Assembly: GCA_012862575.1 (NCBI GenBank)
Contig: BLSF01000085.1
Span: forward strand, 1 to 64,000
Source of the DNA: Parietichytrium sp. I65-24A
Lineage: Eukaryota; Sar; Bigyra; Thraustochytrida; Thraustochytriidae
Direction: 5' to 3'
Length of the DNA stretch: 64,000 nucleotides
A program made the translations under genes and the position numbers. Below are positions 1-64,000 of this stretch, one piece after another. The notes under the pieces are model-generated. The model was not told the DNA's origin and made no database searches. It saw only the letters and a list, made by a program, of their open reading frames with translations. The first letter of the stretch is position 1; the number at the start of each line of letters is the position of its first letter.

Positions 1-14
1 GAAGTGTTTTTATA

Positions 15-1862
15 TCATCCACACTTTGCTGCGCGCTCGCCAGCAACATCCTTTATTCTACCGTCCACCACTGGGTGGAGACTGTATTTGCTGTCCGTGG
101 AACGCGTTCCGACACGACTAAACTTGCGGACAGCGCGCATGAATGTGGCTCCATATTTTGAGCTCATTTGACTTATACCACTCAACACCGAAGTCGCAAG
201 GAAGTGATTTCGAACCAGTGTGGGCAAGTTTGTATTCCGCTCATCGTCCACGAGAACCTTGCAGTTCTCAAAGTCGTAGCCGTCCTTTCCTTTAGCCAAA
301 TACGTCTTTGTAGCCAGGCTATATACCTTGTTTTGATCGAGCTGCACACCATTTACGCTAACAGAGACGGGGTCAACGCGTGCCATCGGCTCCTTCCTCG
401 AGTCGAATTCGAACCGAATGCCACTTACGCAAGGAAAGCGACCTTCCAGCTCGGGCGCCTTAGAGACACCGTTTTCCAAAGCGAGGAGGAGCTCTCTCCC
501 TGTGAGCTCAAGCACTGTGATCCCGTCTACCATAGGCAACAATGTTCGAAGGTCTCCAAGAGTAAATTTGCCGCTCTGTATAACATTGTCCATTCTCAGC
601 GTGCCGGAATTGATCAGTGCAACGTCCACAGTGCGACCGTTCTCGTCAGCCTTGACTCCGTGCCGCATGATGTCTGCAATAAAGTTTGCCGTGTTCGTCT
701 CCTCCTTCCGGACTTTTGCAAACCTGCACTCGAGATCCACGGCCATCTCGCCGATAACCTTGTTCATATCCTTGGCCACTTTTTCTTCAAAGTGCGAAAC
801 AACGTCCGCGATGTCCTCGTCCTCGGGCTCGTCCGCTGGTACAATGTGACGGTCAATTTCGTCCACGGAGACGCCACTGTCTTGGTCGACCGTCATGGAA
901 ACAGAGCTAAACTCGCGAAAATCCGTGCCGGACTTGACGATCTGCACTCCCGCAATATTTCTGCAGCCATAGTCATGATCATGACCACCTAGAATAAGAT
1001 CAATGTATCCTGCCGTCTCTCGCGCAAGCCTTTCGTCGTTTCCCCAACGCATATGAGTTAGTGCGATGACCACGTCTGACTCTTTTCGCAACTCGGTAGC
1101 CATTCGCTTTGCGCAAGACACAAAGTCCTCATAATCCAAGTCCTCCTCTTCGACCGCAGAAAGGGTGGCCATCCACGCCCACTCTACCAACCCCAACACG
1201 CCTATACGTACGCCCTCGGGGGTCACAATGACGTGCGATGTACTTGCGTTCGCCAACGGAGCCTTACCATCAGGTATGTATCGCACATTGGAAAGCACCC
1301 AAGGAAACTTGCATTGAGCCTTCAGATGTGCAAGTTGCTCAATTCCAAAATCAAAGTCATGATTCCCGAACACCGCCGCTGCAGGCTCCACAGCGTTCAG
1401 CACCGGTACCATCTGGGCGCCTCTTGTGGTGACTGAAATTATAGACGGGTTGAATGCATCTCCGGAGAAAAGTACTAGAGGCTCCACACCAGTAAATCGT
1501 GACCCCCCTTTTTTGAACTGCTTTAGCATGTGAACAAATCTTGCAGCACCGCCTTCCCCATTGATTGGCTGGATATTGTAGACGTCATTGAAGTGCAAAA
1601 CGAGCAGCTCGGCTCGGCGAGGCGGAGGCCGTAGATTCTGTGTCTGCGCGGCTTTCTCTATCAACTCCAACGCCCCCCGCAGCGACTTGACCAGCTCCTC
1701 CTCACTTTGTGCTTCAGAAACTCTGCGAATCACTTCCATTTGCAAGTGCTCCAGACTCCGAGACTCGCACCGTAGATCGGCCACTGAAGGCAGTCTCTTC
1801 CACATTTTCCGCCCCCCGCCTTCGGACTCCACAACCTGCACGTCCTTTTCATCGACGCTCAT
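15..1862 (-). CDS. 5'-nucleotidase / cyclic-nucleotide phosphodiesterase family metallophosphoesterase
   Basis: The single-exon protein of 615 residues begins at an ATG. Calcineurin-like metal motifs are all present: HFND (90-93), SGDAF (133-137), GNHD (166-169), ALTH (267-270) and GGHDHD (292-297). The C-terminal half carries the 5'-nucleotidase substrate domain (about 370-545), with NSGTLR and a GR-E-L-ALENGVS stretch. The UshA/CD73 family removes phosphate from nucleoside monophosphates or opens 2',3'-cyclic nucleotides using two metal ions. Unlike secreted members, this one shows no signal peptide or GPI signal. It starts instead with about 85 polar, partly helical residues, which suggests a cytosolic enzyme like those in several protists. 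It is divergent from CCDC61 across about 950 bp. Exact substrate cannot be read from the sequence. Confidence 0.9.
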   Translation of the reverse strand: MSVDEKDVQVVESEGGGRKMWKRLPSVADLRCESRSLEHLQMEVIRRVSEAQSEEELVKSLRGALELIEKAAQTQNLRPPPRRAELLVLHFNDVYNIQPINGEGGAARFVHMLKQFKKGGSRFTGVEPLVLFSGDAFNPSIISVTTRGAQMVPVLNAVEPAAAVFGNHDFDFGIEQLAHLKAQCKFPWVLSNVRYIPDGKAPLANASTSHVIVTPEGVRIGVLGLVEWAWMATLSAVEEEDLDYEDFVSCAKRMATELRKESDVVIALTHMRWGNDERLARETAGYIDLILGGHDHDYGCRNIAGVQIVKSGTDFREFSSVSMTVDQDSGVSVDEIDRHIVPADEPEDEDIADVVSHFEEKVAKDMNKVIGEMAVDLECRFAKVRKEETNTANFIADIMRHGVKADENGRTVDVALINSGTLRMDNVIQSGKFTLGDLRTLLPMVDGITVLELTGRELLLALENGVSKAPELEGRFPCVSGIRFEFDSRKEPMARVDPVSVSVNGVQLDQNKVYSLATKTYLAKGKDGYDFENCKVLVDDERNTNLPTLVRNHFLATSVLSGISQMSSKYGATFMRAVRKFSRVGTRSTDSKYSLHPVVDGRIKDVAGERAAKCG

Positions 1863-2816
1863 TTTTTACCAGTGCAGCGGCACAACCCGTACGACTGCTC
1901 TCGCCTCGCCCTGTTCTCTCGGACTGTGACTCTATTTCTTTGGTCGGTCTTGCAAATACTTCCATTGACTGACTGTGTGAGCATCTTTGTTATCTTTGTT
2001 CAGAACATCAACTTGAAAATCAATCAACAATGAACAACAAAACTTACAAAACAAGGCAATCTTTGTCTTCCACTTCACCTACCGACAATCTTAGTAGTAA
2101 AGTAATAGCAAAGTTCCAAATAGTTCTAATAAGATGCTCTCCTCGCTAATGCATTGACTAGCGTATCCTACTAAAGCGAACCTTGTTCTAGGCCAGGACT
2201 GCTACTGTTACCTGTTCTCTCATTGGCAAGTCATACAGAGTTACCCATAAGAGTACTTGAACGCACCTCACCACTCGCAAATCACACATCGCAAAGCGAG
2301 GCCAATGCATAGCGCGTAACAGCGTGTAGGAGGTCCTTACTAAGTGATCATGAGCGCTAACTGCTGCTACTCAGCACTCTAGAGCTGGTGCAACTCGAGA
2401 ATGAATATGAATGAATGCCAGTTGGAGTCGATGGCTAAGGAGGCCGACTAGGCGAGAGGTAGGGGTGGACGTCACAGTCAATTTGAAAACATTGTTTTTG
2501 ACTATTTTTTTCAATTGATTGACTTTTGACGAGCTTGTGAGCGCGTTTTGAATTCAAGCTGAGCGCCGCGACAGTGGCGAGAAAGAGAGAAAGAGAAGCT
2601 TCAAGAATCAAGAAGACCCCATCAATCAAGAGTGACACTCGCCAAAGGTTCTTCCTACATTCGCGTTCGTTCATGAATGCTTGTCTGATCCACACAGCCA
2701 ACTTTGAAAAGGTCGACAACAACGTCCTTGGCGACTGTGAGTAGGGAGGGAAAATTAGTCGAGGAGGCGTAAGGCGACCGGCGACGAGCGGTGAGGATGC
2801 CCCATTGCCTAGCGCA
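1863..2816. other. intergenic region between divergent genes
   Basis: This 0.95-kb stretch holds the upstream regions of the 5'-nucleotidase (leftward) and CCDC61 (rightward). I see no further gene, tRNA or clear promoter motif; only short AT-rich runs around 2480-2530. An ATG at 2797 opens a short out-of-frame reading frame that overlaps the CCDC61 start and ends at 2832. Confidence 0.5.
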
Positions 2817-5169
2817 ATGGAGCAGACGTTGAATGGAGAGTTTCACGGGTAAGTGCCAAGTGAGCGCGGTTCGCCAGAGGTTAGTGGCTTTGCCGTCTGC
2901 AGGAAGAGTTTGTGGGGATTGCAACTGACAGACTCGGGAGCAATATCGCAGGAGGAACTATGTCGTCACGTGGACAGTGCGGCCGGACGAGGGCCTGGCA
3001 ATTCATCTGGAGGACGATGACACGGGGTTCATGTGGCAGAGTGAATTTGAGGCAAAATGTGAGTAGTTGAGTTGTTTGTTGACGTAAACAGGTTGTGAAC
3101 GGGTTAGGAACCAAGTCTCTTTTGCTGGCGTCAGACTGACAAATCGTGTGCTGCACGCGGAAAAATTGGGCTGAGTAGACGTGGAGGACATAACGAGAAA
3201 GACGGGCAACTTCAAGAAATTCTCGGTGTTCTGTAATATGTTTGAGACAGCGTTGATGAAACCCAGTCCCAACGTCTTTGCGGACATTCTCACCTCTCAC
3301 GACCTGGAACTCTTGAAAAATCGAAATACCAGTCAGACAGACCTATCGCGCAGCAGAGGCTCACGGGAGGCAGCCCGCAAGCACTCAAAGAGGTACATCA
3401 TCGTGACGTACATTGCGGCGTTTGACAGAGTACACTTTCCGCTCCCAGTGACGGTCTGCGAGACCCCGAGTGTTCAAATGTTACAACGCACTGTTCGCCG
3501 GCTGCGCGCGGGGCGCGGGAGCAATGCGGACGGCAATCGTAGCGATTTGTCAAAGGAAGCCAGCGCAAGTATGGTTGGCGACAAACAGAAACAGAGCCTG
3601 GAGAACCAATTGCAAGACCTTCAGGCAGAAAATGCGAAACTGAAGCAGGTCGTGCGCAAGCAGAAGCTTCTCAATCAGAAGACGAGAGCTGTGTCTGATA
3701 TGAGCACGGAGTTACAAGTTCAACTTCATGCAGAGAGGGATTCCTGGGAAACTGAAAGAGCAGTCTTGGAAGGCGAAATAGACTCCTTGCGAGCTCGCCT
3801 GAGCTCTTCCGTTGAAGGGCACCATCATCAGTCACTAGCTTTGAGCGAGTCGCGCTGGCAGAAGCGGTACAAGACGCTACAGGAGAAAGTTTCCATGCTG
3901 GAATCCTCCTTAGCCACCGCCACGGAATCTCACAAGCGAATTCAGGAGCGAAGGAAGAAGGAATTGGACAAAGCATTGCAAGAGTCTGAAAGGCTTCGTG
4001 CGTCGAACCGTCAGCTGAGGGCCCAGCTCCGTGAAGCGAAGGAAAACAGACCGTCGAGCAGAACTCGGCAATCCACGACTCAGGGTCATAGCAAGCTTGT
4101 TGGACCGGCCAGCCAGCGTCTGGGTAGAGCCCCGCAGCGAGCAGCTCTAAACAGGTCAACAGATTCCAACTCTTCCAACCGATCTCTTTCAAGGCCAAAA
4201 CCAAAACCCTCTGCACCTAGGCGCTCTCGCAGCCCTCGCTTTGACCCGACTGCCTATCAGCGCGAGCAGCGAGAGAAGCGTCTTCAGCGGGCCGAATCAA
4301 ATGGCAGGCCGCCTTTTGGCGCTCCAAGTGCCACAGCAAGCGCAAATCGGCGCCAAACAGCAGGTAATGGCGTTCCCAGAAGCAGGTCTATGAGCAGCAG
4401 CCAAGGGGTGGCTCGACCAGCTCCAAGATCCAGCAAATTTCCCTCCTCAGCTCGGGAGAGTAACATCTCGCGTGGCTCGAGATCTCTAAACATGTCAGGT
4501 TCGGGTTACATCTCTAGTGACTCTGCCGTTTCCAGACGCTCGCAAGCGTCAAGAATGTCAAATACATCTAATCGATCCACAGGATCCAGAGCGTCCAAGC
4601 TCTCCCGCACTTCGGGGCAAAGTGCGGTATCAAGGGCTTCAAAAGCTTCTACTTCGTCGCGCGCCTCGGGGCGAAGCGCTGCGACGCAGTCCTCTCAGAA
4701 GTCTGGGATGTCTAAGGCGTCGAGGGGCTCCAAACAGTCTGCAAAGTCAACCGCTTCCAAGTCTAGCGGACGACACACACCCAGAGCTGGTTCGAAAGGT
4801 AGTCTAAAACCTGACGCCGCCAAGCGCGCCCAAGGGAAATCGGTGCCGAAACCTACAAGTTCCAACCGCGAGCCCAGGCCTACACGAACACCGGTCTCTT
4901 CAGCGAAGCGCTCTACATCCAAACAGGCAGCCACCGGTCTCGCGTCAGCTGCCGAGAATGCCATTGACATGGTTGTACCACCACAAAGTCGGTCCATTGT
5001 GGAGACTTCTTCGTCATATCTCTTCGAGGCGACCATAAACTCCGGCGAGGTGGATGCGCTTGCTAGTTCCCAGTTGTCCGAACAATCCTCGGTCGAAATC
5101 GAGGATATAGATCGGCGTCTTGCACAGTTGCAAAGCTTCCTGAGGCAGGAGCGAGCTAAAGGGACATAA
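2817..5169 (+). CDS. CCDC61: CCDC61/VFL3 basal-body coiled-coil protein (three exons)
   Basis: Exons are 2817-2848, 2952-3058 and 3179-5169, joined by GT-AG introns of 103 and 120 nt. The first donor is GTAAGT, and both junctions keep the frame, giving 709 residues. The spliced N-terminus aligns by eye with the human CCDC61 head domain: FHGRNYVV for FRGVEHAV, VEDITRKTGNFKKF for IEDLTHKTGNFKQF, then SKRYIIVTY-AFDRVHFPLP. A coiled coil follows (roughly 175-330), then a Ser/Arg/Lys-rich disordered region containing the family's RFDPTAY motif. The C-terminus has the conserved short helix IEDIDRRLAQLQSF. CCDC61/VFL3 is a SAS6-like protein that binds microtubules and anchors basal-body fibres, so the organism very probably has a flagellated stage. 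The region around 4500-4790 encodes repetitive S-R-A-S/K-S-like residues. The first 47 codons lie in two small exons that a simple ORF scan would miss. Confidence 0.9.
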
Positions 5170-5762
5170 ATCGTTGACCCGTGTATTTTTCTTTGGTGCT
5201 TGCGGTAAATATCAAAGAGCTTTTGTTTAGAATTCATAACTCTGGTGTCTGCTAGCTTTGCTCAGAGTAGAAGAAAGAAACTTTTGAATAAAAACAAAAA
5301 CGAAAAAAAATCCACTCTACACCCCCTTCCTCAGTTCTTTTTCAGCGAGGTTCAAATGGGCCTCTTTTCTTTACGACAGCCCCCAGGGTAGAATAAAATG
5401 TTGCTGCGAGAAGGAGAGAGTATTATATCTAATGGAATCCTTGGTTTTTTCTTCAATTCAAGTAAAAGTTTATCCGAAATTCCATTCCAAAGTAAGAGTT
5501 AGAACCGGAAAATGGGAAAAAACAGCCAGCAAATGAAATTCACCCAGAGAACTTCAATGCCAAGGCTTGCTATCGCCCTGTCAAAGCCACGAGACGAGCG
5601 GAGAACACTACTGACCCGAACGACTTGGTTTTCTCTTCCACGGCAATCTAGGCAGGTGGAAAGTCCGTGGTACCGCCGCTGATGGTTCGAGAGACAAAAG
5701 TCGCAAAATACCCAAATCAGTGTCCTTGAGAAAAATCGTACCAGGAGCATCCATTGCAAAAC
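5170..5762. other. intergenic 3' region of convergent CCDC61 and CNOT9
   Basis: This holds the 3' ends of two convergent genes. An AATAAA at 5287-5292, about 120 nt after the CCDC61 stop, could serve as a polyadenylation signal. The leftward CNOT9 transcript may include a small final exon at 5648-5678 (see the CNOT9 entry). No other gene is visible. Confidence 0.45.
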
Positions 5763-6750
5763 TTACCTCATCACCGTTTCCAGCTGCGAGAGCCACCGCT
5801 TGGTGACCAAGTCGTCTTTCAAAGTATCGGCAAATGTATTGTCCCTAAGGGCAGATGGTAAACAGGATCGCAGGGCGTCCCGAGCGCGGCTATGCTCTGC
5901 CAGTCTGAGGTAGCAGCGCACGATATGTTTCAAAAGTCTCGCGGAAGGGACTTCGATGAGCGAAGCTACCATGTTGCTCAGAACCGTACTAACAGCATAG
6001 AAACGCTCGGCCGTGGCACAAATGTAATTGAGACCCATGTCATCTAAGAGGATTTTTTGCACAATGAAGGTAGCAACTGTCTTCGACAGCTCGCTGCCAG
6101 TCTCCATAATTCGCAGGCAAAGCGGAATGATCTCGGTCGAGAGCAGAAAGTTAATTACATCCGGATCATCCATTTTCACTAACGCGCCGATTACACCAAG
6201 ACTCGTGAGCCGCAAATATTCAAAAGGCCGGTTTTTGCTCACAGTGTTTAGAAACGGGTAAAGATACAACGGGATTTGAGCTGTACCAGTACGAAACAAC
6301 ATAACAGCAGCAGTTAGCTTTTGGAGAAGAAAAAAATAATGCTATCCGATCTGCCGCAGCCCACTTACCATTCAAAAACAATGTCCGGGTGTCAGGGTGA
6401 GAGGCCACGCACTGAAGCAGCGCGAGCGCGTTGCAAACCCTGTTTGAAGCATGCGCCGTCAGCTGCGGCGGAGACAAAGAAGGATAGATTGCGACAATCT
6501 CTTGCAAGAGCGCGGCGATCGTCCCAAACGAATGCCAGAGGATCGGTGCAAGGTCAGGGAACGACTCGCGTTTCTTGCTCAGCTCCAGCAACGCGCTCTC
6601 CCGCTGCTCTGGGTTCGTGAGCTCCACCACAAGTTGAAACTGCGACGCATTCGCCCCTGGGTCGCCCTTCACCCCCATTTGCTGTTGTTGTTGTTGTTGT
6701 TGCTGCTGCATGGGCTGCGATACCGGCGCGCTAGACGCCGGATGGTACAT
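5763..6750 (-). CDS. CNOT9: CNOT9 / Rcd1 / CAF40 subunit of the CCR4-NOT complex
   Basis: Exons are 6369-6750 and 5763-6280 on the minus strand, separated by an 88-nt GT-AG intron (donor GTAAGT). The product is 299 residues, the same length as human CNOT9. The armadillo-repeat core is strongly conserved: [89 protein letters not shown] and [20 protein letters not shown]9 is a scaffold in the cytoplasmic deadenylase complex that docks CCR4-NOT on silencing factors. The start at 6750 is the first in-frame ATG; the frame is open upstream but has no ATG. A run of ten Gln follows Met near residue 14. The TAA at 5763-5765 sits within a perfect donor. Splicing from 5766 to an acceptor at 5679 would replace the last residue by SGGTTDFPPA and end at 5648. 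Confidence 0.94.
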
Positions 6751-8243
6751 TCGCGAAGCGAGCTCGCGATTCACTCTACCTTTAAATCTTGCGCCGCCTT
6801 ATCCGCATGCAAAGGCAAATGCGTGCGCCGATACCTTACTTGCGCAATTCCTCTCGCTTCCCCGTGCGCACCTTGCCTCTCTGCAACGCCGATGTGCTAA
6901 CAAAACTCTGCGCTCTCACAGCTCACACTCACACGTGTGGAAAAGTCACTTTCATCCCTCTGTTCATCTGTTCATCTGTTGATTTGATTGATTGATTGAT
7001 TGAGCTGATTGAGTTGATTGATGATGAACTAGACTTTAGAATGAGATGAGTGAGAGCTAAGAGCTAAGAAGAAGTAAACCAAACTGCCTAAGTTGCTTAT
7101 AGCTGGTGGTATGGGTGGGTTACCCTAACTTAAGGTAATGCTCCAGTAGCTGTCTAGCGTTGGAGGTGATGAGCGCTAGTAGCGGCTTGGTGGTTGCGTC
7201 TTGCGGAAAGAGCGTAGTGAAGGGTAGAGTGAGAGCCTTGAAGTTCACGACAAGTCAAGATGAACCTGTTTTCGATGTTCGTCCGCTGTCCTATCGATTA
7301 TCTATGATTCGTGTTAAGAATGGCCGACTAATAGTTTTATAAGCTAGTCTGCATTAGTGCTCGAATGTGAGGGAAGGAAGGATATTTCTGAACTGACCTA
7401 AATTGTTGCCAACATTGCAGATCGAGTCGACAGCGATTCGGAACTACTCTGGCGCCTCAAAACTGAAGAAACGAGAACTGAGAACTGAGAACTAAGAAAA
7501 AGATAGTCTGAAGAGCCCGAGACTCCTTTCACAATCGCCACAAACGCACTGTGAAAGTCCGGATGGCGCAGGGAACCGATGCGATGCGAAAATGCGCGAA
7601 AACTTCGGAAACACCTCTTCTAGCAAAGATACTCAGGCCTTCTCCTAGGCCGCGGCCCCATTTCCCACGCGCTTCCCCTAAGGAACAAGCGAACGATCGC
7701 CCACAGAACTTGAACTTCGCAGCCCACCTAGCGGCTCCACTAGGACCTCTTACGCTGAAACGAAGTGCAGCGAACCACTCCTCCCCACACGTACGCCGCG
7801 CACCCCTCGCGATATCGTGCTTTTGTACGTCGCCAAAAGTGCACACCAAGCTAGTTGCAGGGACAGGCGCAGAGGCGCTCAGAGAAAGACAGAGAGAGAG
7901 AGTAGTGAGCAAGAGACGAAAGTAGAGAGAGGTTCTTCCTGCACCGTTGGCGCCAAGGAAAGGCGCAGAAAGAGAGAGAGAGAGAGAGAGAGAGGGAAAA
8001 AGTTAGAGAGCGGATCGAAGGAGCTAGAGCGATTGAGAGAGAGTGTGTGTGTGTTTGTGTGGTAGGTTGGAAAAGAGCATTGTGGGATTGCGCGAGAGGT
8101 CTTAGGTTTTGTCTGGCTGAGCGTGTCGGGTGGATACTGACTTTTTATTGCCGCGCTGTCAGAGGGAACGTTTGCAAAGTGACTCGAAATTGGGGGAGAT
8201 CTGCCGGCCATTGGGGCATGAGGGTCTTGGAAAGAAGGGTGTA
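6751..8243. other. divergent upstream region with GATT and GA/GT repeats
   Basis: This 1.5-kb gap separates divergent CNOT9 and the giant E2 gene. It holds a GATT/TTGA microsatellite near 6975-7012, a purine tract with an AG dinucleotide run at 7971-7994, and a GT-rich run at about 8041-8060. Small ORFs here lack convincing features. A short uORF at 8218-8244 is listed separately. Confidence 0.5.
7971..7994. repeat. (AG)n microsatellite
   Basis: An uninterrupted AG dinucleotide run lies inside a longer purine-rich tract (about 7880-8050) roughly 250 bp before the giant E2 start codon. It may be in the promoter or 5' leader. Confidence 0.85.
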
Positions 8244-8244
8244 A
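8218..8244 (+). promoter_or_regulatory. uORF overlapping the giant E2 start as TAATG
   Basis: ATG at 8218-8220 opens an eight-codon frame (MRVLERRV) whose TAA stop at 8242-8244 shares its last A with the main ATG at 8244-8246. No other ATG occurs between about 7590 and this uORF. If the transcript starts upstream, ribosomes would finish the uORF exactly at the main start, a layout compatible with stop-start re-initiation. Whether it is transcribed and used is inference. Confidence 0.5.
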
Positions 8245-11200
8245 TGACGGGTACAATCGGGCTGGGGCCGCATGGCGGCATCGCCCCGCTGATCGAAGCT
8301 TCAGGTGAATCAGATCCCTCCGCTTTGCTCACCTGCTTTGACAAACGAGTCGAGATTAGAGACGCCATCACTGGAGAGGTTATCAGATCCATCGTTAGCT
8401 CTGAAAGAGTGGTCTGTGCTACGGTGCCGTCCACAAAGCAGGTGTTTTTGTCAGATGGGAACAAACTTGTGTACTTGGCCGTCCCAAGTCGCTCTGATCC
8501 GCCATTCAGCGCTCAAGTGATCTTTGACTACTTTGCAGGAAATGTTGCGGAAGTTGGCCCCGTGAATGAAGATTCCACGAAACAAGGTTTCCCCGTCCGT
8601 CTTTATCTGGATGCGCATGGTGCCCACTGCCTGCTGGAAGCGCTTCGCGCTCAGATGGAGACTCAGGATACACCAGTGGCATACAGAGCTCGGGTGCGCA
8701 AGTGCAATCTGATTGACCAGCTCCACGAGGAGTTGCAAAAATTCTACAAGCGCTCCTCTGTCGAGCATTGGACCCCGAAATCGGCTTATTGGAATTCCAT
8801 TTTGTCCATCACAGTGTCCTCTCACTCGATTCTTGCGGTCTGTGAGTTTTTACTCCCAATTCTGGAAGAAGTGCACTCCAATGCGCTGCCCGTCGTTGTT
8901 AGCCTACTAGAACAGATATTTGAATTCATGAACATACCATCGGAGGCTGGTGTAACAGTCTTGTCCAGCTCGGTGAGAAAACATAACGCCGTGAGCTCGG
9001 GAGGAATGCACATAGAAAGAGAGAGACTTGAAACTCTGTACTCTATGCATGAAGACGATGCAAAGATCCTCTCTATCCGCCTAGATGGCACTGATCCCCG
9101 GGTCTCCAGGCTAGCTGCAGCTGGCTTTTATTACACCAGAGGAAAGCTCGACCGGGTTGGGAAAATTTCTCACTTTGAGTCCGGCGTGAGCGTGTCCCCG
9201 TACTCCCTCGTAGCACGTCGTCTCGTGGAGAGCCCCGTCTACGAGCACAGCTTGCTGGCCCCAGATTCTCGGTTTGTGCTGCAAAAGATCACAAACAACG
9301 TCCCGCTCTCCTTCTCACTGGCTGCCAAGCAGCACCAAATGTTCGCACGTGACAAGGCGGCTGGCTCATCAAGCTCCACGGCGTCCATTTATTTGCTCCG
9401 TCCTTGTTGCTGCACGCAAACGCCTTTAATTGCTTCCGTTTCGTCGGACGGCAATATTGCAGTGCGAACTTGCCAAGAAGGATGCGGATTAGGGTGGACA
9501 TTCTCCTTCAGCTTTTCCATTTATGATCTCCCCGATGTCTCTACGTTGGAGCCTAGCCTGTCTTCCAGTGGGAGAGAAAAACCAAGCTCTTCTGCGTTGG
9601 AGCATGAGAGTGTTTCGGAGCCCGGAATCGTCCCCAAGAGCAAGGTCAAGCTGCCTTCCAAAGAGCAAACAAACGAGGCCGTCTTCTCGTCGCTTCACCA
9701 CGCAATCAAAAATCAGGCGCAGGACTCAACCCCCCTTCCTGTAGATGTCTGTGTTATTCCGCGTCCCCGCAGGACGCGGTATCTGCGAACCAAGCCCCTC
9801 TCTGCTCAGCCTGGCGAAGCTGTTGCCCACCCACCGCCAGCAGCATCACCATCGAAACAGGATGCGAAATCTCCTTTGGCAGCCGACAAGTCAAACTCCT
9901 CTTCGCAGCATCCGGCTTTAGAGCTGGCAGCATCCTCCAAAGGGGATTCAAGCTCCAGAATGGCAGACAACCCCGTTGGTGCGGAGCACGGAGTCGAAGC
10001 AAGGGTCAAGTCCACAGCATCTACATCAGAGCTTGACAGCAGACGGCAGAGGTTCTCCAATGGACGCTTGCTTGCTTGGTGGCAGCGTGGTGTGGTGGTT
10101 GAAATTCTCTCGGGGCCATATGAGGGGCAATCCGCGTATATCCTCGACACGTTGAATATTTCTCACAATGGCATGGCAGGAACAGCCACAGTTTGCCTCT
10201 CCGGCTTTAAAGAGAACATCGAATTGCCCATCACCAAGCTTGCTCCTGCAAAGCCCGCCGTTGGAGATACCATCATGGTGATTTCTGGGAGCACGGGTCG
10301 AAAAGATCTTGGAGTTTTGGTGTCCACGAACGGGGAAAAGGGCTACGTCAAACTGCGGTGCAAAAAGTCCTCTTCAAAACGGCTACATTCGTCGTCGTCC
10401 CACCACCAATCAGCCTCAACCACTTCAGAGGCAGGGGGGCGTTTAGGCAAGCTTGAAGACCGATCCGCGGTTTCAAATCAAAAGTGTGTCCTCGAGAAAA
10501 TTTTCAAAGTCGAGTACTCAATAGACTTAAAGCCGGAGACTATAGCTTCGCCCGAAGATTACGAGGGCCCCGCTGGTTCCTGCTTGATTGCGGCATTGTT
10601 TCATGCCAGCGAAAATGCGTTGCTACGGATTTACCGACGCAATCAAGGACAAACAGAAGTCCTGCAATTTATCCCCGTTGCAGGTGATCCAAAGAGTTTG
10701 CAATATTGCCCAAAGTCGGGTTCCCTTGTCGTATTTTCTGCCAGATCGTTACTTGTCTTTCGAATCATGAGCTATGAAGCCGGCTTTTATCCCAAGCCTG
10801 TGAGCCATCACACATTTGACGTTGTTCCCGTTGCGCTGCAGACCTTTCAGTCATATTCGTCCATCGCCCGGCACCCGTCGCCGCAGGAGAACGCACTGAA
10901 AGATGGCCCTGCCAGACGCGAAGGTGATTCGAGACCAGATTCCGCGAAGAGGGCTGCAGATCGAGACGGTGCTCTTCATCTCGCCTCAGCGGACGAGGAC
11001 GGAAATGAAGATGTGGAGGACATTGACGAAGAAGACCTGGACGAAGAAGAAGATGAAGTGGATTTGGACGAGGACGACGCGGAGGAGGAACTCGACGAGG
11101 ACGAAGACGCCGGCGAGCAATATGAGGAGTCTGATGACGCCCTTAAATCAATGGGCGGGCTCTCCTATTTCAACTCCACATCGAAAGCGCTCATGGCCAA

Positions 11201-14200
11201 GTCTAACAAAGCCGGAAAAGCTGGTACCGCTGCCGCTGGGGAGGGCAGAAAAAGCGCGATCAACTCCACACACGGGTCATTACCAGCATCCTCTTCGTCA
11301 TCGTCGGTCACCTCAGCTACGTGGCTTGCGGCATTGTTTAGCGATGGGACGGTCAAGTTCTTTAACGCTGCCACATTGCTTCCAATCGCAGGCGGGGAAT
11401 GCAACTTGAACGACACCCGCGAGGGCGCAACCAGCCCTGCGAGCGCGTTTGTGGCCTTTACTGTGGTGCACTCTAATGCCGGAATATATGTGTACGGTAC
11501 ACGAACAGACGGTGCCCTTGTTTCAAGGCACTTGCCCATATATCTCGATGCGCAAGGATACGGACAACTAGACAAGACTGTCGATCCGCCTTCGTTATTG
11601 CAAGCTCGAAATAACCCGCCAAGTCTTGCCGAACTGGAAGGCGTCAGTCGCCAGTTTGATTGGGAACTCTTGCCGTTTCACGCTTTTACTGGACCAAACG
11701 GCCGCCAGCGTGTGTACACCAAGGGCATGTCTGGGAGCTGTCTGCGTTGGCGCATGCTTGGCAAGCTCGGAGCTGATGGAAACGAACTTGACATCGACCA
11801 GGAGGAAGATGAGGAGGATGAGGACCTTCATGTCATGCAAGAAGATACTGCGGAGCAGAAAACTATAGTTGAAGGAAGTCCAGAGTCTACACCCAGCGGG
11901 AAAGAGCTCTCGTCCACGAAGGGTGCGGAAAATGCCACATGCTCTTTAGCTACTCTCACCGCAGACCAAGAGCACCTTTCTTGGGAGCTAGAGTTCCCGG
12001 AACCGTGCGCCCTGGGAAATTTGTACATCAAGCTGGATCTGCTCATGAGGCAGACTACTTCATCGCAACCAGCTCTGCGATTTCGTGGAGAGCCAGCTGG
12101 CTGCGCCAAGATACAGCTTCGCCCAGTGGTGTCTGAGCGTGATAAAGCAATACTTTTCACCGTGGAGGCTTGGATCAAACCTGAGTGGGCGCAAGGTCAA
12201 GGTGATTCTTCTCCAGCCTGTGATAGTGATGGCGCAATGGTGGTGGTGTATAAAACTATTCGAACAGCGGATGGCGAGCGACCTCAGTACGAGCTCTCGG
12301 TGTCTCAACCTGGGCATGCCACTTTCAAGGTGTGGAAGGATGATTCCACAGTCTACTCAACCTCCGTGCTCAAGGGCCTCGGCTCTGAGGAGCCACTCAT
12401 GCGTTGCGGTGAGTGGCACCACTTGGCTGCAGTTGTGAGTGGCTCCGGGTTGGAACTATTCGTGAACGGTGATTTGTATGCCGCGAGTGAGCTCGTTCGC
12501 GTAGCTATGCGACCTGACATCGAAGTCACACGGAGCCCATCGTCGTTTATGAGTCCTGGTATGGAAAGTTTCATGAAGAACATGCCTTCTCTTGGCGCCA
12601 CCATGATGGAAACGTCCAGGTCGAGCACTATGCGAATCGGCGGAGATGGCAAATCCCGTCCTTTTATTGGTTGTATCCGACACGTGAGGTTATGGAATGC
12701 GCCTCGCTCACAACAGCAAATTCGCGAGTGGATGCACCACAACATCGCCGGAGACGGCTCCGACACCCCTTCCGAGCCGGAAGGTGACGAGGGCTCGCTG
12801 CCCAATGGCGACGCCAAAAGCACATCGTCGTCATCAGGAAATTTGAAACGGTCGAAGCCGCGACTGAGACTGGACCCGAATGTTCTCCGTGCTTCCCCGT
12901 CTTCCATGCTTGCGCCAGAATCTGGACTATTGGTGGGCTGTTGGGGCTTCCTTGTTCAGAATCAGAAGGGAGCAGAGGTTGATGGGGCGAGCGCGGGCGG
13001 CTCTCAGATGTCTTTTCCAATGTTTGGAAACATGGCTGCTGGAAGCTCCATGGATGCTGTCCTTGCCGACACGGACAGTGCCGAGTGGATCGACACTCTC
13101 GTTCCTCTCATGGACTACACACCGGCACTTGCGCTGTCGGTGAACTCCATGGGGTGGAATGATCCTCGGTCGGAAACTCTCCTGCTCGAAAACAAAGAAA
13201 TCGAGGGCTGCCAGATGCGCCTCGACCTCGGCGCTGTAGTATCAAGCAGCCTTCGTATCTCGATTTCCAAGACAAAGGAAGAATGTCTTGCAGCAATCAC
13301 GGGCGTGTCCATAGAAATTGCCGGAAGGGCGCAGAGCACTCTCTTCAAGCTTCAAGAGTCTTTACCGTGGATCAATCGCCACTATATGCCACTGTATCCT
13401 CTCACTTCACTTCACGCCCGCTGGTCAGAGTATTTAAGCGCTAACTTTACTGCGATGCTGCTTGATGTGTTGCTGACTGAAGACTTTTGCCCGTCTCGAA
13501 AGCGTGTCCTTGCTTTGGATCTTTTGCGCGATCAGCTTGCTGCAGAGTGTTTTTGTCTGCTGGAGAAACTCGACTGCTCACTGGTGTCGAAGATATTGCA
13601 GGTCAATTTAGTTCGCCTGGAAAGTGGAGTCCACGCTCCAGCGATTTCGATGCGAACCCGCATGCTTCTGCTAAAGGCTGTGCAGCTCTCGCAGGTCCAC
13701 AATCCTGACATGCACTTACGCGACACGACGTTCAATGCAGCACTCAATGTGCTTGTCGATTCGACAACCGAAGGCGTCGAAACGTTTGAAGGGCTGGCGG
13801 AACTTGTTGAGCTACTCAGTCAATGCTGGCCTCGACGAACTTCGCGTGCATACACCATAGCGTTTTCGACCATCCTGGAACATTTGTGCTCTATTGGGGA
13901 GCGTCTCGATGAGCACAGGTCCGTCTATCACAACATGCTTAGGAACTATTTCGCCGATTACAGTCGGCCTTTTCATGAAGTATTCCAGCCTCAAACGTCA
14001 AGCACCGTGGCTCTGCTATCAACTCCACATGCTTCTAAAGGCGGGAAAAGTCGGCTCACAGCAAGCCAAACCAAGCAGCCAAGCTCCGGATCGACCGTCG
14101 TGTCTACAAGCGGAACTGTTGCTGGTGTTTCTACCTCCACCAGCGTCGTGGGCGGGGGGATCACTGTGACCGACGGCGGGTCCTACTCGTTGCCATATGT

Positions 14201-17200
14201 CCATCTATCTGGAGGTTCAAGCTCAACAGGTGGCCCATATAGTGCTGGGACCGGCTCAAGCGGTAAGCAGGGTGCTGGTGCCCAAGAAAGGTCGGCCTTT
14301 GCTAAGGGAGATGATGTTCCGAGGGCCTTTGCTTCCGTCAGTGTGCACTCGAAGACGTTGAATGCGACTGTGGAAGGGCTACATGTGGCGTCGCAGTCCT
14401 CGTTCAGCAGTGGCGGGAAAGCCGGGAGTGTCTTCCACAACTCTAAATCAAGCTCTTCAGACACGTCCGCATTATCTGCAAACCCAAATAAGGATGCGCA
14501 AAAGTCTCGTAGCGGTGGCCTCGAGACGTTACAAATCAAATTCAGCAACGTTTTGTCTTCCAGCAAGGATTCCGTCTGTATTTTGGACCTCGGGCAGCAC
14601 TGCACCATAAAATCCCTTAGCGCACTTGCGTTTTTGGAGCTTATTCAGTCCTCTTTGCCCACGCTAAACTCCAGCACCGTTTCCGGTATGCTCACTGTGG
14701 AGGCCTGGAAAGCACGTCCACCTTTCGCGGGTGAGCGGTCACTAATCAAAGCTGATGGCATCGAACTTGAGCTCTATGCGTTTAGCGGAACGTTCTCGTA
14801 CGACCGCGAAGGCACTATTGGTGTAAAGTCGCACTTCCCTACCGTGGTACCGCGAAATGTCATGCTGACCAGCGGCAAGTGGTATTACGAGGTTTATCTT
14901 GTCAAAACCGGGGAAGGGGTTGCGCAAATCGGTTGGGCGGACGCTGCCTTTCAAGGAAGTGATGACGAAGCTACGGGCACCGGAGACGACGATCACAGCT
15001 GGGCCTATGACGGACATCGCCTGAAAAAGTGGAATAGTGGTTGCATGACTTGGGGTAGTAAATGGCAGGACGGCAAGATTGTGGGCTGTGCTGCAGATAT
15101 CGACAATCGGGTTCTGAGCTTCTCTCTTAATGGCTCTTGGTATGCCCCAATGGGGGTGGCATTTAAAAACATCAATATCACCGGAGGCCTATTCCCTGCC
15201 ATCACTGGAGAGCGCAACTTTAAATGCCAGGTGAATTTTGGGCAGACGCCGTTTCGATATCCCCCGCCGGATGGTCACCGCGGCGTTTTTGAATGGGCGC
15301 GGGAGAATCAGCACATCGTAGAGTCGACAGGAACCGGTGCCCCCTTCAGCGTTGCGGAGGCGATGGTAAGCTCTTTACCGAACCCGATCACGGATCTGAG
15401 CAGGGTCGGGGCAATCTCAATGAATGCGGACTCAACTTCTCAAACAAATACTCCTTTGCTCTCCCGGGCGAGATTTGATGCTATCGGAAGCAAACCTCCA
15501 CGTGGCCCATTGCCAAATACAGGCGCGTCGCTTTTGCAAGCGCACTCTGCTGGCGGAAGCAGCAGAAAGTCAAGGAACGGCACCATTCTTATAAAGTGTC
15601 CGATCACAAACGACCAAAGCCCGGTGCTGGACACCGCCGCAAGCCGCTTTTTGGGTGACTTTGATGCAAGATACCTGAGGGTTGTTGTTTCTTGCCACGA
15701 GGCCATCGCGCCAATGTCCTGCAGTGACTTTTACAACCACTGCGTCCATCCTGAGCCTTCTGTGACAGCCCCTTCGAGTGAAACGATTGATCTGGCTGCC
15801 AGAGAGCTGCTCCAACATTTTGCTTCCACCGAGATCAGCACCAAATCAATTACCTCTGCAGATATACTCAAAGCCGTCCGAGCGGCAGCTGTTGTATTGA
15901 AAGTAAGCGATGGCGATCTCTCTCGGGAAGATGTCGAAGCCGCTATTTCGGAGATGGAGGACGGCGGAGGCGATGGTAACCAAAGCCGTTTGTCGGGCAG
16001 TACATCAGATGCTGGTGCTGTTTCTGGCGCAACAGGTTATGTTTCTCCTGTGAGTACCCGACCCTCTAAGGGATCATCAGCGTTCAGAAGATATTCAGCA
16101 AAATGGGCAAAGCAATTCAATCCATCCCTGCATGAGCTAGGAGGTTTAACTTCAGGCGAAGGAAGGGCTAGCCCATCACACCAGACAAGTACTGCCCTCT
16201 CGAAAGATCCTTACCGCGTTTCAGCACCAGGTGGCGACCAAGACCAAAGGTCCATAGAGGGTACTTTGGTCTCGAAGATCCTCGCGGCACTGCAGCGAGA
16301 AATGGAGGCAGTAATGGAATCAGGCACCTCAAGTGGCGCGTGGAACCCCGAATTTCCCAAACTAATCCACGAGATTGTGGCCAGTAACCAGAGTATGACC
16401 GGAGGCCATGGGCACAGCAATAAAGCAGCCGGCGTCGCTGGAGAGGAGAGTGGTCGCTCTACAAAACGAAGCCCCGTCAACAGCAATCCAGACTCTGAAC
16501 ACTCGACCACGACTTCAAAGAGAAAGAAACCCAACGTCAGTGTCACAATCCAACTTCAAGGCGAAGGCATCCTCGACTCCGTTCCCACAGTGAAAGCTCT
16601 CCCGCCAAAGACGCGATCTTCCTTTTTGGTGGAAAGGAAAGCCCAGTCTGAAACTGCATATGTGGAGTGCCTATCAAGACTATCTGAGAATAGACAAAAC
16701 CTTGAGCTGTCGCTTGAGCGCCTGAGCGGAATGATCGGGTCGAATGCTTTTGGCCAGTGGCAGGGCATCGATACAAGCAAACAGTCATGGAGCGATGCAA
16801 TGAAAGATATTCCCGAGTCAAACTCATTGTTTGCGGCGGTGTGCTCTGTAAAGTCCTCTTTGGTGGACGGGGTATTGCGCATCCGAGCCGAGAAGGAAGT
16901 GCTTCGTGAGCGCCTCGAGTATCTTCAGGAGGTTGTGGAGACAGAAACGGAGTACGACGCGTCTGATCTTGCACACCAGAGCACGGGCTCTAGTACAAAT
17001 AGTTCGAGCAACGAATTCGAACGCGGTAATACTCTCAGGGATTCAATTTCAGTGTTTCGCCCTGTGCGATCTGGATCCATTGCAGTGAGCAGGTATTATA
17101 AGACGGCGGAGTTTTTGATCAACTTGCTGGTTCGCAAATTTCCAGATGAGACAAGGGATGGAGCTTTTGAGCCCTCTTCTGCTTTGAGCGGAACAGCCTT

Positions 17201-20200
17201 CACCGACATGGACGAGGTGAAGCCGTTTGTGTCTTCCAGTGTCCTTCACGCAGTATTCACGCATTTTTGTGTAGACCACACGTGCTCAGCCGAGCAGATC
17301 AGGGTGACCGGGAAACTCGTCCGTCGCGGCCTGCGAAGTCTCAACAGGTTTTACCATGACGCCTCCGCTGACTTCGTCTGCAAGGTGCTGAGAGCACATT
17401 TTTCCACTCCTTCGTTGTTCAAAGGGCCTGCGAGCAGCTTCCCGGAGAAACCTGTATTTGCGCTGCTGAAAGCCATCGTTGAAGGGCCTAATGCGACGCT
17501 TGCGTCCGAGAGGGTGCTCAGTCTGATCGAAGAAATCGTCCTTGCTGCAAATGGGAGCAAGTCGATTCCAGCTGACCAAGTTTCTTTGGTCGCATGGGCC
17601 CTCATCTTGTTGTCCCATGCGCTCGAGAGTGAATCTTCAACTACATTGCTTGATGATGAGTTCAATCCCTGCAGCGAAGATGGGGTCACAAAAGCGGTTC
17701 ACTCGGGAAGCACATGTGCAGTATGCGGCATGAGCCCGATCATCGGCCCTCGCTTTCACTGCGTCAATCTATCCGATTTTGATTTATGCGAGATCTGCGA
17801 GGCCGCGGGAAGCTATCCTGACGTCTCTTATGTATTTCTCAAAATCCCGCGCCCACTTCCGCTTCCTCCAACAGCTGATCAGCCGAAAACCATACCAGTG
17901 GGGCCTCTTTTGCCACATCTGGTCACTGTGAATAACAGCGCTCTCCAAAAGAGCAATGCTGAAGGCGGAGTCGGCAGTCAGGTGGGCAATATTGCGACGG
18001 CTACTGCCACGGTAGGAGCAGACGATTTTCCAGGGTCCAGCTCGTTCACCAATGGAGCCAAGACAGCAGCTTCTCTAAAGGATAAAATTCTCCCTTTGGC
18101 CAAGACGGCCAATCCCGGTTCGCACCAGCCTTACTATACATATGTGTACACCCCATCGGCGTCTTCACCAGACAATGTGTTGGGAAGCGGGATGAATTGG
18201 CATCCTCCAGGACCGGCGGGGCGCGGGGCGCTTCTTTCCGCAGCGCCGAAGGACGCATACGGATTGTTTAAAGTAGGTTCCTCGAAGACTGGCCATTCTT
18301 CGTACAAGGACGCAAGCAAGCCTTCTGGTGCTGTTCAAATTGACGACAGCGATTCCGACGGATCGCACTACTCTGGAAACGAATTCAATCTAGGAAGTTC
18401 TGCAAAGTCAAAGCGCGGGCACCTGCCTATGGAGTCCTCTGTGAGCGACAAGGAGGGTGGCGACGGCCCGTATCATGAAGGGGTCGCATGTGATGGGTGT
18501 GGAATGAATCCAATCGTTGGTTCCCGCTTCAAGTGCGTGAATTGCGACGAATATAACCTTTGTACAAGGTGCGAAGCATATGCCGAGACACGTCGAAGCC
18601 ATTTTGCCATGCACGTTTTTGCCAAACTTCGTCGGCCCGTTCCATTTGTTCAGGACGAAAATCCTACAGCTCTCGTCGCGAACCAAGCGCTTTTGCCACT
18701 TTTGCTACACCCAACCATTTATCCAAAAGTGCGTGAGGCGGAGCAGCAGCTGCAATCATTTAGGAAAGGAGGAGGAAAGTCAGATCCCTCGAGGCTCAAA
18801 GAGTCTCTCGGGGGCACACTCATACTCAACAGTCTCGCTCCAGAAGAAATTGGGCCCGGGTCTGCGTTCTCTGGATCGATTAAACTTAGTCGACCTCACT
18901 CTCATATACTCAGCTCTTCCGGCAAGTTTGGTAAGCCTCAAGGTGAACCTTTTCTCAACGCAACCTTTGCCGGTAGTGAGTCGAGTGTTCTGGATTCTCC
19001 GCCCTCCCGTCGAGCAAGCTACAGGACCTTTGGTTTCCTTCCTGGGGCAGAAGCAGAAGATCCGATCATTGTTGGCCCAGACTCTGGCGCCGCTGAAGAG
19101 AACGAGCCCACTCCACTGCTGGATCTTGAACCCCTGCAGTCGTCGAAACTGGATCAAGATACAAAGGCATTTGGAGTCATCTTCTCACTCCTTAGCTCTT
19201 CTAGCGTGTTGAGCCCTCTGCGTCTCGAACTCTTTTTAATGGTCGCCAAAGTGCTCGAGCAATTGATGACTCGCTCTTCCCCAGAAGCCATCCTAAAGGG
19301 TGCCTTGAAGGACAAGCAGCTCGATGCCTTCCTTGCGCAGATTGCCACCCTGCGCGAGCCTTTCGTGCATAGTGCGATCACGCGCGTGATTGAAGCTCTT
19401 TGTGCGAAACCTGACGCTGATATCATAAGGAGAGTGTTGCTCGACAAAGTGATCAAGGCCTTAGATCCACCTCCAAGTGAGCCAGCTTTTGTTCTGGAGC
19501 TTCTCCTGGTGATCCTGTCTCCGCTCCATGTGCCTGATTCGGTCGAGACAGACTCCTTCAGCAATCCGAGCCTGACCCGATCTCAGTCCTCTCAGCAGCA
19601 AATAGATCCCCTCCATCCAGCTGATTTGCGCCACTTTAACTCATACCCACCCTCCGCGACAACATCGAGGGAAATTGTGGTTTTGGCAGATGAGTCCAAT
19701 AAAAAGTCTCGCCCCGAGATGAGACTTGACGCTGCAGCTGCAGCGAAGGTGTTGGCGGTATTTCAAGCGGTGCCATTGATGTCCGCATCCATGGCAAGAG
19801 CTTGGGCGCTTTGTTTCCGGGTAATCCGCTTCTTCTGTGACTCCGAGGCAGTTTTGCGAGGGGAAGGCAAGGTACGCTTGACAAGCGCAATCCACTCGGT
19901 TTTAAACGCTGGAGCTGCCATGGTGTCCCTTCTCGAGAATGACCTCGTTCACTTGGTGATCTATCTCATGCAGGTCAGCACGGGGGAAGTTCACGTCCAA
20001 TTTCAGCAAAGTATTCTCGATATGCTCGTGCAATCCTTCCTCGTGGCCAGCCCGGTGAATCCAAGATTGTATAGAAGGCTCGTTGGGGCTTTGACAGACT
20101 CTTTTCGCAATGATGTTCGGGGCGAGTGGAACTTACGCGCTTCAAGCCTCATCTCTTTGGTTGAAGCCGTGTCCACTGCAATTGCGACGGAGGCTCATGT

Positions 20201-23200
20201 TGCCTCAGCAGCCCTTGCAAAATCTGACCTAGATTTGCTCAGGGAAGTGTTAATTTTGGTGTGTGAACCTCTTCGTAAGGATTCTTCCTTTAGTGAGAAT
20301 TCGTCCAAACTGCGGTGTGCCCTCTTGTCATCCCTCACAACCTCGAGAGTTGGCATGCCGGCACCTGTGCACGCACTTTTGGAGTGGCTGTCAGATCCTC
20401 CACCCGCACAGGACAAATCCCGCGCAGCTCGAATTCAATTGGGAGAGATTATTGTCATGTTTTTGAGCGAGGTTTTGGGACAGGAGGATGACGCGGCGTT
20501 CCCGCTTATCGATATTTGTGTCTCTGCTTTGCGCGACCCTCATGCTGGTCAACCCGAGCCAGTCGCTGCGGTTATCTCTGCCTTGATCAAACGAGAGGCT
20601 CTTGCAAGGCATCTTGTGCTGTCCAAAGCTGTCAAGGAGCTGAGCCTCTCGGAAGATATGGCGAGCCTGGATGTGCCCGTGAGTCAGGATATGCTCGGTG
20701 ACGAAAGCAGGTCACTCTCAAAGGCTGGAAGCGCGTCACAGCTCACCGCATCGCTTTCGCTGTCCATCTGTGAGGCTCTCGGAGCCACACTTCCAAGGCA
20801 ACCCTCCCGTACCTCGTTTAGATGGCAGTCATTGCCAGAAATGGTTTCGAAGCGTTTTCAAAATGTCGGCAACGCTCCCATAGAGCTTACCCCGTACTGC
20901 AAGCTCTTGATTGCGACTGAGTCGCCTACGACGGATAGTTTCGCCGCACAAGATGACATTTCTATCCGCGTTTTCAACAGCAGCAATGATTTGCGAATCG
21001 GCCATCTTCTGTCAGGGAAAAAGTCCATCTTTGGAAAAATTGTCGACGGAGTCTTTCTACGCCACGTGCAATTTGGTGGATTCAACGAGCTGGGTAACTC
21101 GAGCGCCCTTGCCGGAGCGGCCGAAGCTAGCCTCTCACAAGTTGCCGGTGGTGCTGATGGAGCTGCCGAAAAGGACGCCTCGGATAAAATGTCGATTGTT
21201 GCTAGCCTTCCAGGCCCAGCACTTCAGAAACTTTCAAAGCTCGGAATCGGGATGACGACCAATAGCTTATCCGCTGCCATTGCCTCCCAAGAGCAGCAAC
21301 TGAAGGCTGACAAAGTGGCCGGAGTCGACTCGTCCTCGGGAACGCTCGCAGATTCCAAGAATGTAAGCCATGTCTTCCCATCTTCCCAAGATTCGGAATC
21401 CGAGGAGTGGGCATTCTACATTGAACTGCCTTCTGACGCGATTGTGCACGCTGTGACTCTGGACTTTGTTGTCGATGGGCAGAACACCAGCGTGGCAAAG
21501 CTGAGCACGAAGGTGCGGCCTGTGTTACCTGTGCGGGTCGCCATTGAGACGGGAAGCTCCGTGTCGCGACTCTCTCCCTCTGGAATCGCAACTAATCTTA
21601 CGTCCAAGACCGTTCACGAGAGGACTATTGGCGTGGCCAGTATCTGCTTACCGGCTCCGGTTTGCGCTCGGTTCATCAAAGTGTCAATTTTCGCACCCCC
21701 TGAAGACGATTCCGTCCTGGAGAGCCTCAAGTTGGCCGAGCGCGGAGCTCATCTTTCTGCCTTCCAAAGTCTAGGAGAGTCCTCCTTGGGTTCCGCTGGG
21801 CAATCTGTCAAACCGGATCAAAGCTCCAAGCCGGTTATCGGAGACACTGTTATACGTGGTCCTGACTGGACGTGGGGTATGCAAGATGGTGGAATTGGAT
21901 CGCGCGGCCAGGTCATTGGCATATGCAACTGGGGTAGTCTGCAGGAAAAAGGGGTGCGGGTGAAGTGGAAGAACAATCAGGTCAACACGTACCGTTGGGG
22001 TGTACTTGAAAACGGGGAACAACGCTTCGACCTTGTTGTGGCACCAAAGAGCGAGCAACAAAGAAAGGCGATGGTTACTCTGACGAAGGTTGGTGTGCAT
22101 GCAGTCACCTTGAACCCTCAGGGGTCCAACCTCAGTTCAAGTGGTTCCACCCAGAGGTCACTTGCGTTGTTTCTCGAGCTTTGCGCCACTGCATGTCGAA
22201 ATTTCAGCGCTGTTCAACAGGCCCTTGCCAATTCTACCGCCGCTGCGTCTTTGGCGTCATCGCTCCTGTCATTCTTGCCTGGCCGGCATACGAGCCGTCA
22301 TGCGAGAAATATTGTGGTACTAATCGCAAAGCACAATGAGAGTCTGGCGTACGAACTGCTGCAGCAACTGCTTGGCCCCATTCACAGTCTTACACCTGCA
22401 CACGCAGCTCTTGTTGGAGAATTGTGCACCCTGCAGGATGTTGGTACCCAAGGTCGCGTGCGAGCGTTGTGGGATTATGTTGGAGAGTGTATTCAGCGTA
22501 AGGAACCCTCCCCGATGCTTTTGCCCTTTCTGCATGCTTTGGCGATCTCCGTTGAGCAAATGGTGTTGTGTGACGGGGTGGAGATGCGCTCGTCGAAAGT
22601 GGACAGGCTGGAGTTCATTCACCATTCCCGCGTCTCGTCGGAGCAACTTGTCGCTGGTTTGCTTGTCGTCGCTCGCCATGCAACCGAGAATTCTCCAGCT
22701 GAAAAGGCTCATCTGATGCTCTTGTGTTGTCTCGCTCGCGCAGACCCAGAGCTGCGCCAGTGCACTCAGAGGTATTTGGAAGAAATGGCTGCAGAAGTGG
22801 TCTTTTTCATCGAACGCGAATTCGCGGAGCTCGGCGAAGAAACCGCAGTTCCGGCACCGGATCTTGTGGGGATAGACCGGCTCGAGGGAATTCGAGAAAA
22901 ACTACTTCACGAAAAAAGCAATGGGCCCTACGGTTCCGCTGGGCGCGCTCACTCTGCACTGAAAGTTCTAGGATCTGTGGCTTGCTGTCATCCCGAGCTC
23001 GTGACACGCACAATGCCTCTCATCGAAGTGATTGGCCAGCTTGTCTTACCTCTGATCGAGTATGTGCATGCGGTCGAAAAAGATGGAGTGGAACGAATGA
23101 TGTCTTCGTTGTCGCACTCATCTTCCACAACACAAGCAAGCTCGGTGGACCACGCAGCTTCACTGCCGATACAGGTTCTTCCGCCAGGTATGAAGTATGG

Positions 23201-26200
23201 CTCCGCAGACTTGGCGACCTCAGAGGCAAGAGGTTCAAGCCTTGATGGTAAGCAGCCTTCTGCTACTATAAAGGATGACGCCGCAGTCGGCGACCAACGA
23301 GCGGCGAAGGCAACTCCTCCCTCCACACCAGGAGGTGGTGCTTGGCGGCGAGCTGCCAACCAGCGAAGTAGCGACGGCGCCCGAGTGGGACAGCGAAAGC
23401 GACAGTATGAAGATCTCCGCTCGTTGGCACATGCCGTGTTGGCGGCGCTGTGTGGTATGGCACTGTCGCGATCCGTCAAGACCTGGCTCGGCAAGTCCGG
23501 GCTTTTGGAAGGCATATTTTGTGTCTTGTCTGACCTTGACAAGGCACGTTCGCGAGCGATTATGGAACGGAACCGTCTAGACGGCGAGCTCGGTAAGATC
23601 AGGGCCGGTCGCAAACCGAAAAAGGTTGAGTTGGGTGCAGAGACGAAGCCGTCGGCAAGCAACAACTCTGGAAATGGAGCGGGAGAGTCTGAATTAGGCG
23701 CCAACAACTTTAGCGCTAGCGAAGGAGGCGCCGCCCGATCCTCTGGTGCCCAGTCCGATGAAGGCACAGCTTTTGCAGCTGTTGGCGCCGGAGCGATGGT
23801 TCGAATATGCGAGGCGTGGACGCGCCTCCATGAGCCTGCCTTGGAGCTTATAAAGGTAGCTCTCAACTTCCACGAGGAGAATCAAAGGATTATGGCTAAT
23901 CTGCTGGTTTCAAAGATGGCTTTTCCGGATGTTGTGGATAATGTTCTGATTAAGCTGCTTTCTGATGTGGCGACCTTGCACCCTGAAGTTGGTGTGTCAA
24001 TTTGGCGGCCCCGGGAGATAATTGAAGAGATTGTCGATGGTGCAGTAATGGGCAGTGCAACTACCACCTCGGTGATGAGCTCCGTAGAAGACATACAATT
24101 CCATCTCGACCCGAAGAACTGTGGGTCAACCATCACGATCGGGGATGACGGAATCAGCGGAACGCAGTCAACATTCGAGAAATGGGGCATGGTGCGGGCA
24201 GACACCGAGTTGCCGTCTCACGGGGTAAGCTCTTGGGATGTCACCATAGATATGAGCCCTAAAGGGCACATCTTCGTCGGTGTCGCAACAAAGAACTCGA
24301 ACTTGAACTCATACCTTGGAAATGACAAGCAAGGCTGGGGCTACATCGGAAACCGTGGGGCCTGGCACAACAAGCACAAGGTGAAGACATATGGGAAAGA
24401 CTTTCGTACTGGGCACGTCATCACCGTCACCATGGACATGGACGAAGGCGTTCTCTCGTTTGCTGTTAATGGGGAGGATCAGGGAGTCGCTTTCGATGAC
24501 CTGAAAGGCAAGCAGCTCTTTCCCGCTTTCGCGCTGTACCAGAAGGGAGATAGGTTTTCAATTACCAGATGCTCGCTTGCGAAAGCTGCTCCGGGGACCG
24601 GAGAAGGAACCGGCGGACCTTCTTTGATTGGCGCAGTTAGTTCGGGTCAAAAAATGCTTTCGGGGAGCCAATTGGCGCTTTCCAAGCTACGGTTTCACCG
24701 CCCTGGTAGTGTAGTTGCGGTTATGGCTGACATAACCCCCGCCGCTGTCCTTGAAGTCACCGGCGTGCTGCAGGGATCAGCAGATATTCGAGAGGTGGCA
24801 GGAAACGAAGATGGAGCTGGCGCCGGTGCCGAGGGAAGCTCTGAGTCTGATCTAGAGCAGTCTGTCGCGCACGCTCGGAGGGGGTCTGAGGTCTGGGATG
24901 ACAACGTACCTCGGGAATATAGCAGTGTCCCTGCTGGAAAAGATTGGGCAGTTCTACGGACTGACGGGCTTGTGACTGTGGAGAATCTTGGAGATATTTC
25001 TCTCATGTCACTCGTCGAGGAGACCGAGGTGGTCGATATCGTCAGTCTCTCACAAACGAATCTGTTGAATCAGCCATTTGCGTCCTACGAGGGCAGTTTA
25101 GAAACCCTTCGGAAGCACTCGGTCTCTACCAAAAAAGACTTGCCAGCGAGTGGAACGAGTTCCGTGTCTCCGATGTTCCTCGAAATCGCAAGTCTAGACG
25201 GTCTTCCGCGGCTTGTGAACCTCGTGAGGTCCAAACTCGGCTTTTTAGCAGGAAGCAACGCTGGATTGGTGGGAGGGTTGAATGCGGATCACGGATTTTC
25301 TGGACTCTGGACAAAAGACATCAAACTCCGCTGCGGACAAGGCTCGGTAGTCAAGCACGCTGGGGAGTGGGCGATGTGGCTGGATTCGGTGGAGGCCAAT
25401 TTCAAAGTGCCTGGCTTCTCTGAATGCTTTGTACAGGACAAGAATTGTATGGGGATCTTGTTTGCGCTCATGAAGTCGGACATGTTTACTGGGGAGGACG
25501 AAAAGGCAGATTTGGAACCTTCCATCGAGGCCCTTCAGGATCCTGTCGGCGCACTAGTGACTGCTTTGACATGGTTATTCAAGTCTGGCGGCAGCGAGAC
25601 GGTTCGGTGCAGGCAGGCCGCGGCCAAGCTTGGTGTTCTTGACAGGCTATTGCTGCGTTTAGGAAGTCTTCAGTCTGAGGAGCCTCGCCGCCCCGAGCGA
25701 ACCCGGAGATTTGATGAGACCGCCAATCGATCGGCGGAGCGAGATATCCAGATGCAATTGGAGGAGGCAAGCGCTCAAAACCTGAGTGAATCTTCCGAAG
25801 GCGTTTCAGCAACACTTGGTCCAAATTTGAAGCACACAGAGGAGGACAGCGTAAAGGCGCTGTGGGCGCCAGGGTATGGGTATGGGTCAGTTGACACTGC
25901 AACCTCAGATCGCAAGCGCGAGCAACAGCAGAAAGAGAAACTGCAGCGCACTCTGGTTACGATAGAGTGTTTGTGTGCATTCTTTGATATGACGACAGAG
26001 GTCGCAGATGCTCTTGGAGATGATGTATGGAGTGAGGTCCTTGATTTGTTGGATGCATCATGCCTTTTGCGAGCTCTTATGTCCTTCTTTTTCGGCAATA
26101 CCCTGAAAGTAATTTCAGATAACTCGCAACTGTACCGGGCGTTGCTGAAACTCGTCTACGGAATCGCGACCTATCCGCAGCTCACCCCGCTATTGCTTCC

Positions 26201-28271
26201 GGTGAAAGATGTCTACCGTTCTCTGGAAGAACTGATGTCAGAGCTCGAGGAACTTTTGGAGGATATGAGCGAGGATGCTGACCTGGAAGATGAGGAGGAC
26301 GAGGATGGCGAAGGGGCTGGCTCTGGGGAAGGGCTTCTAAGCGCTGTGTCTGACGGCGCCGAAGCTACCGCAGTCAAGTCAACGTTGGAGGCCCAAAAAC
26401 AAGCGAGCTCGGCATCGCAAGAGAAGCGATCAAAGAAAACTAGGGCACCCAAAAAAGCAAGTGACAGTCTGGATGAAAGTACGGGCGAGACTGCGCTGGC
26501 CGGTTTAGTTGGACTCAATTTGAAAGGAATGATGGAGGTGACTCCACGGTTAGTTCACAAGCGCGCGAGGGCATTCAGGGAGGAACAGCGAAGGGCCGAG
26601 GCGAAGAAGCTTTCGCCAAAGGATACGAAAGTAACTGAGCAGGAGGCCAGCGTTGTCGAGAATTCTGAGGACGGCGCAAAAACTCTTGAGAACACTGCTG
26701 ATCAAGCCGGCGACGGCGCAGATGAAACAGGGTGGATGAACAGAGTTCATAGAGTTTACGAAGAAGCCCTCCGGGACGAATTGTTTGGGGACAGAGCGTT
26801 GGCCGGCGAGGACGGTAAATATACGCATCATTACCGCACTCAGATTGAGAATGACATCAAGTCAACGGTCAGCAAAACTCGAATGAAGCGTCTCAACCGA
26901 GAACTTCGCGCTCTAAAGAAAAATTTGCCGCTGCACTTCAATTCTACGGTCGCCCTGCGAGTGGACACAAACCGCCCCTTTGTTGCGCAATGTGCAATTT
27001 TTGCGCCAGATCAGACCCCGTACGACAGCGGCTGCTTCATCTTTGATATCTACTTCCCACCTGAGTACCCTTCAGAGCCTCCAAAGATGAACTTGATGAC
27101 CACTGGAAACGGGACCGTTCGATTTAACCCGAATCTGTACAACAATGGAAAGGTTTGTCTTTCGCTGCTTGGGACCTGGCGAGGTGGCGCAACTGGAAGC
27201 GAAAACTGGACAAAGAACTCCTCGTTGTGGCAGGTATTGGTGTCCATCCAAAGCGCCATCCTTGGGAGTCAATTTCCGTACTTCAATGAACCCGTAAGTT
27301 TGAGCTACTCATTAACAAAGGAGAGAAAGCGTGCGCGCTTGTGTAGATGCGATGCCGGATCGCATTGTTTTTGATTTACCGATATCCTTTGCTTACTTTT
27401 TGTTTATTTGTAGGGTGTCGAGTCGCAGTGGGGTACAGACCAAGGGGACATCCAGAAACGAATTCACTCGAATGGGGGCTACGAGCGACTTCGCGTCGCA
27501 ACGATACAGCATGCAATGGTCGGACAGTTGCGCTCTCCACCGCCAGGCTTTGAGAGGCTGATTCAAGATCATTTTCGGCTCAAAAAGCGACACATCTTGG
27601 ATGTGACTGGAGCTTGGCTACAAGAAGCCAAGGACTCGGATACAAAAGGGCATTTTAAAGCGCTCTCGAAACAGCTGGAGGATCTCCGCGAGGAACTCGA
27701 TAAGTTGGGGGACCACCCTGAAATGACTGCTCTCTATTCAGAGAAGGATGCCGAAACCCAGAAGGAAGCAGCGAAAGTCGCTTCAAACGCGATACAAGTC
27801 GGCACCGCAGCATCGACGGCAGCGGCTGGCGCTGAAAAGGATGAATCTGAATCTGAAGAAGTGCAGAAAGATGTTGAAGGCACGAGTGGATCAGGCGGCT
27901 CAGAAAAGGTTGAGTCATCCAAGAAAAGCGAGGACGAAGGCACAGATACTGAAACAGAGGAAGACGTGTTCTCAAAGCTGCTCTCCGGAGAGTTTGAGGC
28001 GTCTAACGGGACAGACACTGGCGCGGCGAGTGACGTTGGTGGAACATCTGCGAGTGCAAGCAATGATACAGGCTCCCTCGGCTTCCAAAAGGCGTTGCTC
28101 TCTTTGAAAGAAATGTGCCCAGTATACCCTCTCGGTTTACTCCGAGTAGCGCTCGAGCTTTCTAAAAGCAAGGGTTCTGATGCAGTTGACATCAACGCGG
28201 CGCTTTCCTGGGTGTTTGAAAATGGAGAAAAGTATCTCAACGAACATCTAGAACTTTTTAACTCGGACTAG
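8244..28271 (+). CDS. Giant BIRC6-class E2 ubiquitin-conjugating enzyme with SPRY, ZZ and MIB/HERC2 domains
   Basis: Two exons (8244-27293 and 27414-28271; 120-nt GT-AG intron, phase 0) encode about 6,635 residues. In order I see: a WD40-like N-terminus; a KOW-like segment (about 612-702); an Asp/Glu-rich run (about 916-965); a LamG/ConA-like domain with FTVEAWIKP and EWHHLAAVV (about 1300-1500); SPRY 1 (about 2200-2350); two ZZ zinc fingers (about 3150 and 3412-3467); MIB/HERC2 (about 4530-4600, [12 protein letters not shown]); SPRY 2 (about 5290-5445); a second acidic run (about 6000-6030); and a UBC domain. In the latter, [18 protein letters not shown] puts the catalytic Cys at 6305, and the spliced sequence FNEP-GVESQW continues the BIRC6-like fold. 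A UBA-like helical segment ends the protein. The E2 class transfers ubiquitin from E1; such giants can act as combined E2/E3. No BIR domain is recognisable. ATG 8244 is the first in frame. Confidence 0.9.
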
Positions 28272-28608
28272 CGGTTGTAATCAACCAATTGTCGCAGTAT
28301 AGTTGCAGGGCAGCTCGTTGTGACGCCGAGTCGCTCGTCAGACAGGAAGATGAGGCACTCAAACCTGTGTTTAGTAATTTTTTGAGAGGCAAGTCAAGAC
28401 TAATGTGACCTTTTTTACTTTTTTCCCATTCTTTCTATCTTGCTGGCTTGTGGTCAATCTCGAATCTAAATACTAGAGAGGAAGAGCGCTCATATCATAT
28501 GAACTGGGAACTGGATGGGCGCTGGAGATAGAATGGAGGTACCAGTACACATTCTTTCGAATTTAGTTGTTGCTACTTTACATGTTCTATAATCCTAAAG
28601 TCTGAAGC
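28272..28608. other. intergenic 3' region of convergent genes
   Basis: This holds the 3' ends of the giant E2 and Tubby-domain genes. I see a T-rich patch at 28409-28440 and no gene or repeat. Confidence 0.4.
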
Positions 28609-29763
28609 TTACTTGTTCTTCAAAGTGAAACCATACGCTGACAAAGCGATTCCAAAGGCTTGCAGCGGAGAAATGGGGTGGCGAAAGTCGACATTGAACC
28701 TTCCGTCTGCAGCCTTGCCGAGCTGAAAGATTGCTTTCGACGGGTTCATTTTGTCAGCCAGGACGAAGTTTTTGGAGGAAGGAAGTCTGACACGCCCGTT
28801 GCGGAAGCGAAGTACAAGTGATTGTATGTCATCGTTCCACTTGGGCAGCTTTGTCATAAAATAATAGCGATCGCCATTCTGGCTCTTTGAGAACTGGGCG
28901 AGACGATTCTTGTCTTGACTAGCCGCTCCAGATTGAACGAATCCTTTCTCGGCATTGTATGACCGGCTGCGTCGCTCGTCATTGTCGCTGTCCCAGTCGC
29001 TGTCGTCGTCTTCCTTGCTCTCCTCTTCTTCTTCTCCGTCGCCACCCTCCCGAGAAAAAGACGCCTTTGAGGCCCCAGAGAGAGTTCTGCGCAGTTTCTG
29101 GTTCTCTGCGCAGACATCATTGTGCACACCGTTGGACATTGTCCTTGGGCACCACACGACCCGCTCCTTGTCCTCAGTGAGGGCCGGGAGCTGAATATCA
29201 AGGCAGCGGGCTTCGATCTCGGTTTGGTCAATAATTTTTGTGCGATGGCTTATCATCGCAAGGATTTGTCTGTTCTCGGAGCTCGCATTGACGCCGCAGC
29301 TGAACTTATTTAGGTAGTTGTCGCAGAGCTCGCAGGTGCAGCTGTAAAGGGTGTGGCCCCTTTTGGATGGGTTGAGCTTCAACACACTGCAGTACCGCCT
29401 CCCGTTCTTCGGGGAAGGTGCATGCATTATGTCGTACACGGATGCATGGTCATTGTTGACGCTAGCATTCGCATTTTTGGACTCGCTGGATGGACCCTTG
29501 AAGGTGACGGGAAAGTCTTCGTATTGCGAGATGTAAAAGTCCCCGTTCACTTTTCTAGCAGTGAGAATGACCTTCCCCGACCGCTCGTCGAAAAGACTGA
29601 AGCGGGACTTGCTGTCGTTCACGATGTAGCATTCTTGCCAGGCCTGAGTGGATGGCTTGATGGCTTTCTCACGCAACACCTCTTTGCACACTCCCTTCTC
29701 CAAGAGATCGAGGTCGTCCAGGTTGTCGATGTCCCCTCCCCGGGATGACACGAATAGACTCAT
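28609..29763 (-). CDS. Tubby-like (Tub C-terminal domain) protein
   Basis: The 384-residue protein starts at the first in-frame ATG (29763); the frame is open upstream only with non-ATG starts. The C-terminal 90 residues carry the Tubby signature: KLPKWNDDIQSLVLRFRNGR, SSKNFVLAD, then FRHPISPLQAFGIALSAYGF ahead of a short basic end. Earlier strands match less well (SRFSLFDERSGKVILTARK, then FYISQYEDF). A charged insertion (about residues 230-285: GGDGEEEEESKEDDDSDWDSD) splits the domain. Tubby domains bind phosphatidylinositol 4,5-bisphosphate and often deliver membrane proteins, including GPCRs, into cilia; the basic lipid-binding patch of animal Tubby is not well conserved here. Upstream coding exons cannot be excluded. 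Confidence 0.85.
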   Translation of the reverse strand: MSLFVSSRGGDIDNLDDLDLLEKGVCKEVLREKAIKPSTQAWQECYIVNDSKSRFSLFDERSGKVILTARKVNGDFYISQYEDFPVTFKGPSSESKNANASVNNDHASVYDIMHAPSPKNGRRYCSVLKLNPSKRGHTLYSCTCELCDNYLNKFSCGVNASSENRQILAMISHRTKIIDQTEIEARCLDIQLPALTEDKERVVWCPRTMSNGVHNDVCAENQKLRRTLSGASKASFSREGGDGEEEEESKEDDDSDWDSDNDERRSRSYNAEKGFVQSGAASQDKNRLAQFSKSQNGDRYYFMTKLPKWNDDIQSLVLRFRNGRVRLPSSKNFVLADKMNPSKAIFQLGKAADGRFNVDFRHPISPLQAFGIALSAYGFTLKNK

Positions 29764-32321
29764 TCTGGATGCAGCAAGATTGCGGTCTGTTGAAGGAGAG
29801 CCACACGACGCCAACTTTGAGAGACTCCAAGATCTATCTATCTCACTGCCCGAATCAACGCTGGCAATCAACTCCCAGCAAGGACTATGCACTGTGGAGA
29901 CTTTCTCTTTCTCGTTCTCTTTCTCACCGGAACTGAAATCCCCACAAACAAACAAACAAACAAATAAACAAATCCCAGTCTACTCGACCTACTTGGCGGA
30001 TACATAGCCCGAGGTCGCGGAGCGCAACACCGTCAGAGCAGCCGCGAAACGAATCAATCATCTCTTGCCTATACAAGCGTAAATCGGCCTATCCATCCTA
30101 TCCATTTACATTTGCATTTGCATTTGCATTTGCATTTGCATTTGCATTTGCATTTGCATTTGCATTTGCATTTGCATTTGCATTTGCATTTGCATTTGCA
30201 TTTGCATTTGCATTTGCATTTGCATGGGCATTGGCATTTGCGGAAGCCACGTGCTCTTCCCATCCGCTACGCTATTTCCCAAGGAACTACACAGTCCAAA
30301 TTATAAAGACCAAATGCGACGACCAAAGAGCAAAGCCTGTCGCGGCGCACACCTTGCGGGAAGATGCTAGCTAGAAACTTTGGAACACATCCGCTCAGCC
30401 CGTCAGTTTTCAGGTTTCATCTTCTGCAGACCGCCAAGGTTTCGAGAAGGTTTTCTCTATGATTCGGAAATGTCGTTGCTTCGAGGGCTTGGGTTTCTTT
30501 TTTTATGGCCGTCCAAGTTGCACCGACACTTTTCGGAGCCTTTCGATCGAGACTTTCGAGCACATGAATCTCGGCGCGGTTACGAGGCGGTGTAGCTGCT
30601 GATTACTACAGCTCCAATTTATTCGTTACGATTGTCGCTTCCAGTTTGAGTCCAAAGTTTCAAAGAGTTAAGAGTCTGTCTGCAAGTCTTCGGAGCTGCG
30701 CCTCTTTTTTATGCAGTGGCCCGAGCCAGAGTGCCACGTGGTCTCCGCGATCTGCGAGTCTACAGCTCGGTTAGAACGTGTTCAAATGGAAGGAGAGTTC
30801 TCACTGTGAGTTTCGGGCGCCCTCCCCTGCGCTCTCCCTCGCGAGAAGAGAGCATTGATTTCACTGTGTTGGGTCGAAGGAGAAACATAGAATCAATGCA
30901 GCTGCATCTTTGTGTTACTCGGCACTTTGAGCGTGCGAGATGTCACTTCTGCATAATATTCCGAGAGGCGACAGTCGGCGAGCGGAGGATCCCATTGCTA
31001 GTGACCTTGAATTAATCATTGCAAGTTCCGTTGTCCTGCGAAACCAGCTGGAAAGAACCTATCGGAATCGCGAAGGATACAATCAAAACACTTTGAGATG
31101 CACTGACCAACGAATGTGGTCTTTTACTTTTTCTTTGTGAAAACTCAACTCCAAAATTCATTGAACAGGTTTACTTTTTAGAAGTCCAACTGATGATCCA
31201 ATCCATCCAAACTTCGCGCCTCCTAGTCGTAGGTGTTATCTAGACTAGATAGTAAGAATGTAGATGAACTTGGTGAATATTCGAAACGGATAGATCGACG
31301 GATGTGAAGAGGTGCCCTCTGCCCCCTTCGACACACTGTTGTGCAATTTGTCTATCGATAACTGTAGAAACTATTCTTAAAAAAAGGAGTCCCAAGCCCC
31401 ACACCTACCCCTCAGCATTGAGCTTCCTACAGTCAGGTTTGGCGTAAACTATAGAAACGTGTCTGCACAACTCCTGCGACAGACAGACGTCTTCGTGAGA
31501 TTGTGTTTCTCTCGTTCTCTCTTCTGTTCAAAGTAACAATGCGAGACGTTACACACTTCCAGGTCACGGTCACGGTGACTAGAAGCTAAAGCTTTGAACG
31601 CTTGTCTTAGCGGCTTTAGACTCGCAGTCAGCGTGAACTTGCGGCTTTTCGATACTTTTCGCGTGCTTTCGCCATTGCTGGCGCTGACATGGCTCGTCTC
31701 GATCAAAAAGATAAGATTGATCCCCGCTCTCTCTCCAGCACCGAGTCCGAGAAAATGTCCCTCGGTAGACGCTCTCCGCTGGACACTACCCGGTCTTAGC
31801 CCATTCAGCTACCGATCCGGGTAGACTGGACTGCGGCTTGCACGTTTGGATTATTTATCTTCCCATGCTCACTTGCTCGCATGCTCAACATGCCTCAACC
31901 GCTTCAAAGATTGCGCAAGTTGGCAGTTAATTCATCAAATCAAATGAAATCAGAATCGCTGTCAGCAATTGCCATGCCAGCTGCTCGACAAGTGTTCTTG
32001 ACCCATCAAATGAAAAACAACGTTCAACAATGTTCAACAGCAAAGCGGACGGAGAGCGACCGACGATGGTTTTGCACAGAGAGAGAGAGAGAGAGGCTAG
32101 AGCTCGGCCGGCCTACCCCTCGCAATAATGCCAGCCATAGGAGTTCCAACCCATTCGTCTCCGGTATAATAAATATCCATTTCTTAGTGTTAGAAGCCAA
32201 GTCTCTCTCAGCAGACAAAGTCGCACAGGTGAAACGTCCGCGGACCAAGAGACACATACGCCGCGTACACCCGAGAGCATTGAGAGAGCAGACGAGACAC
32301 GGCGCGGAGATCACAGGAGCG
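29764..32321. other. long divergent intergenic region with simple repeats
   Basis: This 2.6-kb gap separates divergent Tubby-domain and IPMS genes. It contains a CAAA-type microsatellite near 29944-29972, the CATTTG hexamer array at 30109-30222, and an AG run near 32079-32095. ORFs of 60-100 codons occur, but none shows a domain, a good start context or splice partners, so I call no gene. Confidence 0.45.
30109..30222. repeat. (CATTTG)19 hexanucleotide satellite
   Basis: Nineteen uninterrupted copies of CATTTG span 114 bp, followed by degenerate copies to about 30240. Read as protein it gives His-Leu on the plus strand and Lys-Cys on the minus strand. These open frames are by-products of a six-base unit, not genes. 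Confidence 0.95.
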
Positions 32322-34297
32322 ATGAGCGTGGTGCGGGGCAAGATGGCGGTGCGCAACGCGCTGGCGGCGAAGAGGGTGGCCAAATGGAGCGCCACGAGGG
32401 GCTTGGCCACGAGCAGCAGCAACGCCATGGTGAACAAGGACCGACTGGTCGTGTTTGGTGAGTTGTTTGAGTGCCCAGGCTGGGCGAGGTTGGAGCTGGC
32501 TGGAGCGCGTGGCAGTGTGTGTGTGTGGCTGGCCGATGTTGAACGAATGGAATGGATGAATGGGGATGGCTTGTTGATTGTATTTGTCCGCGATGTTATG
32601 GATACTGATGCTGATGATGATGATTTGCAACGTCACTAGATACAACTTTGCGCGATGGTGAGCAATCGCCTGGCGCAACTCTCAACTTGCGCGAGAAGCT
32701 TGAGATCGCCAAGATTTTGAGCCGTTTGGGAGTGGACGTTTGCGAGGCAGGCTTTCCAATCGCGTCTCCGGGAGATTTCGAAGCCGTGAAGGCAATTGCC
32801 ACCGAAGTTGGTCCGCTGATGGACGGGCGCGAAGCCACTGGGCAGCCAATGCGCATTTGCGGGCTGAGCCGCGCTGCGGAGAAGGATATCCAGCGGTGTT
32901 ATGATGCCGTCAAGCATGCGCCGCTGAACCGTATTCACACTTTCCTTGCCACGAGTGACATTCACCTCAAGTACAAGCTGAACATGTCTCGCGAGCAGTG
33001 CATCGAGCAGGCTGCAAAAGCAGTTGGGTTTGCGGCGAAGTTGACTGAAGACGTGGAGTTCTCCACTGAGGACGCTTGCCGCAGCGACCCTGAATTTCTC
33101 ACCAAGGTGCTGAAGGAGGTCATTTTGGCGGGCGTCAAGACCATTAACGTCCCTGACACCGTTGGCTACACGACTCCTGCAGAGTACCAAAAGCTTATCG
33201 AGTACTTGATTGCCAACACGCCGGGATCTGAAAAGGTCATCTGGTCCACTCATTGCCACAATGATCTCGGATTAGCCACAGCGAACACTTTAGCTGGTGT
33301 TGCTGGTGGAGCGCGTCAGGTGGAGGTCACCCTGAATGGTATCGGCGAGCGCGCCGGAAACACCGCTCTGGAGGAGATTGTCATGGCGCTGCGGACCAGG
33401 CCAACGGTCTTCAATGTGTACTCCACCTTGGACACCACCCAGATTACTCGCGCGAGCCGTATGGTGAGCTCATTCACTGGAATGCTTGTCCAGCCAAACA
33501 AAGCAATCGTCGGGCTAAACGCGTTTGCGCACGAGGCCGGTATTCACCAGGATGGTGTGCTCAAGCACGCTGAGACTTATGAAATCATGAGCCCTGCTTC
33601 CGTCGGTCTTACCACAAATCAACTTGTACTTGGAAAGCACTCCGGAAAGCACGCTTACCGCGCTCGTTTGGAGGAATTGGGATACACCGATTTGACCCCG
33701 GAGCAGATCAACGACTTTGTGGACAAATTTAAGCGCCTAGCTGATGAAAAGAAGGTGGTTACCGACGCAGATATGGAGGCCATTGTCAACGATGACTTGT
33801 ATCAGCCAGAGCACGTGTGGGAGCTTCGGTCCATCCACGTCACTGCAGGAAACCTGGTCAAGGCGACAGCAACCGTTTCTCTCATGCACATTGACGGGCA
33901 CGAGGTCACGGAGGCTGCAGTTGGAGCTGGTCCAGTTGATGCTATCTACCAGTCCATCCAGCAGATCGTGCGTGTACCAAACCGCCTTGTATCCTACCAG
34001 ATTCAGTCCGTCACTCAGGGCATGGACGCCATTGGTGAAGTCACCACAAAGCTAGAGTTCATCGAGGAGTACGAGAGCCCAGACTCCCGCCGCCGCCTTC
34101 AGCGCATCGACTCTGGCGTGGATGCTGGGGAGTTTAAGAACCCACAGACTGGATCTGTCACCTCGCGTAATTTTACGGGCCATGGTGCCGACACAGATAT
34201 TCTCGTCGCGAGCGCAAAGTCCTACTTGAGTGCCCTCAATCGCATGATTATCCACAAGAAAACTCAGGCTCTTTCACGCCGCGCGGACTCAATGTAA
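32322..34297 (+). CDS. LEU4: 2-isopropylmalate synthase (leucine biosynthesis)
   Basis: Exons 32322-32457 and 32640-34297 flank a 182-nt GT-AG intron. The junction rebuilds the family's VFDTTLRDGEQSPG motif, giving 597 residues. The enzyme condenses 2-oxoisovalerate with acetyl-CoA to 2-isopropylmalate, the first committed step to leucine. The catalytic barrel shows the metal-binding HCHND motif (STHCHNDLGLATANTLAG) and the helical linker with GIHQDGVLKH. The C-terminal LeuA regulatory domain (about 440-560; VWELRSIHVTAGN, GAGPVDAIYQSI) is present, which in this family mediates leucine feedback inhibition. The first 40 residues are basic and Ser/Ala-rich with no acidic residue, as in a mitochondrial or plastid transit peptide. 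The TAA stop at 34295-34297 is embedded in GTAAGT. Splicing 34294-34344 out would instead end the protein with MLH and a TGA at 34352-34354. Confidence 0.95.
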
Positions 34298-34756
34298 GTT
34301 CTCTTCCACGAGCGCTTTTGCACCCGCCACCAATCTCTGTGCAGGTTACATTGATGAGTTGACTCGTCGCTATTCGGAGTCGCGTGAGATTCGTCCTCTT
34401 GCGGTTTGGGTTTTCGGGTGCAACCGATAGCCTGCTTGCACAGAATCTAGGTCTGGTCTAGGAAAGAGTGAACCAAAAAAAATACTTTTTATTTGCAATC
34501 TCATGTTCAATAGACTGCGTGTTGCGTCAACCGTGCGTCGTACTTCTTGTTGACAGTACAACGTGGGATCTACACGGACGAGACGCGACGTTATCAAAAG
34601 CTGCATAGAGTTGTTCATGGAGGGGCAGAAACGTCAATCTTTCAATTCAAATAGTTTAGTTCTTGCCAAATATAAAAAGCCGTAAGAATCAACAAAATGG
34701 CCAGAGAAAGTAGAGATCTCTGCTCAGCACCGCTTCACAAATTTCCGCAACCTCGT
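34298..34756. other. intergenic 3' region of convergent genes
   Basis: This holds the 3' ends of IPMS and the Gln/His-rich protein gene. A possible small terminal IPMS exon starts at 34345. Nothing else is supported. Confidence 0.4.
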
Positions 34757-37700
34757 TTAGGCCCAACCACTGAATGCCTTCGAGACGCGAGAAGTGGAAT
34801 CCGTGTAAATAACGTTCGCGGCTGAATCCAAGAATGATTTGACAAAAAATGATATTCCGGGACCAAAATCCAAAAGGCTTTGCTGTGGCGGTGCGGAAGC
34901 AGCCTCCGGCGAGGTAGAGGGCTGCGTAGCCTTGCCTGGGGTAGGCATGCTTTCCATCGGAGTGTTGACCACGCCGTCCTTGTCCAGTTTGGCCTTTTTA
35001 CTCGCTGGAGCATCTGATTCGCTCAGATCCACAGTCTCAATTTCCCGCTTCAGAGTTCCCACCTCCGCGTTTTTGTTCAGCGGCGGAGGACCCCCGTTAG
35101 GTTGGCCTTTGCTTGGCGGGATGCCTGAAGCTTTCATATTTCCACTTTGTAAAGGCGGATGAGCGCCAGGCCCTTCCATCTTCATTTGGGGGGGGGTTCC
35201 CTGCGGGGCAGAGGAAGGTGCACGAGATGGAGGTTCACGTTTCATTACTGAAGGACCTGGCGGCGTCGCCTGTTGCAGCGCATTTGGTGCGCCGCGCTGA
35301 GCGTACTGTGGGGCAGGTTGATGCGCTTTCTGTGCCGCAGGGATTGGCCCGAGGCTGTTTGCCTTTGCGGGCATCCCGTGGTGTGGAGGTGCTCCTTGCG
35401 ATGGAGGCGTGACTTGACGTGGAATACCTTGCTGGGGAAGTCCCTGCGGAGGCATTCCTTGCGGAGGCATTCCTTGAGGGGTCAGCATTTGCTGTTGTGA
35501 AGGTAGCAGCTTCTGAGGCGAATACTGCTGTGAAGAATTTTCAGCTTTTGGTGCTAGAGAGGGCTTTGAATTGGCTCTGGCCGCCCCAATCGCCCCGGCA
35601 GAATTTTTCCTTGCCATCTGTTGTGCAGTAGACTCGCTGCGCTTTCGCGCCAAGCCTTTTTGTGGAACTCCATTTGGAGACATTCCTGCTGGCGGCATTC
35701 CCCGCGCAGCCGGTTGCGCGGAAGCTGGGTGTGGGTGTGCCTGAGGATGCATAGGGCCAGGTTGGCGGGGAACTCCAGCACCTGCTCCTTGGACATTCGC
35801 AGTCACAGGCCTACCCTTTGTTGCGCCAGCAGGCTGTGCTCGTTGTGGCTTAGCTCCGCGAGCACCGGGATGTTGCTGTGGTGGTGTGCTTCCGACAGAA
35901 TAAGGAGGCTGCACAGGGGGAATGTTTGGTTGTTGCTTTGACGCTGGTGGCATCTGGGAAGGTTTGGATGCCTGGTGCATTGGCTGCTGCTGTTGATGGG
36001 GATAGTTATTGTAATTTCGAGGAGCAGCACCCTGGCTATAGTAATCCGGCGGGTAATTCATCGGAGGAGTCTGTTGTTCGTGTTGCTGGTGAGTTGGCCG
36101 GCCTTGCGACCGAATCTGCGAAGACCGGGAATAGACAGACGGTGGCGCGCTGCCACCTGGAGGTCCACCTCCAGATGACGGATGCCTTGACACCGGCTGT
36201 TGTTGTTGCTGAGATGATTGCGCAGCGGGCGGGGGGTACTGATGCTGCATTGAAGTAGGATATCCTCCCGAGCTGTGCTGTAGAGAATATTGGGGAGGTG
36301 GATAAGCGTTCGGCTGTGCCTGCTGACGTTGCGCCTGCTGCTGCTGCTGAGCTTTCAACGTCGCATCTTTCTGTTTACTGTTTTGTTTAGCATAGCTCAA
36401 CTTCAATCTCTTCACCGCAGATTGGATATCCTCAATGTATTGCAGCCCCTTCTCGTGAGGTTTGCCGCTTGTGATGTTCGCTATGTATGACCGCAGGGCG
36501 TCCGCATATCCCTTCATCTTTTGCCTTTTCTGGGGATCACTTTCTGACGCAGCTCTCGTGGCATACACTTCTTGAACCTTTTGTAGGAAAGGTAACTCTG
36601 GCTTCAGCTCCATGATTTTTCGCCGGTACTCCTTCATGGTTTCTAGATTCTCAATTTTCTTGCGCCAGGCAGCCACCTTTTCGCGCACCTCGTCGATGTA
36701 CCGTAAACCCCGCTCCTCATGCAGCTTGAGCGGGTTGGCTATATTTTCACGGGCTACTTCGATTTGTTTTATATACGTCGCAAATTTGCTCTTTCGCTCT
36801 GGGTCCTTTTCCACTTCAGATTGATCACGAATACATTTGAGATATTTGTCGACGGTTGAGAGATCCTTATCCTTGACCTCCTTCATTTTCTCAAAGTATT
36901 CCAGTTTTAGCTCCAAAAGCTTTCGTCTCGTCTCCATAGCTGCTTGGTAGGAAGCGAGACCATTCTTCAAATGAAGGTTTTCCAGTGCAGTCTTTTTCTC
37001 GAACTCCCGCAAGTTCTTCTTCAAAACCGCCAACGAGGCTTCAGACAACGGTTTCCCCTCCGTGTACTTCGTCCGCGCGGCCTGAAACTTGGTCGCGGTT
37101 TCCAGCAGCGCGCTCGTCGCACTCTGCCGCTCTCGGGTTAAGTTGTGCCGCTGCTGTTGATGCGCTTGTTGCTGGTGCTGCTGTGTCGGATGCGATGGAT
37201 GCGACGGATGCTGCTGCTGGCCCTGGCTTGGATGCGGCTGTTGGTGCTGTGGCGCCGTGTGCTGATGCTGTTGCTGATGGCGGTGATGCTGCTGCTGTTG
37301 CTGCTGGTGGTGTTGATGCTGCGGAGCATGGTGCTGTGAGCTCCCGTGATGTTGCTGTTGCTGCTGGTGCTGCTGCTGCGACGACGGGTGCTGCATGTGG
37401 TGCATGTGGCTAGAGCTGTGTTGCGGAGGGGGTTGCTGCTGGTGCTGTTGATGCTGGTGTTGATGCTGGTGTTGGTGCTGCGGCTGGTGAGCTTGCTGCT
37501 GCGAATGGTGGTGATGCGACGGAGGCTGCATCTCGTGTGTGGGATGCGTGGGATGATGCTGGTAGTCGTAGGCGTCGTAAGAATACTGCTGCTCGTGCGG
37601 GGCAGGTTGGTGATGAGCTGCATTGTGCTGCTGGTTGTGGTCCACGTAGTAAGGGTCGTATCCATGGTGGGGCTGGTACTCACTGTATTCGGGATGATAG

Positions 37701-37807
37701 CCCTGCTCCTGCGGGTAGTGGTGCTGTGAAGAGTACCCGCTGTGCTCGGCAGGTGGATAGTGCTGCTGCTGCTGCTGCTGTTGCGAGTAGTTGTAATTGT
37801 TCGACAT
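34757..37807 (-). CDS. Gln/His/Pro-rich protein with three helical repeats, possible transcription co-regulator
   Basis: A single exon of 1,016 residues starts at ATG 37807. Residues 1-220 are a Gln/His/Tyr-rich low-complexity, prion-like segment. Residues about 221-480 are charged and strongly helical and contain three diverged repeats of about 85 residues, marked by NGLASY (about 281), RGLRYI (about 365) and KGLQYI (about 452). Repeats 2 and 3 share DP-K followed by Y, then I-N, K-HE-GL-YI. The rest is Pro/Gln-rich with G-M-P-P-Q tandem repeats, ending in a Ser/Asp and a KKAK basic cluster and a less biased C-terminus (SLLDFGPGISFFVKSFLD). I do not recognise the helical module. The composition resembles Mediator or other coactivator subunits, but that is inference from composition alone. 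The 5' flank has a three-copy 26-bp repeat. Confidence 0.82.
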   Translation of the reverse strand: MSNNYNYSQQQQQQQHYPPAEHSGYSSQHHYPQEQGYHPEYSEYQPHHGYDPYYVDHNQQHNAAHHQPAPHEQQYSYDAYDYQHHPTHPTHEMQPPSHHHHSQQQAHQPQHQHQHQHQHQQHQQQPPPQHSSSHMHHMQHPSSQQQHQQQQQHHGSSQHHAPQHQHHQQQQQQHHRHQQQHQHTAPQHQQPHPSQGQQQHPSHPSHPTQQHQQQAHQQQRHNLTRERQSATSALLETATKFQAARTKYTEGKPLSEASLAVLKKNLREFEKKTALENLHLKNGLASYQAAMETRRKLLELKLEYFEKMKEVKDKDLSTVDKYLKCIRDQSEVEKDPERKSKFATYIKQIEVARENIANPLKLHEERGLRYIDEVREKVAAWRKKIENLETMKEYRRKIMELKPELPFLQKVQEVYATRAASESDPQKRQKMKGYADALRSYIANITSGKPHEKGLQYIEDIQSAVKRLKLSYAKQNSKQKDATLKAQQQQQAQRQQAQPNAYPPPQYSLQHSSGGYPTSMQHQYPPPAAQSSQQQQQPVSRHPSSGGGPPGGSAPPSVYSRSSQIRSQGRPTHQQHEQQTPPMNYPPDYYSQGAAPRNYNNYPHQQQQPMHQASKPSQMPPASKQQPNIPPVQPPYSVGSTPPQQHPGARGAKPQRAQPAGATKGRPVTANVQGAGAGVPRQPGPMHPQAHPHPASAQPAARGMPPAGMSPNGVPQKGLARKRSESTAQQMARKNSAGAIGAARANSKPSLAPKAENSSQQYSPQKLLPSQQQMLTPQGMPPQGMPPQGLPQQGIPRQVTPPSQGAPPHHGMPAKANSLGPIPAAQKAHQPAPQYAQRGAPNALQQATPPGPSVMKREPPSRAPSSAPQGTPPQMKMEGPGAHPPLQSGNMKASGIPPSKGQPNGGPPPLNKNAEVGTLKREIETVDLSESDAPASKKAKLDKDGVVNTPMESMPTPGKATQPSTSPEAASAPPQQSLLDFGPGISFFVKSFLDSAANVIYTDSTSRVSKAFSGWA

Positions 37808-37851
37808 TTTCGCTCCCGTATATCGCTGTCTTATAACCTACTCTGTCCCTC

Positions 37852-37947
37852 TGCTTTGCACGTTCTCGTATACTCTGCAAAATGCTTTGTACGTTGTCGT
37901 ATACTCTGAATTCTGCAAAAATGCTTTGCACGTTGTCGTATACTCTG
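37852..37947. repeat. three copies of a 26-bp direct repeat upstream of the Gln/His-rich gene
   Basis: Copies at 37852-37877, 37883-37908 and 37922-37947 share TGCTTTG, ACGTT and CGTATACTCTG, with at most two differences between any pair. They lie 45-140 bp before the minus-strand start codon, where they could be promoter elements or part of the 5' leader. Confidence 0.85.
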
Positions 37948-38274
37948 CAAAATGCCACACTGTCCTGAATCAGTCTATGCTTCAATGAACCTTTTTGAGC
38001 TCACCGCTCTCGCAACTTGATCCACACTAAATAAATCCTTCACCGAGATCTCTGCAACCCCTCCCACCAATGGCGCCCCGTGCCCCCCACACCTATCGCG
38101 TACTCTCCCTCTTTTCGCGCTCGCTAGGCGGCCGGCTGGCGGCTGGTCTAGCACCTAGGACGCCACTGCTCCTTGATGCGCGCGCGCGGCTGCTGGTGCG
38201 AAGGAACGGAGAAACGGAGGAACAGAGGAACGGAGGAACGAGGGAAGGTTCCTGCGGTCCCCGGGGCAGAGTAC

Positions 38275-38310
38275 TAGGTATTAGGTAGTAGGTAGTAGGT
38301 AGTAGGTACT
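38275..38310. repeat. AGGTAGT heptamer tandem repeat
   Basis: TAGGTAGTAGGTAGTAGG-type heptamers repeat about four times, starting from ACTAGGTATT. Related GGAACGGA/GGAACAGA repeats precede it at 38205-38245. Confidence 0.75.
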
Positions 38311-38842
38311 CGGCGCGGGCGTGCGCGGAAGTGGAGGAACGTTCCTAGGATCCGAGGAGTGGGATAGAGGAGGTGGAGAGAGAAGGAGAAGAAGTGTTTT
38401 TCGATCTATTTTCTCTGCCACTTTTCCCCGTTATTTTTCCGCCTTTTTCTCTCTTTTTTCTTCTCCTTTGTGTTTGGCGGAGCCCTACTGAAGACCTAGG
38501 CGACCGTGTAGGGTGGAGCGTGCAGAGGGAACTATGTGGTAGTTTGAGACGTGTGTGAACGTGTTGGTGGTAGACTTTCGGCTGTTCACTTCTTATCAGG
38601 ACGCTTGAAAAACAACAACATTACGAGTACAGGTAGTCATTTGTAGTTGGCCTGGGAACGTGAGGACAGTGAGGACAACAACACCTCGTAACAGTACACA
38701 ATAGTAGTATTGTACCGTACCTGCATGATCAATAATGACGCATAGCGATATCTATAGTTGACGCTAATTTAACAGGGGGTGCAGTACAATGCAGTACAAT
38801 GCCTTTGCGGAACGATTTTGCGGAACGATTCTAATTAAGCAG

Positions 38843-38895
38843 TTGACGTAGTTGACGATAGTTGACAATAGTTGACCATGTTGACCATAGTTGAC
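38843..38895 (+). promoter_or_regulatory. array of six TTGAC motifs at 9-10 bp spacing
   Basis: TTGAC begins at 38843, 38852, 38862, 38872, 38881 and 38891, in a degenerate ATAGTTGACN repeat, with a further copy at 38758. The spacing is close to one helical turn. TTGACC/T is the core W-box bound by WRKY factors in plants and some protists. Calling it a binding platform is inference; simple slippage would also give a tandem repeat. Confidence 0.5.
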
Positions 38896-40697
38896 CTCTA
38901 AACTACTAGCTAATAGTTAGCGAAGTGGTATCATAATAGTATGTTGAGGTAGATGTGGAGTAAGGATACAGATAAGCGATTAGGGTTATCTATATCTTGT
39001 ACTATGGTGATTTTACCGTTGTCTTGATTCCCAAGTTCCGTCAGAAATTGGCTCGAACACGGGACTAGATCTTGAAAGCAGAAACTATTTTGTTCCTGCT
39101 TTCGAAACTCACTGACGATCAACCGCTTGGGTCTGCCGTTCATTTACAGTTAATTTTTTAACACAAGATGATGCGCGTTCGCGGAGCAGATCTTCGCGCA
39201 AACAAGTGCATTTGGAAAATTTGGAAGCGCGCTTGATTGTGGACAAGCTCTCACTATTTCCCAACTCATGCCAGGTACGACATGCCAAGCGAAATAGAGC
39301 ATGCATGTCACAGGTCTCGCAGGACGCAGGACGCAGGACGGCGATGCGCAAGTCTAGTCAAGAGCGAGTAGAACTCCTGGCGATGTTCCACTCCGAAACA
39401 CTGACTACTGCAGCGCAACATGCATGATTATGTGAACGGTTAGCAACGTCTCAGTGTCGCAAAGAGACAATCGCTCTCTCTGGGTTGCCGTCGGATTCAG
39501 TTAGTTGTGTGTTTTGGTGGAAATAGGACTGTGAATGCCGGCGGATTGCTTTCTCAAAACCAGCATTTCCGGCATTTGGAAAGCAACTTGCGAAATCGCT
39601 CTCCTCCTTTTGCATTCGGACGGTGTCGGAAGTCTACGGAATCGTCGTGACACGTCTGGACGTATGAAGGCTAGCGAAAGTGCATTTCATAGCCGTTGAA
39701 ACCACCTCTTGCTGGTGGGAAGGACACACTGTGCCACTTGTAGAGCCTTCACAAGTTGTTGAAAAAGCAAATTCAGGACTTGACATTTGCTCGCAAGAGG
39801 TCGAAGCTTTATGTCCAATGAGGCGTCTTAATTGAAGTCATTGCGGCCTGACGAGCCCGACGGGAAACATGTGCAATCGACACCCTGCATGATTTGCCCA
39901 AAGCTGATGATCTGTCAAGGCACTTTCCAGAGATGAGATGACGAGAGAAGGCGTTGCGTGTCACTAGTCTCACTCGCTTCAGGTCTCACCAGACAACAGG
40001 ATCTCATCTTTGAGGCCGAATTCTTATTCACAGTCAATGCTTTCACTGAACAGGAACAGAGGAATTCACACTCTCGGATGACCGATGATATTGATTGACT
40101 GAAAGGCAAAAGGAGTACAACCTTTGAAAGCTCGCATCGAGACATATCGAGACCGTGAAACTGTCGTCTGCAACCAGAGCGCCTAATAGTCAAGTACCGA
40201 GTAACGTCCATTTAGGAGTGCGAAACGGGAAAAAACGGAGTCTGCCTGCTTGCTGATTAACTGAGTGGAAGGTTGCAGCAGCTGCCGAGCGTTCTGATTC
40301 AGTCGAAACACATCTGGCTCTTCTTCGCACTTCGCACGAAAGTCCTGACAGAGATCGCTTGCCAAGATTTTAGTTGTGCCTTAATGCGGAGTTCAGAAAA
40401 AGAAAACAGACAAAAGAAAAGTACAAATGTGAGGGGGAGTGTGGTTACGAGATCAAGACCTATCCCACACTTGACTTTTATCCAATCAAATGGAAACTCT
40501 CGAGTTTCGCAATTTCTGCGCAATACTTTATACGAAATTCGTACTCACAGTACCATACCCTGTCTCGGAGGAGTTGTGTAGGCCCCTCACCAAATGAGAT
40601 GTGATAGCTTAGGTCCCGAATGGCAATTCCCCAAGCGCACTTGACCTAAGCTGGCGGCGCGACTCGGACGCGGATCAGACACAGGTTGTGCAGAAGG

Positions 40698-43600
40698 ATG
40701 CATCAAAATACTGGTCTTGGGGTGTTCTTCGCGGCCGTTCTTTTTGGCGGCGGCCGGCTCGTGCAGGCAAGTGACAGCTCGCTGCAAGTGCTTTTATTTT
40801 CGTCCTGCGATGGAGGCTCAGTGTTCGATGCCGGCTTCAATGAAATGGCTTGGCAAGCCGCGGCTGAAGTCGCTTCCGAGCATGGGGTGGCGACGGAGTT
40901 TCTGTCATCATGCTCAGTGCAAAACCTGACAGATAAATTGAACGCGTCGCCAAAGGATCACGTTATTGCGATTGGGTACGGGAGCAGTGAGATTCTCGAC
41001 GGCAACTTCCACTTGTTCCCAGACGTCAAATTCACAACGATTGACATGGTGCCGTCCCAGCTCATTGACAACGTACAGGGTGCTGTATTCACGGAGGAGA
41101 CCGGCTCGTTCATCATGGGCGCTCTCGCGGGAATGGTATCAAAGTCAAACGTTGTTGCTGGGGTGTTTGGGTTGCCAGATGTTCCTTTGATGCGCTTCAG
41201 GAATGGCTATGTTGCAGGTGTCACATATACATGCCCCACTTGCACAATCGAAACAAGATACATATGGAACTATGGGCTCGAAGATGAAGGCAAAGCGATA
41301 TCGGAGTATCTCATCACACATTTTGGGGCCGACGTCATTTTCTGTGCCGCGGGCGGCACGGGGAACTTTGCGCTTCAGACAGCTGCAGAACTTGGCGCTT
41401 GGGTTCTCGGAGCTGACACCGATCAGTACCTGTCGCACTTTAAGAGCAATAGTTCATCAATTATGTCTTCAATGATGAAAGCCGTCGACGCCACTGTCAA
41501 GCGTGTCCTCATAGAGCATATTAACGGTGAATTCGTGGGGGGAAGATCAATTATTATGGACATGAGCAACAATGGAATTCGTCGAGCTCCTTGCCACGAA
41601 ACTTGCAACATTACAGGCGTCGACGGGGTCTGGACAGCGATTGACACACTCCAGACCAAAATTGCCACCGAGCAGATCTCGTCTGGAGTTGAATTTGCCT
41701 CTGGAAACTTTCAGTATCGGAAACGGTTTGCGAGCGACCTTGCCGGAAACTCTTGGACCAACTTGCTCTCCCATGGGACCGAGCCCACCACTCTCTTCGG
41801 CGCAGCTTCTGACGTCTTTGATGCTCATGGAAATCGGATGATGTTCTTTTTCGGCGGAGCCAACTCTTCTCAGACCTATTCCGACCAGCTCTGGGTGTAC
41901 GTACTTCCAAGCCTCTCGTGGGAAAAACGCGAAGGAGACAGCTTGATATATGGATATACGAGCGACGATGAAGTGTACCAGAATGCGTTTCCGGGACCGC
42001 GTACGAGGGCCACGTTCACTGCGCTTGCGTTGACAGATGATTCGGACGGTGCATTACTGGCACTCTTTGGCGGGTCTGACACGGATGGAAAGTTCAATGA
42101 CTTATGGCTATTCTATTATCACCCAAGCTACAACGAGCCGTTTGAGTACTGGGTCCGTGTTGACAGCACTGTCGCCTCCGGAAGCTGGCCAATCGCTCGA
42201 GACTCGCATGCTGCTGTGGCGAGCTCGACCGTGGACGACAGCGGCTACACGGAGCTTTACATGTTTGGTGGTCGAGATGCAAGTGAAAATGCTCTCAAAG
42301 ACCTTCGGAGACTGAGAATTCGGAGCAATGGTCACTCCGCACAGCCTGATGTGGAATGGACCACGTTATGTGCCGCTTGCAGTGGACCGCCAGCCAGGTA
42401 CGATCACACCTTGACCTACTACGACGGAAGCCTCTTTGTGCACGGCGGAATCGGTTCTGACGTGAAATATATCGACGACATGTGGGAGTATGTTGTCTCA
42501 GACGACAAATGGGTACAGCACACGAGCGCTCCGGTTGCGAGAACGTCTCACGGAGCGGTCGTAATGAACATGAGACCGCCTGGCGGAGAACTGACTCCAG
42601 TTATCGCGTTCTATGGCGGCTACTTCAACGAAGTCGTCTCAAACACCATTCGAACCTCTGTACAATACTTCATACTGAGCGACTCGTCTTGGCTTGTTGC
42701 CAAGTCATATGATCCTTCGACGGAAGATGTGTGCGAATACGCACAGGGGAATCGGACGTCAACGTCGTCTCTGGTTGCCAATGAACAAGTCCTCCCAGCA
42801 ATCTACAAGCTGGACGCTCTGGATGACGGAGATCCAGATATCCTGTTGCTGTTCAGCACTTCTCAAGTGCTCTCGGTGACGAACCCTCTCGCGTTTCATC
42901 CGAGCAAGAACGAGGTGGTCGAGGACAAGTTGTACAGTCCAGAGCTCTCCGGCATCTGCATTGCACTCGGGGTGTTGAGCATGGCAGTAAGCGTCGGATG
43001 TATTCTCTGGACCGTAAAGTTCAGACAGACAAGAACAGTCCAATTGAGTCAAATGGAGTTCCTGATTCTGATATGTGTCGGTGGAGTGTTGTCTTCGTCG
43101 GCAATGTTTGCCGTGGTGGTCGACGACCAAGATGACGAATTTGGTCTTGCGAGGACAGGTGCATACGAGCCAGCAAACAGGGCTTGCATGGCTCAAGTGT
43201 GGTTGTTCACGGGAGGCTTCTGTCTGACGTTGGGGCCGGCCTTTGCGAAGCTTCACAGGGTAGTGAAGATATTCAATGGGGCAACCGCAACCCGTGTCCG
43301 CGTCTCGAGTCGTCAAATGTTTAAATACATCGCTTTGCTTCTTTTGATGGATTGGAGTATCGTCGCGGTGTGGCAGTTGAGCGACCCTCTCAAGTATTAT
43401 CGCGTGACAACATACACCGACACGGACGGGAACGTTGTGGAGTCCACGGGTTATTGCCAGAGCAGCGGATCGTTTATGTTTCTTTTCCCAGTGGTATCAA
43501 TTCACATCTTGGTGTTGGTTTATGGTATTTATATCACGTACATGGCCCGAAATCTTTCAGAGGTGTTCAGCGAGGGGAAATATCTGCAATTTGCGCTGGT

Positions 43601-43877
43601 GGCTCAGTTCGAGCTTCTTGCAATCGCTTGTCCGGTTTTAATTCTGGTCTACGAGATGCCTGGTACAAGGATGGTGATCATGGTCGGAATCATATTCCTA
43701 AACACCTTCAGCGCGCTTGCCTTCATCTTTGCACCTAAACTACTTCTCTTGAAGAGGGAAACCAGCAGCTCATCAAACTCCAGGGTTAATCCCAAACTAA
43801 CTTATACCGGGCCAACTGTTGATGGGGGAAGCTCAATCGTGAGGTCCGAGTCCCACGACACGGTTGAATTCTCTTGA
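40698..43877 (+). CDS. Receptor copy 1: Bmp - Kelch - class C 7TM (intact)
   Basis: This 1,059-residue protein begins at ATG 40698 with a signal peptide (about 1-24). Residues about 28-325 are a Bmp/PnrA-type periplasmic-binding domain (CDGGSVFDAGFNEMAW, YGSSEILDGNFHLFP, VNLDQ-like GADTDQYL). Residues about 355-670 form a Kelch propeller with five GG doublets (FFFGG, ALFGG, YMFGG, FVHGG, AFYGG). A class C 7TM domain (about 749-1023) shows the GABA-B-like RACMAQVWLFTGGFCLTLGP in TM3, FAKLHRV, MDWSIVAVWQLSDPL in TM5, the loop Cys in STGYCQSSG, and FAPK after TM7. Dictyostelium Grl receptors pair Bmp with a class C 7TM; Bmp domains in bacteria bind nucleosides and similar small ligands. The ligand here is unknown. 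The Kelch insert replaces the Cys-rich linker of animal class C receptors. The Ser-rich tail ends with RSESHDTVEFS. Confidence 0.93.
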   Translation: MHQNTGLGVFFAAVLFGGGRLVQASDSSLQVLLFSSCDGGSVFDAGFNEMAWQAAAEVASEHGVATEFLSSCSVQNLTDKLNASPKDHVIAIGYGSSEILDGNFHLFPDVKFTTIDMVPSQLIDNVQGAVFTEETGSFIMGALAGMVSKSNVVAGVFGLPDVPLMRFRNGYVAGVTYTCPTCTIETRYIWNYGLEDEGKAISEYLITHFGADVIFCAAGGTGNFALQTAAELGAWVLGADTDQYLSHFKSNSSSIMSSMMKAVDATVKRVLIEHINGEFVGGRSIIMDMSNNGIRRAPCHETCNITGVDGVWTAIDTLQTKIATEQISSGVEFASGNFQYRKRFASDLAGNSWTNLLSHGTEPTTLFGAASDVFDAHGNRMMFFFGGANSSQTYSDQLWVYVLPSLSWEKREGDSLIYGYTSDDEVYQNAFPGPRTRATFTALALTDDSDGALLALFGGSDTDGKFNDLWLFYYHPSYNEPFEYWVRVDSTVASGSWPIARDSHAAVASSTVDDSGYTELYMFGGRDASENALKDLRRLRIRSNGHSAQPDVEWTTLCAACSGPPARYDHTLTYYDGSLFVHGGIGSDVKYIDDMWEYVVSDDKWVQHTSAPVARTSHGAVVMNMRPPGGELTPVIAFYGGYFNEVVSNTIRTSVQYFILSDSSWLVAKSYDPSTEDVCEYAQGNRTSTSSLVANEQVLPAIYKLDALDDGDPDILLLFSTSQVLSVTNPLAFHPSKNEVVEDKLYSPELSGICIALGVLSMAVSVGCILWTVKFRQTRTVQLSQMEFLILICVGGVLSSSAMFAVVVDDQDDEFGLARTGAYEPANRACMAQVWLFTGGFCLTLGPAFAKLHRVVKIFNGATATRVRVSSRQMFKYIALLLLMDWSIVAVWQLSDPLKYYRVTTYTDTDGNVVESTGYCQSSGSFMFLFPVVSIHILVLVYGIYITYMARNLSEVFSEGKYLQFALVAQFELLAIACPVLILVYEMPGTRMVIMVGIIFLNTFSALAFIFAPKLLLLKRETSSSSNSRVNPKLTYTGPTVDGGSSIVRSESHDTVEFS

Positions 43878-44960
43878 AAACGTGTACGTACACGTACCGG
43901 TACAGGCACCGTTAGCCTAGCTAGAAACTATTTCTTTCAGAATCAAACATTTTTTAGTATCGCACGCAGCTCACTGTGACTGTCGCGTAACAGCTGTACG
44001 TCCTGCTCCACGTTGAGTAGCAAGACAAGTAGACAGAGGCTCGGAGCTGGCAGAGATGTCTGAGATGTCGTTCGATTTTCCCATTTTTGACTCCAAGCCT
44101 TCCAGGAACTACTTAGCATGAGAGTTTCCATGCTTTTTTGCAGCCGAGGCATTGGACTTTAGGTTACTATAGTAAGTACTACGCTGTCGAGGTGGCAGCA
44201 ACATTTGACCGTTGAGAAAAACCGTGACAAGAAAAATGCTGAACAGCAAATGGGAATACCTGACATCGCCAAGTTCGATGAGTCCGAGTCGCGTGAGGTC
44301 TGATGAGCCAGTCATACCAGTGCGCGATACCATACCATGTAACGGCCCATGATCATCGACGCAGAAATTTCCGTACATATAAATGACGATTTGGAAATCG
44401 CTGGTATAGAAAGTGAGTATGCGGCGCTGGGAGCTTGGTCTTGAAGCCGTACCTCTGATTCTTCGACACCTGAGATGCTTGCTGCGGCGTTTGCGTGTGG
44501 TAGGGGAGAAAATATTGACATGTCTTGACGTGTGTAATTACAAGCCAAAGTAAGCCGTTACTTTTATTTTCTGCGATGAGCTGATCGTCCAACAACTACG
44601 AGTTTTAACCTCCGAGACTCTGACGCTTGGACCGTCTGTCTTTTCACTCTTGAAAGGGAATGAGCTTTTACCCTTAAAGTTCGCTCGCACATTTGCGCTT
44701 TTAAGTTCCTCTTTTCGCGCCCTGGAGAGTACCGGAAGTGAACGCGTGCGGCATTTGACACAGACTCCGTTGGGTCTTTGAACTATTTTGAGCTCATCCT
44801 TTGCTACCACCGCAGGGAAAAGTACCCACGCTAGCGACATCACGTGTTGCACGCGGTGGTCAAGTCATATGTTTGCGCCACCCGAGAGCTTGGAGAGCCT
44901 TGCAGTCCTTGCGATCACGGTGCAGCAAGAAACGTTGGGAGAACTGGAAGACTCTGCAGA
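43878..44960. other. intergenic spacer between receptor copies 1 and 2
   Basis: This 1.1-kb spacer starts with two adjacent palindromes just after the copy 1 stop (43880-43895 and 43894-43903). No gene, mobile element or array-wide shared block is apparent. Confidence 0.4.
43880..43903. repeat. adjacent palindromes after receptor copy 1 stop
   Basis: ACGTGTACGTACACGT (43880-43895) is a perfect 16-bp palindrome. It overlaps the start of GTACCGGTAC (43894-43903), a perfect 10-bp palindrome. They begin three bases after the stop codon. They could be a binding site or an RNA hairpin in the 3' UTR; function is not shown. Confidence 0.7.
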
Positions 44961-47900
44961 ATGCGTGCGAAGACGGTGGCTAGCATACTGACACTGTTCT
45001 TCGCGGCATACCCGCGGCGCGCATCAGCAGATGATGGGGTCGAGCTAGAGATACTGCTCTTCGCTTCTTGCGATGGAGGTACCATCGATGACTCGGGTTT
45101 TAGCGAAATGGCTTGGAGAGCGGCTGCGGAAGTGGGCACTGAAATGGGTCTTCACACTGAGTACTACACCTCGTGCTCCATTGAGAACTTGACAGCCAAG
45201 ATGGCTGATGCTCCTAAAGACCATGTCATTGCGATTGGATACGGAAGTAGCGAGATACTCGATGGCAACTTTCATCTCTTCCCCGACACCAAATTTACCA
45301 CCATTGACATGGTGCCTTCTCAGCTCATCGACAACGTCCAGGGCGCGGTGTTCGCAGAAGAGGCTGGGTCTTTCCTCATGGGCGCACTGGCTGGTCTGAC
45401 GACAACTTCCAAGGTCGTGGCTGGTGTATTCGGTATTCCTGACATACCTTTGATGCGGTTCAGAAATGGGTTTATTGCTGGCGTCAACCATGTCTGTCCA
45501 ACTTGCACTATCGAGACGAGGTACTTTTGGCATTATGGCAAGGAGGAAGAAGGCAGAGTCATTTCAGAGTATCTGATTCAAAGCTTTGGCGCTGATGTGG
45601 TGTATTGCGCCGCAGGAAAGACTGGAAACAATGCTCTTCAGGCGGCGGCAGAACTTGGCGCCTGGGTGATTGGTGCAGATACCGACCAATACCTCACGCA
45701 CTTTGGCAGCAGCAATTCGCGCATTTTGTCTTCGATGATGAAAGCAGTCGACGCAACAGTCAAGCGCGTTCTTCATAATCACTATGATGGCAAGTTCCGG
45801 GGTGGGAGGTCCATCATAATGGATTTGAGCAACGATGGGGTCCGCCGAGCACCGTGTCACGAGACTTGCAACTCCACAGGCATAGACGGGATATGGGACA
45901 TGATTGATGAGCTACAGACCAAAATTGCCACCGAGCAGATCTCCTCTGGTGTCGAGTTTGCCTCAGGGAACTTTCAATATCGGAAACGGTTTGCGAGTGA
46001 GCTCGCCGGAAACTCTTGGACCAACTTGCTCTCCCATGGGACCGAGCCCTCCACTCTCTTCGGCGCAGCTTCTGACGTCTTTGATGCTCATGGAAATCGG
46101 ATGATGTTCTTTTTCGGCGGAGCCAACTCTTCTCAGACCTATTCCGACCAGCTTTGGGTGTATGTACTTCCAAGCCTCTCGTGGGAAAAACGCGAAGGAG
46201 ACAGCTTGATATATGGATATACGAGCGACGATGAAGTGTATCAGAATGCGTTTCCGGGGCCGCGTACGATGGCCACGTTCACTGCGCTTGCGTTGACAGA
46301 TGGGTCTGAAGGCGCGTTGCTGGCATTGTTTGGTGGATCTGCCATCAACGAAAAGTTCGAGGATCTGTGGCTGTTCTACTATCACCCAAGCTACAACGAG
46401 CCATTTGAGTACTGGGTCCGTGTTGACAGCACTGTCGCCTCCGGAAGCTGGCCTATCGCTCGAGACTGGCATGCTGCTGTAGCGAGCTCGACCGTGGACG
46501 TCGGTGGCTACGCTGAGCTCTACATGTTTGGATGAAAGGGCGTTGCTGAAAACCCACTGAAGGATCTCGTCAAGTTAAGAATTCGGAGCAACGGTCACTC
46601 CGCACAGCCTGACGTGGAATGGACCACGTTATGTGCCGCTTGCAGTGGACCGCCAGCCAGATACGGTCACACCTTGACCTACTACGACGGAAGCCTCTTT
46701 GTGCACGGCGGGATTGGCTCTGACTTGAAGTACATCGACGACTTGTGGGAGTATGTTGTCTCAGACGACAAATGGATACAGCACGCCAGCGCTCCGGTTG
46801 CGAGAACGTCTCACGGAGCGGTCGTAATGAACATGAGACCGCCTGGCGGAGAACTGACTCCAGTTATCGCGTTCTATGGCGGCTACTTCAACGAAGTCGT
46901 CTCAAACACCGTTCGAACCTCTGTACAATACTTCATACTGAGCGACTCGTCTTGGCTTGTTGCCAAGTCGTATGATCCTTCAACGGAAGACGTATGCGAA
47001 TACGCACAGGGGAATCGGACGTCAACTTCGCCCCTGGTTGCGAGTGAGCAGGTCCTCCCAGCAATCTACAAGCTGGACGCTCTGGATGACGGAGATCCAG
47101 ATATCCTGTTGCTGTTCAGCACTTCTCAAGTGCTCTCGGTGACGAACCCTCTCGCGTTTCATCCGAGCAAGAACGAGGTGGTCGAGGACAAGTTGTACAG
47201 TCCAGAGCTCTCCGGCATCTGCATTGCACTCGGGGTGTTGAGCATGGCAGTAAGCGTCGGATGTATTCTCTGGACCGTAAAGTTCAGACGGACAAGAACA
47301 GTCCAATTGAGCCAAATGGAGTTTCTGATTCTGATATGTGTCGGTGGAGTGTTGTCTTCCTCGGCGATCTTTGCCGTGGTGGTCGACGACCAAGATGACA
47401 CTTTTGGTCTTGCGAGGACAGGTGCATACGAGCCAGCGAACAGGGCTTGCATGGCTCAAGTGTGGTTGTTCACGGGAGGCTTTTGTCTGACGTTGGGGCC
47501 GGCCTTTGCGAAGCTTCACAGGGTAGTGAAGATATTCAATGGCGAAACGCTCTCTCGTGTCCGCGTCTCGAGTCGTCAAATGTTTAAATACATCGCTTTG
47601 CTTCTTTTGATGGATTGGAGTATCGTCGCGGTGTGGCAGTTGAGCGACCCTCTCAAGTTCTATCGCGTTACAACATACACCGACGCAGATGGGAACATCG
47701 TGGAGTCCACGGGTTATTGCCAGAGCAGCGGATCGCTCAAGTTCCTTTTTCCAGTGGTATCAATTCACATCTTGGTGTTGGTGTATGGTATTTATATCAC
47801 GTACATGGCCCGAAATCTTTCAGAGGTGTTCAGCGAGGGGAAATATCTGCAATTTGCGCTGGTGGCTCAGTTCGAGCTTCTCGCAATCGCTTGTCCGGTT

Positions 47901-48131
47901 CTAATTTTGGTTTACGAGATGCCTGGTACAAGGATGGTGATCATGGTCGGAATCATATTCCTAAACACCTTCAGCGCGCTTGCCTTCATCTTTGCACCTA
48001 AATTTTTCTTGCTTTCTGATGAAAAATATTCCAAAACATCTTCCAAGGTCGATCCGAAGCACACGGGTCAGCAAGTCAATGCTGTCAGTACAATGAGGTC
48101 AGGCTCACGTGAGTCGATGACGTTCTCTTGA
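44961..48131 (+). CDS. Receptor copy 2: Bmp - Kelch - class C 7TM, interrupted by in-frame TGA
   Basis: ATG 44961 opens a signal peptide (MRAKTVASILTLFFAAYPRR) and a Bmp domain, then Kelch blades 1-3. At 46533-46535 a TGA replaces the second Gly of the third GG doublet (MFG then stop then KGVAENPL). The same frame then continues without a break through Kelch blades 4-5 and the whole 7TM domain to TGA 48129-48131. The upstream part alone encodes 524 residues, a secretable Bmp plus partial Kelch. Downstream, the first ATG is at 46614 and has no signal peptide. The remainder is conserved as if functional, so this may be a very young pseudogene, a gene using read-through, or a gene making a truncated soluble receptor. 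The tail ends RSGSRESMTFS. The neighbourhood uses TGA as a normal stop. Confidence 0.85.
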
Positions 48132-49503
48132 GAGACTCTCTCACTGCCTTCTTCACACTTTTTGCAAATCCTTCTACGAAATTTTAAACTTTCCGGAGAA
48201 TGTATAACGTTGATGTGAGCGCCGAGCAGATGCAAGCAATGCAAAGCAAGGGGAAAACAAGTCTTAATTTTTAAAATTAGATTAGTTGTATCTGAGCTTC
48301 CGACTTCGGGAATTATTCGCACGTTGCAACACAAATAAGTTCCCAAATTCCAAATTTAAATTCTATTTCGTTTTCTTTTGTTCGCGCTTGCGGTGGGCTC
48401 GATTTGGCCTTCCATTGACAAACCAAAATCGTGCAATGAAGGATGGCCAATTCTTCTAAATTCTAGATGCTGCCGTGGTGGCGTGACACTTGCGAATACG
48501 CAATTTATGCAACTCAAATCGTGTCGGTTGATGACAAAGTCGTCCGACCTAGCAGTAGGAGCAGATCCCAGGGAACAACGTCGTCACAAACCAATCTGAT
48601 CCATGCTGGCTTGCTTTCACAGCACACAGTCATTTCTTTTCACCGTTATTCTTCACCGCGATGGACATGACGATGAACTGTTTGTTGTTGGCCACTTCTG
48701 CATTCCCGCTATTCCTCAAGTAGCATTCGGTACCCCACTAGCCGTTGAGAGGGTCACTGCAAATGACGGTCACTGTCTGTCCGTCCGTCCGTGCGCTGAG
48801 GGGTTGAGTTGCGCGTAGCTCACAGCTTATGGCCAAGGAATGAGCGACACGTAACGGTAATTGCTCTTGCGGAATCTTCATTATGGTCAAGTTATCGTTG
48901 GAGTTGATTGCTGATTGATTGCCAATTGAGTTGGCAGCTATTCATTGGCAGTTGCGACGTGTTGGAGCGACCGGCTGCAGTTTGTACATTTAGCTCAGAG
49001 AGCAATCGCGGTGGCGTTCACGTGAACTTCTTGCCCTCTCTTTCTAATGACGGCACTGAGTACTGTACATGAACAGTGGAATGCGATGCGGTGTTTCGCG
49101 GTTGAGTGTAAGTAGGAGACTCCGTGCTCTTCAAGTGCCGCAATGGCGAGTTTGGTATGCTATTTCGACGTGGATAGCAGAATAATTTACCGATGGAAAG
49201 CTACGTTCAGTTGTGACTGAATGCCGAATACCTTTCCGCAGTAGGACTTGCGAGACAAATGAGTCTGCTCCGCATATACCTGATCTAGAGAAGGCAGTAT
49301 GTAAAGTGCAACGCTTTCGAACCCTCCACCCATCAATCGCCATACGCTCAACAGTTCGTTGCCAGGCGCACGTCACCAGCGTTGGTTTTGCATGCTGAAG
49401 GCCAAGTCAAGGCTGGACTTCTTGCAGTTTGCGGCGCTGGGGAGATGCAAGCCGTGCGTCCCGTACTTTGAACATCCTGGACAACGTTGCCGAACGCTCT
49501 CCG
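48132..49503. other. intergenic spacer between receptor copies 2 and 3
   Basis: This 1.4-kb stretch shows no convincing gene. Small ORFs here lack domains. The sequence does not look similar to the copy 1-2 spacer by eye, so duplication units appear to have diverged outside the coding parts. Confidence 0.4.
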
Positions 49504-52500
49504 ATGTGTCCGAGGATTTTGGCACTCGCAATTTTCTTGTCGCTCTACACTCCGTGCAGTTCGGGCTCACCACTTCAAGTCCTCTTGTTTGCGTCTTGCG
49601 ATGGAGGAGCAATCCATGACGCGGGCTTCAATGACATGGCTTGGAGCGCCTCGGAAGAGGCTGGCGCTGAGCTTGGAATCGATACCGATTTTTTGGCTAC
49701 CTGCTCCAACGCTGAAGCCGTGGAGGCTTTGACTGCCGATCCAAAGGACCACGTCATCGCAATAGGGTACGGTGCCTCTACAGTCCTGGATGGCAGCTTT
49801 CATCTTTTCCCTGACACCAAATTTACCACTATTGACATGGTGCCTTCTCAGCTCATCGACAACGTCCAGGGCGCGGTGTTCGCAGAAGAGGCTGGCTCTT
49901 TTATTATGGGTGCACTTGCAGGGTTGACAACGCAATCAAAAGTCGTGGCCGGAGTATTTGGTATCCCCAACACACCTTTGTTGCGTTTTAGAAATGGTTT
50001 TATTGCCGGGGTCTATCACACCTGTCCATCTTGCATCGTCGAAACGCGGCACCTCTGGAATTATGGTCTTGTGGAGGAGGGCAGAAAGATTTCAGAGTAT
50101 CTGATTCAAAGCTTTGGTGCTGATGTGGTGTATTGCGCCGCAGGAAGGACTGGAAACAATGCTCTTCAGGCGGCGTCGGAACTTGGCGCCTGGGTGATTG
50201 GTGCAGACACCGATCAGTACATCACACAATTTAATAGAAGCAGTCCACTTATCTTGTCGTCGATGATGAAAGCAGTTGACGCAACAGTCAAGCGTATTCT
50301 TCAGAATCACTATGATGGCAAGTTCCGAGGTGGGAGGTCCATCATAATGGATATGAGCAACGACGGAATCCGCCGGGCACCGTGTCACGAGACTTGCAAC
50401 ACCACAGGCATAGACGGGATATGGGACACGATCGATGAGCTACAGACCAAAATTGCCACCGAGCAGATCTCCTCTGGTGTCGAGTTTGCCTCAGGGAACT
50501 TTCAATATCGGAAACGGTTTGCGAGTGAGCTTGCCGGAAACTCTTGGACCAACTTGCTCTCCCATGGGACCGAGCCCACCACTCTCTTCGGCGCAGCTTC
50601 TGACGTCTTTGATGCTCATGGAAATCGGATGATGTTCTTTTTCGGCGGAGCCAACTCTTCTCAGACCTATTCCGACCAGCTTTGGGTGTACGTACTTCCA
50701 AGCCTCTCGTGGGAAAAACGCGAAGGAGACAGCTTGATATATGGATATACGAGCGACGATGAAGTGTATCAGAATGCGTTTCCGTGGCCGCGTACGATGG
50801 CCACGTTCACTGCGCTTGCGTTGACAGATGGGTCTGAAGGCGCGTTGCTGGCATTGTTTGGTGGATCTGCCATCAACGAAAAGTTCGAGGATCTGTGGCT
50901 GTTCTACTATCACCCAAGCTACAACGAGCCGTTCGAGTACTGGGTCCGTGTTGACAGCACTGTCGCCTCCGGAAGCTGGCCTATCGCTCGAGACTCGCAT
51001 GCTGCTGTGGCGAGCTCGACCGTGGACGACAGCGGCTACACGGAGCTCTACATGTTTGGTGGTCGAGACGCAGATGAAATCGCGCTGCAGGATCTCGTCA
51101 GGTTAAGAATTCGGAGCAACGGTCACTCCGCACAGCCTGACGTGGAATGGACCACGCTATGTGCCGCTTGCAGTGGACCGCCAGCCAGGTACGATCACAC
51201 CTTGACCTACTACGACGGAAGCCTCTTTGTGCACGGCGGGATTGGCTCCGACTTGAAGTACATCGACGACTTGTGGGAGTATGTTGTCTCAGACGACAAA
51301 TGGGTACAGCACACGAGCGCTCCGGTTGCGAGAACGTCTCACGGAGCGGTCGTAATGAACGTGCGACCGCCTGGCGGAGAACTGACTCCAGTTATCGCGT
51401 TCTACGGCGGCTACTTCAACGAAGCCGTCTCAAACACCGTTCGAACCTCTGTACAATACTTCATACTAAGCGACTCGTCTTGGCTCGTCGCCAAGTCGTA
51501 TGATCCTTCAACGGAAGACGTGTGCGAATACGCACAGGGGAATCGGACGTCAACTTCGCCCCTGGTTGCGAGTGAGCAGGTCCTCCCAGCAATCTACAAG
51601 CTGGACGCTCTGGATGACGGAGATCCAGATATCCTGTTGCTGTTCAGCACTTCTCAAGTGCTCTCGGTGACGAACCCTCTCGCGTTTCATCCGAGCAAGA
51701 ACGAGGTGGTCGAGGACAAGTTGTACAGTCCAGAGCTCTCCGGCATCTGCATTGCACTCGGATCGTTGAGCATGGCAGTAAGCGTCGGATGTATTCTCTG
51801 GACATTACGATTCAGAAAAACGAGAACAGTCAAACTGAACCAGGCGGAGTTCCTGATTCTGATTTGTGTGGGTGGAGTGTTGTCTTCCTCAGCGATCTTT
51901 GCCGTGGTGTTCGACGACCAAGATGACGACTTTGGTCTTGCGAGGACAGGTGCATACGAGCCAGCGAACAGGGCTTGCATGGCTCAAGTGTGGTTGTTCA
52001 CGGGAGGCTTCTGTCTGACGTTGGGGCCCGCCTTTGCGAAGCTTCACAGGGTACTCCAAATATTCAACGGGGCAACCGCAACCCGTGTACGAGTGTCGAG
52101 CCTCCAGATGTTTAAGTACATCGCTTTGCTTCTATTTATTGACTGGAGTGTCGTTGCCGTCTGGCAGTTCAGCGACCCATTAAAGTATTATCGAAAGACG
52201 ACATACACCGACGCAGACGGAAACATTGTCGAGTCCACGGGGTTTTGCCAGAGCAGCGGATCGTTCAAGTTCTTTTCCCAATGGTATCAATTCACGTCTT
52301 GGTGCTCTTATATGGGATTTATATCACTTACATGGCCCGAAACCTCTCCGAAATTTTCAGTGAGGGCAAGTATTTACAATTTGCGCTCGTGGCTCAGTTC
52401 GAGCTCCTCGCAATCGCTAGTCCGGTTCTCGTTCTGGTGTATGAGATTCCTGGCACAAGAATGTTGATCATGGCAGGGATTGTCTTTTTGAACACATTCA

Positions 52501-52679
52501 GCGCGCTTGCATTCATATTCGCCCCCAAATTGTGGCTGCTCAGTCGTGAAAAACATTCTCGCTCAACGTCTAAATTTGACGTTAAGCCTGTTGACGTCCG
52601 AGATACTCAACCGGGGCAGATGACGAGCTGCGTCAGCACCGTGAGATCCGGGTCAAGGAACACCGTTGAGATCTCGTAG
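49504..52679 (+). CDS. Receptor copy 3: Bmp - Kelch - class C 7TM with a one-base frameshift in the 7TM domain
   Basis: ATG 49504 starts a signal peptide (MCPRILALAIFLSLYTPC), followed by Bmp, an intact five-blade Kelch (third blade MFGGRDADEIA) and TM1-TM5. Near 52267-52274 the sequence AAGTTCTTTTCCC lacks one C relative to AAGTTCCTTTTTCC in copy 2. The original frame therefore ends at 52467 after 987 residues, with 71 unrelated ones. The correct frame resumes as FPMVSIHVLVLLYGIYITYMARN and runs to TAG 52677-52679, covering TM6-TM7 and a tail ending RSGSRNTVEIS. The deletion sits in a pyrimidine run, so an assembly or sequencing error is possible. If real, the product loses the last transmembrane helices. 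The first lobe of the Bmp domain differs clearly from copies 1 and 2 (IHDAGFNDMAWSASEEAGAE). Confidence 0.86.
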
Positions 52680-54142
52680 GGAGTCTCGAAGAAAGTCGTG
52701 TCGAAGTTAAAGTGTGGAGGATATATGCAGAATCCAGAAAATCTGAGGGGTTCTACTTCTTTTCATGACCTCTTGGTCGCATAACTTTTTCCTGCTCATG
52801 TCTTCTTGTACGGTCTTGCCGATTTAATTGTAAAGAACTTCCGTTACTTCAACCGCACGAAACTGTTCAGCCGTGCGTGAATCAACCACCCTTACTTGTA
52901 GACGAATGCTTCCAAAGAGTTCAGCGATTGCGTCATAGAACAACTACATTCACAGTCAGTCAGAACATAACAAAAAGATGAAAGAAGCAGAAAACATCAG
53001 GAAACGCAGAGAATACAAGGTGCAAGGCTGTCGTTCTTCCTACCATCTTGCTTCTTGAGCGCAAGAAGCGTGGCCAGTGACCTCTACTGCCACTGCAAGT
53101 AGCGTATGGAAAACCGTTTGTTCGTTAGGCGGCCCTGAGCCTGAGGAGGCGGCGCGTCGCAACAGAACGATCTCAAAAGGTACCTGAAGCGGTACCACTA
53201 CAATAAGTGAGAGGACGCGTACTGACTGTGAGTACCAGTTCAACATTATCTTTGTAATTTAGCCGTTTGAGTTCAAGAGTGACAGTGCAGCGCTCAGTGA
53301 GATGCTGACAGTGAGGGTGGCTGTTTGCCAGCAAAGTTGCCCGCCCCACCATGATCGACCATGGGCAGATTCAGCAGCTAGCTGCGTTCGCTTGTCTTGT
53401 GACACGTCAATCCCATAGTCTTTTGATTTGTTGATCGATTGCCTGCATGAGGAAACATGCGAGGGTAGGATGCTCACGCGCTGGAGAAAGTCAAGGGACA
53501 TTGCGAGCTCATTCATCACCTGGCCTTAGTGGCTGGTTGTGATAGTCGGTTCTACCGACTGTGAGTACCGGCGCTTTGAGTTTTTCTGTTTTGCAGTTTA
53601 TGTCAAGTTGAAACAAAGCAAGCAGGATAGAAAACTACCGTTTGGTGTTGGGAGGTGAAAGAGGGGCAACTTGGGCACGGCACTGTGCATTACAGATATC
53701 CTCATCGTGATAGGTCACCCTCCTGCTTTGAACACTGTCAATACGGCTTTTCGAGGGATACTTATCTATGTCTCTCTTAAAGATGGAGCTTGCTTCTCGT
53801 GGAGTCTGAGGGCTTCTCTCACCGCAGTAAAAAGAGACGTTTGGTTTCGGGAAAGTGATGTTTTTGAGTCAACAGTAAGCGATGATGGAAAGGTTCCCGC
53901 CTTCCAAATTAGCCTGCATGAGTTCTGATCCCTAAGAGAAAGTAAACGTCCGATTTGAGGTTGCTGTCTGTTCCAATCTGCTAGTATGGCTCTTTTCAGC
54001 TTTGAATAAATTTCATATATCTTCTCAGGACTCACAAGCAGCACTGCCACGCACAGGGCGGTGCTGTCCTCCAGACCTGCTCGGGGTGCGACTTGCACCT
54101 CAGCTGCGAGCCGATCCACGAAAGTTGCCCGAAGCTTTCCAC
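52680..54142. other. intergenic spacer between receptor copies 3 and 4
   Basis: This 1.5-kb stretch contains no supported gene. The 13-mer GACTGTGAGTACC occurs at about 53224 and 53559 on the plus strand; a related CTGTGAGTACG lies near 58677. These copies are too few and short to name an element. Confidence 0.4.
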
Positions 54143-57100
54143 ATGCGTCCATCTGCTTTCGTTCTCGCTTTCTTCTCGCTCTACACCCAGTGCAGTTCCA
54201 ACTCTGCTCTGCAAGTCCTCTTGCTTGCAGCATGCGATGGAGGAGCAATCAACGACTCGGGATTTAATGCTATGGCTTGGAGCGCCTCCGAAGAGGCTGG
54301 CGTTGAGCTTGGCGTTGTTTCAGAGTTCATGGCAATTTGCTCGATTGAAGAGGTCAAGGAAAACTTGAGTGCCAATCCCAAGGACCACGTCATCGCGGTT
54401 GGATACGGAAGCAGCGAGATACTCGATGGCAACTTTCATCTCTTCCCCGACACCAAATTTACCACTATTGACATGGTGCCTTCTCAGCTCATCGACAACG
54501 TCCAGGGCGCGGTGTTCGCAGAAGAGGCTGGGTCTTTCCTCATGGGCGCACTGGCTGGTCTGACGACAACTTCCAAGGTCGTGGCTGGTGTGTTCGGTAT
54601 TCCTAACATACCTTTGATGCGGTTCAGAAATGGGTTTATCGCTGGCGTCAACCATGTCTGTCCAACTTGCACTATCGAGACGAGGTACTTTTGGCATTAT
54701 GGCAAGGAGGAAGAAGGCAGAGTCATTTCAGAGTATCTGATTCAAAGCTTTGGCGCTGATGTGGTGTATTGCGCCGCAGGAAGGACTGGAAACAATGCTC
54801 TTCAGGCGGCGGCAGAACTTGGCGCCTGGGTGATTGGTGCAGACACCGACCAATACCTCACGCACTTTGGCAGCAGCAGTTCGCGCATTTTGTCTTCGAT
54901 GATGAAAGCAGTCGACGCAACAGTCAAGCGCGTTCTTCGGGAGCACTATAATGGAGAATTTTTAGGTGGACACTCGATAGTAATGGACATGAGCAACGAC
55001 GGGATCCGCCGGGCACCGTGTCACGAGACTTGCAACACCACAGGCATAGACGGGATATGGGACATGATTGATGAGCTACAGACCAAAATTGCCACCGAGC
55101 AGATCTCCTCTGGTGTCGAGTTTGCCTCAGGGAACTTTCAATATCGGAAACGGTTTGCGAGTGAGCTTGCCGGAAACTCTTGGACCAACTTGCTCTCCCA
55201 TGGGACCGAGCCCACCACTCTCTCTGGCGCAGCTTCTGACGTCTTTGATGCTCATGGAAATCGGATGATGTTCTTTTTCGGCGGAGCCAACTCTTCTCAG
55301 ACCTATTCCGACCAGCTCTGGGTGTACGTACTTCCAAGCCTCTCGTGGGAAAAACGCGAAGGAGACAGCTTGATATATGGATATACGAGCGACGATGAAG
55401 TGTATCAGAATGCGTTTCCGGGGCCGCGTACGATGGCCACGTTCACTGCGCTTGCGTTGACAGATGGGTCTGAAGGCGCGTTGCTGGCATTGTTTGGTGG
55501 ATCTGCCATCAACGAAAAGTTCGAGGATCTGTGGCTGTTCTACTATCACCCAAGCTACAACGAGCCATTTGAGTACTGGGTCCGTGTTGACAGCACTGTC
55601 GCCTCCGGAAGCTGGCCTATCGCTCGAGACTGGCATGCTGCTGTAGCGAGCTCGACCGTGGACGTCGGTGGCTACGCTGAGCTCTACATGTTTGGATGAA
55701 AGGGCGTTGCTGAAAACCCACTGAAGGATCTCGTCAAGTTAAGAATTCGGAGCAACGGTCACTCCGCACAGCCTGACGTGGAATGGACCACGTTATGTGC
55801 CGCTTGCAGTGGACCGCCAGCCAGATACGGTCACACCTTGACCTACTACGACGGAAGCCTCTTTGTGCACGGCGGGATTGGCTCTGACTTGAAGTACATC
55901 GACGACTTGTGGGAGTATGTTGTCTCAGACGACAAATGGATACAGCACGCCAGCGCTCCGGTTGCGAGAACGTCTCACGGAGCGGTCGTAATGAACATGA
56001 GACCGCCTGGCGGAGAACTGACTCCAGTTATCGCGTTCTATGGCGGCTACTTCAACGAAGTCGTCTCAAACACCGTTCGAACCTCTGTACAATACTTCAT
56101 ACTGAGCGACTCGTCTTGGCTTGTTGCCAAGTCGTATGATCCTTCAACGGAAGACGTATGCGAATACGCACAGGGGAATCGGACGTCAACTTCGCCCCTG
56201 GTTGCGAGTGAGCAGGTCCTCCCAGCAATCTACAAGCTGGACGCTCTGGATGACGGAGATCCAGATATCCTGTTGCTGTTCAGCACTTCTCAAGTGCTCT
56301 CGGTGACGAACCCTCTCGCGTTTCATCCGAGCAAGAACGAGGTGGTCGAGGACAAGTTGTACAGTCCAGAGCTCTCCGGCATCTGCATTGCACTCGGATC
56401 GTTGAGCATGGCAGTAAGCGTCGGATGTATTCTCTGGACATTACGATTCAGAAAAACCAGAACAGTCCAATTGAGCCAAATGGAGTTTCTGATTCTGATA
56501 TGTGTCGGTGGAGTGTTGTCTTCCTCGGCGATCTTTGCCGTGGTGGTCGACGACCAAGATGACACTTTTGGTCTTGCGAGGACAGGTGCATACGAGCCAG
56601 CGAACAGGGCTTGCATGGCTCAAGTGTGGTTGTTCACGGGAGGCTTCTGTCTGACGTTGGGGCCCGCCTTTGCGAAGCTTCACAGGGTAGTGAAGATATT
56701 CAATGGCGAAACGCTCTCTCGTGTCCGCGTCTCGAGTTGTCAAATGTTTAAATACATCGCTTTGCTTCTTTTGATGGATTGGAGTATTGTCACAGTGTGG
56801 GAATTAAGCGACCCTCTCAAGTACTACCGCGTGACAACATACACCGACGCAGATGGGAACATCGTGGAGTCCACTGGGTACTGCCGGAGCAATAGTGCCT
56901 ATCGCTTTTCACTCCCGGTTCTGTCGGTTCACCTCCTAGTGTTGGTGTACGGAATCTATGTTACATACATGGCCCGGGGTCTTTCAGAGGTGTTCAGCGA
57001 GGGGAAATATCTGCAATTTGCGCTGGTGTCTCAGTTCGAGCTTCTCGCAATCGCTTGTCCGGTTCTAATTTTGGTTTACGAGATGCCTGGTACAAGGATG

Positions 57101-57274
57101 GTGATCATGGCCGGAGTCATTTTCCTTACCACTCTCAGCGCGCTTTCCTTTATTTTCGCGCCGAAAGTAGTTCATTTAAGAAGTGAGCGTGTCGTGCGAA
57201 TTAACACAAAGGTACACGGTACATCGACCGTGAAGATTAGAAGTACAAGCATCAATATGGATGAATCAGCATGA
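54143..57274 (+). CDS. Receptor copy 4: Bmp - Kelch - class C 7TM, interrupted by the same in-frame TGA as copy 2
   Basis: ATG 54143 starts a signal peptide (MRPSAFVLAFFSLYTQC) and a Bmp domain. TGA at 55697-55699 interrupts the third Kelch blade at exactly the copy 2 position, with identical flanks (MFG, stop, KGVAENPLKDL). The frame then runs on through Kelch and 7TM to TGA 57272-57274. It is a mosaic: the first Bmp lobe resembles copy 3 (MAWSASEEAG); most of the rest of Bmp and Kelch is almost identical to copy 2; TM1 matches copy 3 (GSLSMAV, LRFRKTR); TM2-TM4 return to copy 2 (NGETLSRVRVSS); TM6-TM7 and the tail are its own (SNSAYRFSLPVLSVHLLV). Its tail lacks the RS-S motif shared by the other three. 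Upstream ORF 518 residues; downstream ORF from 55778, 498 residues. Confidence 0.85.
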
Positions 57275-57633
57275 GTGTTTTGAAATGCGGCGTTTAGAAC
57301 GGTGAAAGACACAGGCAAAGTGATGAAGTCCCTTTCTTGGAAGAACATCCTGCCAGATAGATTCGTTGATTTATAGCAAGACAGCTGCAAAGTTATTCAG
57401 GACATTTGCGACAATGCTAATTGTCCTTTTGTTCATTTTCACGAGGATTTAGCTCCTTGCGTGCAGCAGAAGGTTTGATCTGCTTGTTGTGGAGGAATTT
57501 CTCTAGGTGGGGTATCTCACCGCGTTCGGTATTTGGAACTCCAAAAATCAAGATCACCGTTATGAGAACGCTAAGGATCGGACCCCAGCAAGTAGAGTTA
57601 AAATACAAGTGGAGCAACGAGATCCGAAGCAAG
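57275..57633. other. intergenic 3' region of convergent receptor copy 4 and COQ3
   Basis: The 360-bp gap shows no gene or repeat; it should hold the two 3' UTRs. Confidence 0.4.
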
Positions 57634-58530
57634 TTATCGAGAGGCAAATAAAATGTAATTGACATCGGTCTCAAAATCCGCGCGATGCCATGATCCAAAA
57701 AGTGGAAGATACACCATTCCACTCACGAGTTCAGTATGCAAGCCTTGCTGATGTATCACTCTTTCAATTTCAATGGGCTGGACAAACTTTGCCCAATCGT
57801 GCGTTCCAGGAGGAACCATCCGTGTTGCATATTCAGCAGCTACAATTGCCAGCATGTAGCTCTTCACGGTGCGGTTAATAGTCGAAATAGCCAAGCCTTT
57901 CCTGCAGAGTTGGCTGCACTTTTCCAAAAAGAGGTTTTGGTTGTTGACATGCTCAATTACCTCTAGAGATATGACAAAGTCAAACGACGCTGCGCCTTCT
58001 TGTTGGATTAGTTCTTCCACCGTTCCCACGCGGCCTTCAAATGTGCCGGCACCCTCCTGGCCAATGGCGGTGGCGACGCGACGATGGGTCACCTCCACAT
58101 TTTCCGGAACCGGATCAACTGCAATAACGTTCGCGCCCAGCTTAACTAACGACGTGCTCAAAAGACCGCCCCCGCACCCGATATCTGCCACTCGCAGCCC
58201 TCGTAGCCCTGTGGGTGAATTGCGTCCCGCAAACTCCTCAATCATTTCCATGCGAAGCTTGTGCATGTCTTTCAGCGCCTTGCCTTGCGGTCCTTCCCAG
58301 TCCAGCCCACTAAACTTCTCGACTTCCTCCGCATTTCTCGTCTCGGACGACATCATGAGAGGTCCCTCCATTGACTTTACACCCTCCGAGGACAGCGCCC
58401 GCGCATAATGAGCGGCAAATCTATCGCCAAACACAGTCTTCTGAGCAGGACATTTGCCGAACAAGCTCGCACATGATGCACCTTTACGCGTAAGCTGCAT
58501 GCGCACAGCGCGTCCCCCAAGGCCAAGCAT
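57634..58530 (-). CDS. COQ3: Ubiquinone biosynthesis O-methyltransferase COQ3
   Basis: The single-exon protein of 298 residues starts at ATG 58530. COQ3 (bacterial UbiG) performs the two S-adenosylmethionine-dependent O-methylations of coenzyme Q synthesis on the matrix side of the inner mitochondrial membrane. The SAM-binding glycine motif VADIGCGGGLL is at about 114-124, with the acidic AVDP strand after it. FDFVISLEVIEHV, then STINRTVKSYMLAIVAAEYA and PPGTHDWAKFVQPIE, are family signatures, and the C-terminus DVNYILFASR matches the usual DxNY-hA ending. The N-terminal 55 residues (MLGLGGRAVRMQLTRKGAS) are basic and amphipathic, as expected of a mitochondrial presequence. A telomere-like repeat begins about 22 bp upstream of the start codon. 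Confidence 0.94.
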   Translation of the reverse strand: MLGLGGRAVRMQLTRKGASCASLFGKCPAQKTVFGDRFAAHYARALSSEGVKSMEGPLMMSSETRNAEEVEKFSGLDWEGPQGKALKDMHKLRMEMIEEFAGRNSPTGLRGLRVADIGCGGGLLSTSLVKLGANVIAVDPVPENVEVTHRRVATAIGQEGAGTFEGRVGTVEELIQQEGAASFDFVISLEVIEHVNNQNLFLEKCSQLCRKGLAISTINRTVKSYMLAIVAAEYATRMVPPGTHDWAKFVQPIEIERVIHQQGLHTELVSGMVYLPLFGSWHRADFETDVNYILFASR

Positions 58531-59998
58531 GTTCTCCGCCACACTCTTTATAAACCCTAAACCTAAACCTAAATCCCAAAACTCAAAACCCAAAACTCAA
58601 AACCCAAAGCTTTCCCAGCTCGTTTTGACTGGTTTATGTATTGGCGTACTCTTCTACCTTCACGTGCGGTCGTAACTGTGAGTACGTACTACACCTTTGG
58701 GTCTATGAGTACGTACAGTCTACAGTCAAGTGGAGCGACAGGACAGCTGGCTGAGGCGTTTCACTGAATGGTAGAGTATGGAGTAATGGCGACCGTTAAG
58801 AGTGGGCGTGCGCGAGCATACTCTGAGTACTTTGATTGGATGAACGTGGTCAGAGTCAGAGGCACTTCTAGCTTTTGTACTATGTACGTCTTATGCATCG
58901 AGGATATTCGAGTGTCGAATACACCCTAGCTAGGTAGCTAGCCTGGAGATTAGCAGTTATGAAATTGCTACGCCTTTCTTGACAGTCGGCTGTGAGTAAC
59001 TTTTGTTAGCAATGATTAGTAATAATATTAATGTAGCAGAAAGAACAAATATGTGATCACGAGCTCGTGAGTGTTCACTATCCGGTGAGCAAATTTGTCG
59101 GCACTTGGCCACTTGAAGATTTGATTTTTCGTTCTTTTGCAAAAAGACATTTAAGTAATTATTGTCCATGATCGGCCAAGCCTGTGTTGAATGTACCGAG
59201 TTTGATTGCGTGCCACAATGCCAATCAATCGAATTGCTCAGTTGAACGAAATTGCACGAGAAAACCAGTTGTTCTGAGCTGTCGATCACAAGAAAGCGTC
59301 GAATTTGTCAGGATCAAGAATCAAGAAACAGCAGATGACCTGAGAAACGCGTCTGAGAAGGGGAATCCAAGAAATTACATGCTCGGCACGATGCTATGGC
59401 AAGTGGAACGCGGGAAATGGTCCAGCCGATGAACACCTCGCTCACGGAGAGGACGCTGGCAGTAAGCAGGCTGGTGAGACTGAAACTTACGGCTCGATCA
59501 AAGCTGTGTCAGGCACGTCAGGCCGGGAAGATAATCTTGAGTAGGTAAAAGTCGTTGAAAGACTCCTGAAATTTTTCAAGCCTTAGCGCTAATGCTTACA
59601 GCTTATTGTGCCTTTTTGACTTCAATTATACATTAGTACGGCGCTTTGTTCCGTTCCGAAGAGAATTGGAACATTTTGAATCCGTTTTTGCATACGGCCC
59701 GTGTCCGACACGCAGACTGGGAGACCAGCCTCTTAGTAAAATGTACCGCGCGAGTGTGCAGTAGTCTGCATAATCGTCCAGTTCACAGTGTGGAATGCAA
59801 TACCTCGGCCTTAGATCGAGGGAGAGAGCGCTGCTTTGTAAGTCTGTGCTTCGAACTCCAGTTCCGAACGTCCCGAGAGCAAATATTCAATCTCGATTGC
59901 GACCGGCGTTCGCTGCCGACTTCGGGGCGCGCGCCTGTTAAGGAGAGGATTGTCGTGTCCAGTGCGGTTTGTTCAAGCGGTAGACTTGCGGTCGAAAG
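58531..59998. other. divergent intergenic region between COQ3 and CFAP96-like gene
   Basis: This 1.5-kb gap has the telomere-like repeats next to COQ3. Beyond them I see no gene, only short ORFs without features. The CFAP96-like gene is expected to start transcription toward the right end. Confidence 0.4.
58552..58609 (-). repeat. telomere-like TTTAGG / GGGTTTTGAGTTTT repeats 5' of COQ3
   Basis: Read on the COQ3 coding strand, GGGTTTTGAGTTTT occurs twice and is followed by GGG, ATTTAGG, TTTAGG and TTTAGGG. AAACCCTAA on the plus strand equals the plant telo-box. Four GGG runs make a G-quadruplex conceivable. The tract ends about 22 bp before the ATG, so it is promoter-proximal or in the 5' leader. 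Confidence 0.8.
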
Positions 59999-61135
59999 AT
60001 GGCCCCGAAGACTGACAAGTCCGAGAAGCAGTCCTCCCAGACGCAGCGGGAGAGCCCAAAAGACGGCGCAAATGCTCGACCGAAAAGGAGCGACGCGGGT
60101 TCAGCTCCTGGCGGTTTGCCAAAATCAATGACCAAGGATGCTCGCGAGAGGGCGAAGGATGTTCGAAGGCAAGAGATCGTGGAAGAGTCGCAGGCTATCT
60201 CAGAGCGGTTGCGGCTCAGGAATGGGATGTTTCACGAGATAACCCCAATCTGCGTTGGCGATCCATACGTCGACCCTGCAAGGGTTTCGCGAAGTTTCGT
60301 AAAAGGCAAGCGAAACGTTGCGGGAGGAAGAGCGAATCTATCTGTGGATGGGTGCTTCAGTCCAGTATTGACGACCAGTTGTGTCGAACTTCCCGAGAGT
60401 GGCAAAACACAAGCGAGTGGAAATAGCATGAAGAGAAGGCAAGGTCAAGACGCGACCTCCAAACAATCCGCCTTCAGGACTGGCGGAAAGGGAGGCATCG
60501 GGGGGGACGCAATCTATGGGTTCACTCAAGCCAACAGCTCGATGAGCCGAGACGAGATCCGAGCCCTTATCAAGCAGACTAAAGCAGAGCTATTACGCCA
60601 GGACAGAGAGCGCATTATGCGAATAAAGCAGAACACTGCTTCCAATAAGCGGAATGTCTTCACTGCGCCAATCAAGAAGGGGCACTTCGGTTACCCGGAT
60701 ACGATGCTTGGGCCACTCATGTTTAATGAGGGGCCGCGAGATGTGTCGCGAGACAACAGCGACAAACTCCCAGCTGATAAGAAGCCGTTCTGCTCTATGA
60801 CTCGCAAGATGCCAGGAAACTTTTCACGGGACGAAGAGGTGTTCATCCACAAGCCTATTTGTGCGTCTGAGGGAGGCACGAGGAAACCCAGGAGCAATCA
60901 GGAGGAGGGCGTCCCTGTGTTTCGACCATCGGGTCCTGTTTCGAAGAGCAAAAATCAAGGCTATCCAGAATACATGCCTTTCACCCGGCCAGAGAGTGCG
61001 AAGAAGGCTGTTCGCAAGGACGACTCCAATCAGGCGAAATGGAGGCCCAACTCAGCCAGCCAGACTCGGCAAGTGCGCTCTATCATGCTCAACCGCGTGG
61101 CCCTCAAACAGTCCTTCATCAACAGTCGAAGGTAA
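59999..61135 (+). CDS. CFAP96-like (DUF4586) putative ciliary protein
   Basis: This is a single-exon, basic, largely disordered protein of 378 residues starting at ATG 59999. After a Lys/Arg-rich coiled stretch (about 45-70), MFHEITPICVGDPYVDPA (about 77-94) followed by GKRNVAGG and DGCFSP resembles the start of the CFAP96/C4orf47 domain (ITLGDKY-P, GKQM, GYF). Later NVFTAPIKKGHFGYPDTMLG resembles NFYTNPAKKGTGYGYP, and the end KWRPNSASQTRQVRSIM resembles the KWRP-S----R-T-S C-terminus of that family. These matches are from memory and short, so the assignment is tentative. CFAP96-type proteins are linked to flagella and centrosomes. If right, this is the second ciliary gene in the window, with CCDC61. 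Otherwise it is an unassigned disordered protein. Confidence 0.6.
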   Translation: MAPKTDKSEKQSSQTQRESPKDGANARPKRSDAGSAPGGLPKSMTKDARERAKDVRRQEIVEESQAISERLRLRNGMFHEITPICVGDPYVDPARVSRSFVKGKRNVAGGRANLSVDGCFSPVLTTSCVELPESGKTQASGNSMKRRQGQDATSKQSAFRTGGKGGIGGDAIYGFTQANSSMSRDEIRALIKQTKAELLRQDRERIMRIKQNTASNKRNVFTAPIKKGHFGYPDTMLGPLMFNEGPRDVSRDNSDKLPADKKPFCSMTRKMPGNFSRDEEVFIHKPICASEGGTRKPRSNQEEGVPVFRPSGPVSKSKNQGYPEYMPFTRPESAKKAVRKDDSNQAKWRPNSASQTRQVRSIMLNRVALKQSFINSRR

Positions 61136-62471
61136 TCCATCAGGCAAGGCGCACGAAACCATCTATTAGCAGTAAAGAATATGATAAAGAAAGAAAGAAA
61201 CAAGAAGACGAAACACCTGCACTGGACGTCGAGCTTCCGCTTGGAATCCTCTTGGCGAACCCACCGCCGTCTGTGCATTTGTCATTTCCCACCACAAATG
61301 CAGGCCATTGCCTCATTTTCACAATAGTTTCACAATGATCGACCTGTTGGCCCTTTTTCATCCGCCCAACTGAAAGCATTAACTCGTGTGTTTAAGCTTT
61401 GTGAAGCCGCGTTTCCATCCACATCGAAAATCAATTCACTGTCAGTTCAACTCATGTTCGAATAGTTCGAATGACTCATTCGAACCCTTTTGCACGTTTG
61501 CACTATGTTCCAGTAGCACTGACTGTGATCAAAGTGTGGGAATTGAAGAAGTGCTAGCTGAAGGCTATAGTTGGCCCTAGCAGTTAATAGCCCTGGCGCG
61601 GGAACTTCGACCTCTTAGCCGAAGGCGTATAACGCTTTATCATAAGTGTGCATTTGTGCATTCCTACCTGTACATACCATCGTGTTCGGCTAGCTAGCAT
61701 AAGAGGTCTTAACCCATCCTATAAGCCTCGTATAGTCCTTATCGGTAGCAGCACTATATCTCTCAGGATAAAAGCAAATGCTACTACAGAGGTTAGCCGC
61801 CACAGTAGAGAAGCGAGAGGCGAGAAAGCCACTACCGCGTCCGGTAAGTAGTCTTACCAAACCACGCTCATGCACTTCTAATAATAAAGCTATGAAACCC
61901 ATTAGAAATCCTGAAATGGACCGCGCATGGCCAACATAGCTTAAACCTTAGCTGTTCGCGCACATGCTCGCCTGCCCCCACAGCAACTGCTCATGGTCCT
62001 CGGGAGAAAGAAAGGAAAGCTGCGAAGTGCGCTCTTCGCGACGAAAGCACATACAATCAGTGTCATACGATTTGGGTTCCGCGAAGTGCAGAAGTGCAGA
62101 AGACGAAGAGCGGAGTGTGGCGATTGCCAACCTTTGTCGCGAAAGAGAGGGTGTGTGGTAATATTATCGAGGCGAAGCGGAGTTCCGAGTTTGGAGTTTG
62201 GAATTTGGAATTGGAATTTGGAGTTTAGAGTTTAGAGTTTAGAGCGCGAGGGAGATTTAAACGTATCGGAGGGCGTGTGCAGGCTTTTGCATCGGTACAT
62301 TGATTAAAGTTTGGAAACCCGTTGACTGTGGAGAGCATTATATACTTTGCCAACACACGTCGATTACGCTCTTTTTGCAAAGTGCGCATCACGTCGATCG
62401 GGCGCGTAGTTCTATAAGAGTTGCTGTTTTGTTGGCCTTTTGAGAAGAGTCTAAAGGCCCGACCGCAGGCC
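61136..62471. other. intergenic region between tandem genes
   Basis: This 1.3-kb region has no supported gene. It contains a GTTCGAA-rich patch near 61448-61490 that does not fold as a tRNA by eye, and the GAGTTTAGAG repeats at 62187-62244. A possible transposon scrap near 61690-61902 is too weak to call. Confidence 0.4.
62187..62244 (+). repeat. degenerate GAGTTTGGA / GAGTTTA heptamer repeats 5' of the protease gene
   Basis: GAGTTTG-GAGTTTG-GAATTTG units pass into three perfect GAGTTTA units, in the same orientation as the downstream gene and about 230 bp before its start. The unit resembles the TTTAGGG-like tract upstream of COQ3. Confidence 0.75.
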
Positions 62472-63911
62472 ATGTGGCCGGCTCGTGCCGCCTGCCTGGC
62501 GCTTGTTCTGGCTCTGACGAATGGCGAAGAAGATGGAGCGGACTTGTTCACAAACCGCGAGGCGTTCGTAGCGGCCTCTCAGTACGGTTTTTTGCCTCTC
62601 TCCGGCGAAGAGCTGGCACAGGCAAATGCGTCCGGGGTACTCACTACGACTGTAACATCATCAACGACTGGAGCACAGAGCAGAAGCACGCTGCCAGACG
62701 CTGTGGACTGGAGCTCCCGGATGACGGATGTAAAATATCAAGGCGATTGTGGCGTGTGTTGGGCTTTCGTTGCAACGGCGATGGTCGAATTCAGGCTGTC
62801 CGTGGACTACAGCATTCCGGCGGTAAGCCTGTCCGAGCAACAGCTGCTGGATTGCAACAAGCTGGGCGTCAATAATGGATGCGCTGGGGGCAACTACTTC
62901 TCAGCCCTCAAGGCGTGGACCGGAGGCTTTTTCTCGGGCGCCGCGTTTCCGTTCTTCGTCGAGGAGACTGGGCAAGAGCAGCGGGCGGCTGAGTTGGATT
63001 CGGATAGTGCATTCTGTGACGAGCACTACGCAGAAACCGACTCCGTTGCCGGGCTAATAATATCCGACTCGCACCTCAAGTTCTTGAGCTCACAGACTGA
63101 GTATGCGCTAATGACCGCCGTCGCCATCGGCCCGGTCGGCGTGGCCATTTCAGGCTACACTGACGCCTTCCTGGGGTACGATGGCGGGATCTTGGACCCA
63201 TCCGATTGCGAGGGAGATGTGGATCATGCAGCGGTGGTGGTTGGGTACGGAACGGAGGACGGCGTGGACTACTGGTTGGTGAGGAACTCGTGGTCATCTG
63301 CGTGGGGTGAAGACGGCCATGTCCGCCTCAAGCGCGGAGTGCAGTCCTCCGAGTATCCGTATGGGACGTGCTCCCTGCTTTACCAAGGTAACTACTTGGA
63401 GCCCGGGGCCGTCAACTGTACGACGGGCATGGGGCGCAGCTGCTCAGAATTTGCAAACGCCCAGTTTTGCACAGAGGAGTACGGCTGCCAGGAGGAGGCT
63501 TTTTATGCGCAAAAGTTTTCTGCAAAAATTGAGGCCGAGGCGTCGGCAAGCTCGGGCAGTGACGAAGGCACAAACCAGACGCTAGTTATAGCTGTGGCGG
63601 CAAGCGTGAGTGGCTTTGTGGTGCTCGCGTCCGTTGGGTATGTATTGGTGACAAAGTACTATCGGCCGTACCTGAACCGCCGCAAGGCGGGCAAGAGTGG
63701 AGCCCCGCACGAGATTCAGGCTTACACAGGCGAGGCGCCAGTAAGCACGGAGATGGTGTCCGCATTCCGTTCCAAGCTATCGGAGATCGAGGCGACCAGA
63801 GCACGCGCATACAAGGAGAGTACCTCGGTTCTCGAAACGTATTTACGCCAAAACCACCACGATCTTGCGGCGGCCGTCAACGAGTACCTCGCTTGTGAAG
63901 TCACCTACTAA
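62472..63911 (+). CDS. Membrane-anchored papain-family (C1A) cysteine protease
   Basis: ATG 62472 begins a 479-residue protein with a signal peptide (MWPARAACLALVLALTNG). The papain fold follows a short pro-region (about 20-75). GDCGVCWAF holds the active-site Cys96, with Gln91 before it; VDHAAVVVGYG holds His252; RNSWSSAWGEDG holds Asn272. SEQQLLDCN and GCAGGNYFSALKAW are further C1A signatures. The full ERFNIN-type inhibitor domain is not evident. After a Cys-rich stretch, about 369-397 is a hydrophobic transmembrane helix (LVIAVAASVSGFVVLASVGY). A 75-residue, probably cytosolic tail ends in a helix (VLETYLRQNHHDLAAAVNEY) like the last helix of a UBA domain. A type I membrane protease of this kind would act in the lumen or at the surface. 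Substrates are unknown. Confidence 0.9.
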   Translation: MWPARAACLALVLALTNGEEDGADLFTNREAFVAASQYGFLPLSGEELAQANASGVLTTTVTSSTTGAQSRSTLPDAVDWSSRMTDVKYQGDCGVCWAFVATAMVEFRLSVDYSIPAVSLSEQQLLDCNKLGVNNGCAGGNYFSALKAWTGGFFSGAAFPFFVEETGQEQRAAELDSDSAFCDEHYAETDSVAGLIISDSHLKFLSSQTEYALMTAVAIGPVGVAISGYTDAFLGYDGGILDPSDCEGDVDHAAVVVGYGTEDGVDYWLVRNSWSSAWGEDGHVRLKRGVQSSEYPYGTCSLLYQGNYLEPGAVNCTTGMGRSCSEFANAQFCTEEYGCQEEAFYAQKFSAKIEAEASASSGSDEGTNQTLVIAVAASVSGFVVLASVGYVLVTKYYRPYLNRRKAGKSGAPHEIQAYTGEAPVSTEMVSAFRSKLSEIEATRARAYKESTSVLETYLRQNHHDLAAAVNEYLACEVTY

Positions 63912-64000
63912 CGCCTTCAGGACGCACATTCCTCTCATACTTTACCTCTCTCGCGACGGAATCATGGAGCTACCTTCCGTCACGAGCACGTGACATACTC

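Follow-up and report, generated by a model that had tools for sequence, protein, structure and literature searches.

A tandem array of four genes, only the first intact, for a putative surface receptor with a Bmp head, a Kelch part, and a class C 7TM

The 64-kb window, which is the whole stretch of DNA analyzed, contains four tandem genes, three of them broken, for a protein composed of a Bmp domain, a Kelch part with six repeats, and a GABA-B-like 7TM. On balance, this protein is likely to be a surface sensor. The Bmp and Kelch parts would be located outside the cell, a nucleoside as the supposed ligand would close the Bmp clamshell, the propeller would pass this movement to the helices, and the helices, possibly as a dimer, would then signal to G proteins. 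G-alpha genes are present in the same genome.

Copy 1 (40698..43877) is a single intact frame of 1,059 amino acids, encoding a hydrophobic N terminus, Bmp, Kelch, 7TM, and a short tail. It ends with TGA, which indicates that TGA is a working stop in this genome. Copy 2 (44961..48131), copy 3 (49504..52679), and copy 4 (54143..57274) have the same domain order, and all four genes are on the plus strand. An in-frame TGA interrupts copy 2 at 46533-46535, within the Kelch part and away from the domain joins, and the same TGA is found at 55697-55699 of copy 4, which is identical to copy 2 over 1,070 bases (55328-56397) that include this stop. In copy 3, one base is missing near 52271, and this shifts the frame inside the 7TM. 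Beyond each of these lesions, the frame of copies 2 to 4 remains open up to the usual end. The original prediction of four adjacent genes with this order was confirmed by profile matches at the coordinates given there, but only copy 1 is intact. No rRNA or tRNA gene was found in the window.

The profile search with copy 1 returned the three predicted domains in order and in one frame: Bmp with 6.6e-36 for residues 37-296 (124.3 bits, cut-off of 24.1), Kelch_KLHDC with 3.7e-30, and 7tm_3 with 1.3e-36 for residues 750-1015 (127 bits, cut-off of 33.5). The outcome named beforehand as speaking against the prediction, a lack of Bmp or 7tm_3 matches, thus did not occur. An ANF_receptor match was not obtained by Pfam at E values up to 1. 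On the plus strand, the PnrA-like Bmp ligand domain occupies 40803..41582, the Kelch part 41751..42908 (approximately residues 352-737), and the GABA-B-like class C 7TM 42942..43739. A hydrophobic N terminus, as judged by hydropathy only, is present in all five intact genes of the genome.

The Kelch part comprises about 390 residues between Bmp and the 7TM. Six kelch-type GG motifs are found in each of the four paralogs outside the window, whereas copy 1 retains five of them together with a worn sixth one; one additional GG each in the C7 and C19 genes is outside the repeat pattern and was left uncounted. Six matching W strands are present in four of the five intact genes, with one F instead in the C19 gene, and the first of these strands, positioned N-terminal to repeat 1, likely closes the last blade. 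Since the model of full-length copy 1 did not resolve the Kelch part (pLDDT 20-35), this part was folded alone. The best structural matches of the resulting model were Kelch propellers, with KLHDC2, which has six blades, in first place. The entry strand and the last blade reached modest confidence (block means of about 29 to 58), and the Foldseek superposition is loose (LZTR1, with TM 0.50 relative to the model and an rmsd of 8.1). The six repeats are predicted to fold as one closed propeller, and GG motifs, W strands, and the Kelch-only model agree on six repeats instead of the five blades initially assumed.

By its 7tm_3 match, the Bmp-Kelch-7TM protein is a class C GPCR, a known kind. The model of copy 1 contains seven helices in residues 748-1027, with a pLDDT mostly around 60 to 80 per block and dips to 38. 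Seven residues are identical in all five intact genes: C830 and C920, which we take to be the disulfide pair of TM3 and the loop; K851 and E959, presumably the TM3 lysine and the TM6 acid; and F1011, P1013, and K1014, presumably the FxPK end of TM7. GABA-B2 is the nearest solved structure. A 7TM tree was built from 33 of the 82 matches of this genome (the best 30 listed, with three more added) and three outside proteins, leaving out the split 7TM of copy 3. In this tree, the Kelch-type 7TM groups with the ANF-headed receptors of the genome and apart from its 13 other Bmp-7TM receptors.

The family extends beyond the array to other contigs. Eight Bmp-Kelch-7TM loci are present in the genome, five of them intact and on five contigs, plus a relic on C7. 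The four intact paralogs outside the window have the same domain order, a 7tm_3 profile match over the cut-off, and only 32 to 44% identity to copy 1, which argues that these receptors form an old family and do not result from a single accident. Searching with the Kelch part of copy 1 gave 14 matches: one in each of the eight family genes, two in the C7 relic, a 37-residue piece on C87 (89% identical), and, in other frames, three weak ones. At least 57 Kelch and at least 82 7tm_3 matches are listed for the genome. Of the 57, 12 start within 6 kb of the start of one of the 82, and each of these 12 is part of one of the eight Bmp-Kelch-7TM genes. Among the matches listed, Kelch was thus not found at this sensitivity in other class C receptors of the genome; full reading covered all but about 50 of the 82. 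As originally noted, Kelch is an unusual linker module. A second, separate set comprises the 13 Bmp-7TM receptors mentioned above, all with Bmp and 7tm_3, six with a TIG match, and none with a Kelch match in the profile search. A common origin of both sets was considered and is unsupported, because the 7TM tree (100/98 to 100/100) and the Bmp tree (100/100; 21 of 22 matches of this genome, with the C7 relic dropped, and 16 of 22 outside Bmp matches) both separate them. The omega-3 PUFA synthase marks many thraustochytrids; no genome match to its PfaA model reached the cut-off, an absence compatible with the group.

In each of the eight Kelch-type Bmp domains, six positions of the nucleoside pocket of PnrA and BmpA (Phe27, Phe151, Phe176, Asp98, Asp225, and Lys242 in BmpA numbers) are kept, three of them with F/Y or D/E swaps. 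In copy 1, they are F47, D116, F167, Y192, D240, and K261. All eight heads retain the two stacking aromatics, the two acids, and the lysine, with Y at position 192 in the window copies versus F in 13 of 16 bacterial rows. Two further positions, in a gappy stretch, are less well kept: position 38, corresponding to the base-side acid (Asp27 of PnrA, Asp19 of BmpD), is D in the four window copies and C or a gap in the four outside paralogs, and position 44 is D in seven of eight heads. Because the six pocket positions are kept throughout, a nucleoside is the likeliest guess for the ligand. Alternatively, the Bmp head may bind another small molecule or a protein, as has been reported of certain Dictyostelium Grl receptors, and this has a considerable chance, if somewhat below an even one. 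Bmp-type Grl receptors have been linked to AprA (GrlH) and polyphosphate (GrlD), so that a Bmp head need not imply a nucleoside. Against this stands the retention of the pocket in all eight Kelch-type heads while the positions differ in the 13 TIG-type heads, although that alignment, which spans a long branch, is less certain.

Similarity within the array may also be a mere consequence of duplication in a decaying pseudogene cluster, with copy 1 at most in use. This reading could well apply, albeit with less than even probability. It agrees with the stop common to copies 2 and 4, the frame shift in copy 3, TGA being a working stop, and the further relic material on C7 and C87. On the other side, the frames are open past the lesions, five intact members exist genome-wide, and dN/dS of the 7TM among the window copies is 0.08 to 0.26, a value that may predate the lesions. 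The original prediction of a chemosensory family expanding locally holds insofar as local copies exist, but with three of four copies broken, the array looks equally like decay and gene conversion.

Between copy 1 and copies 2 to 4, the Bmp heads are saturated at silent sites and the Kelch-7TM parts much more alike, with a break at 41598..41603 (codon 301/302), immediately behind the Bmp domain. The three comparisons with copy 1 may represent one single event. Other breaks are located within Bmp, at 96/97 for the pair of copies 2 and 4 and at 197/198 for copies 2 and 3, or within the 7TM, at 859/860 for copies 2 and 3 and for copies 3 and 4. In the pair of copies 2 and 4, the contrast between head and chassis is absent (1/62 versus 1/183). 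This mosaic suggests that much of the Kelch-7TM block has undergone gene conversion, with the Bmp heads drifting apart. A run-length test for gene conversion had a mixed outcome. There was no sign of positive selection on Bmp, with dN/dS values of 0.17 to 0.31 in the three computable pairs and saturation in the pairs with copy 1. Two other receptor arrays of the genome also show exchanged blocks, and the TIG-type genes are partly in such tandem arrays. Tentatively, gene conversion might let tandem neighbors swap cassettes, namely the ligand heads and the transducer chassis, the latter being Kelch-7TM here and 7TM in the two other arrays, with ends often at or near the domain join. An old GPCR that senses nucleosides and uses a propeller as coupler would thereby gain new heads and keep its output. 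Such a system is less probable than not, and its probability is somewhat lowered by the fact that three of the six array pairs also break inside domains.

If the propeller couples head and helices, the path may run through one blade. The entry strand that follows Bmp (W353) would fill out the last blade, from which the chain also continues into TM1. This blade would then be the mechanical link, and the other five would be available as a spacer or as a surface for contacts. It is less probable, at perhaps one chance in a few, that the propeller is not mainly a coupler but a second surface for recognition or adhesion, binding a peptide, a glycan, or a partner receptor, so that the receptor reads two cues. 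Many of the best structural matches (KLHDC2, KLHL12, Keap1, and LZTR1) were solved, according to their titles, with a bound peptide or protein, and a propeller is far bigger than any spacer requires. The Kelch part is, however, more uniform than Bmp among the window copies (92 to 100% versus 69.5 to 85% amino acid identity), which fits a shared chassis better than a diversifying sensor, although gene conversion alone could explain this. It is scarcely credible that Bmp, Kelch, and 7TM come from separate genes or were joined by the assembly: the evidence is genomic DNA only, but the same order in single uninterrupted frames of 1,032 to 1,098 residues with conserved joins, at five loci on five contigs, rules out chance or an assembly join, and frames running through, with the TGA of both copy 2 and copy 4 inside the Kelch part, rule out separate genes on the DNA level.

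The putative coupling through a propeller matters since GABA-B, mGlu, and CaSR join the head to the helices by a short stalk or Cys-rich domain. A six-bladed propeller at the stalk position would raise the question of how head movement reaches the helices and be a natural spacer to probe it. The adenosine receptors of animals are class A, and a eukaryotic head with a nearly whole bacterial nucleoside pocket would be a nucleoside sensor quite unlike them. Receptor arrays in which silent sites reveal blocks exchanged between neighbors, heads and chassis separately, clearly exemplify how receptors of a microbe evolve in modules.

No other protein with the Bmp-Kelch-7TM make-up was found in the searched sets. 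Protein searches gave 2, 46, and 1 matches, the first two scoring only candidates that shared most words, and none had two of the three domains among the listed Pfam domains. The 46 outside matches were 22 Bmp, 22 Kelch, and two 7tm_3. The matches named in these searches are mostly prokaryotic or metagenomic, and none of 216 pattern matches on viral contigs was confirmed. The TIG-type receptors of the same genome share Bmp plus 7tm_3 and, in some cases, tandem arrays with exchanged blocks, but their Bmp and 7TM are on other branches, their pocket positions differ, and they have no Kelch match. The head resembles PnrA/TmpC, BmpA, and BmpD in its sequence, its predicted fold, and the majority of the pocket residues; these lipoproteins of bacteria have been proposed to supply a transporter, whereas the domain here is fused to a receptor. 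Propellers of the KLHDC2/LZTR1 type share the repeat signature and the predicted fold but work inside the cell, while Kelch is here positioned ahead of TM1 and behind a signal-peptide-like start. GABA-B receptors and GPR156 have the nearest solved 7TM, the class C marks are present here too, and the 7TM groups with ANF-headed receptors of this genome, but GABA-B receptors carry an ANF_receptor head where a PnrA-type Bmp head plus Kelch precede the helices here. As originally noted, a signal peptide, a Bmp head, and a class C 7TM in one chain are known from Dictyostelium Grl receptors according to PMC1885808 and PMC10445921, in which kelch is not mentioned. Among the table entries covered, Grl receptors with Bmp have 749 to 819 residues, compared to 1,032 to 1,098 here, and the window genes depart from a direct joining of Bmp to the 7TM by inserting Kelch.

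The four genes at positions 40698 to 57274 of the window (contig C85 of a 42.5-Mb assembly with 172 contigs) are arranged head to tail, all on the + strand. Copy 1 encodes 1,059 residues in a frame without interruption, and a profile search of this copy found the Pfam domains Bmp (residues 37 to 296, 6.6e-36), several Kelch families (best 3.7e-30) and 7tm_3 (residues 750 to 1015, 1.3e-36) in one frame and in the order stated by the original prediction. The same order was present in copies 2, 3 and 4, the open pieces of which were scanned separately, so that the proposed arrangement held for all four adjacent genes, but three of them are broken: copies 2 and 4 by a common in-frame TGA and copy 3 by one missing base near 52271. 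Because this TGA is located within a 1,070-base stretch identical between copies 2 and 4, it is most simply a single lesion that was copied from one to the other.

Genome-wide profile searches yielded 22 Bmp, 57 Kelch_KLHDC and 82 7tm_3 matches, 81 of the latter above the cut-off, all numbers referring to matches and not to genes. Outside the window, contigs C46, C5, C7 and C19 each contain an additional intact gene that joins Bmp, Kelch and 7tm_3 in a single frame, with 32 to 44% identity to copy 1, and every one of the 12 Kelch matches near a 7tm_3 match was within these four genes or the four window copies. The Bmp-Kelch-7TM genes are a family and not a single odd gene. C7 also has a relic about 10 kb from its intact gene, in which pieces of Bmp and Kelch remain in broken frames (L042, C7:82500-88500, about 1859 to 3320 therein). 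A 37-residue piece with 89% identity to the end of the Kelch part of copy 1 (G000:C87:107922-108032), located in an 80-residue frame, is likely a scattered fragment.

Thirteen other class C receptors of this genome (L044 to L056, on C23, C48, C71, C19 and C1) have heads that belong to a different Bmp branch. All 13 gave Bmp and 7tm_3 matches and 6 of the 13 a TIG match; these are the TIG-type receptors. In a 7TM tree of 36 rows, the seven Bmp-Kelch rows formed one side of a moderately supported split (78/85; present in 76% of bootstrap trees). A 100/98 split had the 13 TIG-type receptors plus four others on one side and, on the other, the Bmp-Kelch rows accompanied by eight ANF receptors, one further row and three outside proteins. 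The TIG type was again apart in the Bmp-domain tree (100/100), in which the Kelch-type heads, recovered as one group in only 33% of the bootstrap trees, were placed with bacterial PnrA-like proteins. The simplest reading of these trees is two separate Bmp-7TM unions or, alternatively, a head swap. For the 7TM part of copy 1, GABA-B2 was the nearest solved sequence (2.5e-20), followed by GABA-B1, GPR156 and GPR179/158, and the class C marks were invariant in all five intact genes, in agreement with the predicted GABA-B-like class C 7TM. Structural neighbors of the predicted whole-chain model include GABA-B, GPR156 and GPR158.

The best solved-sequence matches of the copy 1 head (10 distinct sequences) were TmpC/PnrA (2e-26), Lbp, a lipoprotein listed among the structures as PnrA of S. 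pneumoniae, BmpA and BmpD. A study of BmpA indicates Phe27, Phe151, Phe176, Val224, Asp225 and Lys242 as common pocket residues, with Asp98, Asp225 and Lys242 suitably placed to engage the ribose (PMC13325309); the pocket numbering of PnrA and BmpD is that of PMC7093131. Copy 1 was aligned to TmpC, and the BmpA numbers were matched to TmpC from motifs, which assigned Phe27, Phe151, Phe176, Asp225, Lys242 and Asp98 to F47, F167, Y192, D240, K261 and D116, respectively. All eight Kelch-type heads retain these six positions when like-for-like swaps are counted: F (7) or Y (1) at 47, D (7) or E (1) at 116, Y (4) or F (4) at 192, and F at 167, D at 240 and K at 261 throughout. Position 44 is D in seven of the eight; at position 38, which corresponds to Asp27 of PnrA, D is restricted to the four window copies. 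The 13 TIG-type heads, aligned across a long branch and thus with less certainty, have no D at 116, F at 167 or K at 261, and N (12) or H (1) at 240.

Since the pocket residues are kept in the Kelch-type heads, we infer a nucleoside as their candidate ligand. A 5'-nucleotidase-like gene (Metallophos plus 5_nucleotid_C; window 18 to 1865, - strand) would suit this theme but is no evidence for it at a distance of some 39 kb from the array. The part order and the residues are observed, whereas all steps of the most likely signaling route are inferred. Outside the cell, the Bmp clamshell would close on a nucleoside originating from decaying matter, prey or neighbors; the predicted propeller would keep the head away from the membrane and relay the change via its last blade to TM1, and the target of the 7TM part would be one of the G-alpha proteins encoded in the genome. 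The genome search gave 24 G-alpha matches (again not genes), 17 of them above the cut-off; 11 are nearly complete in length, and one of the 11 contains two internal stops. With the 82 7tm_3 matches, the 17 G-alpha matches amount to a large repertoire of class C receptors and G proteins for a genome of 42.5 Mb. The class C receptors, the G-alpha genes and a CFAP96-like gene, together with what is known of these families, indicate that the genome is eukaryotic.

Silent changes were distributed unevenly along the window copies. Between copy 1 and copies 2 to 4, silent sites were saturated in Bmp, with a Kelch dS of 0.26 to 0.28; the Kelch dS of copies 2 and 4 was 0.008. At shared four-fold sites, copy 1 differed from copies 2, 3 and 4 at 47, 48 and 46 of 62 in codons 115 to 274 vs 21, 21 and 20 of 183 in codons 355 to 754. 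For each of the three pairs that include copy 1, segmentation of the silent changes located the break at codon 301/302, five codons past the Pfam Bmp end; for copies 3-4 it was at 293/294. Further breaks were within Bmp (197/198 for copies 2-3, 96/97 for 2-4) and within the 7TM (859/860 for 2-3 and 3-4), the pairs not being independent of one another. A run-length test of four-fold sites was strong for copies 1-2 and 1-4 (0 of 5,000 shuffles each; 7TM codons 867 to 918), weak for 2-3, 2-4 and 3-4 (131, 213 and 161 of 5,000) and negative for 1-3 (4,357 of 5,000). Such unevenness would be expected from gene conversion or unequal exchange. Selection at the protein level is not expected to produce it.

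Some of the TIG-type genes are also in tandem arrays with exchanged blocks, and two arrays show hardly any silent differences across the 7TM block. Sharp blocks occurred in three of the seven pairs inspected: L050-L051 (5 of 328 same-residue codons silently different in 751 to 1081 vs 287 of 524 ahead), L052-L054 (22 of 333 in 772 to 1128 vs 293 of 528 ahead) and L049-L050, which share the middle, Bmp-bearing block instead of the 7TM (46 of 660 in 192 to 899). L049-L056 had a milder block and the remaining three no clear one. The breaks of the first two pairs are about 60 to 80 codons before the Pfam 7TM start, near the join but not at it.

Other large frames were also noticed. A single open frame of 6,417 codons (window 8121 to 27371, + strand), scanned over its first 5,000 codons, matched Laminin_G_3, SPRY, ZZ and MIB_HERC2. 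A 5,583-codon frame (G000:C66:8562-22499) with repeated partial PfaA-model matches below the cut-off is perhaps a large polyketide-type synthase.

The metagenome proteins P0007 and P0008 (about 1,060 residues) are another Bmp fusion, with protein kinase, ANF/Peripla_BP_6 and Bmp as precomputed domains. An enrichment of G-alpha domains and of the class C receptor domain (IPR017978) has been reported for thraustochytrids (PMC6050695), with no domain architectures given in the passages on them. A survey published in 2025 on the receptors of animal relatives lists ANF, EGF, 5_nucleotid_C and Ephrin_rec-like among the heads of such receptors (PMC12716839), and the word kelch does not occur in it. 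Titles and abstract openings of the open-licence literature reported no union of Kelch with a class C or 7TM part among the matches listed, which does not prove that it is unpublished. The combination of Bmp with a class C 7TM is already known from the receptors of Dictyostelium, as the original prediction had stated and as the literature confirms.
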